Of a DNA stretch of 43,333 bases, positions 1-43,333 are shown piece by piece. The first letter of the stretch is position 1, and each line of letters starts with the position of its first letter. Below the pieces are notes generated by a model that had not been told where the DNA came from, did not search any database, and saw nothing but the letters and a program-made list of their open reading frames with translations. The position numbers and the translations under genes are program-made. The stretch covers positions 1 to 43,333 of the IMG/VR virus record IMGVR_UViG_3300047473_000048; one strand, 5' to 3'. The DNA is from a virus.

Positions 1-801
1 CACTCCGGCATTGCCCACGACCGTATCCCCAGGAATAGGTTCTAGGCCCGACACCGGAATATTACAACTCGACCCAAGAGCGCAGAATTGCCCGGCCACA
101 GTAGTATAATCAATCGAGAGGTAGTTAGGAGTGATGTTGCCAAAGCCAATGTTCGCCAGGGCCGTGCCAGCCCCGAGAGCCGGTGCAGCGTCGGACCTCA
201 TAAACGTAAGGGCGCTCCCATTGACAGGAGTATTGCCTATGGAGGCCGTAGGATTGGCTCCGACCGGCAACACCCCGCAATCGCTCAGTAAGGTTCCTAC
301 AGCATTAGCAAAGCACGCCACATCGCTAATGACCGTCGTGGGCGGCCCAACTACAAACCCTCCAGAAAACGGGAACGTGTAAGTTGTCCCATTGACAATG
401 AACTTGAGCGGCAGGGGCGGAGCCAATCCTCCAGCCCCATAAACGATCAACCCGCCGCCAGCGGAATTGGGGCTAAAGCAAAGATAATGATAGGAGGTCC
501 CCGTCGACGGCCCATCATAGTCGCAATCGTTGGTTCCGTAGGGACCTGTCCCCGTGCCGGCATAGGGCGGTAGCCCCGACCCAATCATCGTCAACGCGAA
601 CTCAGAGGGATTGACTCCGGCATTACCACCCCTCGCCGGCCCGCTATCACTGATTGTCGGACTGCCTGCCCCGCGGTTGGTATAGACGGGCACATGACCA
701 AAGACCCAAGGGCCATTCTGGAGGACAGCGCTCTGGCCAAAGGCCGCCAAAGGCAAAAGCAAAAGCAAAGCCTTTAAGCTAACCCTATTTACCTTTCCCA
801 T
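1..801 (-). CDS. Tail fibre/receptor-binding-like structural protein with N-terminal signal peptide (partial)
   Basis: Open for 267 codons from an ATG at 801 to the window edge, so the C-terminus is missing. GAGG lies just upstream of the start. Residues 1-24 form a signal-peptide-like leader (basic MGKVNR, a Leu/Ala core, then AAFGQS). The next ~110 residues match the N-terminus of the 854-residue fibre at 3862-6426: GPWVxGHVPxY, GxGSP, DSGPA, PPYA, GPYGTNxCDYDGP and AGGGLIxYGAGG are shared in the same order, so the two are paralogues. The gene follows the 1015-residue putative depolymerase. A role as a fibre, spike or adhesin subunit is inferred from context and low-complexity composition; no enzymatic motif is seen. 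Confidence 0.75.
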   Translation of the reverse strand, partial: MGKVNRVSLKALLLLLPLAAFGQSAVLQNGPWVFGHVPVYTNRGAGSPTISDSGPARGGNAGVNPSEFALTMIGSGLPPYAGTGTGPYGTNDCDYDGPSTGTSYHYLCFSPNSAGGGLIVYGAGGLAPPLPLKFIVNGTTYTFPFSGGFVVGPPTTVISDVACFANAVGTLLSDCGVLPVGANPTASIGNTPVNGSALTFMRSDAAPALGAGTALANIGFGNITPNYLSIDYTTVAGQFCALGSSCNIPVSGLEPIPGDTVVGNAGV

Positions 802-817
802 GACCTCAGTCCTCGCT

Positions 818-3800
818 TTAACAAGTTCCGCTGCCCGTCGGGGCGATGTTCCATTTTATTCCAAAGGCCGTCGACCACCCACCTGGCCCAAACCCAAACA
901 CGGCCTCACACGCTGCCACCCCATTAGTAAAGCCAAGCTTATCGGCTACCAACACACTTGCCTTGTCAATGTCCCAATAATCCGCCCCCTGGCCGCCCGA
1001 TGTGGCATAGAAGCTCACCAGCTCAGTCCCAATTGGGTCAGTCGGATATGGATAAGGAATCGAATACGTCCCGCCCGCGAGAGTCAAACTCGTAAAAGAA
1101 TACCCCGTGGCAATCCCGCCATCATGATTGGTAGTTCCCGAGGTGCTCAAAGTCAACGTATCCGAGCCTAAGGGTGAATTGATTACAATTCCCGTGATCA
1201 AGGCTGCCCCATGCCCACTTCCCGAAGGCTGGCAAGGTTTATCGGCGCAAATCCACCCGTTGTTCGTCACATACCAAGTCCCTCCGTTGGTGAATTGGCC
1301 CGTGGGAAGGGTGGCGGTAATGGCGGTGCCCGATAGGGCACTCAACGTCATAGGAAAGCTCGATGATGGCACTCGGTTATTGCCATAATCATGGCCTGAT
1401 GACCAATCGCCGCTTACGGCGGCGTATTCTTGAGCCCAGGTCGAAAGCAAGGTTCCCAGAGGATAAAGCACATCATACCACTCCACTTGCATCAGATAGT
1501 AAGGGACCTCATCGGCCGTGTCCAACGCGGCGGTCGTAAATCCTTGTTCCATCCACTGAAAAAAGGCCAGCCCGTTGGCGTCCAAAAGTCCCAACTCATC
1601 CAAATGGTAGACCGAGAGAACAAAATACCCCAACTGCCAAAAGCTGGCAATATGGCCATTCCCTCCGGGAGAAGTCCACCTACCCCCAACCGGGGCATAA
1701 AGACTTCCAGTGGCCCCGCCAGTGCAAATGGCTGGTAAAGCCCCTGTGGTGTCACAAGTATTTTGGATATTCAATCCGGGCGGCGGGTTATTCGGGGCCG
1801 ATGGCGTCGAAGGTACGCCCGAGTTCACCGCTACAAACCAATTCCTCAAATACGTCTGTCCGTGAACCTTTGGCCATCCAAGCACAGGCGAAGTCCCATC
1901 GGGCGTCATCGCCACGGCTTCGCCCAGGTTCCTAAAGTTCCACGCCGCACCCCTCATCTGGTCAATGAGGATGGGAATCCGGTTCAAACCAACACCCCCA
2001 TATCCCGGCGGCTGGCTCAACCACCCAAAAAACGCGGCGGTCTGAAGATAGTCGGCCCAATACCAATCGCCCGTTAACAAATAAGCGGCGTAGCAAGGTT
2101 GGCCTAAGTGTGCCGTCTCTACATCCCAACTATTAACACTGGCGGTGGAAGGGTTATTAGCCGAAACTCCCACATTATAAATTCCCCACGACACAGCGCC
2201 GTTACTATAATACCAACCCTGAGTGCCCGTGACCGCCGTGTTTAGCATCGGCGTCAAGCCCGTGGTGGGGTCCCTGTAGTTCCAAGGCATAAGATTGGCT
2301 TTGTCCGCATCGGCAAACAACACGCCCCAAGGATAAGCCCCGGTCACTTGTGGACCTGCGGTGCCCGGTCCTACAGCAGCCCCAATCCCATCGTATTTGA
2401 CTAGGGCACTTGTAACCCAATCGGGCTCAACGCCAATATCCGGCCTCTCACCACTGGCCTCAAGGTACATCGACAGGTCCCCAGCCAACCCATCTTGATA
2501 TTGGCCCGTGGTACTACCGAGGTTGGCTTTGAAAGCTACGGGATTGGAACCCATCGTTAACAAGTTGGTTTTGCTATTGGTCATGGCACTAGCGGGCGTT
2601 GCATAAGGCAAAATCGCCCCGGCGGAAATCAAATACGCCGAAGGTCCTCCGGACGTGCCATTCCACAAAGCCCCCAAGTTGACATTGTAGCGGGGCACGG
2701 CCAAGCCCGTAAACCAAGCCTCTTGGCGGTGGCGGGACCCATACTGCTGGGTCATCCCCCAAAGGACATAGTTTCCGCTCGTCAATGTTCCACTCGCAAA
2801 AGCCTTGTAGACATTGACCACAACCACCGTCGGACTGGTATAGTTAACAATCTGGCCATAGCCCGTGCCATCGGTGATGAAACTCCCTAAGGAATTAATC
2901 GTAAACAACGACGAACTGGCAGTAAAGTTAGTCACGGCAGTGCTCACGTTGGACGTTATCGTGAGAGTTTGGACCGGCTTTGAATTGGGGAAACTGGGTA
3001 GTGTGGCCGTCCCAAATGTCTCCGCCAACCCATACCAATCATCCGTTACTAAATTCGTATTCTGCATCCACCCCGAGCCAATAATTCGATCCACCCTAAT
3101 AGCAGTGATAGGATTGCCCACCGACACCGGGCCGCGGCCGTTCTTAAAGGCCATCACATCAAACATAACATAGAGTTGATTTCCCGAACCTTGGATCGCT
3201 GGACACCCGGCATGAACCCCAACCAACGTCAATGGCGTGTAGAGAATATACTCCGTTGCAAGGCCACCTCCATGACGCCACTGACCAAGGTTAACCGGCG
3301 TCGATTGGTTAGCCCAAATACCAGCGGCGCTGAGAGCCGTGGACAGTGAAGCCTGAAACACACATGAAAGCGTGTCCGAGCCCAACGAGTGATCGGTGAT
3401 GGTGACAACGTAATCGTTATTGCCAACGCCAGTCAAAACCCCCTGAATATTAGCCAAACTAATGTCAGTGCCCGTGGCAGGAGGCAAGTCCACAGTCTTC
3501 ACCGTCAGGACCCGATTTTGGCTGGCCGTTAGATTTGGCAAAATCACCGTCACCGCGTCCATACGGACGTTCGCCCCTAAATCCGATGCCCTCGAATCCT
3601 CCTGGACGGGAAGCAGTGTCACCCCGTCACTATCAACGACCTCAATCGACGATCCGCCCGACGTAATCAAGCCCGCGGCCAAAGGTAAGCCAAAAGTCAC
3701 AGGCACATTAGTTTGGCTAAAGCCCGAGGTCTCGCTGACCACCATCGTGGTGACGGTGGTGCCTGGCGGCAATGGCTTCTTCCCCCCGCCAGGCTTAGTA

Positions 3801-3865
3801 ACAAAGCCCGAGCAAAGGACAGCGGCGCAAAGGAGAAGAGAAACCTGAAGGCGAACCCGGGTCAA
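818..3865 (-). CDS. Large putative carbohydrate-active virion protein (RIFT barrel plus alpha/alpha toroid)
   Basis: 1015 residues with a TTG start that overlaps the upstream stop (AATTGA) and GGGAG about 10 nt before it. Residues 1-25 look like a signal peptide (basic start, LLLCAAVLC core, then SGF). Residues ~35-130 resemble the N-terminal RIFT-barrel domain of exo-rhamnogalacturonan lyase-like proteins (VPVTFGLPLAAG, LLPVQEDSRAS). Residues ~480-830 are rich in Trp and Tyr with helical hairpins (YAAYLLTGDWYWADYLQ, ASFWQLGYFVLSVYHLDELG, QVEWYDVLYPLG), as in (alpha/alpha) toroid lyases and hydrolases. Lying between two fibre paralogues, it may be a capsule or polysaccharide depolymerase. The fold assignment is by eye and no catalytic residue is identified. 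Confidence 0.6.
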   Translation of the reverse strand: MTRVRLQVSLLLCAAVLCSGFVTKPGGGKKPLPPGTTVTTMVVSETSGFSQTNVPVTFGLPLAAGLITSGGSSIEVVDSDGVTLLPVQEDSRASDLGANVRMDAVTVILPNLTASQNRVLTVKTVDLPPATGTDISLANIQGVLTGVGNNDYVVTITDHSLGSDTLSCVFQASLSTALSAAGIWANQSTPVNLGQWRHGGGLATEYILYTPLTLVGVHAGCPAIQGSGNQLYVMFDVMAFKNGRGPVSVGNPITAIRVDRIIGSGWMQNTNLVTDDWYGLAETFGTATLPSFPNSKPVQTLTITSNVSTAVTNFTASSSLFTINSLGSFITDGTGYGQIVNYTSPTVVVVNVYKAFASGTLTSGNYVLWGMTQQYGSRHRQEAWFTGLAVPRYNVNLGALWNGTSGGPSAYLISAGAILPYATPASAMTNSKTNLLTMGSNPVAFKANLGSTTGQYQDGLAGDLSMYLEASGERPDIGVEPDWVTSALVKYDGIGAAVGPGTAGPQVTGAYPWGVLFADADKANLMPWNYRDPTTGLTPMLNTAVTGTQGWYYSNGAVSWGIYNVGVSANNPSTASVNSWDVETAHLGQPCYAAYLLTGDWYWADYLQTAAFFGWLSQPPGYGGVGLNRIPILIDQMRGAAWNFRNLGEAVAMTPDGTSPVLGWPKVHGQTYLRNWFVAVNSGVPSTPSAPNNPPPGLNIQNTCDTTGALPAICTGGATGSLYAPVGGRWTSPGGNGHIASFWQLGYFVLSVYHLDELGLLDANGLAFFQWMEQGFTTAALDTADEVPYYLMQVEWYDVLYPLGTLLSTWAQEYAAVSGDWSSGHDYGNNRVPSSSFPMTLSALSGTAITATLPTGQFTNGGTWYVTNNGWICADKPCQPSGSGHGAALITGIVINSPLGSDTLTLSTSGTTNHDGGIATGYSFTSLTLAGGTYSIPYPYPTDPIGTELVSFYATSGGQGADYWDIDKASVLVADKLGFTNGVAACEAVFGFGPGGWSTAFGIKWNIAPTGSGTC

Positions 3866-6426
3866 TTGGTCACTCCCACGGTCTCGACTTCCACCGTCCA
3901 GTGGATTGTGTCCGACGTGGCTGTTGGCCCCTGGACACTAAGGACCAAGTTCGCCCCGGAAGGCGCGAACGTCAAGGCCATCCCAGTTATGACCCACGAA
4001 TTTGTGACAATGATGGTTTGGTAGGTCGGCGACACATTCGTCAGCACCCCTCCAGTATTGACCACCAACCCCGGCAACAGCGACGTAATCGCCGCGTTAT
4101 TGGCGGGCGTAGTGGCGTCATGGGCGGTGGCTGTGACCTTGTACGTCATCGCCTGTCCCGTGACAATGCCCAATTGGGCGCTAACCCCGTCCAAATAAAT
4201 CACCGTGGGCGAGGCGGTGGTCGTTGTCCCCGTGAACGTATCGGTACAGATTTGGCTATCACCCGCCGTGAGAATCTTGGCGTTAGCATGGCAGACTTCG
4301 CCCGAGTTCCGCGCATAGCCATATTGGCCTCCCACGACGGCGGAGTTCGCCCCGGCGCTCGCATTGTTCTGCCCACCTACGACGGTCGCATTCGTAGCGC
4401 CCGCCGTATTATATTGGCCGCCTACGCTCGTCGCGGCCAATTGCGTAGCGCCAGAGCTATTACCCCCGACTACACTCGCGTACTGGCCGGTGGAATTGCT
4501 ATTGCCGCCCCCGATGGCCAGGGAGTTGGAACCCGTGGCAATAACGTACTGACCAATCGCAATGGAGTTTGGGCCTTTCGCCCCGTAAGCTCCGCTATGG
4601 TCCTGGTTTTGCATGGCCAAAGCATACGGACCCGACGCATACGAGTTGCCAAAGGCCATAGCATAAGCGCCCGTAAGGGCGGTGGTAGCATTGGTGCCCA
4701 TGGCCATCTGGCCGACGCCCGAGCCCCCAACCACCGCGGCGTCACCAATCGCCACTTGGCCCTGATAAGCTCCAACGGTAGGCGTCGTCGGTGTCCCAGC
4801 AGCCGAGCCAATGTAAAGCTCCGCCCCGCCTCCGCCTCCGCAAACGGTCCACGCCGGGTTGGCGCCAGCACCCAAAGTCTCCAAGCAATTGCCCGTGGGT
4901 CCGGGAGGTAAGGCCGCCCATCCAGTCCCCGACCGGTAGAGGATGGCGCCTTGGGTAGCCCCAATGGCTTCATCAATCATCGACGAAAGGCTAACGCCCA
5001 TCGGCACCGCTGCTCCGCCCGTGTTATTGCCAATGACATAGCCACTGGCGATGGAGGGCAGCCCACTCCCCGGCACCGCCGCATAGATATGCCCCGCCCC
5101 ATCAGTCGTGACAAAGGCAATGGCTCCCAGGGGAATCGTTATCGCCGCCCCCAATAAACCCCCATTGATCGAGTCGGCAGAGTTGGGCGTGAGCGTCACC
5201 GCGGCGCCCTCACCAAACACAATAATCCCGCCATTGATCGAAAGGCCCGTACTCACGGGCAAAGTCACATTAATGGCGGCGGCCGTAGCCGTAAAGTAAT
5301 TCCAATTCACCCACTGCGCCGCCGTGACCGCGGTGCTAATGGCGATGTCGGTGGTGGCGCTACCGGGCGAATTAAGCAAGACGTAGCAAGTACAGCTCGT
5401 CGAATAACTTAAATCAAATTCCAACCCAACGACAATCTCGCCGCCCACCAACGGAGCCAGCCCTGCCACGGTCTGCCGTTCAATCGGTTCGGGCGATGTC
5501 ACTCCCACGGCCAACGTCGAAGGCCCCGTGTTAGTGGCGGAGAAAATGGCCCTAATGACGTATTGGTCCGTGATGACGTAACCCGCGGGCGTAGGCGAGG
5601 CAATCGTGAAGGCATTGGCGATGTTGGTGGTATCCCCCACAAAAATCACCGAGGCCCCACCACCACCCGACGCGGAGAGAATCCCGCCCACCAGCGACAA
5701 GTTAGACCCCACGGTAACTGGCGTAATCTCTCCTACCAGCCCCGTCCCGCCATAAAGCTGGTTGGTGGCCGCCAAGGGTAGGGCCGTGGCAATTGGCACC
5801 CCGTCTAATTGGAGGACCGTAGGATTAGGGTAAGTCCCTCCCAAATCACCCCCGGCCACCCCACCAAAGCCCGTAGCACTCAAAACCCCTCCAACCAACG
5901 TAAGGTTACTTCCTAAACTCACTACGTTGGCCTGTCCGGCGATCGTCGAACCCCCATAAAGCTGGTTCAAGGCCGCGACCGGGATGGTGGTGATTGGCGA
6001 GCTGAGAACGCCGTTGATAGAAAACTGGAGGGGTCCTGGCGTAGCTCCACCGCCCGCTCCGTAGGCAATCAACCCGCCGCCCTGGGCGTTCGGCCCAAAG
6101 CAAATAAAATGATACGGACCCGTAATAGGCCCGTCGTAGTCGCAGATGTTGGTTCCGTAAGGCCCGCTTCCCGCATTGGCGTAGGGTGGAAGGCTCGGAT
6201 ACTGGCCTACCTCTGTCAGCAAAAGCTCGGTCAGCCCCGTTCCATAGGGACCTCCGGAGGCTGGCCCCGAGTCCAACATGGCCGGTGATCCAGAACCTGC
6301 CCCTATATACATAGGAACATGGCCGGGCACCCATGGCCCGGCCTGTAACATTGGACTTTGAGCAAAGGCGACGGGAGAGGCCAAAAGAAGGGAAAGGGCG
6401 AGGCGAAGGGAGGAGCTAAGAGACAT
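3862..6426 (-). CDS. Tail fibre/adhesin with YadA-like head repeats
   Basis: 854 residues; ATG at 6426 preceded by AAAGGA. Residues 1-22 form a signal-peptide-like leader (LALSLLLASPVAFAQ). The next ~110 residues are the domain shared with the partial protein at 1-801. Residues ~155-265 hold two copies of a unit with NQLYGG and VGSNLxLVGGxLSA, joined by GGDLGGTYPNPTV, a motif frequent in phage fibres. Residues ~545-710 carry degenerate 14-residue repeats (GQVAIGDAA, NSIAIGQYV, NSLAIGGGN, ASVVGG, ATVVGG, SAVVGG) like the left-handed beta-roll head of YadA-type trimeric adhesins. The ~110-residue C-terminal domain is not recognised. Probably a trimeric receptor-binding fibre; the domain reading is mine and the fibre role is inferred. 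Confidence 0.75.
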   Translation of the reverse strand: MSLSSSLRLALSLLLASPVAFAQSPMLQAGPWVPGHVPMYIGAGSGSPAMLDSGPASGGPYGTGLTELLLTEVGQYPSLPPYANAGSGPYGTNICDYDGPITGPYHFICFGPNAQGGGLIAYGAGGGATPGPLQFSINGVLSSPITTIPVAALNQLYGGSTIAGQANVVSLGSNLTLVGGVLSATGFGGVAGGDLGGTYPNPTVLQLDGVPIATALPLAATNQLYGGTGLVGEITPVTVGSNLSLVGGILSASGGGGASVIFVGDTTNIANAFTIASPTPAGYVITDQYVIRAIFSATNTGPSTLAVGVTSPEPIERQTVAGLAPLVGGEIVVGLEFDLSYSTSCTCYVLLNSPGSATTDIAISTAVTAAQWVNWNYFTATAAAINVTLPVSTGLSINGGIIVFGEGAAVTLTPNSADSINGGLLGAAITIPLGAIAFVTTDGAGHIYAAVPGSGLPSIASGYVIGNNTGGAAVPMGVSLSSMIDEAIGATQGAILYRSGTGWAALPPGPTGNCLETLGAGANPAWTVCGGGGGAELYIGSAAGTPTTPTVGAYQGQVAIGDAAVVGGSGVGQMAMGTNATTALTGAYAMAFGNSYASGPYALAMQNQDHSGAYGAKGPNSIAIGQYVIATGSNSLAIGGGNSNSTGQYASVVGGNSSGATQLAATSVGGQYNTAGATNATVVGGQNNASAGANSAVVGGQYGYARNSGEVCHANAKILTAGDSQICTDTFTGTTTTASPTVIYLDGVSAQLGIVTGQAMTYKVTATAHDATTPANNAAITSLLPGLVVNTGGVLTNVSPTYQTIIVTNSWVITGMALTFAPSGANLVLSVQGPTATSDTIHWTVEVETVGVTN

Positions 6427-6475
6427 ATCAACCAGTCCTTTGTGTGTACCTACTTAAGGGCCAAGCCCCCGCCTT

Positions 6476-6817
6476 TCATTCGTCTTCGTCCTCTTCATCT
6501 TCCGACTCGATATCCAAATCTTCGATCTGGATTTCCACCCTTGCAGTCTTGCCTTCATCACTCTCAGCCGAGTTAACCGCAGTTACACGGCCCAAGAAAT
6601 GGCCGTGAACCATTGCACCTACAAAGGCTTCACTCGGATCTAACTCTAGCTTCTCAAATTCCTTTTCGCAAAGGCAGATCCTCAGGCCGTACGGATACTC
6701 GGGCGTTGCCAGCTTCTCCCGCGCCCGGTCTTCATCGGACTTAGGAAACAACCATGGACTCTGATCGATTTTCTCATCATCGGTCAACTCCATCGAGACC
6801 ATTTTCCTAAAGGCCAT
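6476..6817 (-). CDS. Capsid staple-like protein
   Basis: 113 residues; ATG at 6817 with GGGAG upstream. The core (residues ~45-100) has the pattern of the small capsid staple family of podoviruses: YPYGLRICLCEKEFEKLEL (family form: YPWGLRL, then a K/D-rich helix and L), a central V-G-x-x-V-x-G segment, and a final beta strand TARVEIQIEDLDI. The C-terminus ends in an acidic tail (ESEDEEDEDE). Staple proteins brace neighbouring capsomers from the outside of the shell. The gene is the last of the small head genes before the fibres. Unusual points are the longer N-terminus and the acidic tail. Confidence 0.65.
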   Translation of the reverse strand: MAFRKMVSMELTDDEKIDQSPWLFPKSDEDRAREKLATPEYPYGLRICLCEKEFEKLELDPSEAFVGAMVHGHFLGRVTAVNSAESDEGKTARVEIQIEDLDIESEDEEDEDE

Positions 6818-6820
6818 AGC

Positions 6821-7399
6821 TTAAACTCCCGCCTGAGGTACGCCCGCTCCACCAGCCGCCGGAGCACTCGGCGCCTGTGCTGGAGGCCCGCCATTGCCGC
6901 CCGCTGCACCTAACCCAGGCGCCCCGGCACCTGCCATCTCAGTCTCATGCCGAGCGTGCATCTTGTGACGCTCCTCGGTGTGCCGCTGGTGCATCTCATG
7001 ATGGGCTTTGGTATGACGGTGGTGCATCTCCTCATGTTCGTGTTCGTGCTTCCGATGGAGTTGGGTCAGGCCCGCGTGATCACCCTCGGCGATTTCTCCA
7101 TGCTCCTTCTCATGGCGTTCGTGAACCGTCCGATGTTCCTCCCGATGAAGCCCATGGAGGTTCCGGCGTTCCTCTTCATGCCGCTTGTGCATGGCCTTGC
7201 GCTCGACCGCGTGACGCCCACGGGCGCCTTCGGAGTGAGGCCCCTCGCCACTTTCCGGGGCGGGTTTGTTGCCTTCGGCGGCCTTCTCAACGCGCTTCTC
7301 GTTCCCAGGTTCCTTTTTCTCAGGTTCCCTTTTATAGAGGCTTTTCATGCCTCCGGGCTTCTTCTCCCCTTCGGGCTTCTTCTCCTCTTTTTCTGCCAT
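6821..7399 (-). CDS. Histidine-rich, highly charged repeat protein among the head genes
   Basis: 192 residues from the second ATG (7399), which has AGGAG at ideal spacing; the ATG at 7405 is too close to it. Residues 1-70 are Lys/Glu/Pro-rich (EKEEKKPEGEKKPGG). Residues ~72-160 are a near-continuous run of 7-8 residue units built on xxHxRHExE (HKRHEEERRN, HERHEKEHGE, HRKHEHEHEEM, HHRHTKAHHEM, HQRHTEERHKM), predicted to be a long charged helix or coiled coil. The tail is Ala/Gly/Pro-rich. It lies between the staple-like gene and three small basic genes, so it is probably a virion or assembly protein. The dense His spacing suggests metal or pH-dependent binding (inference). No family is recognised. 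Confidence 0.6.
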   Translation of the reverse strand: MAEKEEKKPEGEKKPGGMKSLYKREPEKKEPGNEKRVEKAAEGNKPAPESGEGPHSEGARGRHAVERKAMHKRHEEERRNLHGLHREEHRTVHERHEKEHGEIAEGDHAGLTQLHRKHEHEHEEMHHRHTKAHHEMHQRHTEERHKMHARHETEMAGAGAPGLGAAGGNGGPPAQAPSAPAAGGAGVPQAGV

Positions 7400-7410
7400 A
7401 ATCATAACTC

Positions 7411-7650
7411 CTAAGTTTTGTAGATTGACCGAAGGGACTTTTTCTTCTTCGCCCCTCCATGGTGCCAGCCTTCCATCGTCCTAGCCCGAATCGCATCGTC
7501 GCGAACCTCGGTATTGGAACTGTGGACGGCCTTGGAAAGTTTGGCGGAGGGGATCTTCTCCCCTTCGGGCACTCCTAATTCATGGTGGAGTTTGCCCTTT
7601 TGGCCGCCCGGATGAAATTCACTTTTACGCACCCATTGCTTCTTGGCCAT
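7411..7650 (-). CDS. Small basic conserved phage protein (LGVPEGEKIP motif)
   Basis: 79 residues; ATG at 7650 preceded by CGGAG. It contains HHELGVPEGEKIPSAKLSKA, the signature of a small basic protein found beside capsid genes in many phages (family form: K-G-x-L-H-x-x-L-G-V-P-x-G-x-K-I-P-x-x-K-L). Basic residues dominate both ends (MAKKQWVRK, AKKKKSLRSIYK). The biochemical role is unknown; packaging near the capsid genes suggests a minor head or nucleic-acid-contacting protein. Confidence 0.6.
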   Translation of the reverse strand: MAKKQWVRKSEFHPGGQKGKLHHELGVPEGEKIPSAKLSKAVHSSNTEVRDDAIRARTMEGWHHGGAKKKKSLRSIYKT

Positions 7651-7662
7651 AGGACAACTCCG

Positions 7663-7821
7663 TTATTTTTTGTAGAGGGATTTCCGAGGCTTCTTGGCCT
7701 TCTCGGGCAGTTTCCCACCCGGATCAGCATTGGCAAACTCCGTCGCGGCTTTGCCCTCGGCGGATTTTTTGCCCTTATTCGCCCAAGCCCAACGACGTTG
7801 GGCCTGCGAGACCGGCGGCAC
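7663..7821 (-). CDS. 52-residue basic conserved phage protein (SQAQRRWAWA ... GGKLPEK)
   Basis: A GTG at 7821 opens a 52-codon frame ending at the TAA at 7663. An in-frame TAA lies 24 nt upstream, so the frame cannot extend further. The product starts MPPVSQAQRRWAWANKGKKS and continues with EFANADPGGKLPEKAKK. This matches a small family common beside phage head genes (S-x-A-Q-R-R-x-x-x-A ... EF-x-x-D-x-x-G-K-L-P-E-K). It starts 18 bp after the stop of the upstream gene and ends 13 bp before the start of the LGVPEGEKIP gene. There is only a weak GGCGGTGG as ribosome binding site. The function is unknown. Confidence 0.6.
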   Translation of the reverse strand: MPPVSQAQRRWAWANKGKKSAEGKAATEFANADPGGKLPEKAKKPRKSLYKK

Positions 7822-7838
7822 TTTTGCCCACCGCCGAC

Positions 7839-8357
7839 TTAATTATGATACCACGTCGCCGTCGAGGCAACGTAGGTAATGCAATAGGCCGTGTTCACGA
7901 GAGTGGCCACCGGCATCGTCGGGTTCATGATCTGGCCAGTGTTCGCGGTCCACGTCAACGCCGAAATGATCTGGGTCGACGCAAAGCACTCCCGCTGCCC
8001 GTCACTCGGGCTTGGGGCCGTAGTCAAAGCCAACGTGGCGAGGGTGCCCGCCGGCGTCACGAAATAATACGCTTCCGTATTAGTAAAGATATAGGCCGCG
8101 CCCGTAAGCACCGCCCCGCCCTCAATATACGAAGGCACGCCGGCGATCTGTCCCGCCGTTACAAAATAGTTGGACGGTCCCGGAACTCCGTAGGGAATAT
8201 CCTGGAACAAGTCCGTGGGATTGATAACCAACAACTGCGGCATCACAACGCCCGTGGTGCCGATCCCGCTTGGTGTGATCGCCCAGAGCGTTGCCGCCAG
8301 ACCAATGGCCAAGCCAGCCACGGCTGAAGCCAAAAGATTGAGTTTACCTTTGAACAT
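7839..8357 (-). CDS. Putative structural protein with N-terminal membrane/signal segment
   Basis: 172 residues; ATG at 8357 with a strong AAGGAG. The N-terminus (MFKGKLNLLASAVAGLAIGL, continuing to about residue 27) is a single hydrophobic segment after two lysines, either a signal peptide or an anchor. The rest is beta-rich. Its last ~60 residues (PSPSDGQRECFASTQIISAL, then a W-x-x-N-T-G-Q stretch and a final TWYHN) resemble the beta-sandwich C-terminal units of phage fibre or decoration proteins, which carry DGQxxxxxST and end TWYxx. It sits between small head genes and further structural proteins. It may be a head fibre or decoration protein; the role is inferred. Confidence 0.55.
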   Translation of the reverse strand: MFKGKLNLLASAVAGLAIGLAATLWAITPSGIGTTGVVMPQLLVINPTDLFQDIPYGVPGPSNYFVTAGQIAGVPSYIEGGAVLTGAAYIFTNTEAYYFVTPAGTLATLALTTAPSPSDGQRECFASTQIISALTWTANTGQIMNPTMPVATLVNTAYCITYVASTATWYHN

Positions 8358-8381
8358 TTGCCTAACTCCTTAAAAATGGCC

Positions 8382-8906
8382 TTAATTCGTTCCAGTTCCT
8401 ATACTCTGGAACAATCCGCCGCCACCGCCAGTGTACTCCACCAAGAAATCGCGGTAAGCAGCAACACCTATAGTCATCGTACCGATCAGCGTACCCCAAC
8501 CAACGTTGGTCACGACGGTCCAAATACCGGCACCGCTACCGGCAGTATTGGCAATCCTCAACGTATAGGTCTGACCCACCACCGGCGGATTTGGAAACGC
8601 CGCAAACCAAGCCGCCACCGTAGGCAACTGAAGGTTCGTCGCCGCCACAATAGCACCGGTCATATCCAAGACCGTCGTCACGCTACCCCCTAAAATATTG
8701 GCTGGCGTGAGGACCGTCGGCGAGGCCACCGAGGCATTGACATTGACGACTAGTGGGGCCAAAGCCCCAAATGCTCCTGCCAAATCGGCAATCTGCAAGG
8801 TCGTTGCGCCAGCCCACTCCGGGCCGCCGCTCGCAAGAGAAACGATTTCCGCGCCCGTGAGGACGGTAAGGGCAGTTTGGCCCGGTTGAGTAGGAACTGG
8901 AGGCAT
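8382..8906 (-). CDS. Putative virion protein, beta-rich, unknown
   Basis: 174 residues; ATG at 8906 with AGGAG. The N-terminal segment LTGAEIVSLASGGPEWAGAT followed by TLQIADLA is typical of small phage structural proteins, in which an LTG-x-E-x-V strand precedes a helix read as xxTxQLA. The remainder is Val/Thr/Gly-rich beta structure ending in a Gly-rich loop (YTGGGGGLFQSIG). There is no catalytic motif and no leader peptide. It is packed 11 bp before the next gene and probably belongs to the tail or head-completion set. Confidence 0.5.
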   Translation of the reverse strand: MPPVPTQPGQTALTVLTGAEIVSLASGGPEWAGATTLQIADLAGAFGALAPLVVNVNASVASPTVLTPANILGGSVTTVLDMTGAIVAATNLQLPTVAAWFAAFPNPPVVGQTYTLRIANTAGSGAGIWTVVTNVGWGTLIGTMTIGVAAYRDFLVEYTGGGGGLFQSIGTGTN

Positions 8907-8917
8907 AAAAGTAACTC

Positions 8918-9799
8918 CTAGATTGCGGCCGGCTGCGACACACTCATCGCGGCTGCGCCAGTTTGAGACAGCCTAAACTGGACGGGTGCCGAATACACCG
9001 TGCAATTCAGTCGGTATAGCACCCCCCTCTCAGGCTCATTGAGATACTCTGTCACCGTGACCGCGCCTAAGACCGCCTGCACGATCCAAGTACTCCCGCC
9101 ATCGAACGACTTCTCCAAGTTAATGGTCCCGGAGGGCAAGATAGTCGAGCCCGTGAACGTCGCCAGCGCATCCACACCGCTCCCCGAAATGGCATTACCA
9201 TTGCGCACGAAATTGAGCTGGTCATTGAGAGGATAGGGCGGAATTGGCTGGGCCGAAAGGGTAATCACCCCGACCTTGCCTGGGTTGTTGTAATTGGGTT
9301 GGCCGGTCACAATGGCCACAGTATCAATGGCGGTGACAGTCGTCCCCGGCACGATCCACCCTCGGAGGTCACTCACCGCGGCGCCCAATAGGCTATTCGA
9401 TTGCGGTGTGCCCAAGCTCTGGCCGCCCGTAACGTCAATGTTCCTGGCCAAGGTGTCATTGTCATTGATATCGGCGGTCAGGTGATACGGTGCCATTAAT
9501 AGGGTCACAGCCGTGCCGGCGATGGTCCCAATGGTGGTCCCAGGCGGCACCAACACTGAGTTGACGGCATCGCCCGCGGCCAATCCCACTCCACTTCCCA
9601 CCACCGCAGCCAGCGACCCGGCCACCACCGTCAGACTAGTATTAACGTTGGCCCAAAGAGTAACATTAAAAGGCCCAAAGAAGCTGAACCTCGGCCCTGC
9701 TCCCAACCCCGTAATCGTGCCCTGAATCACGGCCTGGGCTAGGTCGCCGGGTGGAGGGGTGCCCCAGGCCGTGTGGTGAGGGCTTGAAGTCATGCCCAT
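8918..9799 (-). CDS. Structural protein with C-terminal FDGGSTW domain
   Basis: 293 residues; ATG at 9799 in a TGATG overlap with the upstream stop, with GGGAGGTG before it. The middle is beta-rich and ends with a domain at residues ~205-280 containing GSTILPSGTINLEKSFDGGS, a following TWIVQAV, and NEPERGVLYRLNCTVY closing with QFRLSQ. This is the G-T-V-x-L-x-x-S-F-D-G-G-x-T-W ... E-P-x-x-G-x-x-Y-R-L-x-C pattern seen in small phage virion proteins. The exact virion position is not known. Translational coupling to the 263-residue gene upstream suggests the two are made together. Confidence 0.55.
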   Translation of the reverse strand: MGMTSSPHHTAWGTPPPGDLAQAVIQGTITGLGAGPRFSFFGPFNVTLWANVNTSLTVVAGSLAAVVGSGVGLAAGDAVNSVLVPPGTTIGTIAGTAVTLLMAPYHLTADINDNDTLARNIDVTGGQSLGTPQSNSLLGAAVSDLRGWIVPGTTVTAIDTVAIVTGQPNYNNPGKVGVITLSAQPIPPYPLNDQLNFVRNGNAISGSGVDALATFTGSTILPSGTINLEKSFDGGSTWIVQAVLGAVTVTEYLNEPERGVLYRLNCTVYSAPVQFRLSQTGAAAMSVSQPAAI

Positions 9800-10590
9800 C
9801 AGACACCTCCCTGAGAATTATTTTGGGTAGCCGGCTTCGCAATTGTACCCAAAATCCTCACATGCGAAGCATTTGGATCATTTGGCAGGGCCAAATCCAA
9901 TCCCGAGCTAAAGCGCTCCTTGGCAGTCTTGTCCTCCTGCCAATGCGGAACCTCGATCTCCTTCATCGACGCCGGTGGCGTCGAGTTAATAATCACGCCC
10001 CCTGCCGTCGCCCAAGGTGTCGCCCTTCCAAGATTAACGCCGAGGCCCTCCCATCCCCGCGAGGATCTGAATAGCCTAAAAATCTTCACGGCGTCCTCGT
10101 CCAGCGGGTACATACAATCGTTGGGCTCGCCGTCCCACCCGAAGGTCACAGGAATCATCGACCCATCCTTGGCTCGGTAGTAGGGATTGATCATCGTCTC
10201 ATTGAGGACGCTTTTGTTCGTCGCCCGATATTGAGGCTTGACTCCCCTCGCCCGGCAATCCATGATCGCGGCGCCCATCTCCTCCAGAGCCTTCCTCCGG
10301 CGCTCCAACTCCTGCGGATCAATCCGCTTACGCTCCTCCGGCATACCCTGGTCCGACAACCGCGCAATCTGAAGTGCCAAAGCACCCATCAAGCTCTCGG
10401 CGTCGTCCGTGTTAGTGGTCTGGGCGACCTTCGGAACCAACTGGGCCAGGGCTTCCTTAATTTGCTCCGCCACGGCCGCTCCGACAGCGTTTTTGAACTC
10501 TGGGGTTTGGGTAAAATGCACCGGCTTTGCCCCAGGTCCCGGAGACCCCTCAACGCCGCCGCTTTCGACTGATTTAGCTGCTTCGGCCAT
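9799..10590 (-). CDS. Hypothetical structural-module protein (263 aa)
   Basis: ATG at 10590 with GGAG. Residues ~28-60 form an amphipathic helix (EFKNAVGAAVAEQIKEALAQ), and residues ~85-115 are Arg/Glu-rich (ERKRIDPQELERRRKALEEM). The second half has a conserved-looking globular part (YYRAKDGSMIPVTFGWDGEP, then MYPLDEDAVKIF) and a Q/N-rich tail. Helical N-terminus plus small beta domain would suit a virion or assembly factor. It lies directly downstream of the Bbp16-like gene, and its stop is shared with the next start. I do not recognise the family. Confidence 0.45.
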   Translation of the reverse strand: MAEAAKSVESGGVEGSPGPGAKPVHFTQTPEFKNAVGAAVAEQIKEALAQLVPKVAQTTNTDDAESLMGALALQIARLSDQGMPEERKRIDPQELERRRKALEEMGAAIMDCRARGVKPQYRATNKSVLNETMINPYYRAKDGSMIPVTFGWDGEPNDCMYPLDEDAVKIFRLFRSSRGWEGLGVNLGRATPWATAGGVIINSTPPASMKEIEVPHWQEDKTAKERFSSGLDLALPNDPNASHVRILGTIAKPATQNNSQGGV

Positions 10591-10629
10591 AGTCCAACTC
10601 CATCAAAAAGAGGGGAGGGACCGCTCCCC

Positions 10630-11178
10630 TTACACGGTGTAGTTCTTCGCCGCGAACTTGTTGGTCTGGTCGTCGCGGACCATCGTGGTAATAACATAAG
10701 ACACATTTCCGACGGTGAACTGAGTGGCCGCCGGTGTTGCGAAGTTGATGCGAATGTAGCGCGGAAGGGGCTGACCCTCGGGGAACACCGCGGCCCAATC
10801 CATGCGGATGGTCTGGCCGGCTACGAGATTGGCCGCCGTGATGGGGCCGGTTTCCTCATACGTCGTCCAGGCTCCAGGCAAATACCCTCCACCGACGCCG
10901 GTGTCGGGCGCTCCCTGGAACTGCATGTTGAGCGTCGCTGCCGTGATCGTCACCGCGGCCACCCCAATGGCGGCCTCGATTTGGATCTTGATTCCACCGA
11001 TCGACGGGTCTTCCCCGAACAACACCCTGTTACCGATGACGTTCTGAGGGGCAGTTCCTACGCCAGACCCCAAAATATCAATCACATTCGGGGCCGGAAA
11101 GCCCGCGCCGAGGGCGCCCACGAAGCTCAGGGGCGGTCCTCCCACGGGCACGAAATTCAGTTGCGAATCGAGCTGCAT
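10630..11178 (-). CDS. Bbp16-like capsid decoration/cement protein
   Basis: 182 residues; ATG at 11178, AAGGAC upstream. It starts MQLDSQLNFVPVGG, followed by NVIDILGSGVGT and a beta-sandwich with VTITAATLNMQFQG, then EGQPLPRYIRINFATP and VGNVSYVITTMV. This is the layout of the Bbp16 family of BPP-1-like phages: LLDAQLxLS at the start, NVIDLG, a central hydrophobic strand, then LPRYLRLNYxV. Family members coat the capsid surface next to the major capsid protein. Its position immediately after the capsid gene supports the call. Confidence 0.7.
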   Translation of the reverse strand: MQLDSQLNFVPVGGPPLSFVGALGAGFPAPNVIDILGSGVGTAPQNVIGNRVLFGEDPSIGGIKIQIEAAIGVAAVTITAATLNMQFQGAPDTGVGGGYLPGAWTTYEETGPITAANLVAGQTIRMDWAAVFPEGQPLPRYIRINFATPAATQFTVGNVSYVITTMVRDDQTNKFAAKNYTV

Positions 11179-11223
11179 GATGAAAAAGTCCTTTTTATAA
11201 GGTTGGTGGCCCTTCGCGCTGGC

Positions 11224-12270
11224 TTAGACCACGCGGCTTTCGGTGTTGACGATCTGGTCGACGATCTTGATCGGGATGCCCCTGTAGCTGTCAACTACCC
11301 GGCCATCATAATCATTCATCGACAACAAGACATTGCGATTGCGAATAGCCTGGATATTCATCCAATGCCGCAATGTGCGATTGCAGTAGAACACCGTCCG
11401 CACGCCGCCGGCGGCGTCCTCGGGCGCGTCGCTTTTGGTAATGCCCGATGTCGTCTTGGTGAGTTTGGGGAACAGCAACAGCATCTGATCCATAAAGGCG
11501 AACAAGTCCGCCCCGTTTGGCCCTGCCAAGCCGGCCGCCGTCACATCCAAATTCGCCAGTCGGACGCCATACCGCCAGTCCTTCGGGCAAAGTCCCGCCC
11601 GCTGCTCGAAGAGGATCGTATAGGCTTCAAACCGGTTGCCCACCGAGTCAAACCCAGGCGTTACAGTACCTTTGTCTTCGCTGAACAACCCCGCCCGGCT
11701 CTGTCGGGGGAAGATGCCGAAGATCGTCTCCGGACTCCATCCAATCAACCAAAGGCTGGTATTGGAAGTGCCGGTCCCGAGCCCATCAAGCACATTCGCC
11801 GCGTTCTGGGCATTGCCCAAGGTCACGGTATTATAAAACGGCGTCAGTCCCATGAACTGCGTCGGCAAAACGACGGTATTGCCATAAATGTAGGTTTCCG
11901 CGATGGTCTGGCTCATGCCTTCGAGAAAACCCACATCCTCGGACTCACGGAACTTCTCCGGATTACCGCTATCCTCGGCCAGCAACCGATCGACCTGGCT
12001 GTAGTCCCTGAGGGTGCCAATGCCGACCCGGCTCTTGGCGGTGGTGGTTTTCCCGTAGGGCGTGCCCTGATAATAGCTAATCCACGCGCCTGTCGGAATC
12101 GAAGTACGGAAGATGAACTCATGTCCGGTCCGCTCGTTGGCCTCCACCATCGGCAGATCATCGGTCATGTCATTGCATTGAGAAAGCATTTCTGCGATCA
12201 CGGGGATTTCTCCGTCCGGATCAAGTCGATTGGCCACATCGACCATCGTCGGCCAGCTACCTGTACTCAA
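11224..12270 (-). CDS. Major capsid protein (HK97 fold, BPP-1-like)
   Basis: 348 residues from a TTG at 12270 with AAGAGGTG about 8 nt upstream; no better start lies nearby. The order of features fits the BPP-1 type coat protein: TMVDVANRLDPDG, then AEMLSQCNDMTDDLPMVEAN, a beta segment IFRTSIPTGAWISYYQG, AETYIYGN, and GLTPFYNT. The C-terminal half carries the Arg-rich strand TVFYCNRTLRHWMN and ends DSYRGIPIKIVDQIVNTESR, the usual closing IPIRxxDAIxxTE strand. Flanked by a scaffold-like gene upstream and the decoration gene downstream. The 175-bp leader holds an 8-bp-stem hairpin (12331-12358). Confidence 0.85.
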   Translation of the reverse strand: MSTGSWPTMVDVANRLDPDGEIPVIAEMLSQCNDMTDDLPMVEANERTGHEFIFRTSIPTGAWISYYQGTPYGKTTTAKSRVGIGTLRDYSQVDRLLAEDSGNPEKFRESEDVGFLEGMSQTIAETYIYGNTVVLPTQFMGLTPFYNTVTLGNAQNAANVLDGLGTGTSNTSLWLIGWSPETIFGIFPRQSRAGLFSEDKGTVTPGFDSVGNRFEAYTILFEQRAGLCPKDWRYGVRLANLDVTAAGLAGPNGADLFAFMDQMLLLFPKLTKTTSGITKSDAPEDAAGGVRTVFYCNRTLRHWMNIQAIRNRNVLLSMNDYDGRVVDSYRGIPIKIVDQIVNTESRVV

Positions 12271-12330
12271 GGTACACCTCTTATTTAACTAAAACTATGG
12301 CACAATTGCCTTATAAAACCTTTATTTTCT

Positions 12331-12358
12331 AACATAGGAGCTACCGCTTATGTTAGGC
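12331..12358 (-). promoter_or_regulatory. Hairpin in the leader of the major capsid gene
   Basis: On the coding strand CTAACATA is followed 12 nt later by its exact reverse complement TATGTTAG, giving an 8-bp stem about 60 nt upstream of the TTG start. A second small palindrome, GGCAATTGTGCC, lies between it and the ribosome binding site. There is no U-run, so a terminator is unlikely. It could be an mRNA processing or stability element that raises capsid expression over upstream genes; this is inference from position. Confidence 0.35.
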
Positions 12359-12445
12359 CACATCCCGCATTTGCGCGGTACGGGCTATTGAAATCAACAA
12401 GTCTCGGAACGGCAGCGGCGAGCGCTGAACATCTCCTTTGAGATT

Positions 12446-12898
12446 TCAAACTGAGACACTACCGACAGTTTCCACGCTCAACAATACCGGAAGGCGATCT
12501 TCGACAACCGCACGCTCGCATTCGTCGAGACAACCACCCCAACCGCTGAAATTGAATTGATGGTCATTCCCGGTGATTTCTCGGTATGCGGATTCGACCG
12601 CATTTCGCATGGGGAAGTCGGCGCCGGGCGGCAAAACATCAACAGGACCGCCAATTTTGCACGTCCACACTTTCTCGCCAGTCGGCGGCGTCTGTTCGGA
12701 TTTTCTCCACCGCCGAACATCGCTTGAATGCTCAATCGCGTTGGCGAACCAACCGGTCATCCACCCTTCGTCGGGAACTTCATGCCCGAGTTTCGCGCAC
12801 ATCTGGCAAAAAGCCGCCGCCCATTTGCTGGCATCGTCCCCCACAGCCTGGAGCATATGCGAGCCGTCCATATCGGCATAGTTGATGGTTTCAGTCAT
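12446..12898 (-). CDS. Conserved hypothetical phage protein (DASKWAxAFCQ)
   Basis: 150 residues; ATG at 12898 preceded by GGAGG. The N-terminal half (YADMDGSHMLQAVGDDASKW, then AAAFCQ and WFANAIEHSSDVRR) is a motif set seen repeatedly in small phage proteins of unknown function. The C-terminal half (DFPMRNAVESAYREITGNDH, then FSGWGGCLDECERAVVE) is a second compact block that also occurs as a separate small protein, so this may be a two-domain fusion. Three or four cysteines are present without a clear metal-site pattern. It lies between the scaffold and capsid genes, where an early-type accessory protein is unexpected. Confidence 0.5.
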   Translation of the reverse strand: MTETINYADMDGSHMLQAVGDDASKWAAAFCQMCAKLGHEVPDEGWMTGWFANAIEHSSDVRRWRKSEQTPPTGEKVWTCKIGGPVDVLPPGADFPMRNAVESAYREITGNDHQFNFSGWGGCLDECERAVVEDRLPVLLSVETVGSVSV

Positions 12899-12909
12899 AG
12901 CTGCCTCCG

Positions 12910-13086
12910 TTAGTAATAGCGCCCAGTCTCAACCGCCTCGGCGATCTTGACGGCAAGGTATTCCGGTGATGCCCCAGCGTTTTCCGACAGGATCAAGCAG
13001 ATACCGCCTGCATCCACATCCTTTACTCGCCGGTTCCAAGCTGGTCGAAGGTTCTCTGCCCTATCGACGTAGAGCGCGGCAATCAT
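12910..13086 (-). CDS. Small hypothetical protein (58 aa)
   Basis: ATG at 13086 with AGGAAGG about 10 nt before it; product MIAALYVDRAENLRPAWNRR and on to VETGRYY. The frame stays open upstream to a TTG at 13182, but that start sits inside the palindromic element and has no ribosome binding site, so I reject it. The C-terminal half (GICLILSENAGASPEYLAVK, then IAEAVETGRYY) is a plausible alpha/beta unit. It is 11 bp from the 150-residue gene and probably cotranscribed with it. The family is not recognised. Confidence 0.5.
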   Translation of the reverse strand: MIAALYVDRAENLRPAWNRRVKDVDAGGICLILSENAGASPEYLAVKIAEAVETGRYY

Positions 13087-13113
13087 GACCACAACCTTCC
13101 TAACATTTTGCTT

Positions 13114-13291
13114 GGCCCTTCCTTTGGGGGAGTTTCCCCAAAATCCTCGGGGATCATACACTCTCGGACATTGCTCCGTCAAGGCTTTTGAAGCAACCTC
13201 GCAAGCTCGGTTGCTTCAAAAGCCTTGACCTCACATGTCCGAGAGTGTATGCCCCCTCGGCCTTTTGGGTCACTCCCCCTGCGGGGGGCCT
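13114..13291 (+). repeat. Palindromic element, copy 1 (intergenic, between scaffold and capsid genes)
   Basis: A 178-bp imperfect hairpin, read on the plus strand. Outer stem: GGGGGAGT (13126-13133) pairs with ACTCCCCC (13272-13279), extended outward by a weaker six-pair helix containing wobble pairs. Next, CCCAAAA pairs with TTTTGGG and GGGG with CCCC. The central stem ATACACTCTCGGACAT (13156-13171) pairs perfectly with 13235-13250. The inner 19-bp stem (13180-13198 with 13209-13227) is closed by the loop TCGCAAGCTC. Copy 2 at 34,681-34,860 has the same plan, the same central stem and loop, but different paired bases in the inner and outer stems. Here it fills most of the 236-bp gap 13,087-13,322, whose flanks otherwise show nothing beyond the next gene's ribosome binding site. 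Confidence 0.9.
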
Positions 13292-13322
13292 TCGGTATAA
13301 TAGGGGGCTCAAACTACCCTCC

Positions 13323-14087
13323 TCAATTTTTCGCTGTATTCGCATAAAGCGCCTTCATGCCTTTCCGGCTAGGAGGCTTACCATGATTCGGCGGCGGTCC
13401 CCCACCGGCCGGAGTTGGTGCAGGCTCGTCAAATGCCTTAGCTACATTCCAAAGCAATCGCCAAACCGCCGGGTGTTCGCCAGCGCCCGTGATATTGAGA
13501 AAGTCATCAAATTCTTTCCTACTTCTCTCGGGCACAAACAAATCTCTCATCCTCGCCACGGCGCCTTTGACAGTGGCAAAGCCACTACCGCCGAGTTCGG
13601 GATCACCCATCAACTGAGTTTGCCAAAGCTGACGGACCCCAGCCCAGGCTTTGTGTTGCTCCAGCAAAGTATTGGCCTGGTATTGAGTGACGGCAGCAGC
13701 ATGAAGGTCATAAATTTTCTGGCCAACTTCGGGAGGAATATTATTGGCCTTAAGAATGTCGACGAAAGGCGTAATAGCAGCAGGGTCGATTGTAACTCCT
13801 TCGGGCGGGGTGAACTTATATTCAAGCGGAGGGGGCGCTGGTGTAGGTGCCGGTGTAGCGGTGGGCTCCGGGGCGGGCGTGGCAGCGGGGGCAGCGGTAG
13901 GTTCCGGTGTAGGGGCGGGCTCTGGGGCGGGCTCAGGGGCGGGCGTGGCGGCGGGCTCTACCGTTGTCGTGGCCAAAAGGCTCGGAACGTCAGTATGCTC
14001 AAATGCCTTCGGCGGAGGTTCGGGTGTGGCTACGGCCGGGGCGGGAGCAGGGGCGGGGGCGGGATCAACTGGTACTTCATCGGCCAT
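13323..14087 (-). CDS. Putative head scaffolding protein with long Ala/Pro/Glu N-terminus
   Basis: 254 residues; ATG at 14087 in a TAATG overlap with the Bbp19-like gene. Residues ~8-105 are low complexity, PAPAPAP and APEPAPEPA, built from GGGGCG hexamers. Residues ~108-215 hold a domain like phage scaffold proteins: YKFTPPEGVTIDPAAITPFV, NIPPEVGQKIYDLHAAAV, then QHKAWAGVRQLWQTQLMGDPELGG and ITGAGEHPAVWRLLWNVAKA. In relatives this last block reads D-P-E-x-G-G ... GLGNHPxLVRLLxKVGKAL. Scaffolds guide procapsid assembly and leave or are degraded. Position just upstream of the capsid gene agrees. The proline-rich region is longer than usual. Confidence 0.65.
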   Translation of the reverse strand: MADEVPVDPAPAPAPAPAVATPEPPPKAFEHTDVPSLLATTTVEPAATPAPEPAPEPAPTPEPTAAPAATPAPEPTATPAPTPAPPPLEYKFTPPEGVTIDPAAITPFVDILKANNIPPEVGQKIYDLHAAAVTQYQANTLLEQHKAWAGVRQLWQTQLMGDPELGGSGFATVKGAVARMRDLFVPERSRKEFDDFLNITGAGEHPAVWRLLWNVAKAFDEPAPTPAGGGPPPNHGKPPSRKGMKALYANTAKN

Positions 14088-14455
14088 TATTCTGTTTCCT
14101 TCGGCTTGGTGTTGGCGGCATAGTAAGGATCATTTTCGTCGTGCATCTTGAGAATCAACACCCGGTCATTCCTGGCCAGCATATGATAAAACCGAAAGCC
14201 AAGGTCCTGGCGGCCGGCCTCGAACCATGTCGCTTCCGGCTGAGGCACCCCGTTGGGACCGCAGGCGAATCTGGCGTCGAACGTGTGGGCGGCGTCCAAG
14301 AGCTTCCAAATGGCCCGCCGGCCGACCTCTGTGGCCATCACACTTTTCCAAAACTCAATCTCCTGCCGCTCGGCCAACTTGAGCTTTTGCCTCTTGCGCC
14401 CGATAGCACGCTCGTCGGCGGCATTATCGTTGGGCGGCTCTTCTTCCTCAATCAA
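14087..14455 (-). CDS. Bbp19-like phage protein
   Basis: 122 residues from a TTG at 14455 that overlaps the upstream TGA (TTGA), with GGGAG before it. The core FWKSVMATEVGRRAIWKLLD, AAHTFDARF, ATWFEAGRQDLGFRFYHML and ILKMHDEND matches the Bbp19 domain (V-L-x-T-P-E-G-R-R-F-x-W-x-L-L-x-x-x-G-x-F, F-x-x-G-R-R-x-V-G). The family accompanies podovirus portals; its exact role is not established. The acidic N-terminus (MIEEEEPP) followed by a basic stretch is ordinary for the family. Confidence 0.65.
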   Translation of the reverse strand: MIEEEEPPNDNAADERAIGRKRQKLKLAERQEIEFWKSVMATEVGRRAIWKLLDAAHTFDARFACGPNGVPQPEATWFEAGRQDLGFRFYHMLARNDRVLILKMHDENDPYYAANTKPKETE

Positions 14456-14931
14456 CTGACTTTAACTCCCTCAGGAATCACCAAGCCCGAAGGCCGGCGA
14501 ACTCCATGAACCCGAGTCGAGGTTTTGGGTAGCTTTTTTGGCTTGGGGATGATAGGCCCGATGACCCCCGTGGCCTTAAACTCAAGCTCATGGGCCTGCT
14601 TTTGCAAGGCCCTAAGATTTTCGGCCAGCTTCCGAAACAGCGGAATGGCCTTGACTTTGGCATCCTTCGACGATGTGTGCCGAAGCCAATAACCGGCCCT
14701 CTCATGAACTTGGTTCATCAACATGCCCAGAGGAAACCACCGGCAGTCTCCATCCCGGTACTTGCCAATCTCGTTGCAAAGGCGTTCGATGATTTTGAGC
14801 CTCTTGCGCATCGAATCGTAAATGAATCCCCTAAACGGATGCACGGCAATCTTGTCGCACTCCTCGGCGGCCTGACGGAGTTCTTCTGTCAACTGGCCGA
14901 AAAGCTCCGCCTCGCTATAGCCTATCGTCAT
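14452..14931 (-). CDS. Hypothetical helical protein after the portal
   Basis: 159 residues, starting at an ATG that overlaps the portal stop (ATGA). Residues 1-125 are predicted mostly helical (AELFGQLTEELRQAAEECDK, RKRLKIIERLCNEIGKY, RKLAENLRALQKQAHELEF), and the C-terminus is Pro/Lys-rich (IPKPKKLPKTSTRVHG). Charged helical proteins here could take part in head completion or packaging. I do not recognise the family; existence as a gene is supported by coupling on both sides. Confidence 0.5.
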   Translation of the reverse strand: MTIGYSEAELFGQLTEELRQAAEECDKIAVHPFRGFIYDSMRKRLKIIERLCNEIGKYRDGDCRWFPLGMLMNQVHERAGYWLRHTSSKDAKVKAIPLFRKLAENLRALQKQAHELEFKATGVIGPIIPKPKKLPKTSTRVHGVRRPSGLVIPEGVKVS

Positions 14932-16736
14932 GCCGGTGCCCCAACCATCTGTCCCAATGCAGTGTCAGGCGTCGTCTTAGCTTGCCCGAGAGCCTGAGCA
15001 GCTTGGACGGCGGCCATTGACTGATTGGCGGCTTGAGCTTGTTGCGAGGCTTGGGCTTTGGCTTGGTCGTGGGCTTGTACTTCTTCGACCGTGTAAAGAA
15101 TCTTCGGATTTGCATTGGCATATTCGACATATTCCCGCATAGCCTCGTCAAGATTAATGATCCTGAGGGGGCTTGGCACCCCGGCCGTTTGGGCGGCCTC
15201 TGTCAACTGGGCGCCCGTCAAAAGCACATCCTTCAGAGCTACGCTCTCAGCGGCCCTTTGTGCCAGCTTCATGATCGACGTGTAGACCAGCTTCAACGGC
15301 ACATTCGCCAAACTCGGCGGCTTTGGCTTGAGCAACTTTCGCCGCGTGAGAATGGCCAACACCCGCTCAATGGCCGGGCCAGCTACCTCCGTCTCAAACA
15401 AGTGGATAAACGGCCCCAAGACCTGAAGGCGCTCCAAGTCTCGCTTCGTCAACTCCAGCTCGTTCCGGGGCTGAACCCCTTCCATCCGGCTGATCGCCAT
15501 GAACACATCAACAAAAAAGCACCGATCGACTCGGGCATTGACGCCATCAATGTCCTTGCTAATGTGGGGCAGCCAATTGGCGTCGGGCTCAAAGAGCGGA
15601 AAAAATCCCTTCTTCCCGCCCTCGGAAGTGAAGTAGGTAATGTCTCCGGGTTTGATTGAGGCGGGCTCGTTTTTGAGTTCGGGAGTGGCGCCCATCGGCG
15701 GCCTAACACCCTTTTCAATAAACTCGCCCTTGCGCCGGGTTTCCGTCTGGACTTGGCGGACATCTCCGAGGGCATCCATCGCAGGGCCACGCCCGTAAGG
15801 ATCATTGGAAACGGTGGACCAACGGGCGGCCATGAATGGCCTTTCATGAAAGCCCTTCCGGCTCAATTCCTTTTTCCCTGGATCGCCCTTGAGCCAATAA
15901 AACTCCCGGAACGTGAAGATCCCTGGCACCGGGTTGATCTTGGACCCCTTTTTGTCGCCGCGGCCTCGAAGGGGGTTATTGGGCTCAATCGAATGACAAA
16001 CGACGTACTCGGTCTCCAAACTCCCGCCGCCGCTTTCCCACATCCCCTGGATTGAGGCCGGCACACTCTCAATGTCAAACATCTCGACGATGGCGCTCAC
16101 CGTCATCACGAACTCGCGGGTGAAAACATCGACTGAGTTACGGGCTCCCGTAGCCAAAAAGAACTCACCCACACACGGCAGGTAAAGCCTAATGACATCG
16201 TAAAAATCCTCGTAGATGATAAAAACCGCGGTGCCAAATGTTGTCACGTCCTGAAACATTTGGGCCATCATCGTGTAAAAGTTACTCTGACCCAAGACCG
16301 TGTAAATCTTTTGCTCGGTGTCCTCCAACCAGCTCTGCCCGTCCCTATCAAGCTCAATCCAAGGCAGGGCGATGCCGAGCTTGAACCACGGGCGAGAGGG
16401 CGACGTGAGGCCGGACCAAAGCCCCGCAGCGCAAACCTGCATTGCCAATGTGGCGTTGGAGTCAATGATCTGATTATTGATCTGGCCGCCCTTCCACATC
16501 CGGTTGGCGACGATGACCCAATGATGGCGGCGGGGAAGAATGAACTCGGCCAAGACGTTCCAATGAGCCCACCAAGACCAACGCCAAGACCTCTGGGCGT
16601 TCATCCGAGTAGTCATGTGTTCGTAGATCGTGGGCCAGTCTTCATTGACCTCGGTGTCTTTGGCAGGCATCGGGGGGATTTGAGACAGTAGCGTCGGACC
16701 CATGCCTTCGTAAAAAGCTATATTCGAGTCTGGCAT
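14928..16736 (-). CDS. Portal (head-to-tail connecting) protein
   Basis: 602 residues; ATG at 16736. It matches the T7/BPP-1-type head-tail connector family in length and motifs: MTTRMNAQRSWRWSWWAHWN near the N-terminus, IDSNATLAMQVCAAGLWSGL followed by TSPSRPWFKLGI, then MAQMFQDVTTFGTAVFIIYE, and WSTVSNDPYGRGPAMDALGD. The C-terminal ~80 residues are Ala/Gln-rich helix (AQAKAQASQQAQAANQSM), as is common in the connector barrel. Twelve copies form the vertex through which DNA enters. Position directly after the terminase genes and the small MGFLSPGK protein is the usual one. Confidence 0.9.
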   Translation of the reverse strand: MPDSNIAFYEGMGPTLLSQIPPMPAKDTEVNEDWPTIYEHMTTRMNAQRSWRWSWWAHWNVLAEFILPRRHHWVIVANRMWKGGQINNQIIDSNATLAMQVCAAGLWSGLTSPSRPWFKLGIALPWIELDRDGQSWLEDTEQKIYTVLGQSNFYTMMAQMFQDVTTFGTAVFIIYEDFYDVIRLYLPCVGEFFLATGARNSVDVFTREFVMTVSAIVEMFDIESVPASIQGMWESGGGSLETEYVVCHSIEPNNPLRGRGDKKGSKINPVPGIFTFREFYWLKGDPGKKELSRKGFHERPFMAARWSTVSNDPYGRGPAMDALGDVRQVQTETRRKGEFIEKGVRPPMGATPELKNEPASIKPGDITYFTSEGGKKGFFPLFEPDANWLPHISKDIDGVNARVDRCFFVDVFMAISRMEGVQPRNELELTKRDLERLQVLGPFIHLFETEVAGPAIERVLAILTRRKLLKPKPPSLANVPLKLVYTSIMKLAQRAAESVALKDVLLTGAQLTEAAQTAGVPSPLRIINLDEAMREYVEYANANPKILYTVEEVQAHDQAKAQASQQAQAANQSMAAVQAAQALGQAKTTPDTALGQMVGAPA

Positions 16737-16737
16737 C

Positions 16738-16950
16738 CTACTGGCCTAAAAGAGTCTTGGAGGTTGTGGCCGGGGTGGGGGCGCCCTGGGGCGAGGTCAT
16801 CAACGTATTGTCAAAGCCCGCGCCTGCGGCGGCTCCTGCGGCGGCGGTGGTGGCTGCACCGGCGCCTTGGGCCGACTGACTTGCCAACGTAGGCGGAATT
16901 GGGGGCGGAGGCGGCGCGGCGGGGGCTTTGCCCGGTGAGAGAAAACCCAA
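16738..16950 (-). CDS. Small Pro/Ala-rich phage protein (TSPQG ... KTLLGQ)
   Basis: 70 residues from a TTG at 16950, supported by AGGGAG about 10 nt upstream and by the product itself. It starts MGFLSPGKAPAAPPPPP and ends TLMTSPQGAPTPATTSKTLL-GQ, the layout of a small protein that sits between terminase and portal in many podoviruses (MGxFxxxKxPxxPxxPP at the start, LTGPQG and KTLLGQ at the end). The middle is an Ala/Gly run. Function unknown. The 127-bp gap upstream (16,951-17,077) has a GC-rich imperfect palindrome around GCACGCGAGCGCGCACACGA but no clear promoter. Confidence 0.6.
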   Translation of the reverse strand: MGFLSPGKAPAAPPPPPIPPTLASQSAQGAGAATTAAAGAAAGAGFDNTLMTSPQGAPTPATTSKTLLGQ

Positions 16951-17077
16951 CGAAAAATGCTCCCTATGGAAGGGCGTAGAACGAGGATGGAATTTTAATA
17001 GTAAAGCACGCGAGCGCGCACACGAGGGTTAAGAAAAGGAAGGACCAACCCAAAACCTAGTAAACGTGGGGCCTTGG

Positions 17078-17866
17078 TTAACCTCTCTGATTTTGCAAAT
17101 GCCCCGTCGGATCTGGGTACGGGTCAAATTCAAACTGCATTTGCCGCCGGTTATGGCCCGGAAGTGCGCCTGGCCGGCCGCCCCACTCGTCGTAGGGGCG
17201 CATAACGGCCAGATTAATGCCAGTCATAACCAGATACCGAGTGGCGTCCATCAAGTGATCATCCAATTTGACGATTTTGCCCTTTTCGTCTCGCCTATAG
17301 ATCCGATATTCATTCAGCCAATTGAGGCAGGTCTTGAAAACCTTCAATCGGCCCGTTGAAAGCCTGCTCCAGACCTTATAAAGGCCCGCTTGGACGGCAT
17401 TATCGGCGGAAACTAGGCTCAATCCTAAGGCCATATATTCTTCCATTATCTTTTCGCCATCGCGCTGGCTATGTCCGTTAGCCGCGGGGTCAATTGTGCC
17501 CGGAACCCACAACCCCCGAGACTTTATTGCCTCGGCGTGGATTGGGGGTTCGGCCTCGCCCCGATAATATTCGTTGTAGAGGTAGAGGATGTCGGTTTCT
17601 GGGTCCAGCGCACCCCAAATAACCGCCGTCCGCCTCCAACCCACGTCCATTCCGTAGGCATATTTGTAATAGGCCGGAATGACAAAAGGCTCACACGTTA
17701 CATCGTCTTCATCGACGGGGTAAATGGCGCCGGCTCCAAGGGAAGGTATGCCCTTAGTCCGGGCGGCCCTCTCATTCGGCAAATAACTGGCCTCAAGCGA
17801 GGCTTTGGCCGCGTCATCGAGGTGGGGAACGTCCTGCCAAGAGGCAAATACGGCGAATTTACTCAT
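17078..17866 (-). CDS. Large terminase, C-terminal nuclease half (split gene)
   Basis: 262 residues; ATG at 17866 overlaps the stop of the ATPase half (ATGA). The sequence begins where an intact large terminase would continue: SKFAVFASWQDVPHLDD, then RTKGIPSLGAGAIYPVDEDD. The RNase H-fold nuclease follows, with YAYGMDVGWRRTAVIWGALD (first catalytic Asp), GLWVPGTIDPAANGHSQRDG, VFKTCLNWLNEYRIYRRDEK and DDHLMDATRYLVM (distal acidic site). It cuts concatemeric DNA to end packaging. In related phages these regions are one polypeptide. The two halves lose no recognisable sequence, so they may assemble into a working enzyme. Confidence 0.8.
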   Translation of the reverse strand: MSKFAVFASWQDVPHLDDAAKASLEASYLPNERAARTKGIPSLGAGAIYPVDEDDVTCEPFVIPAYYKYAYGMDVGWRRTAVIWGALDPETDILYLYNEYYRGEAEPPIHAEAIKSRGLWVPGTIDPAANGHSQRDGEKIMEEYMALGLSLVSADNAVQAGLYKVWSRLSTGRLKVFKTCLNWLNEYRIYRRDEKGKIVKLDDHLMDATRYLVMTGINLAVMRPYDEWGGRPGALPGHNRRQMQFEFDPYPDPTGHLQNQRG

Positions 17867-18633
17867 TGTGGCAACGCGCCTTCAAGACGGGCGCCACCGG
17901 GCATATAACTTAAGACTACGCCCGAGAGACCTTTTAGGGGCGTGAAGGTACACATTACGATCCCGGAGGGCTGGCCGGGGACTGTGGACATCGTGCGAGT
18001 TAGACCTTCAGTGTAAAGCCCGATGGGAGGTTCCTCATCAAACAACATCACCCCGACTTTCGACGCCTGAAAGCTTTCACGGCCCTGGTCGTAGGACTTC
18101 AAAACCAATCGCCAAGCTCCACCCGACTTGTGTTTGACGGTGATACTGTCAACGGCATCTGGTACGCCCGATCGGGGCGTCGTGTTTAGGATTTTGTCTG
18201 CGGGAATCAGGCCCGTCCCAAAGGCATTTGGCTTGCCTAACAGAGTCTCCTGGACGCTCTCGCGCACGGCCTTTGAGTCCTCGCCTGCCGCCCAGGCAGT
18301 GTCGGGCTCATAAAACCTTCGGCCGACCCACCAAGGAGGATACCAGCCGGTCATGTGGCACGTCAATTCATAACAGGCCGCCATGGTCTTGCCGACGCGG
18401 TTGGCGGCGATGAACCCGCGCTCTTGATGAATGGCTCCGGCCGCGAAGAAGGCCATGTGCTTAGGGTAGAGTTCTCGGCGGAGTGGCCCGGTGTCAGGAA
18501 AGAGCCTGTAAAGAAGGTTTTGTGATTGGATTTTTTGTTCCGCGTCCAGAAAAGCCACCAGCTTCGCAAGTTCCCGTGGCGGCAGGTTGGCGACCTGATC
18601 TTCCGTTAGATTGAGGAACTGGTCTGGGATCAT
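17863..18633 (-). CDS. Large terminase, N-terminal ATPase half (split gene)
   Basis: 256 residues; ATG at 18633 overlaps the upstream TGA. An N-terminal helical part (LPPRELAKLVAFLDAEQKI) is followed by the packaging ATPase: Walker A-like AANRVGKT at residues 76-83, adenine-side RYEPD-like segment, Walker B VMLFDEEPP at ~195-203, and the coupling motif TFTPLKGLS near residue 230. The frame stops at GGARLEGALPQ, directly before the nuclease half in the next frame (minus one relative to this one). No slippery heptamer is visible at TTGCCACAATGA, so coupled reinitiation is more likely than frameshifting. Confidence 0.85.
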   Translation of the reverse strand: MIPDQFLNLTEDQVANLPPRELAKLVAFLDAEQKIQSQNLLYRLFPDTGPLRRELYPKHMAFFAAGAIHQERGFIAANRVGKTMAACYELTCHMTGWYPPWWVGRRFYEPDTAWAAGEDSKAVRESVQETLLGKPNAFGTGLIPADKILNTTPRSGVPDAVDSITVKHKSGGAWRLVLKSYDQGRESFQASKVGVMLFDEEPPIGLYTEGLTRTMSTVPGQPSGIVMCTFTPLKGLSGVVLSYMPGGARLEGALPQ

Positions 18634-19157
18634 GAGGTGAAAAACCTATACAAAATGTCAAGCCCATAGCGCAGCCGAGAAAGTTCGTAGAACTGCGGCA
18701 TGTGATCGTCGATTACTACGAAGTCGATTAGCCGCCCAAGATCATAGGTCAAGGCCCGACGGAGGCGGAGGTAGTCCTGGCGGAGGATGGCGGCGGCCTC
18801 TGGGTCGGCATCGTAAGCTGAGACGCTGCCCCCTCCCCCGCCGGCCTGGAGCTTTGCCAAGCAGGAGTTCGAGCTTGGCCTTACGCCCGAGGCCACAAAA
18901 TACAAATTCCGGTAGCGATTGCCACCAGAATGTTGGAGGTTGTCAATCAAATGATGAAAGAATAACTGCCCCAGGGCCGTGGAGGCGCGAGTATCACGGC
19001 CGGCGTCTGAAGTGGCAACGCACCCGAGGGCCAAGGACCGATGTCGCCGAAGCTCCACGGTCCCTAAGTCGAGCTTGGGTTTAAGCTGCCCCGAGGGATA
19101 ACGATCACCTTCGGATTTTGGGCGTCCGGCGCGGGTCATGTTAAGGGGCTTTGTCAT
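18630..19157 (-). CDS. Hypothetical packaging-module protein (AGRPKSxGxRYPSGQL)
   Basis: 175 residues; ATG at 19157 with AGGAG. The N-terminal motif RAGRPKSEGDRYPSGQLKPK resembles a short protein segment (GRP+KxGxRxPSGKL) that precedes the large terminase in related phages and looks like an AT-hook-like DNA-contacting arm. The rest is helical (ILRQDYLRLRRALTYDLGRL) with a Gly run (AGGGGGS). The stop is shared with the terminase start. A role in DNA recognition during packaging is plausible but unproven. Confidence 0.5.
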   Translation of the reverse strand: MTKPLNMTRAGRPKSEGDRYPSGQLKPKLDLGTVELRRHRSLALGCVATSDAGRDTRASTALGQLFFHHLIDNLQHSGGNRYRNLYFVASGVRPSSNSCLAKLQAGGGGGSVSAYDADPEAAAILRQDYLRLRRALTYDLGRLIDFVVIDDHMPQFYELSRLRYGLDILYRFFTS

Positions 19158-19181
19158 GACGGACTCCTATTTAGAATCGTT

Positions 19182-19859
19182 CTAATCAGCCGTCCCGTCT
19201 TCCCCTTGGAGGCCCGTGGGCGAGGGCGAGGGCGAGGGCGTGATGTCGATGATGGGGGGCTCCTTCGTCTGATCGACCAACTGCCCAATCCGCCGGAGGA
19301 CGTTGGCGGCCTCAGCCCGGCGTTCCTCTTCCGACATTCGGAGGATTCGATTGAGGAGGTCGTCGGGCGGTGGCGGGGCGACCTTAGGCGGGGCGATTGT
19401 GCGATCGAGTCCGAGGGCGGCGATTTGGCGCAGCTCGGCCGAGGGAAGGGCAGCTCTCTTTCCGTCGTCCTCCAGCCGGACCACGAGTTCATCGACGGCC
19501 ATTTCCGCGGCGTCTAGGAGCTTGGTTTTGACTCGCTGGGCGTCCTCCACCACGGCATCGTTGATCTGGTTTTCGTAGTAGGCGATTAGGTCCTTAAAGG
19601 CCGGGTCGCACCGCTGGAGATCGCCGACACGTTGGGGCGTCGAGCCGACGATCAAAGCTACCTCGCGGATGCTCTTGCCTTCGGCGAGGAGTTGGGCCTG
19701 GCGGTGGTGGATGGCCCGGAGAGTCTTTAGCGGCGGCGGTCCGCTGAGGGCGGGAGCGTTTGCGAAGTTGTGGAGGTCTTCCGGCGTGAGTTCGCGGGCG
19801 GCCTCCATTTGGAGGTTATTGGGCTGGCGTCCGGCGCGGAAGAAAAGGTCAACGGGCAT
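19182..19859 (-). CDS. Putative small terminase subunit
   Basis: 225 residues using the ATG at 19859, which has GAGG upstream; the frame stays open to 20024 but that extension is Pro/Arg-rich shadow sequence without a ribosome site. Residues ~50-85 (RQAQLLAEGKSIREVALIVG, STPQRVGDLQRCDPAFKDLI) form a helix-turn-helix that ends as small terminase DNA-binding domains do. A helical oligomerisation region follows (VKTKLLDAAEMAVDELVVRL), then LRQIAALGLDRT. The C-terminus has an SPSPSPT stretch from hexamer repeats. The gene lies upstream of the large terminase, as expected. Confidence 0.65.
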   Translation of the reverse strand: MPVDLFFRAGRQPNNLQMEAARELTPEDLHNFANAPALSGPPPLKTLRAIHHRQAQLLAEGKSIREVALIVGSTPQRVGDLQRCDPAFKDLIAYYENQINDAVVEDAQRVKTKLLDAAEMAVDELVVRLEDDGKRAALPSAELRQIAALGLDRTIAPPKVAPPPPDDLLNRILRMSEEERRAEAANVLRRIGQLVDQTKEPPIIDITPSPSPSPTGLQGEDGTAD

Positions 19860-20171
19860 AAGCGGGGCCTCAAGAGGTAGAAGGCGGGAGCGCTTCGCGG
19901 GGAGAGGAGCCGAGGACTGGCCCTGGTTTCGACCGTCCCGCCACAGTCCGGTCTTGGCCTCTTGGCCTTTGCTTGTCCTCGGCTCCAATGTCACCGGCGC
20001 TGCCGGGCGTAGGACCCAAATCACTACGGACGGCTAAAGATGCTGCCAAGGCGACAAAAGTAGTATAGCATAGGGGCAGAGCTACTAAGGATAGTGTCAA
20101 TGGGTTAAGGTTACAAACTCCTAAACAGGGGGCTCTAAGGGCCTTGGCGGGGGGCGGGGAGCCCTGAGGAG
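19860..20171 (-). other. 312-bp gap upstream of the small terminase gene
   Basis: No convincing gene. On the leftward strand there is a TTGACA (20095-20100) and two -10-like hexamers, TATGCT (20067-20072) and TATACT (20062-20067), but the spacings are 22 and 27 nt, outside the normal sigma70 range. An early/late boundary promoter could lie here because the gap separates a nuclease gene from the packaging genes. The right part holds G-rich and C-rich runs (GGCGGGGGGCGGGGAG). Confidence 0.3.
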
Positions 20172-20636
20172 TTAGAGGGGGAGCTTGTTTTGGCCGAGCC
20201 ATTGGAGGACGGGCGGGTCTAGGGCTAGGGCTCGTTTGAGGGTACTCTCGGCCCTTGGCGCGTCGGGGCGTAGGTGCTTGGTAATGACTAGGGGGAAAAC
20301 CTCCTGCCGGAAGATGTGGCCGATTACGGGACAATACAACTTGAGGAGCTTTTCGATGGCCTCTGGGACATAACTTAGCTTCGCTTCGACGATGACGATG
20401 CCGCCCGAAGGCCCAACGCGGAGGATGAAGTCGGGGGAGCAAAAGGCTTCGCCGAGGGAGTCTTCGAAGCGGAACCACGGCCCGTGGGCGACGTTGGCGG
20501 GGCCGAAGGCGGCCTGGAGGGCCTTGCCGAGCTTGCGCTCGTAGGCAAGTCCGAGTTTTTGGGCGGGGCTCTGGGCTTTTGGTAGGGGTTGGGCGCTGAC
20601 GATAAAGGCGGCGCGGAGACCTTCGACAACTCTCAT
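20172..20636 (-). CDS. PD-(D/E)XK endonuclease-like protein
   Basis: 154 residues; ATG at 20636 directly after the preceding stop (TAAATG). It has the core of a restriction-endonuclease-like fold: a helix with Glu33 (GLAYERKLGKALQAAF), Asp69 in CSPDFILRV, then the beta-strand VIVEAKLSYV with Glu84 and Lys86, and a following helix (IEKLLKLYCPVIGHIF) with a Gln. This is the E...D...ExK arrangement of small phage nucleases. It may help in DNA processing before packaging or in host DNA breakdown. The exact family is not determined. Confidence 0.6.
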   Translation of the reverse strand: MRVVEGLRAAFIVSAQPLPKAQSPAQKLGLAYERKLGKALQAAFGPANVAHGPWFRFEDSLGEAFCSPDFILRVGPSGGIVIVEAKLSYVPEAIEKLLKLYCPVIGHIFRQEVFPLVITKHLRPDAPRAESTLKRALALDPPVLQWLGQNKLPL

Positions 20637-20855
20637 TTAGGCGGCCTGCGCCACCGGGAGGCCGTCATGAGGGCGGCGGCCTCCCGTTAGGCGAAACCAG
20701 GGATGGGCCTGGTTGGAGGGGGCGCGGTCTTGGGCGCGGAGGGCGGCCGCTTCGCGGGCGGCTCGAAGGAGAAATTCGGCCTGGGTCTCGCCTTGGAGAG
20801 CCCGAAGAGTCGCCTGGGTGCGCTCGGCGTTGGCTAGGGAATTGAAGTTAAACAT
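20637..20855 (-). CDS. Small hypothetical protein (72 aa)
   Basis: ATG at 20855 with a strong AAGGAG at ideal spacing, so the gene is likely real. The product has an N-terminal amphipathic Ala/Arg-rich helix (LANAERTQATLRALQGETQA, EFLLRAAREAAALRA) and a short C-terminal part (NQAHPWFRLTGGRRPHDG). It is followed immediately by the nuclease gene. The family is not recognised. Confidence 0.5.
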   Translation of the reverse strand: MFNFNSLANAERTQATLRALQGETQAEFLLRAAREAAALRAQDRAPSNQAHPWFRLTGGRRPHDGLPVAQAA

Positions 20856-21136
20856 TGGGCTCTCCTTTGTTTTACGTTATTGGTCTTCGGTAGATGATAT
20901 ACGTTATGTATGTGATATACCTTATTGGGTTTCGGTGGGTTATTGGTCTTCGGTAGGTTATTGGTCTCCGGTAGGTGATATACCTTATTACGTGCGACTG
21001 ACCTCGGTGGGGTATCCCCCGGACATGGCTCACAAAAGTCTTTCAAAGTCAAGGTCTTTTTGTGGCAATGGCAAAGCCACGCCAGACCAAGGGCAGAAAG
21101 ACCAAGAACAACAAAAGTAAAAGCCCAAAGTCCCAT
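20834..21136 (-). CDS. Small single-pass membrane protein with VYHLPKTNN repeats (uncertain)
   Basis: 100 residues. Residues 4-22 (WAFTFVVLGLSALGLAWLC) form one clear membrane segment followed by CHCHKK, then a Cys pair (CEPCPGD), and a tail made of imperfect repeats (KVYHLPETNNLPKTNN, NVYHLPKTNN). The tail corresponds to tandem DNA repeats at about 20,878-20,995. The start has only a weak TGAGA ribosome site, and the end overlaps the next gene by 22 bp. It could be a small inner-membrane protein; it might also be an unused frame through a repeat. Confidence 0.4.
   Translation of the reverse strand: MGLWAFTFVVLGLSALGLAWLCHCHKKTLTLKDFCEPCPGDTPPRSVARNKVYHLPETNNLPKTNNPPKPNKVYHIHNVYHLPKTNNVKQRRAQCLTSIP
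20878..20995. repeat. Imperfect tandem repeat, TTATTGGTCTTCGGTAG units
   Basis: The plus strand shows four to five copies of a 17-20 bp unit, TTATTGGTCTTCGGTAG with variants (TTATTGGGTTTCGGTGG, TTATTGGTCTCCGGTAG), alternating with GTGATATAC / ATGATATAC blocks. On the minus strand it encodes the VYHLPKTNN-type tail of the small membrane protein. AT content is higher than in neighbouring genes. It could alternatively be a binding-site array near the end of the 21,209-21,907 transcript. Confidence 0.6.
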
Positions 21137-21164
21137 AACAATCTCAGAAAGAAAGTCTTTAATT

Positions 21165-21196
21165 AAAGGCAGAGGAGATAAATCTCCTCTGCCTTT
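21165..21196 (-). terminator. Strong hairpin, likely (bidirectional) terminator
   Basis: AAAGGCAGAGGAGA and TCTCCTCTGCCTTT form a perfect 14-bp stem around a TAAA loop. It begins 13 bp after the stop of the leftward gene at 21,209. The leftward side carries TTTAATT after the stem and the rightward side TTTTGTT, so it could work in both directions. Confidence 0.7.
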
Positions 21197-21208
21197 TGTT
21201 AAAGGCTT

Positions 21209-21907
21209 TTAGTCGAAAAGACCAGAAGCTTTAATTTCGTCCACGCTAGGGGCGACAACAGAAGGCTTCTTGACCTTTGCCTTGTTCTCGGCCAAGACCA
21301 ATTCCAAATGCTTTTGAACACGTGGGGCCTGTTTGACGCTATTCGTGATTTGGGCCACCATAGCATCGCGCGCTTCTTGGGCGCCCTTGCCTGCTGGCAT
21401 GGAACGAATTGTTGATCCCAGCACGCCAGGCTGCCCAGAAGCCAGCAAAGCATTGTGCTCATCAATAATTTCGCTCCAGGCTCTAAGGCAGGCTTCATAC
21501 TTCGCTTTTTCCAGCGAAGACATTTGGTCCGTGCCGACGTTTGGCGCATAGGCTAGATAAGCCTTCAACAAAGCTTCTTCGCTGCAAGGATTGACGGGAG
21601 GCGTTTCTCCCTTGGCAATAGCAGCATCGCGCTTCTTCTGCCATGCTGTAAAAGCAGCATCCTGGTTATTTTTGAATTGCCGACGATAAGCAGCATCAAT
21701 AACCTTGGCTTCGGCATCGCTCAGAACCATGCCAGTGACAAAACGCACTGGCAAGGGAACATCGATTTCCCCTATCGTTGTGTCAACAGTACCATGGTCA
21801 ACACTGACAATGGGCGTCTCGACGTTGGGCGTCTCGACTTCGGGCGTCTCGACGACAGGCGCTTGGATTTCGTTAACTTCGTTATCTTTGGTTTGTGCTT
21901 TTGACAT
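21209..21907 (-). CDS. Hypothetical protein, first gene of the leftward arm (232 aa)
   Basis: ATG at 21907 with AAGGAAG. Residues 10-35 are Val/Glu/Pro/Thr repeats (VETPEVETPNVETPIV), encoded by near-identical GTCGAGACGCCC units. The core begins PVRFVTGMVLSDAEAKVIDA and AYRRQFKNNQDA, a segment resembling GHxLxxxEAxxLNxxxxENxRNN proteins of many phages, whose role is unknown. A helical second half follows (KAKYEACLRAWSEIIDEHNA) and ends in DEIKASGLFD. It is the promoter-proximal leftward gene and has its own terminator, so it may be transcribed strongly and independently. Confidence 0.6.
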   Translation of the reverse strand: MSKAQTKDNEVNEIQAPVVETPEVETPNVETPIVSVDHGTVDTTIGEIDVPLPVRFVTGMVLSDAEAKVIDAAYRRQFKNNQDAAFTAWQKKRDAAIAKGETPPVNPCSEEALLKAYLAYAPNVGTDQMSSLEKAKYEACLRAWSEIIDEHNALLASGQPGVLGSTIRSMPAGKGAQEARDAMVAQITNSVKQAPRVQKHLELVLAENKAKVKKPSVVAPSVDEIKASGLFD

Positions 21908-22222
21908 TTTGAAACTTCCTTTGGGTCAGAAGAAAGGGACATTCCCCCTCTTCAAAAAGAATAATGACAGAAGCAAAGGCCCTTGTATATAAAAATCGTA
22001 CCTACTTTGCGAGAAAGTTTTTGGGAGCGAAATGCAGAGAAAGGAAAGACAGAAAGGAAAAGGCTAGGGGAAGAGGCTAGGGGAAGCGCTAGGAAGCTCA
22101 CTGATAGACGAAAACGCGCCTGGGTACGCAGTGCAGGCGCGCGCGCGCTTGCGCGTACATAGACCATACGCCAGGGGCTGCGCTAGGCGTAGCCTATTTG
22201 GGCTTACCCTAGCCAAATCGAG

Positions 22223-22297
22223 GGTGCGCGCCACGCCAAGCGCCAAGGCTGAAGTTTTACACTCAAAAGGTGCGCGCCATGCCAAGCGCCAGGGCTG
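22223..22297 (+). repeat. 29-bp direct repeat, two copies 46 bp apart
   Basis: GGTGCGCGCCACGCCAAGCG starts the copy at 22,223-22,251 and GGTGCGCGCCATGCCAAGCG the copy at 22,269-22,297; each continues CCA(A/G)GGCTG. Two mismatches in 29. A third partial copy (AAAAGGTGCAATT) follows at 22,317. Spacing is near four to five helical turns, as for iterons, but only two full copies exist. Confidence 0.75.
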
Positions 22298-22382
22298 GAT
22301 AGGGCAGTTTCACCCTTAAAAGGTGCAATTTGGGGAGGGTAGCTGCACTTGTGGCGCTTGTGGGTACGATCAAGTGACTTGC

Positions 22383-22412
22383 TTGTCTGCCCAATAGGTC
22401 AAAAACTATAAT
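22383..22412 (+). promoter_or_regulatory. Candidate rightward sigma70-type promoter
   Basis: TTGTCT (22,383-22,388), an 18-nt spacer and a perfect TATAAT (22,407-22,412). Transcription would start near 22,419, leaving a leader of about 400 nt before the first rightward gene at 22,823. That leader contains a 15-bp inverted repeat. Confidence 0.5.
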
Positions 22413-22486
22413 CGCACCCTGAAAAAGGGCATTAATGAAGAGATGTATAAGAACTTGAATAGCAGGATGATTAGGGCTCTCAAAGC

Positions 22487-22647
22487 AAGTCCCTGTTCTC
22501 CACAAGTTTTGGTTGTGAAAATAATTCTCCGAAAGTTCTTGACTAAAAGTAAATTTCCGAGACGACCTTCAAAAAAAAAAATCTAGAGAAAGTCCGTGGC
22601 ACTAATCCTCTCATTCTCTCATCCCCAGAGTGGGAGAACAGGGACTT
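22487..22647 (+). repeat. 15-bp perfect inverted repeat enclosing 131 bp
   Basis: AAGTCCCTGTTCTCC (22,487-22,501) is the exact reverse complement of GGAGAACAGGGACTT (22,633-22,647). In a transcript from the promoter at 22,383 it would close a large leader structure; in DNA it could be a pair of binding sites. The interior contains an A11 tract. Confidence 0.7.
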
Positions 22648-22687
22648 CCTCTCAACCCCCCAAACTACCCTCTATTCACTACCCTAT

Positions 22688-22737
22688 TCTATTCAAACTT
22701 CCAACTCCCACCTCTATTCAAACTTCCAACTCCCACC
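22688..22737 (+). repeat. 25-bp tandem repeat, two copies
   Basis: TCTATTCAAACTTCCAACTC plus CCACC occurs twice without a gap (22,688-22,712 and 22,713-22,737). A degenerate CTCTATTCACTACCC precedes it. It lies about 85 bp before the first rightward gene. May be an operator or iteron pair. Confidence 0.8.
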
Positions 22738-22822
22738 ATTAACCCCTTCCCTCTAAACCCACCCTCTGCTACACTATCTCTAGTTCACTTCTTCACTTTC
22801 TTTTTAGGAGTACCCACTTAAA

Positions 22823-23305
22823 ATGCCAAACCCTCCCGCCACCCCCACCACCCTCACCTATGCCGACTACACGGCCCTATTCCAACTTTTCTTCACAATG
22901 GACAAAGGCCGCTCTCCCGGCAGCAGAGGCAAAGCCGCCGCCGGCACCAGAGGCAGCCCCCCAGGCGGCCACTCCCCAACAATCCCCCGCTATCCCTACG
23001 CCCAAGAAGGCATCCAAATCATCTTCCTCTCCCTCGGCTACAACCCCTACGAAGCCCTTCGGCTTTTCCACCTCGCCCTAGCCTTCGGCGTCATCCGCCA
23101 AGTCTTCGGCTCCCGTTGGAAAACCAAAGGAGTATACAAGCCTTACAAAGGCCCCCGCTACATCCGCCAAGCCTGGTCATTCCACCTAGCCGAAATCATG
23201 GAACAAACCGCCCAAATCGAAGAAGCCCAAAGAGCCGCCCAAATCGAAGCCCAAGCCCAAACCCAAGCCCAAGCCCAAGGAAAGGCCCAAACCAAATGTC
23301 CATAA
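22823..23305 (+). CDS. Hypothetical protein, first gene of the rightward operon (160 aa)
   Basis: ATG at 22,823 with AGGAG 13 nt upstream. The N-terminus is Pro/Thr-rich. Residues ~30-60 are Gly/Arg/Pro-rich (GRSPGSRGKAAAGTRGSPPG), and the middle has a hydrophobic, likely helical segment (EGIQIIFLSLGYNPYEALRL). The C-terminus is a Gln/Ala run (QAQTQAQAQGKAQ) from CAAGCC hexamer repeats. It has no recognised domain. As the first early gene, it could be a host take-over or regulatory protein (inference). Confidence 0.5.
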   Translation: MPNPPATPTTLTYADYTALFQLFFTMDKGRSPGSRGKAAAGTRGSPPGGHSPTIPRYPYAQEGIQIIFLSLGYNPYEALRLFHLALAFGVIRQVFGSRWKTKGVYKPYKGPRYIRQAWSFHLAEIMEQTAQIEEAQRAAQIEAQAQTQAQAQGKAQTKCP

Positions 23306-24144
23306 CCCAAGACCGCCTCATGACCCTAATCGAAATCGCCGGCAAAACAATGGAGTATGCCAAAGCCCTACAAACCTCTGCCTTCCGCAATCTCCGCCAA
23401 GACCTCCTCAACATCAACCAAGCCCTAAAACAAACCTCCGATCCCTTCGTCATTATCGTCCTAAAAACCTACCAAAACCGCCTTAACACGCTGGAAACTT
23501 TCCAACATTCAACACCACTAGACGAAACCCTTTTTGAAAGGCTGGTCGAGGAAAGAACTCACTTCAAGTTCTCCAAAGGAAGGAACAATCGAGCTCGGGA
23601 ATACTACGCCAACAAACGCGGAGAAGCTTACCAACCACGCCAACCAACCGCGCCAACCCCCTCGGCAAGAACCCAACCCACCCGACTCATCATCTCCCAA
23701 GAGGATATAAACCAAGCAGACTGGGAACTATACCAAGCAGACGTTGCCAAACAACGCGCCCAAGAGAACGCGGACCTTATCAAACAACGTGCCCAAGCCC
23801 AAGAAGACCTGGACCTTGCCACACAACGCGTCCAAGCGAACGCGGACCTTGCCACACAACGCGTCCAAGCGAACCTTGCCAGACTACACGCCAACTGCCA
23901 AGCCGCGGAGCGCAAAGCCTTCAACACTCCCCGCCCCCGCGAAGCGAACCAAGGCCCACCCCAAATCCCACCCCAAATCCCAACCTTCACCATGTCCCTC
24001 GAAACGGCCATGAGTATTCTCGGAATCACAGAGTTGCGCTTCCCACGCGAAGGCGAAGACCCATGGACAATAGACACGCCCCAAGCCCAAGAAGCCTACG
24101 AAAGGGTCTCAGCCGAACTCAATAACACTTCCTCTATTTTCTAA
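23296..24144 (+). CDS. Coiled-coil hypothetical protein with tandem repeats (282 aa)
   Basis: ATG at 23,296 overlaps the preceding gene by 10 bp and has AAGGAAAGG upstream; the longer frame from 23,116 is a shadow. The N-terminal 100 residues are helical (QDRLMTLIEIAGKTMEYAKA, NRLNTLETFQ). Residues ~135-200 form an Ala/Gln/Arg coiled coil including two copies of DLATQRVQANA, encoded by a 33-bp tandem repeat (23,812-23,874). The C-terminal part is Pro-rich then globular (FTMSLETAMSILGITELRFP). The family is not recognised; a structural or scaffold-type role is possible. Confidence 0.5.
   Translation: MSITQDRLMTLIEIAGKTMEYAKALQTSAFRNLRQDLLNINQALKQTSDPFVIIVLKTYQNRLNTLETFQHSTPLDETLFERLVEERTHFKFSKGRNNRAREYYANKRGEAYQPRQPTAPTPSARTQPTRLIISQEDINQADWELYQADVAKQRAQENADLIKQRAQAQEDLDLATQRVQANADLATQRVQANLARLHANCQAAERKAFNTPRPREANQGPPQIPPQIPTFTMSLETAMSILGITELRFPREGEDPWTIDTPQAQEAYERVSAELNNTSSIF
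23812..23874 (+). repeat. 33-bp in-frame tandem repeat, 1.9 copies
   Basis: GACCTTGCCACACAACGCGT then CCAAGCGAACGCG, repeated exactly except for the truncated end of the second copy. It encodes DLATQRVQANA twice. Identical copies indicate a recent duplication. Confidence 0.85.
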
Positions 24145-24160
24145 CCCCCACCAAACCCAA

Positions 24161-24216
24161 ACCCACGCGCGCTCGCAACGGTGGGGTCCGCCAAACCCAT
24201 GCGCGCTCGCAACGGT
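24161..24216 (+). repeat. Dispersed 22-33 bp repeat, copies A and B
   Basis: Copy A (24,161-24,193) reads ACCCACGCGCGCTCGCAACG followed by GTGGGGTCCGCCA. Copy B (24,195-24,216) reads ACCCATGCGCGCTCGCAACG followed by GT. Copy C lies 5.1 kb away at 29,358-29,390. A and C share all but three of 33 bases. All three are in intergenic DNA upstream of early genes. Confidence 0.85.
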
Positions 24217-24312
24217 AGCCAAAGCCAAACCCCCGCCAAGCTCGGATTGGTTAATGAAAGGTTAACCTAAGTTGGCATGCTTCTTGCATACTTCTTGCAT
24301 AGAAACGAACCC

Positions 24313-24341
24313 TTGCAAGATACCCTCTTTTCTGTCATAAT
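24313..24341 (+). promoter_or_regulatory. Rightward promoter candidate for the early operon
   Basis: TTGCAA (24,313-24,318), a 17-nt spacer and CATAAT (24,336-24,341). Transcription would start near 24,348, about 100 nt before the 109-residue gene at 24,447. It lies downstream of the palindrome and repeats that could be operators. Confidence 0.6.
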
Positions 24342-24446
24342 CCTCCTTCGACCCAGGCCAAGTCAGCGCTCGCGCTCCACCTCGGACTTTAAGCTAAGAC
24401 TTAAGCTAAGACTTTAGAATTAAATCACATGCTAGGAAGTGCTCAA

Positions 24447-24776
24447 ATGAAAACCACCGGAACCATCGAAACTACCAACGGTCATTTATTCACCCGAGAC
24501 CAACTCCTTGACCTTGACTGGCTCCGTATGGAAGTTGAAACCATCATAGAACGCGACTACGGCATTAGTCCTGCTGGTCTTAAAGTCCTTGCCAAACTAA
24601 ATGTCAATATCAAATGTCCAGAAGGCTCCGGCGCTATTCCCAAACTCAAACGTCAAGGCTTTGTTACCTACGAGACGCGTCCTTCCAAATACTACCCGAA
24701 TTTCTTCACCAATATCCCTGTCATTACTCCCAAGGGCTTCGAAGCTCTCGCCGTCGCTCGTTCTCTAGGCTGGTAA
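24447..24776 (+). CDS. Hypothetical protein (109 aa), possible winged-helix
   Basis: The ATG at 24,447 has AGGAAG 9 nt upstream; the in-frame ATG at 24,429 lacks one. The sequence LFTRDQLLDLDWLRMEVETI, VLAKLNVNIKC, and IPKLKRQGFVTYETRPSKYY with PVITPKGFEALAVARSLGW suggests a small helix-wing fold like phage DNA-binding proteins (helices then a beta hairpin and a closing ITPKGxEAL). This could be an early regulator, but the assignment is by general pattern only. Confidence 0.45.
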   Translation: MKTTGTIETTNGHLFTRDQLLDLDWLRMEVETIIERDYGISPAGLKVLAKLNVNIKCPEGSGAIPKLKRQGFVTYETRPSKYYPNFFTNIPVITPKGFEALAVARSLGW

Positions 24777-24781
24777 TTACC

Positions 24782-25162
24782 ATGACCCAAACTCCCCAAA
24801 TCATCATTACCTTTGTCGCCGGCTCGACCCATGACCTCCAAGTCGAAACGTGGATCAACGGCCAGCGCATCCTAACCCCGCTCCAAGACGGCACAGAAAT
24901 CCTTCAAATCCGTTGCCTTCTCCAAGAGCAAAAGCTCAAAGCCCTAAACGCAGCCAAGATCGACACGGCCATTGCCAAACAAAAGGACGACAAACGTCGG
25001 GCCAAGATCCAAGATTACGTTAGGGAATATCACCCTCGCCAGCTCGCCCTTGTCATGGGCCACGAAGCGCGCCTCAAACCAAGCTCGGCCTCAAGCCCAA
25101 GCGAAGCCCAAACAGAAGCCAACTTCCTAATCGCCCTTGCTACCAAAAACGACATTTTTTAG
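24782..25162 (+). CDS. Hypothetical protein (126 aa)
   Basis: ATG at 24,782, eight bases after the upstream stop. N-terminal beta strands (IIITFVAGSTHDLQVETWIN) are followed by a long charged helix (ALNAAKIDTAIAKQKDDKRR, AKIQDYVREYHPRQLALV) and a Ser/Ala tail. It is in the early operon between two other small unknown genes. The family is not recognised. Confidence 0.5.
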   Translation: MTQTPQIIITFVAGSTHDLQVETWINGQRILTPLQDGTEILQIRCLLQEQKLKALNAAKIDTAIAKQKDDKRRAKIQDYVREYHPRQLALVMGHEARLKPSSASSPSEAQTEANFLIALATKNDIF

Positions 25163-25189
25163 TCCCTTCCCTAACTAGGAGTCACCATT

Positions 25190-25507
25190 ATGTCTCGTTA
25201 CTTCTCTATCTCTAACGGCCTTCGTGGCTGCTACATGCCTGACAGCGCTTCGATTGTTCGCGTTGATACGCGCAAAGAATTGAAAGCGCTTGTCACCTAT
25301 GAGGCGCAGTTTGTCTTGAATGACGGGGACAAGGGCGGCAGCAAGAAGGCAATCGCCGCCGTAGTCGCGTCCACTTGGCGCGATCGTTCGGCCAGCTTGC
25401 CCTATTGCCTTACGATCAAGCCAGCTGGTTCCGGATCGTACCACTACGGACTTTTTATTGGTAACGCGACGCGCGCGGAATATCTCGCCAACGAAGAGGA
25501 ATCGTGA
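25190..25507 (+). CDS. Conserved hypothetical phage protein (SNGLRGCYMPDSAS)
   Basis: 105 residues; ATG at 25,190 with AGGAG. The start RYFSISNGLRGCYMPDSASI and VDTRKELKALVTYEA, then AIAAVVASTWRDRSASLPYC and YGLFIGNATRAEYL, recall a small early protein found in many phages of Proteobacteria. Its function is unknown. It overlaps the next gene's GTG start. Confidence 0.55.
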   Translation: MSRYFSISNGLRGCYMPDSASIVRVDTRKELKALVTYEAQFVLNDGDKGGSKKAIAAVVASTWRDRSASLPYCLTIKPAGSGSYHYGLFIGNATRAEYLANEEES

Positions 25508-25509
25508 CC

Positions 25510-25770
25510 ATGACCCAACTCCCCTGTATCCATTCTAACGGCACTTCTCGCCAATCCCTTTTCGACCAATACGAAACTGCTTGGCACGCCGTCGATAAGG
25601 CCCTCGACGCCCTTGGCGCCATCGAAGTCCACGGTCGCGATTACTATCCCCTCGGCAGCGAAGCCGCCTCCACCGCCCATAAAGAACATAGGGCGCGGAT
25701 AAAGGCCCTCGCCACCGTAAAAGAAGAGCTTTTCCAAATCCTCGATCACATAGAAATGAAAAGACCCTAA
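25510..25770 (+). CDS. Conserved hypothetical phage protein (GRDYYPxG)
   Basis: 86 residues from the ATG at 25,510; a GTG two codons earlier (25,504) overlaps the upstream stop and is an equally coupled start. The sequence SLFDQYETAWHAVDKALDAL, HGRDYYPLGSEA and HKEHRARIKALATVKEELFQ forms helix-turn-helix-like coiled segments. GRDYYP and the spacing recur in small phage proteins of unknown function. Confidence 0.55.
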   Translation: MTQLPCIHSNGTSRQSLFDQYETAWHAVDKALDALGAIEVHGRDYYPLGSEAASTAHKEHRARIKALATVKEELFQILDHIEMKRP

Positions 25771-25846
25771 CTCCACCACCACCACCACCCAGAGCCGCCT
25801 AGCGGCACCACGGCCCGAGGGCCAAACCACGAAAGTCACCGCCACC

Positions 25847-25903
25847 ATGACCCAAATTTTCATCCTCGCCCATCCGACCTCTACCTCCGTGGTAGGCCAC
25901 TGA
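25847..25903 (+). CDS. Possible 18-residue leader peptide before the AAA+ ATPase gene
   Basis: ATG at 25,847 to TGA at 25,903, product MTQIFILAHPTSTSVVGH; the next start follows after one base. No good ribosome binding site is visible. The 76 bp before it hold two small hairpins (GCCGC/GCGGC and GGCCC/GGGCC). It may be a translational leader or chance. Confidence 0.25.
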   Translation: MTQIFILAHPTSTSVVGH

Positions 25904-25904
25904 C

Positions 25905-27317
25905 ATGGCCCGTCGCACCCTCGCAGACTATGAAGCCATCATAGGCCAGCCACCCCGCGCCGGCAACACCAGTGCCATCTTAGACGCTACCGGCCACAAC
26001 ATCCACAAGGCCGAGGCCCTCACCGAATGGCTTGTTTTGAGCGGCATCCCAGCGAAGTCCGCTCGCCAAGCCTCTGCCTTCAACCGGGCCAAAGCCTATG
26101 CTATCCCCAATTATCTCGGTGGCTGGCGCAAAAACGTCAACCCTAGCTTTGCCATCCTGGCTGATGGTCTCGAAGCCCTCGAAAGCTTCGACTTTGACAG
26201 CCAAAGTCCAAGCCCAAGCCCAGGCCCAACCTCACCGGAGCCTCTCCCCACGTCCGAACCCATGCCAGAACCCCAACATCTCAAAACCATGATATCGGCC
26301 GAGGTCTCCACCGCCGTCGCCAAATTCATGTCCACTTACAAAGTCGAAGTTGAACTCGGCCCCAAAGAAAAGGCCAAAGTCCAAGAGTGGACTAGAAGCG
26401 AAGCCCAACTCGAAGCTGAGGCCGTGGCCCTAGCCACTATCACCAAGCTAATGCCCCCTCGGACCATCACCATCGCCAACCCCCTCAAGGGCACCACCAT
26501 CCCTATCGGCCTTCAACACAAAAACTTCGACAAACTTCTTCGCGCTTGCCAAACCCGCGATCACAAAGGCCATCGCCTGAATATTTGGCTCACAGGCTCC
26601 ACAGGCTCTGGCAAAACCTCGGCAGCAGCCGCCGTCGCCAAAGCCCTAGAGCTTCCTTTCGGCGCCGACAGCTCCCTGGACGCCGATTACAAAGTCTTTG
26701 GCTATAACAACGCCCAGGGCCAATATGTTGGCACTGAGTTCTTTCGGATCTTCACTGGAGGCGGCGTGTATATCGCCGATGAGATAGATGCCTGGCACCC
26801 TTCGGCCTTGGTCGCCCTCAACTCTGCCCTTGCCAACGGTTTTGCCAACTTCCCATGCGGTATGAAAACACGTCACCCCGACTGTATCATAATCGCTTGT
26901 GCTAATACTTGGGGCATGGGCGCGACCAACGATTATGTCGGGCGCTCAAAGCTTGACGCCGCCACGCTCAATCGGTTCCAACCTAAAATCGAGTGGCCCC
27001 TCGACGAAGACCTCGAAAGCGCCATAGCCCAAGCCCAGGCTGGCGATCTCGGCATTCGCTGGCACGATCTAGTCTGCAAAGTCCGTCGAGCCGCCTCTAC
27101 CCAAGGAATTAAGATCATCATTAGCCCCCGAGATACTATCAACGGCATTGCCCTACTACTCCAAGGCTTCACTTGGGGCGAAACCGTGGAAATGACCTTT
27201 GGTGCAGGTCTAAGCCTCGACCAGCGCCGTTCTCTCCAACTCGGCCCTGAGCTAGTGTCCACCTTCAAGGTCGCCCATCACCAAGAGGCCCAAGGGGCAA
27301 AGGAGTTAGCAGAATGA
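25905..27317 (+). CDS. MoxR/CobS-type AAA+ ATPase
   Basis: 470 residues. The N-terminal ~90 residues have an HTH-like helical region (ALTEWLVLSGIPAKSARQAS), followed by a Pro/Ser linker (SPSPSPGPTSPEPLP) and a helix. The AAA+ module starts near residue 195: Walker A GSTGSGKT (231-238), Walker B GVYIADEID (~286-294), sensor-like IIACANTWG and arginine-rich DYVGRSKLDAATLNRF. The lid is C-terminal. This matches MoxR/CbbQ/CobS ATPases carried by phages, which remodel a protein partner using ATP. The next gene is translationally coupled (ATGA) and encodes a DUF7192-like protein, matching the ATPase-plus-VWA-type pairing of this superfamily. Confidence 0.8.
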   Translation: MARRTLADYEAIIGQPPRAGNTSAILDATGHNIHKAEALTEWLVLSGIPAKSARQASAFNRAKAYAIPNYLGGWRKNVNPSFAILADGLEALESFDFDSQSPSPSPGPTSPEPLPTSEPMPEPQHLKTMISAEVSTAVAKFMSTYKVEVELGPKEKAKVQEWTRSEAQLEAEAVALATITKLMPPRTITIANPLKGTTIPIGLQHKNFDKLLRACQTRDHKGHRLNIWLTGSTGSGKTSAAAAVAKALELPFGADSSLDADYKVFGYNNAQGQYVGTEFFRIFTGGGVYIADEIDAWHPSALVALNSALANGFANFPCGMKTRHPDCIIIACANTWGMGATNDYVGRSKLDAATLNRFQPKIEWPLDEDLESAIAQAQAGDLGIRWHDLVCKVRRAASTQGIKIIISPRDTINGIALLLQGFTWGETVEMTFGAGLSLDQRRSLQLGPELVSTFKVAHHQEAQGAKELAE

Positions 27318-28132
27318 TCCGCCTCTTTGACAGCCCCAACTCCCTCGCCGAGGCTTATGCCATCGCCCGTCCTGGGAACGCCCGTCCTAGGAAAACTCAC
27401 AGCCCCTACCTCCTCACATGGTTCGGCGGGGAAACTCGCGAGGAAAGCCTCCACCGAGCATCCGTCGGCGATGCCAGCCTCGTTCCCCAAGCCGAAGCCC
27501 TTCTATCGTCCTTTGACTTCGCCATCGAAACCCCTCACAAGGAAATCCACCCTTGCGTAGCCGGAGGCTGGCCCTCAATCCCCGACACTCTCGCCGGCAG
27601 GCCCCTAACCATGCGGCGGATCGTCCACCAACCCGACGAAAATGCGCCCATAACCATCCTAGTCATGGGCGTCAGTTCAGGCGAAATCAGCGCCCCCATC
27701 CTCCACCGTCGAGGCGTTGGTATCTTAGCCCTAGTCATGGCCCTAGCCCGCGCTCGGCCCATTACCCTCAAACAAGTCGCCACCATGCACGGCCACGACG
27801 CCGCAGGCGAAACCATTTTCGTCACTCACATCAACACAGCGCCCCTTGACCTCGCCTCGGCTTGCTGGACCCTAACTTCCCAAGGCTTCATGCGACGCAT
27901 GAACTACGACCTCGCCGAGACCATCAACGGCTTCGATGGGAATTGGCCCCAAAAATATCGCTACGGCAATGCCCAATCCTATCTCGACTACATTGTCACC
28001 CTCCTCGGCTATGATCCTGCCACCACCCTCGTCATCAAGCCCGCGGAAGCAAACGACGATCTAGTTCGAAGGCCCGTCCAATGGATCACGGAGCAAGTAA
28101 ACAAATTCATCACCAAAGATGAAGAAGAATAA
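27314..28132 (+). CDS. DUF7192-like partner of the AAA+ ATPase
   Basis: 272 residues; its ATG overlaps the ATPase stop. The pattern LLTWFGGETREESLHRASVG, DASLVPQAEALL, CVAGGWPSIPDTLAGRPLTM and RRIVHQPDENAPITILV, then ILALVMALARARPITL and NTAPLDLASACWTLTSQGFM, fits the phage DUF7192 family as I remember it. The central part looks like a von Willebrand A-type Rossmann fold (ITILVMGVSSGEIS in place of DxSxS), so it may be the adaptor or substrate acted on by the ATPase. The usual MIDAS Asp-x-Ser-x-Ser is not intact here. Function in infection unknown. Confidence 0.6.
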   Translation: MIRLFDSPNSLAEAYAIARPGNARPRKTHSPYLLTWFGGETREESLHRASVGDASLVPQAEALLSSFDFAIETPHKEIHPCVAGGWPSIPDTLAGRPLTMRRIVHQPDENAPITILVMGVSSGEISAPILHRRGVGILALVMALARARPITLKQVATMHGHDAAGETIFVTHINTAPLDLASACWTLTSQGFMRRMNYDLAETINGFDGNWPQKYRYGNAQSYLDYIVTLLGYDPATTLVIKPAEANDDLVRRPVQWITEQVNKFITKDEEE

Positions 28133-28145
28133 AGGAACCCCACAA

Positions 28146-28400
28146 ATGACCTCCATCCCCTACGCCAAGCTCTCGGAACTTCGACCCGGCGACAACCTGA
28201 TCGCCGACATCGGCTTCAATTGCCTCCGCCCAGGCTTTGTTTGCAAAGTCTTCGCCGAAGGCGACCAACTCTACATCACCTGCGCCAAAGGAAGACACTG
28301 GCTGACCGAGCAACTCTACGGCGACACATTAGTCGGCTTTTGGCTTCAAGAAGAGAAGCCCAAAACCCAAAACCCCTCCAACCAAGGACCCCAATCATGA
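28146..28400 (+). CDS. Small SH3-like hypothetical protein (84 aa)
   Basis: ATG at 28,146 with AAGGA; the frame from 28,119 has no ribosome site. IPYAKLSELRPGDNLIADIG, FVCKVFAEGDQLYITCAKGR and HWLTEQ look like a small beta barrel of the kind read as KLSELxPGDxVxADxGF in phages. Its stop overlaps the next start (ATGA). Function unknown. Confidence 0.5.
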   Translation: MTSIPYAKLSELRPGDNLIADIGFNCLRPGFVCKVFAEGDQLYITCAKGRHWLTEQLYGDTLVGFWLQEEKPKTQNPSNQGPQS

Positions 28401-28639
28401 CCTTCGGCCACAACCCCACCCATCCCCAAGCCAAAAAGGCCCGGGCCGCCTCGATCAAAGACGACCTACCCTATTGGCAACAAATCCAAGTAAACCTCAT
28501 CTTCACCGCTCTAGGTACCACCCCCACCGCCACCAAGCAAGCCATCATCCGAGCCCTTCAGTTCGCCTATCGCAAAGGCTATACCAAAGGCTACGGCGAT
28601 GGTACCAACATCGTCCAACAGGAAGCCCTCCCATCATGA
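28397..28639 (+). CDS. Small hypothetical protein (80 aa)
   Basis: ATG at 28,397 overlaps the previous stop. Basic N-terminus (HPQAKKARAASIKDDLPYWQ) followed by a helical/Gly segment (AIIRALQFAYRKGYTKGYGD). Couples to the next gene by ATGA. The family is not recognised. Confidence 0.45.
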   Translation: MTFGHNPTHPQAKKARAASIKDDLPYWQQIQVNLIFTALGTTPTATKQAIIRALQFAYRKGYTKGYGDGTNIVQQEALPS

Positions 28640-28872
28640 CCCCCCGCGAACGCGCAAGCGCCATTGCCGACGCCCAAAACGCTTTAGACAGGCTCAAGCC
28701 CCTCCGCTCCCGAGCCCAATTTCTAGGCCCAATCCTTGACCTGCCAAAAGGCCCTGAACTCCGTGTCGTCACGGCCTACTACTTACAGGATGGCGCCCTT
28801 TGGGCTCACGGCGTTTACCTCCACCGCCATTTCTTCGAGGCTTGGCTCCAGCCAAAGGACGCCCAGCCATGA
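28636..28872 (+). CDS. Small hypothetical protein (78 aa)
   Basis: ATG at 28,636 overlaps the previous stop. An N-terminal helix (RERASAIADAQNALDRLKPL) is followed by beta strands (LRVVTAYYLQDGALWAHGVY). Coupled on both sides by ATGA. The family is not recognised. Confidence 0.45.
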   Translation: MTPRERASAIADAQNALDRLKPLRSRAQFLGPILDLPKGPELRVVTAYYLQDGALWAHGVYLHRHFFEAWLQPKDAQP

Positions 28873-29330
28873 CCTCCGCTCACTCCATCCTCATTTACCA
28901 AGTCTTCGACTGGACCTCCGACGATGGCGCCCACCAAGTCCGTTTTTGGGCTACTCCTATCCTCGAAGCCATTGCCAAAGGCACCCTTCCCCATGAAAAA
29001 CTAGCTGTCCTGCTCGACCGCGAATGGTGCCGTCTTTGGCTTACCAAGCGTGACCCCGATATCATCAAGGTCCGAGCCTTTACCCAAGCCCAAATCGACG
29101 AGCCCGTCCTCGGCATCGAAATACCCGAGCGCCATCCCAACGGCCATCCCACCATCCTCCTAATCGACGGTAGCCATCGAATGTACCGTCGCTATTTGGA
29201 CAACTACGAAGATTGCCTCTGGCATGTAGTCCGCTACCCCCACTGGCTACCCTACAGCGAGAGCTTCGGCAAGCCCCTTCCCACACCCACACCCAAAACC
29301 AAAAACAAAGACCCATGGATATGGATATGA
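28869..29330 (+). CDS. Hypothetical protein with ParB-like LIDGSHR motif
   Basis: 153 residues, ATG at 28,869 in an ATGA overlap. The segment TILLIDGSHRMYRRYLDNYE resembles the nucleotide-binding loop of ParB/sulfiredoxin-type domains (xxDGxHRxxAA) and is preceded by IEIPERHPNGHP, followed by LWHVVRYPHWLPY. Small phage proteins with VVDGNHRxVRR exist, with unknown function. The C-terminus has a PTPTPK low-complexity tail. Confidence 0.5.
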   Translation: MTSAHSILIYQVFDWTSDDGAHQVRFWATPILEAIAKGTLPHEKLAVLLDREWCRLWLTKRDPDIIKVRAFTQAQIDEPVLGIEIPERHPNGHPTILLIDGSHRMYRRYLDNYEDCLWHVVRYPHWLPYSESFGKPLPTPTPKTKNKDPWIWI

Positions 29331-29337
29331 GCCCTCT

Positions 29338-29352
29338 CCCCGCGAAGCGGGG
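29338..29352 (+). repeat. Very stable mini-hairpin CCCCGCGAAGCGGGG
   Basis: A 6-bp GC stem closed by a GAA loop; the centre is GCGAAGC, known as an exceptionally stable DNA mini-hairpin. It lies in the 98-bp gap before the gene at 29,429 and immediately precedes copy C of the dispersed repeat. No U-run follows, so termination is unlikely. Confidence 0.6.
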
Positions 29353-29357
29353 TGGAA

Positions 29358-29390
29358 ACCCATGCGCGCTCGCAACGGTGGAGTCTGCCA
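29358..29390 (+). repeat. Dispersed 33-bp repeat, copy C
   Basis: ACCCATGCGCGCTCGCAACG followed by GTGGAGTCTGCCA; three differences in 33 from copy A at 24,161-24,193. It lies between two early genes, 40 bp before the next start. Confidence 0.85.
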
Positions 29391-29428
29391 GCCAACCCCA
29401 ATCCAAACCCTCCAAGGAGCCTTCTCCC

Positions 29429-29653
29429 ATGACCAAACCTAAATCCGCCACCTCCAACCCCGCCAATCCCAATCGTTGGGACCCCACCATCGCCGAAGCC
29501 TTCCCCAGTTTCGGCCCTCACTCTCGCGACCTCCTTAAATCCCTCATGCAAACGGCCTACCTAATCGGAAAAGTCGAAGGCATCACCCACGCCACCAAAA
29601 TCCTCGGCCACGACCCCCTCTCTCAACCCCAGCCAAAGGACACTCGGCCATGA
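29429..29653 (+). CDS. Small hypothetical protein (74 aa)
   Basis: ATG at 29,429 with AAGGAG 9 nt upstream. After a polar N-terminus (KPKSATSNPANPNRWDP), HSRDLLKSLMQTAYLIGKVE and GITHATKILG suggest two helices. Coupled to the next gene by ATGA. The family is not recognised. Confidence 0.45.
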   Translation: MTKPKSATSNPANPNRWDPTIAEAFPSFGPHSRDLLKSLMQTAYLIGKVEGITHATKILGHDPLSQPQPKDTRP

Positions 29654-29943
29654 CATCCCCCACTTCCTCCCTCCCCACTCTTAACTCCCTTACCATCTAT
29701 GCCGAACTCCAAGCTCTCTTCGATGAAATCCGCCACCGAGTCGGCCCTTGCAACATTAGCCTATGGTCTTGGGCCTCCGACGAAGTAGACTTCCACATCA
29801 AAACTGGCTACGGCGCCAACGAGATCGAGGTCCGCGGCAAAGAAATTTGGGTCATTTGCGAAGAGTTCATCCGCCGCCGCGACTTTACCGAAGGCCAGAA
29901 GACCCTGAAACTAGGACCGCCCACCATCGACAACGAGCCCTAA
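29650..29943 (+). CDS. Hypothetical protein (97 aa)
   Basis: ATG at 29,650 overlaps the previous stop. Helix then beta strands (IYAELQALFDEIRHRVGPCN, ISLWSWASDEVDFHIKTGYG). Last gene before a terminator-like hairpin, so it closes a transcript segment. The family is not recognised. Confidence 0.45.
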   Translation: MTSPTSSLPTLNSLTIYAELQALFDEIRHRVGPCNISLWSWASDEVDFHIKTGYGANEIEVRGKEIWVICEEFIRRRDFTEGQKTLKLGPPTIDNEP

Positions 29944-29968
29944 CCACGGCTTCGCTGCCAGGCGTAAG

Positions 29969-30002
29969 AGGGCCACAAGCAAGCTCCTTGTTTGTGGCCC
30001 TT
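29969..30002 (+). terminator. Intrinsic terminator-like hairpin
   Basis: AGGGCCACAAGCAAG pairs with CTTGTTTGTGGCCCT around a CTC-type loop, one mismatch, followed by TTTA. It lies 25 bp after the stop of the 97-residue gene and before the next gene at 30,063. Confidence 0.6.
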
Positions 30003-30062
30003 TAGCGCTTGCCAGCCCCCTCCAAACCTGCTAAGATACCCTCTCACGTGGAGATCCTTCAA

Positions 30063-30368
30063 ATGCCCCGGCCCTCCCATTACACCGACGTACTAAACGC
30101 CATTGTCAAGCAAATGAACCTCGACCGCGATATTTCTTCGACCGAAGAACTCATCATCCTGGCCGATATTTTCTCCCACTTCAACGGCGTCTATCACGTC
30201 GCCGCCAGCCTAACCCTAGAGGACACCATCCGCTTCGTCCACCGGATTATCTGCCACGCCTCGGCCGAATACTTTAAAGACGCCGCCGCGGACATGGCCC
30301 TCTTCAAGCGCCGCGAAAGGTCCCAGGCCACCCAGGCCACCCATCTCGGTTCTTCCAAACTCGACTAA
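30063..30368 (+). CDS. Hypothetical protein (101 aa)
   Basis: The ATG at 30,063 has GGAG upstream; a TTG at 30,009 sits inside the post-terminator sequence and is rejected. Mostly helical: YTDVLNAIVKQMNLDRDISS, EELIILADIFSHFNGVYHVA and RFVHRIICHASAEYF. As the first gene after the hairpin it may begin a new transcription segment. The family is not recognised. Confidence 0.5.
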   Translation: MPRPSHYTDVLNAIVKQMNLDRDISSTEELIILADIFSHFNGVYHVAASLTLEDTIRFVHRIICHASAEYFKDAAADMALFKRRERSQATQATHLGSSKLD

Positions 30369-30382
30369 GGGACCAAGCCTCG

Positions 30383-30742
30383 ATGAACTACTTCGCCGCC
30401 GACAGGCCCAAACTCTCCCCCAGCAGCCGACCCATGTTCACGACCCTTCCCTATTCTCTGCCCCCTCTCATCATCAATCCAAAGGCCGAAGGCATTTTCA
30501 CCGTCACCGTTTGGTTGGCGATGGAAACTAACGGCTTCCAACCTCACACTTGCGAAGTCACCACCCAGCGCCTAACCTATCTCCTAGAGGACTACATCGA
30601 AGACCCCGAGCTAATCTTAGCCCTGTTCTTCGGCTGGCATCCGCCCCAAGCCAAGCCCCAAGCCAAGCCCCAAGCCAAGCCCCAAGCCAAGCCCCAAGCC
30701 AAACCTACACCCTTCTTCCCAGTCCCTGAAGGATTTCTCTAA
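30383..30742 (+). CDS. Hypothetical protein with QAKP repeats (119 aa)
   Basis: ATG at 30,383, AGGGA upstream. A beta-rich core (GIFTVTVWLAMETNGFQPHT, RLTYLLEDYIEDPELIL) is followed by five copies of QAKP encoded by a 12-bp tandem repeat (30,644-30,703). The stop overlaps the next ATG (TAATG). The core is not recognised. Confidence 0.5.
   Translation: MNYFAADRPKLSPSSRPMFTTLPYSLPPLIINPKAEGIFTVTVWLAMETNGFQPHTCEVTTQRLTYLLEDYIEDPELILALFFGWHPPQAKPQAKPQAKPQAKPQAKPTPFFPVPEGFL
30644..30703 (+). repeat. 12-bp in-frame tandem repeat, five copies
   Basis: CCCCAAGCCAAG repeated five times (last copy with one change), encoding QAKP units. Likely slippage-prone; copy number may vary between phage isolates. 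Confidence 0.9.
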
Positions 30743-31050
30743 TGACCCAACCCGCCACAACCCCCGCCACTACCCACGCCCGCCCCCGCAGGACCTCTGG
30801 CCTCTTCGTCACCACCCAAGACCCCGTCGTCGGCACCCTTCAATACGCCATCCAAACCTCGGGCCTTACCGCCGCCCAAATCGCCGCTGAGGCCCTATGC
30901 TCTTGGCAAACTGTCCAACGTATCGTCGACGGAGCTTCCAAGCAACCCCGCAATTCCACCGTCGAGCGCATCCTCCTCGCTTGTGGCGTTACACGACTAC
31001 TATTCCGCCGCGATAGCGAAGGCAGAAAAGTAGAACTCACTCAGAGTTAA
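30742..31050 (+). CDS. Helix-turn-helix DNA-binding protein
   Basis: 102 residues; ATG at 30,742 in a TAATG overlap. Residues ~35-80 (LQYAIQTSGLTAAQIAAEAL, CSWQTVQRIVDGASKQPRNS, TVERILLACG) have an XRE-like layout: helix, T-x-x-x-I-A-x-x-A turn, recognition helix W-x-T-V-x-R-I-V-x-G, then the N-S-T-V-x-R-I-L-x-A-x-G closing helix. The N-terminus is a polar arm with PRR. A likely early regulator; the palindromes near 24,250 are possible targets. Confidence 0.65.
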   Translation: MTQPATTPATTHARPRRTSGLFVTTQDPVVGTLQYAIQTSGLTAAQIAAEALCSWQTVQRIVDGASKQPRNSTVERILLACGVTRLLFRRDSEGRKVELTQS

Positions 31051-31054
31051 TCCC

Positions 31055-31282
31055 ATGACCCGAACCCCCCTCGATCGCACTAAGAAGAATTTTACTTCCC
31101 GCCAAATCTCTGGCTACCGTAGCCAACTCATTAGCGCGATTAATTGTTCGACCGACGGAGCCTACGCCGAAGTAGACCTCACCACGGCGAGGAACCTCGT
31201 CATGATCCTCAACCAAGCCATAGCTACGGAATACGCCAAAGAACACCCCTACGCTCAATCCTCAGAGGACATCCCCGAATGA
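31055..31282 (+). CDS. Small hypothetical protein (75 aa)
   Basis: ATG at 31,055 just after the HTH gene. Basic N-terminus (RTPLDRTKKNFTSRQISGYR), then helices (DLTTARNLVMILNQAIATEY). Coupled by ATGA to the DUF6948-like gene. The family is not recognised. Confidence 0.45.
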   Translation: MTRTPLDRTKKNFTSRQISGYRSQLISAINCSTDGAYAEVDLTTARNLVMILNQAIATEYAKEHPYAQSSEDIPE

Positions 31283-31815
31283 CCCACGATCTCAAACTCA
31301 AAGCCCTTTTGAACGCCGCCATTGCCAATGTTTGGAAAATCAAATCCATTGACATTGACACCGAAGCCTTGGTTCACCTGCTTCGTGAAATGGCCAACGA
31401 AGTTGAAGCCGAAGAAGACGACGAAAGCGCCGAAGCCGAGGCCCCAGACGCGGCCGAAATTCAGCGTCTGCGGATCGAGAACGGGCAATTGCGGAAAGAA
31501 CTGGAGCATATTCAAGCCAACCATCCGAACCGACCGAAGAATGAAGAGCGCGCTGTTCTGGTTACGACCGCGCATCGTGGTGTTTTCTTTGGCTACGCGA
31601 CAGAGACCGATGGCGCGGTGATCAAACTGCGCGCCGCTCGGAACTGCATATATTGGCCTCCTGAAAACAAGGGATTTCTTGGGCTCGCAACAGAAGGTCC
31701 GAAGTCTGGCGCGAGAGTAGGCCCTGCCGCTGACATCGAACTCCGTGACATCACTTGCGTTGCGGCGTGCACCGATAAAGCGGTAGAGGCATGGGAAAAG
31801 GCACCATGGAAATGA
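31279..31815 (+). CDS. DUF6948-like protein with coiled-coil N-terminus
   Basis: 178 residues from ATG 31,279 (ATGA overlap). Residues 20-85 are acidic coiled coil (EVEAEEDDESAEAEAPDAAE, IQRLRIENGQLRKELEHI). Residues ~95-178 match the DUF6948 pattern: AVLVTTAHRGVFFGYATETD, RAARNCIYWPPENKGFLGLA, TEGPKSGARVGPAA and ACTDKAVEAWEKAPW. Such proteins are widespread in phages and unexplained. The stop overlaps the first Gly/Tyr-rich frame. Confidence 0.6.
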   Translation: MTHDLKLKALLNAAIANVWKIKSIDIDTEALVHLLREMANEVEAEEDDESAEAEAPDAAEIQRLRIENGQLRKELEHIQANHPNRPKNEERAVLVTTAHRGVFFGYATETDGAVIKLRAARNCIYWPPENKGFLGLATEGPKSGARVGPAADIELRDITCVAACTDKAVEAWEKAPWK

Positions 31816-32117
31816 GCCATGAACCCCAAGTCATTATTTTGCGAGGTGAACCGCCTAGTAAAATAAGCTCTAGCTATGGCTCAGGCTATGGCTTGGGCGA
31901 TGGCTCAGGCTATGGCTCGGGCTATGGCTCGGGCCATGGCTCGGGCTATGGCTATGGCTCGGGCGATGGCTCAGGCTCTGGCTTTGGCAATGGCTCAGGC
32001 TATGGCTCGGGCTATGGCTCGGGCCATGGCTCGGGCTATGGCTCGGGCTATGGCTATGGCGATGGCAATGGCTCAGGCTATGGCATGGGCATTGGCATGG
32101 GCATGGGCTATGGCTGA
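31812..32117 (+). CDS. Gly/Tyr/Ser-repeat protein, frame A
   Basis: 101 residues; ATG at 31,812 overlaps the upstream stop (ATGA), so it belongs to the operon. A normal N-terminus (MSHEPQVIILRGEPPSK) leads into GX repeats: SSYGSGYGLGDGSGYGSG and similar to the end. Every second codon is GGC, while the alternate codons vary (TAT, TCG, TCA, GAT, AAT, CAT, TTT, TTG, ATG), so the Gly-X frame is the one under protein-level selection. It ends at the TGA inside ATGGCTGATGG, where frame B starts. Low-complexity aromatic-glycine proteins can form hydrogels, polyglycine-II-like rods or condensates; which applies here is unknown. Confidence 0.6.
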   Translation: MSHEPQVIILRGEPPSKISSSYGSGYGLGDGSGYGSGYGSGHGSGYGYGSGDGSGSGFGNGSGYGSGYGSGHGSGYGSGYGYGDGNGSGYGMGIGMGMGYG

Positions 32118-32710
32118 TGGCTATGGCTCCGGCGACGGCAATGGCTTTGGCATTGGCTCAGGCTATGGCTATGGCTATGGCTACGGCAACGGCAATGGCT
32201 TTGGCGTTGGCTATGGCCATGGCTCGGGCAATGGCTCAGGTTATGGCTGGTTCGATGGCATTGGCTATGGCTCAGGCGATGGCTCAGGCTATGGCATGGG
32301 CATGGGCTTGAGCGATGGCTCTGGCTCTGGCGATGGCTCTGGCTCTGGCTTTGGCTATTATGGCAATGGCAATGGCTTGGGCGATGGCTCTGGCTCTGCC
32401 TTTGGCGATGGCTTGGGCAACGGCAATGGCTTTGGCGATGGCTTAAGCTATGGCTGATGGCTATGGCTACGGCAACGGCAATGGCTTGGGCAATGGCTAT
32501 GGCTATGGCTCGGGCGATGGCTCAGGCTATGGCATTGGCAATGGCTCAGGCTATAGCTCAGGCTATGGCTCAGGCTATGGCATGGGCGATGGCTCAGGCA
32601 ATGGCATGGGCAATGGCTATGGCTATGGCTATGGCTTGGGCGATGGCTCTGGCTCTGGCTCGGGCTTTGGCTCTGGCTCGGGCTATGGCTCGGGCTATGG
32701 CTCTAGCAAC
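31866..32710 (+). repeat. GGC-NNN hexamer-type repeat tract of about 845 bp
   Basis: Irregular alternation of GGC with TAT, TCG, TCA, GAT, AAT, CAT, ATG, TTG and TTT codons, such as GGCTATGGCTCGGGC, without an exact long unit. The GGC phase changes by one base at each of two ATGGCTGATGG junctions (32,110 and 32,450). All three forward frames are open for long stretches, but only the GGC-phase frame has variable second codons. Confidence 0.9.
32110..32457 (+). CDS. Gly/Tyr/Ser-repeat protein, frame B
   Basis: 115 residues; ATG at 32,110 overlaps the end of frame A by 8 bp (ATGGCTGA). Starts MADGYGSGDGNGFGIGSG and continues with GYG, GNG, GHG, GDG and GFG units, plus one WFDG and one YYGNGNG. 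It lies one base further on in frame than A. Translation may reinitiate at the overlap, or a plus-one shift at GGC-TGA would fuse A and B. It ends in an identical ATGGCTGA. Confidence 0.55.
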   Translation: MADGYGSGDGNGFGIGSGYGYGYGYGNGNGFGVGYGHGSGNGSGYGWFDGIGYGSGDGSGYGMGMGLSDGSGSGDGSGSGFGYYGNGNGLGDGSGSAFGDGLGNGNGFGDGLSYG

Positions 32711-32743
32711 AGCGAACTCAATTTGAGGACCAACCCTAAGTAA
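32450..32743 (+). CDS. Gly/Tyr/Ser-repeat protein, frame C
   Basis: 97 residues; ATG at 32,450 overlaps the end of frame B by the same 8 bp. Starts MADGYGYGNGNGLGNGYG and ends outside the repeat with YGSSNSELNLRTNPK, a non-repetitive tail that argues this frame is the true C-terminus of the set. Followed 10 bp later by the HIRAN-like gene. Confidence 0.55.
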   Translation: MADGYGYGNGNGLGNGYGYGSGDGSGYGIGNGSGYSSGYGSGYGMGDGSGNGMGNGYGYGYGLGDGSGSGSGFGSGSGYGSGYGSSNSELNLRTNPK

Positions 32744-32753
32744 AAGGAACTGC

Positions 32754-33182
32754 ATGATGAACTCCGCCACAACTCTAACCTTTCCCATCGTCGGAGCTTA
32801 CTACCACAAGCCCGCCCAAAGCATACTCTCGGTCCTAGCCCTCGGCACCGAACTTTGGCTCCATCCAGACCCGTCCAACCCTTACGACTCCCACGCCGTC
32901 GAGGTCATCCTCAAAGCAGGGAACCTTAGCGAAGCTGCCTTAGCCATCTTAGCCGAGAAGCTCCCTTACGACGGCTTTACCATCGACCAATTTCTTTCTT
33001 GGTCTCAGGTAATGCTCGGCTTCCTATCCCGCGGCGCAGCCACCCCGGCCATAACCCGAAGCCCCATCGACCTCAAGGGAACCTATTGGCTTTCGGCCCG
33101 TCAAACCCATTGTATCCAAGTCCAGCAAGTCCAGGCCGAGATCATTTCCCTCGACGCCCAACTAAAGGTCTTAACTCCATGA
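32754..33182 (+). CDS. HIRAN-like domain protein
   Basis: 142 residues; ATG 32,754 (or 32,757) with AAGGAA. Residues ~8-55 (LTFPIVGAYYHKPAQSILSV, LALGTELWLHPDPSNPYDSH, AVEVIL) fit the HIRAN pattern: VVGxxxx...L..G..L.L...P.NPYD.NAV.V. HIRAN domains bind DNA ends or damaged DNA and are often attached to helicases; stand-alone phage versions exist. The C-terminus has a second beta segment (LGFLSRGAATPAITRSP) and a helix. The stop is shared with the next start (ATGA). Confidence 0.55.
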   Translation: MMNSATTLTFPIVGAYYHKPAQSILSVLALGTELWLHPDPSNPYDSHAVEVILKAGNLSEAALAILAEKLPYDGFTIDQFLSWSQVMLGFLSRGAATPAITRSPIDLKGTYWLSARQTHCIQVQQVQAEIISLDAQLKVLTP

Positions 33183-33622
33183 TCATGTTCATAGCCAACA
33201 TCGCCATTGACCTTCCTTCGCGCTTTTCTCCAGGCGACATCCTAGATGACGACTCGGCCGCCGTCCTCCAGCACGAGTTCATCAAGCGTCTCGGCGCTCA
33301 AATTCGGTGGCGCCTCTCGCGGGGCGAAATCACCCCCAACAACCTCCTGTCCGAGGCCCTCTCAATGGCCCATAGCTTTGAGTTTTCCTGGACCCCCAAC
33401 GATGATGACGACCCCCTTACGGACGAGGCGATGATCATTGCTAAAGACCTCATCATTCAACAACTGGCGGCAGATGGCATCACCATCTTCCCCAACCTAG
33501 ACAACCACGCTCGGACCCTAGCCCAAAATTCCCCCGAGCTTCGCAAGCAGGCCCTCACCCGGATCGAAACCCGCTATCGGATCGGGGAAGAGGCTATCCG
33601 CAAATTGCGCGAGACCCAATAA
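33179..33622 (+). CDS. Hypothetical protein (147 aa)
   Basis: ATG at 33,179 in an ATGA overlap. The sequence FSPGDILDDDSAAVLQHEFI, SRGEITPNNLLSEALSMAHS and TDEAMIIAKDLIIQQLAADG is mostly helical and acidic, with a C-terminal basic helix (RIETRYRIGEEAIRKLRE). It directly precedes the RNase HI-like gene. The family is not recognised. Confidence 0.45.
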   Translation: MIMFIANIAIDLPSRFSPGDILDDDSAAVLQHEFIKRLGAQIRWRLSRGEITPNNLLSEALSMAHSFEFSWTPNDDDDPLTDEAMIIAKDLIIQQLAADGITIFPNLDNHARTLAQNSPELRKQALTRIETRYRIGEEAIRKLRETQ

Positions 33623-33623
33623 A

Positions 33624-34193
33624 ATGCTCATAACCATCTTCACGGACATTTCTTATGATCCAAAGCTCGGCGTCGCCGCCTGGGCGGCTTGGGGCAAGAT
33701 CAACGGCCAGACCTTTAGGCACAGCGCCCTCTTTACCACCAAAATGCACGAGTCTGCCATCGCCGAAGTCTATGGCGCCGTCAACGGCATCATCAAAATC
33801 ATGAGTGAGGCCCTAAAGGCTGGTCATCGCCCGAGTGCCATCCTCCTCCAATTCGATTGCATGACCGTCGAACACGCTCTAGGCCCCAAATTTTATGAAT
33901 GTCAAATCCTCAAGACCTATAAAAAGGCCCGTGAAACCCTCTCCACCTTCTTCGCCCAATTTGAGGCTAACCGCCCAAAATTAATCTTCCGCCACGTCAA
34001 AGGCCACCAAGGATATGGAACCGCGCGATCTGCCGTCAATAGTTGGTGCGATAAAGAAAGCCGAAAACTAATGCAAGAAGAAAGAGAACGGCTAAGCAAA
34101 GCTCGGACCCTCGACGAAGCTCAGGCCGCCACCAACGTCATTGTCCTTATTCCCGCGGCCAACGCGGCCAACGCGGCCAAGCGTGCCGTTTAA
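33624..34193 (+). CDS. RNase HI-like enzyme
   Basis: 189 residues; ATG at 33,624. The RNase H fold and acidic set are visible: Asp8 in ITIFTDISYDPK, Glu48 in AIAEVYGAVNGI (Glu43 is an alternative), Asp78 in ILLQFDCMTVEHA, His128 in RHVKGHQGYG, and Asp143 in NSWCDKESRKLM. The typical first motif is TDGS; here TDIS. RNase HI removes RNA from RNA-DNA hybrids, such as primers, which suits the replication module. The C-terminal tail ends in ANAANAAKRAV repeats. Confidence 0.7.
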   Translation: MLITIFTDISYDPKLGVAAWAAWGKINGQTFRHSALFTTKMHESAIAEVYGAVNGIIKIMSEALKAGHRPSAILLQFDCMTVEHALGPKFYECQILKTYKKARETLSTFFAQFEANRPKLIFRHVKGHQGYGTARSAVNSWCDKESRKLMQEERERLSKARTLDEAQAATNVIVLIPAANAANAAKRAV

Positions 34194-34447
34194 TGTCTCA
34201 CTCAACCCCTTTGAAACTTCTGGCCGCCCGCCTTCTGTACAAGGCCCTCGATTGCAAAATTGGTTTAGTTGTTACCACCTCAGACCCCGTCAAAGCGAAA
34301 GCCATTTTCTATCGCTTCCGCCGTGAAATTGGAGACCCTTTGTTAATGAGCCTCAAAATCTACATCTCGCCCACTAACCCAACCTCGGAGCTTTGGCTCC
34401 TACGGACAGAGGAAGAGGCAAAAGAAGAGGCTTCACCACAATCATGA
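34193..34447 (+). CDS. Small hypothetical protein (84 aa)
   Basis: ATG at 34,193 in a TAATG overlap with the RNase HI-like gene. The core LLAARLLYKALDCKIGLVVT, TSDPVKAKAIFYRFRREIGD resembles small phage proteins read as KxxxxxKxGLxVxTxDxxxAxxxFYxxR. Function unknown; coupled to the next gene by ATGA. Confidence 0.45.
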   Translation: MSHSTPLKLLAARLLYKALDCKIGLVVTTSDPVKAKAIFYRFRREIGDPLLMSLKIYISPTNPTSELWLLRTEEEAKEEASPQS

Positions 34448-34656
34448 GCGCCACAATCAACTCCCTCCGTAATCGCTCTGCCTCCTCCGCCATGGGCTTT
34501 TTAGTCAATTGGTATTCCTGCCATGGCTTCTTCGCCGCCGCAGCTAATGTCTGGAGCATTTACTACAACAATCCCGATTTCAACGACCTTCTCAAATCCC
34601 TTAAAGCCTTCGACGCCACCAAAGGAAAAACTGTATGGACCACTCCCCCGAAATGA
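34444..34656 (+). CDS. Small hypothetical protein (70 aa)
   Basis: ATG at 34,444 overlaps the previous stop. SATINSLRNRSASSAMGFLV and ANVWSIYYNNPDFNDLLKSL are compatible with a short helical protein. Its stop overlaps the start of the gene that carries palindromic element copy 2. The family is not recognised. Confidence 0.4.
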   Translation: MSATINSLRNRSASSAMGFLVNWYSCHGFFAAAANVWSIYYNNPDFNDLLKSLKAFDATKGKTVWTTPPK

Positions 34657-34958
34657 CTTCCTCCGTCCTCACGCCCTTGCCTTGCCCCTGGGGGTGGTGT
34701 CTTCCCAAAATCCTCGGGGATTATACACTCTCGGACATTGCTCCGTCAAGGTCTTTAAGGGCAACCTCGCAAGCTCGGTTGCCCTTAAAGACCTTGACCT
34801 CGCATGTCCGAGAGTGTATAACCCCTCGGCATTTTGGGTCACACCACCCCAAAGGGCAGGCACCGCCTCTCCACCCCCGCGATATCATCTACAACATCCT
34901 AGCCAACACCAAATCCAACATCATAGGTCTACTCAATATTCTCGGAGAGAAGGAATAA
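34653..34958 (+). CDS. Small early gene interrupted in frame by palindromic element copy 2
   Basis: 101 codons from an ATG that overlaps the upstream stop (ATGA), the usual arrangement in this operon. About eight to ten residues (MTSSVLTPLP) precede the element, about 60 are encoded by the element itself (LPKILGDYTLSDIAPSRSLR and onwards), and the last ~30 resume a phage-like helix (HPRDIIYNILANTKSNIIGL). The 180-bp element length is a multiple of three and no stop interrupts this frame. Without the insert the product would be about 41 residues. In-frame palindromic insertions are known as Rickettsia palindromic elements; whether this product is made is unknown. Confidence 0.5.
   Translation: MTSSVLTPLPCPWGWCLPKILGDYTLSDIAPSRSLRATSQARLPLKTLTSHVRECITPRHFGSHHPKGQAPPLHPRDIIYNILANTKSNIIGLLNILGEKE
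34681..34860 (+). repeat. Palindromic element, copy 2 (inside a small early gene)
   Basis: A 180-bp imperfect hairpin with the same plan and orientation as copy 1. Outer stem GGGGTGGTGT (34,691-34,700) pairs with ACACCACCCC (34,841-34,850), extended outward by CTTGCCC / GGGCAGG. CCCAAAA pairs with TTTTGGG and GGGG with CCCC. The central stem 34,723-34,738 pairs perfectly with 34,804-34,819 and is identical to copy 1. The inner 20-bp stem CAAGGTCTTTAAGGGCAACC (34,747-34,766) pairs with 34,777-34,796; copy 1 has CAAGGCTTTTGAAGCAACC with matching changes on the other side. The loop TCGCAAGCTC is the same. The internal-loop strands TGCTCCGT and ACCTC(A/G)C are also conserved. Confidence 0.9.
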
Positions 34959-34962
34959 AATC

Positions 34963-35250
34963 ATGGGCTTTTACATCAATCCCCCCGATCAAACCAAAGA
35001 GGAATTTCTCTACGACCACGGCTTTCGCCTCCGCCCCGAAGAACTTCCCTCGTCCTTTGACTTCGCCAACAGCATACATCTCCCCGTGTGCTTAGTCGAT
35101 AACGGCGCCTTCACCGCCGCTGGCATCGCCTACTGCCAAGCCGAATATGAACGCTTTCTCGACGGCGCCGACCGCCCTAAAAAGTGGTACTTAGTTTCTA
35201 AGGCCAATCTCAAACCTTACTACTCTCCTTCTTTGGGAGGCAGCTTATGA
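34963..35250 (+). CDS. Conserved hypothetical phage protein (CLVDNGAF, RPKKWYLV)
   Basis: 95 residues; ATG at 34,963 with GAAGGA upstream. GFYINPPDQTKEEFLYDHGF, PVCLVDNGAFTAAGIAYCQA, EYERFLDGADRPKKWYLVS is the pattern of a widespread small phage protein (VDNGxFxAAGxxxxxxEFxxF...RPKxWLxV). Function unknown. Coupled to the next gene by ATGA. Confidence 0.55.
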   Translation: MGFYINPPDQTKEEFLYDHGFRLRPEELPSSFDFANSIHLPVCLVDNGAFTAAGIAYCQAEYERFLDGADRPKKWYLVSKANLKPYYSPSLGGSL

Positions 35251-35399
35251 CCCTTAACCTCAACGCCCTCTGGACCCGCGTCTACGAAAAGGCCATCGAC
35301 GACGGCCTAGATGAAGACGAAGCTCTCGCCTTGGCCGACGAATCCCTTTGGGACTACGCCGATTATGAAAACGACCGCCGGCGGGACGAAGGTCTTTAA
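35247..35399 (+). CDS. Small acidic protein (50 aa)
   Basis: ATG at 35,247 overlaps the previous stop (ATGA); TAA at 35,397-35,399. The product starts MTLNLNALWTRVYEKAIDDG, followed by LDEDEALALADESLWDYADY and ENDRRRDEGL: two short helices, strongly acidic, with a charged end. Coupling and composition support a real gene. The family is not recognised. Confidence 0.5.
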   Translation: MTLNLNALWTRVYEKAIDDGLDEDEALALADESLWDYADYENDRRRDEGL

Positions 35400-35434
35400 A
35401 AATCTCCCGCCCTTAACCTCAAGGACCTTCCCTA

Positions 35435-35677
35435 ATGCCTAAAATCTCTGATGAGCCACTGGAATTTGTCAAGGTCCGCCTTTTTCAGCGCGATCTCATC
35501 CAACTCAAACGGACCTACGGCGCCACCATCGGCATTAACAAGGCCATTCGAACCATCATCCGATCCCACGTCATTGCCCTCAACGCCGAGGTCATCCGCC
35601 AAATCGACGTAATCGAACGGTCGCCCGAAGGCCCTTCAAGCCCCTCAACCTCAATCCCGGAGCTTCCCCATGGATGA
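35435..35677 (+). CDS. Ribbon-helix-helix-like small protein
   Basis: 80 residues; ATG at 35,435 with AAGGACC. Residues ~11-48 (FVKVRLFQRDLIQLKRTYGA, TIGINKAIRTIIRSHV) fit an RHH DNA-binding fold: a V-K-V-R-L strand, a first helix, a Gly-turn, then a second helix N-K-x-I-R-x-I-I-R. The tail is Ser/Pro-rich. A likely regulator or DNA-binding accessory. Overlaps the next gene by 8 bp. Confidence 0.5.
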   Translation: MPKISDEPLEFVKVRLFQRDLIQLKRTYGATIGINKAIRTIIRSHVIALNAEVIRQIDVIERSPEGPSSPSTSIPELPHG

Positions 35678-35867
35678 CTTCATCACCAACCTCCACCGAG
35701 CCACAGTCCTACTCCAAAAGGCCACCTTGAACAACAAAGACTTCTCGGCCAGTGAGAAACTCACCGCCAGCATCTTGATAGATGTCGGCAGCGGGCTAAT
35801 CGCCGACATCCATCGCATCGACATCATCCTCGAAGAAATCCTCATTTGCCTAAGGCCCCGGTCATGA
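35670..35867 (+). CDS. Small hypothetical protein (65 aa)
   Basis: ATG at 35,670 within the end of the RHH-like gene. Helical: ITNLHRATVLLQKATLNNKD, KLTASILIDVGSGLIADIHR, IDIILEEI. Coupled downstream by ATGA. The family is not recognised. Confidence 0.4.
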   Translation: MDDFITNLHRATVLLQKATLNNKDFSASEKLTASILIDVGSGLIADIHRIDIILEEILICLRPRS

Positions 35868-36208
35868 CCTCTAAGCCCTCTCCACCAGACTCCCCGCCGG
35901 CCTCGGATCTTTTCGCCGACGCCCTAAGCGCTGCCCCGTCTCCCCTCCTCGAAGCCGACCAGGCATCTCTCGACATTCTCACCGACGAACGCCTGGCGGA
36001 CCTCTTTAACAAAAGCCCCTCGGATACCCTCGACTCTGAACTTCAAGCCATGGCCCGATATTACCGCTCCAAACGCACTCAGTTCCTCCAAGAGGAAGCC
36101 CGAAAGTCCTCGGAACCTCCTCGCCAACGCAAGACCGCCAAGAGCGTCGCGGAAGCTCTCGAACTCTCTCAACTCCTGGACGCCGCCAAAACCGGAGACC
36201 TATTCTAA
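35864..36208 (+). CDS. Hypothetical protein before the Cas4/RecB-like nuclease (114 aa)
   Basis: ATG at 35,864 in an ATGA overlap. A Pro/Ser N-terminus is followed by ASLDILTDERLADLFNKSPS, LDSELQAMARYYRSKRTQFL and a basic segment (RQRKTAKSVAEALELSQLLD). It ends exactly at the first base of the nuclease gene. May be a small accessory of that nuclease (inference from coupling). The family is not recognised. Confidence 0.45.
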   Translation: MTSKPSPPDSPPASDLFADALSAAPSPLLEADQASLDILTDERLADLFNKSPSDTLDSELQAMARYYRSKRTQFLQEEARKSSEPPRQRKTAKSVAEALELSQLLDAAKTGDLF

Positions 36209-37212
36209 TGGCCATCGAAATAGGCATCACCCAACCCACCGGCACCTGGTCGCCCATCAACTCCCGCCACCAACTCGCATGGGACTCGACCTCTCTCGGC
36301 GAGTTCAAGACCTGCGCTAGGCGCTACTTCTACCGCATCGTCATGGGCCTAACTCCCCGCGATGTCAGCGCCCACCTAACCTTCGGCCTAATCTACCACT
36401 CGGCCCTCGAAACCTATGACAATGCCAAAGCTCAGGGCTCAACCCACTCCGCCGCCGTGATCATTGCCCTCCGCCACACGCTAGAAAAAACCTGGGACTC
36501 TGCCCTTGGGCGTCCATGGACCTCGGACATTCCCACCAAAACCCGCGAAACCTTGGTCCGCTCAATCCTGTGGTATCTGGAAAACTTCTCCGACGATCCC
36601 GCCTCCACCATCATCCTAGCCAATGGTCGGGCCGCCGTCGAACTCAGCTTCCGCTTTGAGTCGGGTCTCAACTCCTCCGACGGCCAACCCTACCTCATCT
36701 CCGGCCACATGGACCGCATGGTCAACTTCATGGACCGCCCGTGGGGCCTTGATCGCAAGACCACCCGATCAGCCCTCAACAGCGACTACGCCACCCACTA
36801 CTCCCCCGACAACCAAATCTCCCTCTATTCCGTAGCCGGGTCCTTAATCTTCGGTGAGCCCATCGCCGGATTCCTCATCGACGCCGCCCAAATCGGCGTC
36901 GGCTTTAGCCGTTTCTGGCGCTTTCCCGTCACCCGCACCCAAGCCCAACTCAGCGAGTGGATGGCGGACTTGGAGTTCTGGCTCTCCTACGCCGAACACT
37001 GTGCCAAGATCAACCATTGGCCCCAAAACGACCGAGCCTGTGGCAACTTCGAGCGGGTTCTCGACACCAAAGACACCAGCCAAACCTCCGGCTACGCCGG
37101 CGGCTGTCCTTATCGCACCCTTTGCGGCGTTAGCCCTTCAGCCCGCCCCGCCCTTTACAAAGCCTACGACGTTAGTCCGTGGGACCCCCTAATTCCTCGG
37201 GGAGAAACTTAA
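36208..37212 (+). CDS. Cas4/RecB-type PD-(D/E)XK nuclease
   Basis: 334 residues. The N-terminal signature WDSTSLGEFKTCARRYFYRI (S-x-L-x-x-F-x-x-C-x-R-x-Y-x-Y) and LTFGLIYHSALE open the domain. Its active site is visible in ISGHMDRMVNF (Asp near residue 166) and WGLDRKTTRS (Asp-x-Lys near 180), followed by QISLYSVAG (Gln motif). Near the end YAGGCPYRTLCG supplies two cysteines which, with the N-terminal Cys and ACGNF, could form a Cas4-like Fe-S site. Phages use such nucleases in recombination and end processing beside Sak4-type ATPases, as here. Confidence 0.8.
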   Translation: MAIEIGITQPTGTWSPINSRHQLAWDSTSLGEFKTCARRYFYRIVMGLTPRDVSAHLTFGLIYHSALETYDNAKAQGSTHSAAVIIALRHTLEKTWDSALGRPWTSDIPTKTRETLVRSILWYLENFSDDPASTIILANGRAAVELSFRFESGLNSSDGQPYLISGHMDRMVNFMDRPWGLDRKTTRSALNSDYATHYSPDNQISLYSVAGSLIFGEPIAGFLIDAAQIGVGFSRFWRFPVTRTQAQLSEWMADLEFWLSYAEHCAKINHWPQNDRACGNFERVLDTKDTSQTSGYAGGCPYRTLCGVSPSARPALYKAYDVSPWDPLIPRGET

Positions 37213-37425
37213 ATGGCCTATTTCCAAACCTTGGTCTTTACCCTTGCTATGGCAATAGCCACGGCCTTCGCCCTCACCTATGCCATCCACCAAATCAAAA
37301 CCGAAGACATCCGATGGCTGAGGGTCCTTTGGTACATCTGCACCATTTGGCTCATCGTAGTCTTTGCCCTTTGGTTCTGGGAACTCTGCTACGGCATTTA
37401 CAAAGGACTTTCCTTATGGCTTTAA
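37213..37425 (+). CDS. Small two-pass membrane protein (70 aa)
   Basis: ATG at 37,213, directly after the nuclease stop. Two hydrophobic segments (LVFTLAMAIATAFALTYA and VLWYICTIWLIVVFALWFW) with a charged turn between them (IHQIKTEDIRWLR). It overlaps the start of the Sak4-like gene by 10 bp. A membrane protein amid recombination genes is odd; it could be a superinfection or early membrane factor, or a holin-like protein out of place. Confidence 0.5.
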   Translation: MAYFQTLVFTLAMAIATAFALTYAIHQIKTEDIRWLRVLWYICTIWLIVVFALWFWELCYGIYKGLSLWL

Positions 37426-38480
37426 TTGACCCCACCAAAAACCCCGCCAAGGTCCTCCTCATCGGCAAGCAAGGCCATGGCAAAACCGGCGCCGTCGCCT
37501 CCCTTGTTGCCGCGGGATACAAACTCCGCATGATCGACACTGACAAAGGCGCCAACATCCTTCGGAGCCTGTTGACCGACCCTCACTACCCCTATGCCAA
37601 GATCATGGCGGCCAATGGCCTGACCTACGAGACCTCGGTCTCCATCGCCCCCATCTCCATCCCCATGGGCATCCGCACCGTCCGCATCAAAGTCGGCGAC
37701 ACCGAAACCACGGAAAACATCCTAGCCCCCAAAAACGCTAACGCCTGGCTTCGAATCGGTGAACTCCTCAACAAATGGAAAGTCGACGGAAAGGAACTTG
37801 GCGGCATCGGTGATTGGGGCAGCGATGTCATTTTGGATTTTGACACTCTCTCTACCATGGCCAAAATGACCTACTACTTTAGCCAATCCCTCAACTCCCG
37901 CCTCGGCGTCCGCGAACAAGGCTTCAGCCACATGCAAGACATCAACGGCGCCCAGAACCAACTCAGCCGCCTTTTGGAACTTTTGGCCGATGATAACCTC
38001 CGCTGCAACGTCATCGTCAATTCCCACATAATCTGGATCGACGAAAACCGTACCCGGAACAAAACCTACGACGACAGCCAAGGCCAAGGCCAAGGCCAAG
38101 GCCAAGGCCAAGGCCCGGGCCAACCCTCCTTCTCCAACATCGTCATGAATTGGGAAGGCTTCCCCGAAGCCATCGGCCAACAGCTATCTCAAAAGCTAGG
38201 CAAGCATTTCAATGATGTCTACAACATCCGCCAAAGCGGCTCAGGCACCACGGTCAAGCGGGTCATTTCCACCGTGCCCTTGGAAGGCATCGCCACCAAA
38301 AACTCTACGTGGCTCGAACGTGAATACCCCCAAACCTCGGGCCTAGCCTCAATTTTCGCCGCTCTCCGAGGCGAATCTCTGCCCCCCGATTTCGTTTCCT
38401 CCATCACCAAACCCGGCATCGCCACAGCCGGGCTAAAGCCCAAGCCTAGCACTAGCGAAGCCCCAAGCGGAGCGGACTAA
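37416..38480 (+). CDS. Sak4-like RecA-fold single-strand annealing ATPase
   Basis: 354 residues from the ATG at 37,416. Walker A GKQGHGKT at residues 17-24, then RMIDTDKGANILRSLL, Walker B DVILDFDTL at ~137-145, and NVIVNSHIIWI around 195-205. This is the compact RecA-core layout of phage Sak4/AAA_24 proteins, which promote annealing recombination with an SSB-like partner. Residues ~222-234 are QG repeats from CCAAGG hexamers inserted in a loop. The C-terminal ~60 residues (FAALRGESLPPDFVSS) are typical of the family. The next gene is the usual small partner. Confidence 0.75.
   Translation: MALIDPTKNPAKVLLIGKQGHGKTGAVASLVAAGYKLRMIDTDKGANILRSLLTDPHYPYAKIMAANGLTYETSVSIAPISIPMGIRTVRIKVGDTETTENILAPKNANAWLRIGELLNKWKVDGKELGGIGDWGSDVILDFDTLSTMAKMTYYFSQSLNSRLGVREQGFSHMQDINGAQNQLSRLLELLADDNLRCNVIVNSHIIWIDENRTRNKTYDDSQGQGQGQGQGQGPGQPSFSNIVMNWEGFPEAIGQQLSQKLGKHFNDVYNIRQSGSGTTVKRVISTVPLEGIATKNSTWLEREYPQTSGLASIFAALRGESLPPDFVSSITKPGIATAGLKPKPSTSEAPSGAD
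38078..38115 (+). repeat. Hexamer repeat CCAAGG inside the Sak4-like gene
   Basis: Six in-frame copies of CCAAGG, the last with CCCGGG, encoding QGQGQG. A likely slippage site within an enzyme loop. Confidence 0.85.
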
Positions 38481-38555
38481 GCCCTCGCCTTCGCCCAACT
38501 CTTCGCTTTTGCCTCGGCTTGTGTTTTCTTTGTGGCCTAACTAAGGACCTTTACC

Positions 38556-38999
38556 ATGTCAACAGAACAAGTCGTTAACTACCGCGAACTCCTATCTCAA
38601 CCTTCGGACAGTTTCCAACGTCCACCCTCCATGCCCGCGGGCCACTACATTGCCACCATCAAAACCCACCAGTTCGACAAAAGCTCCAAAAAGGCAACTC
38701 CCTTAGTAAGGTTTTTATTCTCTCCACGTGAAGCCACGTCGGACGTGGACGAAGAAGCCTTAGCCAACGTCGATCTCACAGAAAAAGAACTTCGCAAGGA
38801 GTTCTACATCACGCCGAAAGCCCTTTGGCGCCTAAACAAGTTCCTCGACGACGTACTCGGCCCTCAGGAAGGTCGGAGCTTCGACGAACGCATCCCCGAA
38901 GTCAAAGGCGTCGAAGTCCAAATCGGCGTGACCCTCAGGTTCTCGGACGATGGTGAAATGGACTTCAATGACGTGACGACGGTAGTAGCCACCGCCTAA
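38556..38999 (+). CDS. Sak4-associated small protein, possible ssDNA-binding type
   Basis: 147 residues; ATG at 38,556, AAGGACC upstream. The layout PSMPAGHYIATIKTHQFDKS, SKKATPLVRFLFSPRE, LTEKELRKEFYITPKALWRL, NKFLDDVLG, EVKGVEVQIGVTLRFSDDGE and FNDVTTVVA matches the small protein found next to phage Sak4 genes (PAGxYxxxIxxxxxxxSSKKxTPxxxFxxxP ... FNDVxxVVA). An OB-like SSB role has been suggested for similar proteins; I infer it from context here. Confidence 0.6.
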   Translation: MSTEQVVNYRELLSQPSDSFQRPPSMPAGHYIATIKTHQFDKSSKKATPLVRFLFSPREATSDVDEEALANVDLTEKELRKEFYITPKALWRLNKFLDDVLGPQEGRSFDERIPEVKGVEVQIGVTLRFSDDGEMDFNDVTTVVATA

Positions 39000-39005
39000 C
39001 CAAAA

Positions 39006-39035
39006 GGGGAGGGGCAGCCTTGGCTGTTCCTCCCC
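39006..39035 (+). promoter_or_regulatory. Strong intercistronic hairpin
   Basis: GGGGAGGGGCAGCC pairs with GGCTGTTCCTCCCC (two G-U wobbles in RNA) around TT. It lies 7 bp after one gene and 17 bp before the next start. No U-run follows, so mRNA processing or stabilisation is more likely than termination. Confidence 0.5.
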
Positions 39036-39051
39036 CGCAGGAGACCCTCAA

Positions 39052-39375
39052 ATGACCAAACCCCCTCGTCCCTCCAAAACCCTTATCACCGCCACCACCA
39101 GAGCCCTTGCCGACGAAAGCAAGATCATCGAAGCTGGTTGGCTCGGCCTCAAACACTTAGCCATCCCGCCCGATGCCCCCGCCATCCAGCTCGAAGAAAT
39201 GCGAAATGCGTTTTTCGCGGGCGCCCACCACGTCTTCAACTCCATAATAGTCTTTTTGAGCACAGGCGAGGAAGTCACAGAGGCCGACCTCACCCGCATG
39301 AGCAACATTAACGACGAACTGCAAGCCTTTTTAATCGAGTTCTCACATCACCACAACTTAAGGGAGCCCGAATGA
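39052..39375 (+). CDS. Conserved hypothetical phage protein (AGWLGLKHLAIPPDAP)
   Basis: 107 residues; ATG at 39,052, CAGGAG upstream. ADESKIIEAGWLGLKHLAIP, PDAPAIQLEEMRNAFFAGAH, HVFNSIIVFLSTGEEVTEAD and LTRMSNINDELQAFLIEF is the pattern of a common helical early phage protein of unknown function (IPPDAPxxQxxEMRxAFFAGAxHLFxSI). Coupled to the next gene by ATGA. Confidence 0.6.
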   Translation: MTKPPRPSKTLITATTRALADESKIIEAGWLGLKHLAIPPDAPAIQLEEMRNAFFAGAHHVFNSIIVFLSTGEEVTEADLTRMSNINDELQAFLIEFSHHHNLREPE

Positions 39376-39635
39376 CCGAGCCCTCGACCCACGAAGAAAA
39401 GGTCGTCCAAATGCTACGGACTCTTGTCACTTGGCTAACCAAAACCTTCGAAAATGATCTCGGCCCAATCCCTTACTCCGACATCAATTTCATTCTAATC
39501 GTTCAGGCCCGATCCCTAGTCCAACTGAACTCGACCCTAGAAGCCGAGTCAGTCGCCTCCGTCCTCAAACACATTCTGGAAGGGCTTGAAGACGACGAAG
39601 ACACAACTCCCACGGGCATTCTCAAACCCAACTAA
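39372..39635 (+). CDS. Small hypothetical protein (87 aa)
   Basis: ATG at 39,372 overlaps the previous stop. Helical throughout (EEKVVQMLRTLVTWLTKTFE, FILIVQARSLVQLNSTLEAE, SVASVLKHILEGL) with an acidic end. The family is not recognised. Confidence 0.45.
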   Translation: MTEPSTHEEKVVQMLRTLVTWLTKTFENDLGPIPYSDINFILIVQARSLVQLNSTLEAESVASVLKHILEGLEDDEDTTPTGILKPN

Positions 39636-39648
39636 GAGGACCCTTTCC

Positions 39649-41031
39649 ATGACCTCGCTCGACGATCTCATCGACCCAAAGCTCATCACCATCCGCCGTG
39701 ACAAACGCCAGCGGCGGATGATTCCGTTGGATGCAGACTTCAAAAAGTCCATCTCCAAACGCATCATTTCCCCCATCATCGTCAATGACATCGACGGTGA
39801 GCTGGTCTTAGTCGCCGGGGAACGGCGCCTCACAGCGGCCTTAGAATTGGGCTTGGCCCTAGTCCCCATCCGCCGCTTTCAGGACCTCTCCCCCGAGGAC
39901 GCCCAAATCACGGAAATGGAGGAAAACCTCAAGCGCCTCGACCTCCCCTGGAGGGATTTTGTCCGAGCCATCGGCCAAATCCACACCATTTTCCTCCAAC
40001 GTGACCCCCAATGGAGCCTAGCTCAGACGGCCTCTGAAGTCCACTTCTCCTACGAGTACGTCCGCATGATCCTCCAAGTCTACCAGTCCCTCGACTCGGA
40101 AAAAATCGCCCAGGCCACCGGAGTTGAAAACGCTCACAACATACTCCTTCGCCTAGCCGATCGCATGGCGGAGGGTATCGTCAGCAACATCCTTAACCAA
40201 GGCACCGCAATATTTCAGGCTTCACCCCCACCATCACCCTCGCCAACCCCAAGCCCAGGCCCAACCTCCGGCCCCGCCTCCGGCCCAACCTCCGGCCCCA
40301 TTCCTCCACCATCCCCGCCGCCTCCACCACCCCCGCCTCCACCCGCAATAACTCAAGCCGATTTCATCCCATGGGCCGATGCCTACACCGGCCCAAAGTT
40401 CAACTTCATTCACGTAGATTTTCCCTACGGGACTTACAAAGGTGACGACAGCAGCGGGACATATGCTGTTACCGAGTTCTATGACAATACTCCCGAGGTC
40501 TACCTAAATCTTCTTCACGCCCTCTGCCGCAACCTCGATCGCCTAATCTCCCACTCGGCCCACCTAATGTTCTGGTTCGACATGAAATTTTACACGGAAA
40601 CTTTCCAAAAGCTTACCGCCTCAGGTCTCGTAGTCCATCCGCACCCCCTGATCTGGCACAAAACCATCGGAGGCGTAATGCCCGGTAACTCCGTTAGCCA
40701 TCCTCGGCGTACTTACGACACCGCGCTGCTTTGCGTGAAGGGTAATCGGCCCTTCGTCAAACCCGGCGCCTCCAGCTATGCTGCCCCGCCCGTCCACTCT
40801 AAGGTCCACCCAAGCCAAAAGCCCGAGCCCATGCTCCGCTTTTTCTTTTCAATGTTCGTCGACGTTCACACCACAATGCTGGACCCCACCTGCGGCTCGG
40901 GTTCAGCCCTCAAAGCCGCCGAAGACCTCGGAGCCAAGAGTGTCCTCGGCCTAGAACTCGACCCCGAGTACGTCGCCCAAGCCAACGCCGCCATGGTCAC
41001 TGCCCGAATCCTCCGTATAGCCGGAAGATAG
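39649..41031 (+). CDS. ParB-like domain fused to beta-class DNA methyltransferase
   Basis: 460 residues from the ATG at 39,649 with AGAGGA; the longer frame from 39,586 has no ribosome site. Residues ~1-175: ParB/Spo0J-like domain (SPIIVNDIDGELVLVAGERR with GERR at 57-60, then TEMEENLKRLDLPWRDFVRA, and an HTH AQTASEVHFSYEYVRMILQV). Residues ~190-235: Pro/Ser linker. Residues ~236-460: methyltransferase with catalytic motif DFPY (257-260, DPPY in most relatives), HPSQKPEPM (~387), and the SAM motif DPTCGSGSALKAAE (~411). The order IV then I marks a beta-class amino methyltransferase. It may protect phage DNA from restriction. Confidence 0.8.
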   Translation: MTSLDDLIDPKLITIRRDKRQRRMIPLDADFKKSISKRIISPIIVNDIDGELVLVAGERRLTAALELGLALVPIRRFQDLSPEDAQITEMEENLKRLDLPWRDFVRAIGQIHTIFLQRDPQWSLAQTASEVHFSYEYVRMILQVYQSLDSEKIAQATGVENAHNILLRLADRMAEGIVSNILNQGTAIFQASPPPSPSPTPSPGPTSGPASGPTSGPIPPPSPPPPPPPPPPAITQADFIPWADAYTGPKFNFIHVDFPYGTYKGDDSSGTYAVTEFYDNTPEVYLNLLHALCRNLDRLISHSAHLMFWFDMKFYTETFQKLTASGLVVHPHPLIWHKTIGGVMPGNSVSHPRRTYDTALLCVKGNRPFVKPGASSYAAPPVHSKVHPSQKPEPMLRFFFSMFVDVHTTMLDPTCGSGSALKAAEDLGAKSVLGLELDPEYVAQANAAMVTARILRIAGR

Positions 41032-41045
41032 AGAAAAGCCAAAAA

Positions 41046-42182
41046 ATGACAATCAAGGCCCTCATCGTTGCCGAAGCCTATGGCGACCGCGAAGAACGCT
41101 ACCAACACCACTTGGTCGGCCCCACCGGGCGTGAACTCGCCGTCATGATGAAAGCGGCGGGCATGATCCCCGAAGGCCCTCCAGAGCACGCCACCGAGTC
41201 CCAAATGATCGAATTTTGGCGAATGGCCAAGACAGACTTCGGCATCGTCGCCACCAACGTCTTCAACCTCCGCCCTCCGGACAACAACCTCGACGCCTTT
41301 TTCACCACCAAAACCCTCGGCCTCACCACCTATCCCCCTTACCTCCGAGGCAAATATCTCCGCCCCGAGTATGCCCATCACGTTGAAAAGCTTTGGCACT
41401 TAATCTCGGACCTCCGCCCCAACCTCCTCATTTGCCTCGGCAATGCTGCCCTGTGGGCCGTCCTCCGTCGTACTGGCATCAGCAACCTCCGCGGGACAAC
41501 CTCCCTATGCCCGGACCTCCAAATCAAGACCCTCGCCACCTTTCACCCGGCCTCACTATTCAAAGGCGCTTCCTCCTGGGCCAACCGCCCCATTATCATA
41601 GGCGACCTCACAAAGGCCGCCAGGGAAATGGAGACCCCAGACATCTCCCGGACCAAGCGCTGGTTTTTGGTCAGCCCCACCCTAGCCGAAATCGCCCGCT
41701 GGTTCGAGGTCCCCGCCACCCACTACGCCGTCGACATCGAAACGGGCCGAGCCATCTACACCAAGCTCGAACTCAAAACTTTCTCGCCCCAAATGCACGC
41801 CATCCTCAACCGCCAAATCTCCATGATCGGTTTTGCCCGAAACAAAACGAACGCCATCTGTATTCCGTTCATGACCCGCCATTCCCCCGACCTCAACTAC
41901 TGGGCTACGGAAGCTGAGGAAGTCAAGGCCCTACACCTAATCCAAAAAGCTCTCGCCAAACCCATCCCCAAAATCTTCCAAAACGGCATCTTTGACATTC
42001 CGTTCCTCTGGTCCTACGGCCTCCGACCCCGCCATTGTACCGAGGACTCGATGCTACTCCACCACTCCATCTACGCGGAAATGCCCAAAGGCTTAGGCTT
42101 TTTAGGAGCTACCTATGCCGACGCTCCTAGTTGGAAACAAGCCTACGGCCACGGCGAAGCCAATCTCAAAAAGGACGAATGA
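41046..42182 (+). CDS. Uracil-DNA glycosylase / 3'-5' exonuclease fusion (5' part of a split polymerase)
   Basis: 378 residues; ATG at 41,046. Residues 1-205: UDG-fold domain (ALIVAEAYGDREE, LVGPTGRELAVMM, LICLGNAALWAVLRR, and ATFHPASLFKG near 165 as the second active-site motif). Residues ~225-378: DnaQ/pol I-type exonuclease with Exo I AVDIETG (~229-235) and Exo II QNGIFDIPFL (~313-322), then DSMLLHHSIYAEMPKGLGFL. The Exo III Tyr-x3-Asp is not at its end but at residues 19-23 of the polymerase gene downstream. UDG-exo-pol fusions occur in phages; here the chain is interrupted by another gene. Confidence 0.75.
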   Translation: MTIKALIVAEAYGDREERYQHHLVGPTGRELAVMMKAAGMIPEGPPEHATESQMIEFWRMAKTDFGIVATNVFNLRPPDNNLDAFFTTKTLGLTTYPPYLRGKYLRPEYAHHVEKLWHLISDLRPNLLICLGNAALWAVLRRTGISNLRGTTSLCPDLQIKTLATFHPASLFKGASSWANRPIIIGDLTKAAREMETPDISRTKRWFLVSPTLAEIARWFEVPATHYAVDIETGRAIYTKLELKTFSPQMHAILNRQISMIGFARNKTNAICIPFMTRHSPDLNYWATEAEEVKALHLIQKALAKPIPKIFQNGIFDIPFLWSYGLRPRHCTEDSMLLHHSIYAEMPKGLGFLGATYADAPSWKQAYGHGEANLKKDE

Positions 42183-42186
42183 AACC

Positions 42187-42510
42187 ATGACCCAAGACCC
42201 CACACCCGCCTCCACCCCCCTTTACTACATCAAACTCCTTTGCCTTGCCTATGACGGCCCGTCAACCTCTTACGATGGCCGCTATCTCGCGGCCTACGAT
42301 CCCACATGGAACTACGACGCCCCGCCAAACGGCCTTCTCATCATGAAGCTAGAAACTACCCAAGACCCCGCCGCGGCAATGAGCTTTTCCTCTATAGACG
42401 CTGCCTTTGCGTGCTGGCAGCAAATCTGCCCCAACAACCCCATACGCGCCGATGGCAAACCCAATCGCCCGCTGTCGGCTTTTACTGTGGAGGTCATCCG
42501 TTGCCCCTAA
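42187..42510 (+). CDS. Hypothetical protein inserted between exonuclease and polymerase genes (107 aa)
   Basis: ATG at 42,187, five bases after the exonuclease stop; ends within the polymerase start. The sequence KLLCLAYDGPSTSYDGRYLA, AYDPTWNYDAPPNGLLIMKL, FSSIDAAFACWQQICPNNPI and ADGKPNRPLSAFTVEVI is a small alpha/beta protein of a type seen elsewhere in phages (YDGxYLxxYDP ... DGRPNRPLTAFTVxV). It has no homing endonuclease, intein or intron motif. Its function is unknown; it separates two parts of one enzyme. Confidence 0.6.
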   Translation: MTQDPTPASTPLYYIKLLCLAYDGPSTSYDGRYLAAYDPTWNYDAPPNGLLIMKLETTQDPAAAMSFSSIDAAFACWQQICPNNPIRADGKPNRPLSAFTVEVIRCP

Positions 42511-43333
42511 TCGCCGCTCACACCCTGGCGCCCGACAATTCCGACGTTCAAATCTACAATGCCTATGACTGCGCAATAACCTACGAAGTTTGGCAGAACC
42601 TCCGGCCCCAAGCCTCTCAGGCCGGCCCGTTGTATGCCTTTGAGATCGCCCTTCAAGCCCCCGTCCTCGAAATGATGACCCGTGGCTTCAAAGTCGATCC
42701 CACAGCTCGGGAAAAAGGCGTCTACCTTCTCCGTCAACGCCTGGCCCATCTCAGCAACTACATCGATACTCTCGCCGAGGCCGTTTGGGACTACAAACCG
42801 CCCGTCCCCAAGGACCTTCACTATCCCAAACCCAAACTCCTGAACCCCGACTCCACGACACAACTCATCAAGTTTTTCTACAACACTCTAGGAATCCCTC
42901 CGATCCTCAAGTGGCACAAAGGCGAAAGCAAAACGCCTATGGACCGCGACACCCTAGAAAAGCTCGAAGTCTATTTCCTCGCTCGGCCCATCGTCAACGC
43001 CATCCTCGAATACCGCGATGCCGCCGGCCAACTCGAAGTCCTCGAATCCGAAGTCGATGACGACTGGCGTATGCGGACGACCTACCAAATCGCCGGTACA
43101 GACACCACCCGCTTCAGCTCCTCCAAGTCCATCCTGGGCACAGGCCGCAATCTCCAAAATATCGAGGAAGCGCTCCGCCACATCTTCATTTCGGACGAAG
43201 GCTTCAAACTCTATGGCATCGACCTCGAACAGGCCGAAAGTCGAGAGGTCGGCCTGATGTGCGGCCTATTATTTGACGACTGGACTTACCTCGATCTTTG
43301 CGAAAGCTCGGACCTTCATACCGCCGTCTGCCA
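42501..43333 (+). CDS. DNA polymerase family A, start of the polymerase chain (partial)
   Basis: Open from a TTG at 42,501, with GGAGG 7-8 nt upstream, to the window edge; 277 complete codons. It overlaps the preceding gene by 10 bp. Residues 19-23 are YNAYD, the Exo III motif missing from the upstream exonuclease. The thumb region follows (LQAPVLEMMTRGFKVD, TTQLIKFFYNTLGIPPIL, KGESKTPMDRDTLEKL). Near 213 comes TGRNLQNIE (the conserved R-N-L-Q-N-I-P), and near 240 motif A, IDLEQAESREVGLM (D-x-x-Q-x-E-x-R), whose Asp binds catalytic metal. Motifs B and C lie outside the window. Probably the replicative polymerase. Confidence 0.85.
   Translation, partial: MPLIAAHTLAPDNSDVQIYNAYDCAITYEVWQNLRPQASQAGPLYAFEIALQAPVLEMMTRGFKVDPTAREKGVYLLRQRLAHLSNYIDTLAEAVWDYKPPVPKDLHYPKPKLLNPDSTTQLIKFFYNTLGIPPILKWHKGESKTPMDRDTLEKLEVYFLARPIVNAILEYRDAAGQLEVLESEVDDDWRMRTTYQIAGTDTTRFSSSKSILGTGRNLQNIEEALRHIFISDEGFKLYGIDLEQAESREVGLMCGLLFDDWTYLDLCESSDLHTAVC

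What the first reader, a model, noticed from the sequence alone, without database searches (positions are those of the whole stretch)
31812..32743. Three tandem Gly-Tyr-Ser repeat frames joined by identical ATGGCTGA overlaps
Seen: an 845-bp GGC-NNN tract is read in three successive frames, each one base further on. Frame A stops at the TGA in ATGGCTGATGG where B's ATG begins; B stops at an identical site where C begins. In each segment only the GGC-phase frame has variable alternate codons, so protein-level constraint follows the frame across both junctions. Either three proteins are made by coupled reinitiation, or plus-one shifts at GGC-TGA fuse them into one of about 300 residues. A is coupled to the DUF6948-like gene and C has a non-repeat tail. 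Gly/aromatic low-complexity proteins are rare in phage early regions and could form condensates or fibres.
Basis: partly seen in the sequence, partly recalled or inferred. Interest (0 to 1): 0.78.

Follow-up and report, generated by a model that had tools for sequence, protein, structure and literature searches.

The report
Tandem coupled glycine-repeat phage genes
A phage from a metagenome carries three small glycine-repeat genes in a row, each starting where the one before stops; they belong to a previously undescribed but widespread phage gene pair, in which a DUF6948 gene (predicted to fold like RNA-binding Sm proteins) is almost always followed by such a repeat gene.

Summary
A GGC-NNN tract (31873-32704) is read as three ORFs (A 31812-32117, B 32110-32457, C 32450-32743). 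They are joined by two 8-nt ATGGCTGA overlaps inside a shared 22-bp sequence.

Relatives explain it. 144 of 146 distinct DUF6948 genes with enough sequence downstream are followed at once by a (Gly-X)n gene. That gene usually overlaps the DUF6948 stop, carries an N-terminal (V)ILRGxxP motif, and in 90 of 124 complete cases ends in a DUF7666-like domain. ORF A is this gene, without that domain.

Of 170 distinct relative tracts only one has a frame-shifting indel, so the three-frame layout is not typical. However, three relatives (L271, L233, L276) independently carry tandem Gly-X ORFs joined by stop-start overlaps. B and C share ancestry at their 5' ends, and codon choice shows a coding signature in all three segments.

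Best reading: a tandem array of Gly-X genes translated in series by termination-reinitiation after DUF6948 (0.55). +1 frameshift fusion is disfavoured. A frame-shifted decaying tract or an assembly fault is not excluded. The function (a partner of a predicted Sm-like protein) is inferred.

The parts
31279..31815 (+). DUF6948 gene (PF22253), upstream partner; DUF domain in its C-terminal half, predicted Sm/LSm-like beta-barrel
   Evidence: Pfam 79.6 bits vs cut-off 27; AlphaFold model pLDDT 91 on 19 homologues, Foldseek hits to Sm/LSm chains, E about 3e-3, prob 1.00
31796..31801 (+). AAAAGG, Shine-Dalgarno-like site of ORF A
   Evidence: duplex energy with anti-SD -5.6 kcal/mol upstream of 31806
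31812..32117 (+). ORF A: conserved Gly-X gene, N-terminal VIILRGEPP motif then (Gly-X)n; ATGA overlap with the DUF6948 stop (alternative start 31806)
   Evidence: same frame relative to the DUF6948 stop as 85 of 91 relatives
31873..32704 (+). GGC-NNN tract, three phases; longest of all tracts seen (829 bp decoded; next 481)
   Evidence: Viterbi decode; TRF
32107..32128 (+). junction 1: GCTATGGCTGATGGCTATGGCT, stop of A / start of B, 8-nt overlap ATGGCTGA at 32110-32117
32110..32457 (+). ORF B: MADG-(Gly-X)n, no VILRG motif, weak SD (-3.2 kcal/mol)
32447..32468 (+). junction 2: identical 22 bp, stop of B / start of C, 8-nt overlap at 32450-32457
   Evidence: the 60 bp downstream of the two junctions are 87% identical, above the 99th percentile of in-phase pairs
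32450..32743 (+). ORF C: MADG-(Gly-X)n with tail SSNSELNLRTNPK, weak SD (-2.6 kcal/mol)

Best explanation
The locus is a tandem array of three (Gly-X)n genes downstream of, and serially coupled to, a DUF6948 gene. The ancestral module is DUF6948 followed by a Gly-X gene whose start overlaps the DUF6948 stop. In this phage the Gly-X gene has no C-terminal DUF7666-like domain. Its repeat region was enlarged by copying a unit bounded by a stop-start junction, of length 1 mod 3, so each copy rotates the frame by one and repeats the same ATGGCTGA junction. Ribosomes that finish DUF6948 reinitiate at A, then at B, then at C, with yield probably falling at each step. This gives several short Gly-Tyr/Ser/Asp/Asn-rich chains per DUF6948 protein. 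Shown: the ORFs, the junctions, the conserved module, tandem arrays in relatives, the coding signature, and B/C shared ancestry at their 5' ends. Inferred: that reinitiation actually occurs, that all three proteins are made, and that the Gly-X chains act as a flexible, possibly self-associating partner of the predicted Sm-like DUF6948 protein.
For: Linkage: 144 of 146 distinct DUF6948 genes are followed by the tract. Coupled start in 87 of 91 and same relative frame in 85 of 91 relatives. N-terminal motif shared by A. Independent tandem arrays in relatives: L271 has four Gly-X ORFs in rotating frames joined by TGATG or ATGA, with PKLIRG (LIRG in the first) and GYSEDV motifs; L233 has three joined by ATGA; L276 duplicated the DUF6948 3' end plus the start. 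Later copies in L233 also lack the VILRG motif, and its third begins MSDGDGYG, like MADGYG here. B and C 5' ends are homologous: 60-bp identity 87%, above the 99th percentile; permutation p 0.001 for the first six X codons and below 1/300 for a local alignment. Coding signature in all three segments. The consensus looks accurate: no frame-shifting indel seen in named genes against an independent assembly of the same phage over about 23 kb. The longest exact repeat in the tract is 54 bp, so a short-read assembly can resolve it. Overlap type -8 (ATGNNTGA) is the third most common overlap in prokaryotes, and short overlaps are enriched for subunits of complexes (PMC10666635).
Against: B and C have weak SD sites (-3.2 and -2.6 against -5.6 kcal/mol for A), and -8 overlaps couple less well than shorter ones (PMC10666635). 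They lack the conserved N-terminal motif. No other tract among 170 has stop-restart junctions inside a continuous repeat; the clear array L271 keeps complete gene ends, which B and C do not. Restart codons are abundant in this tract by composition, so the overlap could be a by-product of one G insertion (2.9% of random insertions give a stop plus a nearby restart). The coding signature could predate the frame changes. No expression data.
Confidence: 0.55

Rival explanations
1. A single over-expanded Gly-X gene was broken by a one-base insertion that was later copied to a second place within the repeat. Only A is a functional product; B and C are leftover repeat DNA under relaxed selection because the C-terminal domain had already been lost.
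For: Removing both Gs gives one 311-aa frame like the relatives. The only other frame-shifted tract, L258, also lacks the C-terminal domain. X-codon entropy (3.47 bits, 18 types) is the highest of all tracts, as in a tract that has escaped homogenisation. B and C lack the N-terminal motif.
Against: No stop and no NAR codon in B and C despite high codon diversity; both insertions are of the uncommon kind (8%) that stops the frame at once; tandem arrays exist in relatives.
Confidence: 0.27
2. Assembly or sequencing fault: the two extra Gs, or the second junction, are not in the real genome.
For: The tract is a contig breaker: 43 of 170 relative tracts touch a contig end, and the second contig of this phage, G001, lacks 22858-32888 with one end 145 bp past the tract. 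No second sequence of this tract was found.
Against: No frame-shifting indel in named genes over about 23 kb shared with G001; longest exact repeat 54 bp; identical non-homopolymer insertions at two sites with different upstream flanks are not a typical error.
Confidence: 0.1
3. Programmed +1 frameshifting at GGC-TGA fuses A, B and C into one protein of about 300 residues.
For: Both sites are identical, and +1 shifting at a stop codon is known (RF2 prfB, own knowledge).
Against: P-site tRNA-Gly would have to re-pair from GGC to GCT with a mismatch at the middle base (own reasoning); no SD-like stimulator stands upstream; no relative has such a site (1 of 170 tracts frame-shifted, without a stop); the product would exceed every relative's Gly-X length.
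Confidence: 0.05

Closest known systems
DUF6948 (PF22253) with its linked Gly-X gene, uncultured phages in IMG/VR and bacterial or archaeal contigs in GTDB
   Same: order, overlapping start, relative frame, N-terminal ILRG motif, GGN-NNN tract
   Different: tract in three frames, longer (829 bp vs at most 481), more X-codon types, no C-terminal domain
Gly-X arrays in relatives L271 (IMGVR_UViG_3300047457_001149), L233 (Polyangiaceae MAG contig) and L276 (IMGVR_UViG_3300005833_000026)
   Same: two to four Gly-X ORFs in series after DUF6948, rotating frames, stop-start overlaps
   Different: overlaps of -4 or -1 nt in L271 and L233; L271 copies keep complete N- and C-terminal motifs and are separated by non-repeat sequence
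Termination-reinitiation gene pairs (PMC10666635, PMC6728339)
   Same: ATGNNTGA (-8) overlap, co-directed genes, chain of coupled starts
   Different: the three ORFs lie in one repeat tract and share sequence; coupling not measured
DUF7666 domain proteins of phages and giant viruses
   Same: fold of the C-terminal domain found in most relatives
   Different: that domain is absent from the window
Sm/LSm/Hfq RNA-binding proteins
   Same: predicted beta-barrel of the DUF6948 domain resembles Sm/LSm chains
   Different: no sequence match, extra helix between strands; RNA binding and ring assembly untested

Membership tests
DUF6948 (PF22253), gene 31279-31815 | profile match above the curated cut-off | tested here: met
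   79.6 bits vs 27; 81.3 bits
DUF6948-linked Gly-X gene | immediately downstream of DUF6948 with start overlapping its stop | tested here: met
   ATG 31812 in ATGA; 87 of 91 relatives start before the stop
DUF6948-linked Gly-X gene | N-terminal ILRGxxP-like motif, same relative frame | tested here: met
   A: VIILRGEPP; frame as in 85 of 91 relatives. B and C: absent
DUF6948-linked Gly-X gene | GGN-NNN tract in a single frame | tested here: not met
   two frame-changing sites, against 1 of 170 other tracts
DUF6948-linked Gly-X gene | C-terminal DUF7666-like domain (not universal: 90 of 124 complete cases) | tested here: not met
   no match in the window
tandem Gly-X array (as L271, L233) | two or more Gly-X ORFs joined by short stop-start overlaps, frames rotating | tested here: met
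tandem Gly-X array (as L271, L233) | each copy a complete gene with its own non-repeat ends | tested here: not met
   B has no non-repeat ends; C has only a tail
termination-reinitiation coupled genes | start and stop between -8 and about +6 nt | tested here: met
   -8 at both junctions, -4 at A (range from PMC10666635)
termination-reinitiation coupled genes | downstream translation depends on upstream translation | not testable with these tools
   needs a reporter or ribosome profiling
programmed +1 frameshifting | conserved shift site with re-pairing and stimulator | tested here: not met
   not conserved; weak SD pairing upstream
Sm/LSm fold (DUF6948) | structural similarity of the domain | tested here: inconclusive
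   Foldseek prob 1.00, E 3e-3 at best, TM 0.4-0.7; no sequence hit

The most novel reading that the evidence does not exclude
A widespread, undescribed phage module pairs a predicted Sm-like protein (DUF6948) with a translationally coupled low-complexity Gly-Tyr/Ser/Asp protein. Phages tune the amount and valency of the low-complexity partner by lengthening its repeat, by adding or losing a DUF7666-like domain, or, as here, by building a chain of reinitiating copies out of one repeat tract. It could work as an RNA-granule or condensate system of viral origin.
Probability: 0.2. Interest if true: 0.85.

Novelty: new variant of a known kind. Interest (0 to 1): 0.58.

Why it matters
The pairing of DUF6948 with a Gly-X low-complexity gene is nearly invariant across uncultured phages and some bacterial and archaeal contigs. 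I found no paper naming DUF6948 and no cultured-phage homologue. It gives two domains of unknown function a shared context and a testable guess (an Sm-like fold plus a disordered partner). The window adds a case of how a repeat protein gene may multiply by copying its own stop-start junction. It also offers one natural construct for measuring how far reinitiation can run in series.

Tried and rejected
Pattern scan for GGC-TGATGGC junctions in viral contigs returned 119 stretches, capped; none of those examined lay in a GGC-NNN tract. BLASTN of the tract against phage records gave partial matches at 67-77% identity, as expected for low-complexity sequence, not followed up. Search for the same tract in G001 and by an exact 26-mer: none. 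DUF6948 and the C-terminal domain in cultured phages: none. PHROGs, NCBIfam and Pfam for the C-terminal domain: nothing, apart from weak DUF7666 hits in 3 of 40 members. The 'TrAA12' Pfam hits of A, B and C are below cut-off and look compositional. First idea, that the three frames are only decay: weakened by the arrays in L271, L233 and L276. My first enumeration of insertions was wrong because junction 2 was not located; one search replaces it. The array counter misses Gly-X genes that do not fit its Gly and spacing limits, those with a C-terminal domain above all, so its counts of zero are not absences. PADLOC: no defence match for DUF6948 or the Gly-X protein.

Full report
WHAT IS THERE. 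The window is an IMG/VR virus record of 43,333 bp. The tract 31873-32704 is a GGC-NNN repeat. Viterbi decoding finds two frame-changing events, each one extra base (G at 32116 and 32456). The result is three ORFs, A, B and C, with 8-nt ATGGCTGA overlaps. A is best started at ATG 31812, in an ATGA overlap with the DUF6948 stop at 31813-31815; 31806 is also possible.

IS IT MORE THAN CHANCE. A GGC-NNN tract leaves the two other frames almost free of stops, so open frames prove little. The better test is codon choice in the X positions. TCN Ser codons vary freely in the third base (27 of 38 end in A or G), while NAN codons never end in A or G (0 of 72). This holds in each of A, B and C separately. 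That fits selection on the protein in the GGC phase of every segment, although it could date from before the frame changes. Gly codons are GGC in 131 of 132 cases. In relatives each tract also keeps one Gly codon (mean 99%: GGC, GGG or, once, GGT), which points to repeat turnover at the DNA level as well.

THE FAMILY. Searching IMG/VR with the DUF6948 protein, then with alignments, gave about 295 relatives, of which the best 80 were returned per alignment scan. One scan of GTDB genomes gave 11 more. After removing duplicates, 144 of 146 DUF6948 genes with at least 150 bp downstream are followed by a Gly-X tract. The Gly-X gene starts before the DUF6948 stop in 87 of 91 and lies in the same relative frame in 85 of 91, the frame of window ORF A. 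The N-terminus carries an (V)ILRGxxP-like motif, present in A as VIILRGEPP. Of 124 complete tracts, 90 run in frame into a conserved domain of about 115 aa and 34 do not; the window is of the second kind. The domain's model (pLDDT 93) matches DUF7666 proteins by fold. The DUF6948 model (pLDDT 91) resembles Sm/LSm proteins. That is a structural lead only: no sequence match was found, and Sm chains are over-represented in the PDB.

THE FRAME CHANGES. In 170 distinct relative tracts (35 kb) only L258 has a frame-shifting indel, and it makes no immediate stop. So the window's layout is unusual. The longest other tract is 481 bp. A, B and C are each within the size range of single relatives.

ARRAYS IN RELATIVES. 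L271 carries four Gly-X ORFs after DUF6948, in rotating frames, joined by TGATG or ATGA, each with PKLIRG near its start (LIRG in the first) and GYSEDV near its end. L233 carries three Gly-rich ORFs joined by ATGA. L276 has a duplicated DUF6948 3' end plus start, giving a second Gly-X ORF. So this family does form tandem coupled copies, and copying a stop-start junction reproduces both the junction and the frame rotation. In the window, B and C are alike just downstream of their starts (60 bp at 87%, above the 99th percentile of in-phase pairs; p 0.001), which supports one junction being a copy of the other.

RELIABILITY. A second contig of the same phage (G001) aligns over about 23 kb of the window. 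Its indels are in-frame sets or lie outside named genes; one net 17-base difference near 20149-20169 falls between the genes as I read them. G001 lacks 22858-32888, so it does not test the tract itself. Of 170 relative tracts, 43 touch a contig end.

HOW IT LIKELY WORKS. A has an SD-like site (-5.6 kcal/mol); B and C have weaker ones (-3.2, -2.6). They would depend on ribosomes finishing the ORF before. The -8 overlap ATGNNTGA is the third commonest in prokaryotes but couples less well than shorter overlaps (PMC10666635). The same paper finds short overlaps enriched among subunits of complexes, which suggests but does not show that DUF6948 and the Gly-X protein act together. Whether the proteins are made, and what they do, remains untested.

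WHAT REMAINS OPEN. A decayed, frame-shifted tract (0.27), an assembly fault (0.10) and +1 frameshifting (0.05) are not excluded.

Noticed in passing
window 17863-18633 (-) and 17078-17866 (-): The large terminase is split into two ORFs with an ATGA overlap, inside the Terminase_6N domain; the region is 100% identical in the independent contig G001, so a sequencing error is unlikely.
   Followed up: partly
window 13137-13279 and 34704-34849: Two copies (88% identical) of a ~146-bp nested hairpin element: outer arms of 35 nt, inner arms of 21-22 nt that are fully complementary in each copy although the two copies differ in sequence.
   Followed up: partly
L271 (L401:4375-5385): Four Gly-X genes in series after DUF6948; another Gly-X stretch lies upstream, in frame with the DUF6948 gene.
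   Followed up: yes
window 30643-30702: Five perfect copies of GCCCCAAGCCAA inside ORF 30383-30742 (KPQA repeats), open in a second frame too.
   Followed up: no
window 32754-33182: HIRAN-domain gene (PF08797, just above cut-off) directly after ORF C, with weak matches to PADLOC PDC-M03B.
   Followed up: no
relative tracts, e.g. L017, L168, L195 (GGG) against L003, L006 (GGC): Each tract uses almost one Gly codon throughout, but different phages use different ones; X codons are nearly always TAC/TCC/GAC or TAT/TCT/GAT.
   Followed up: partly
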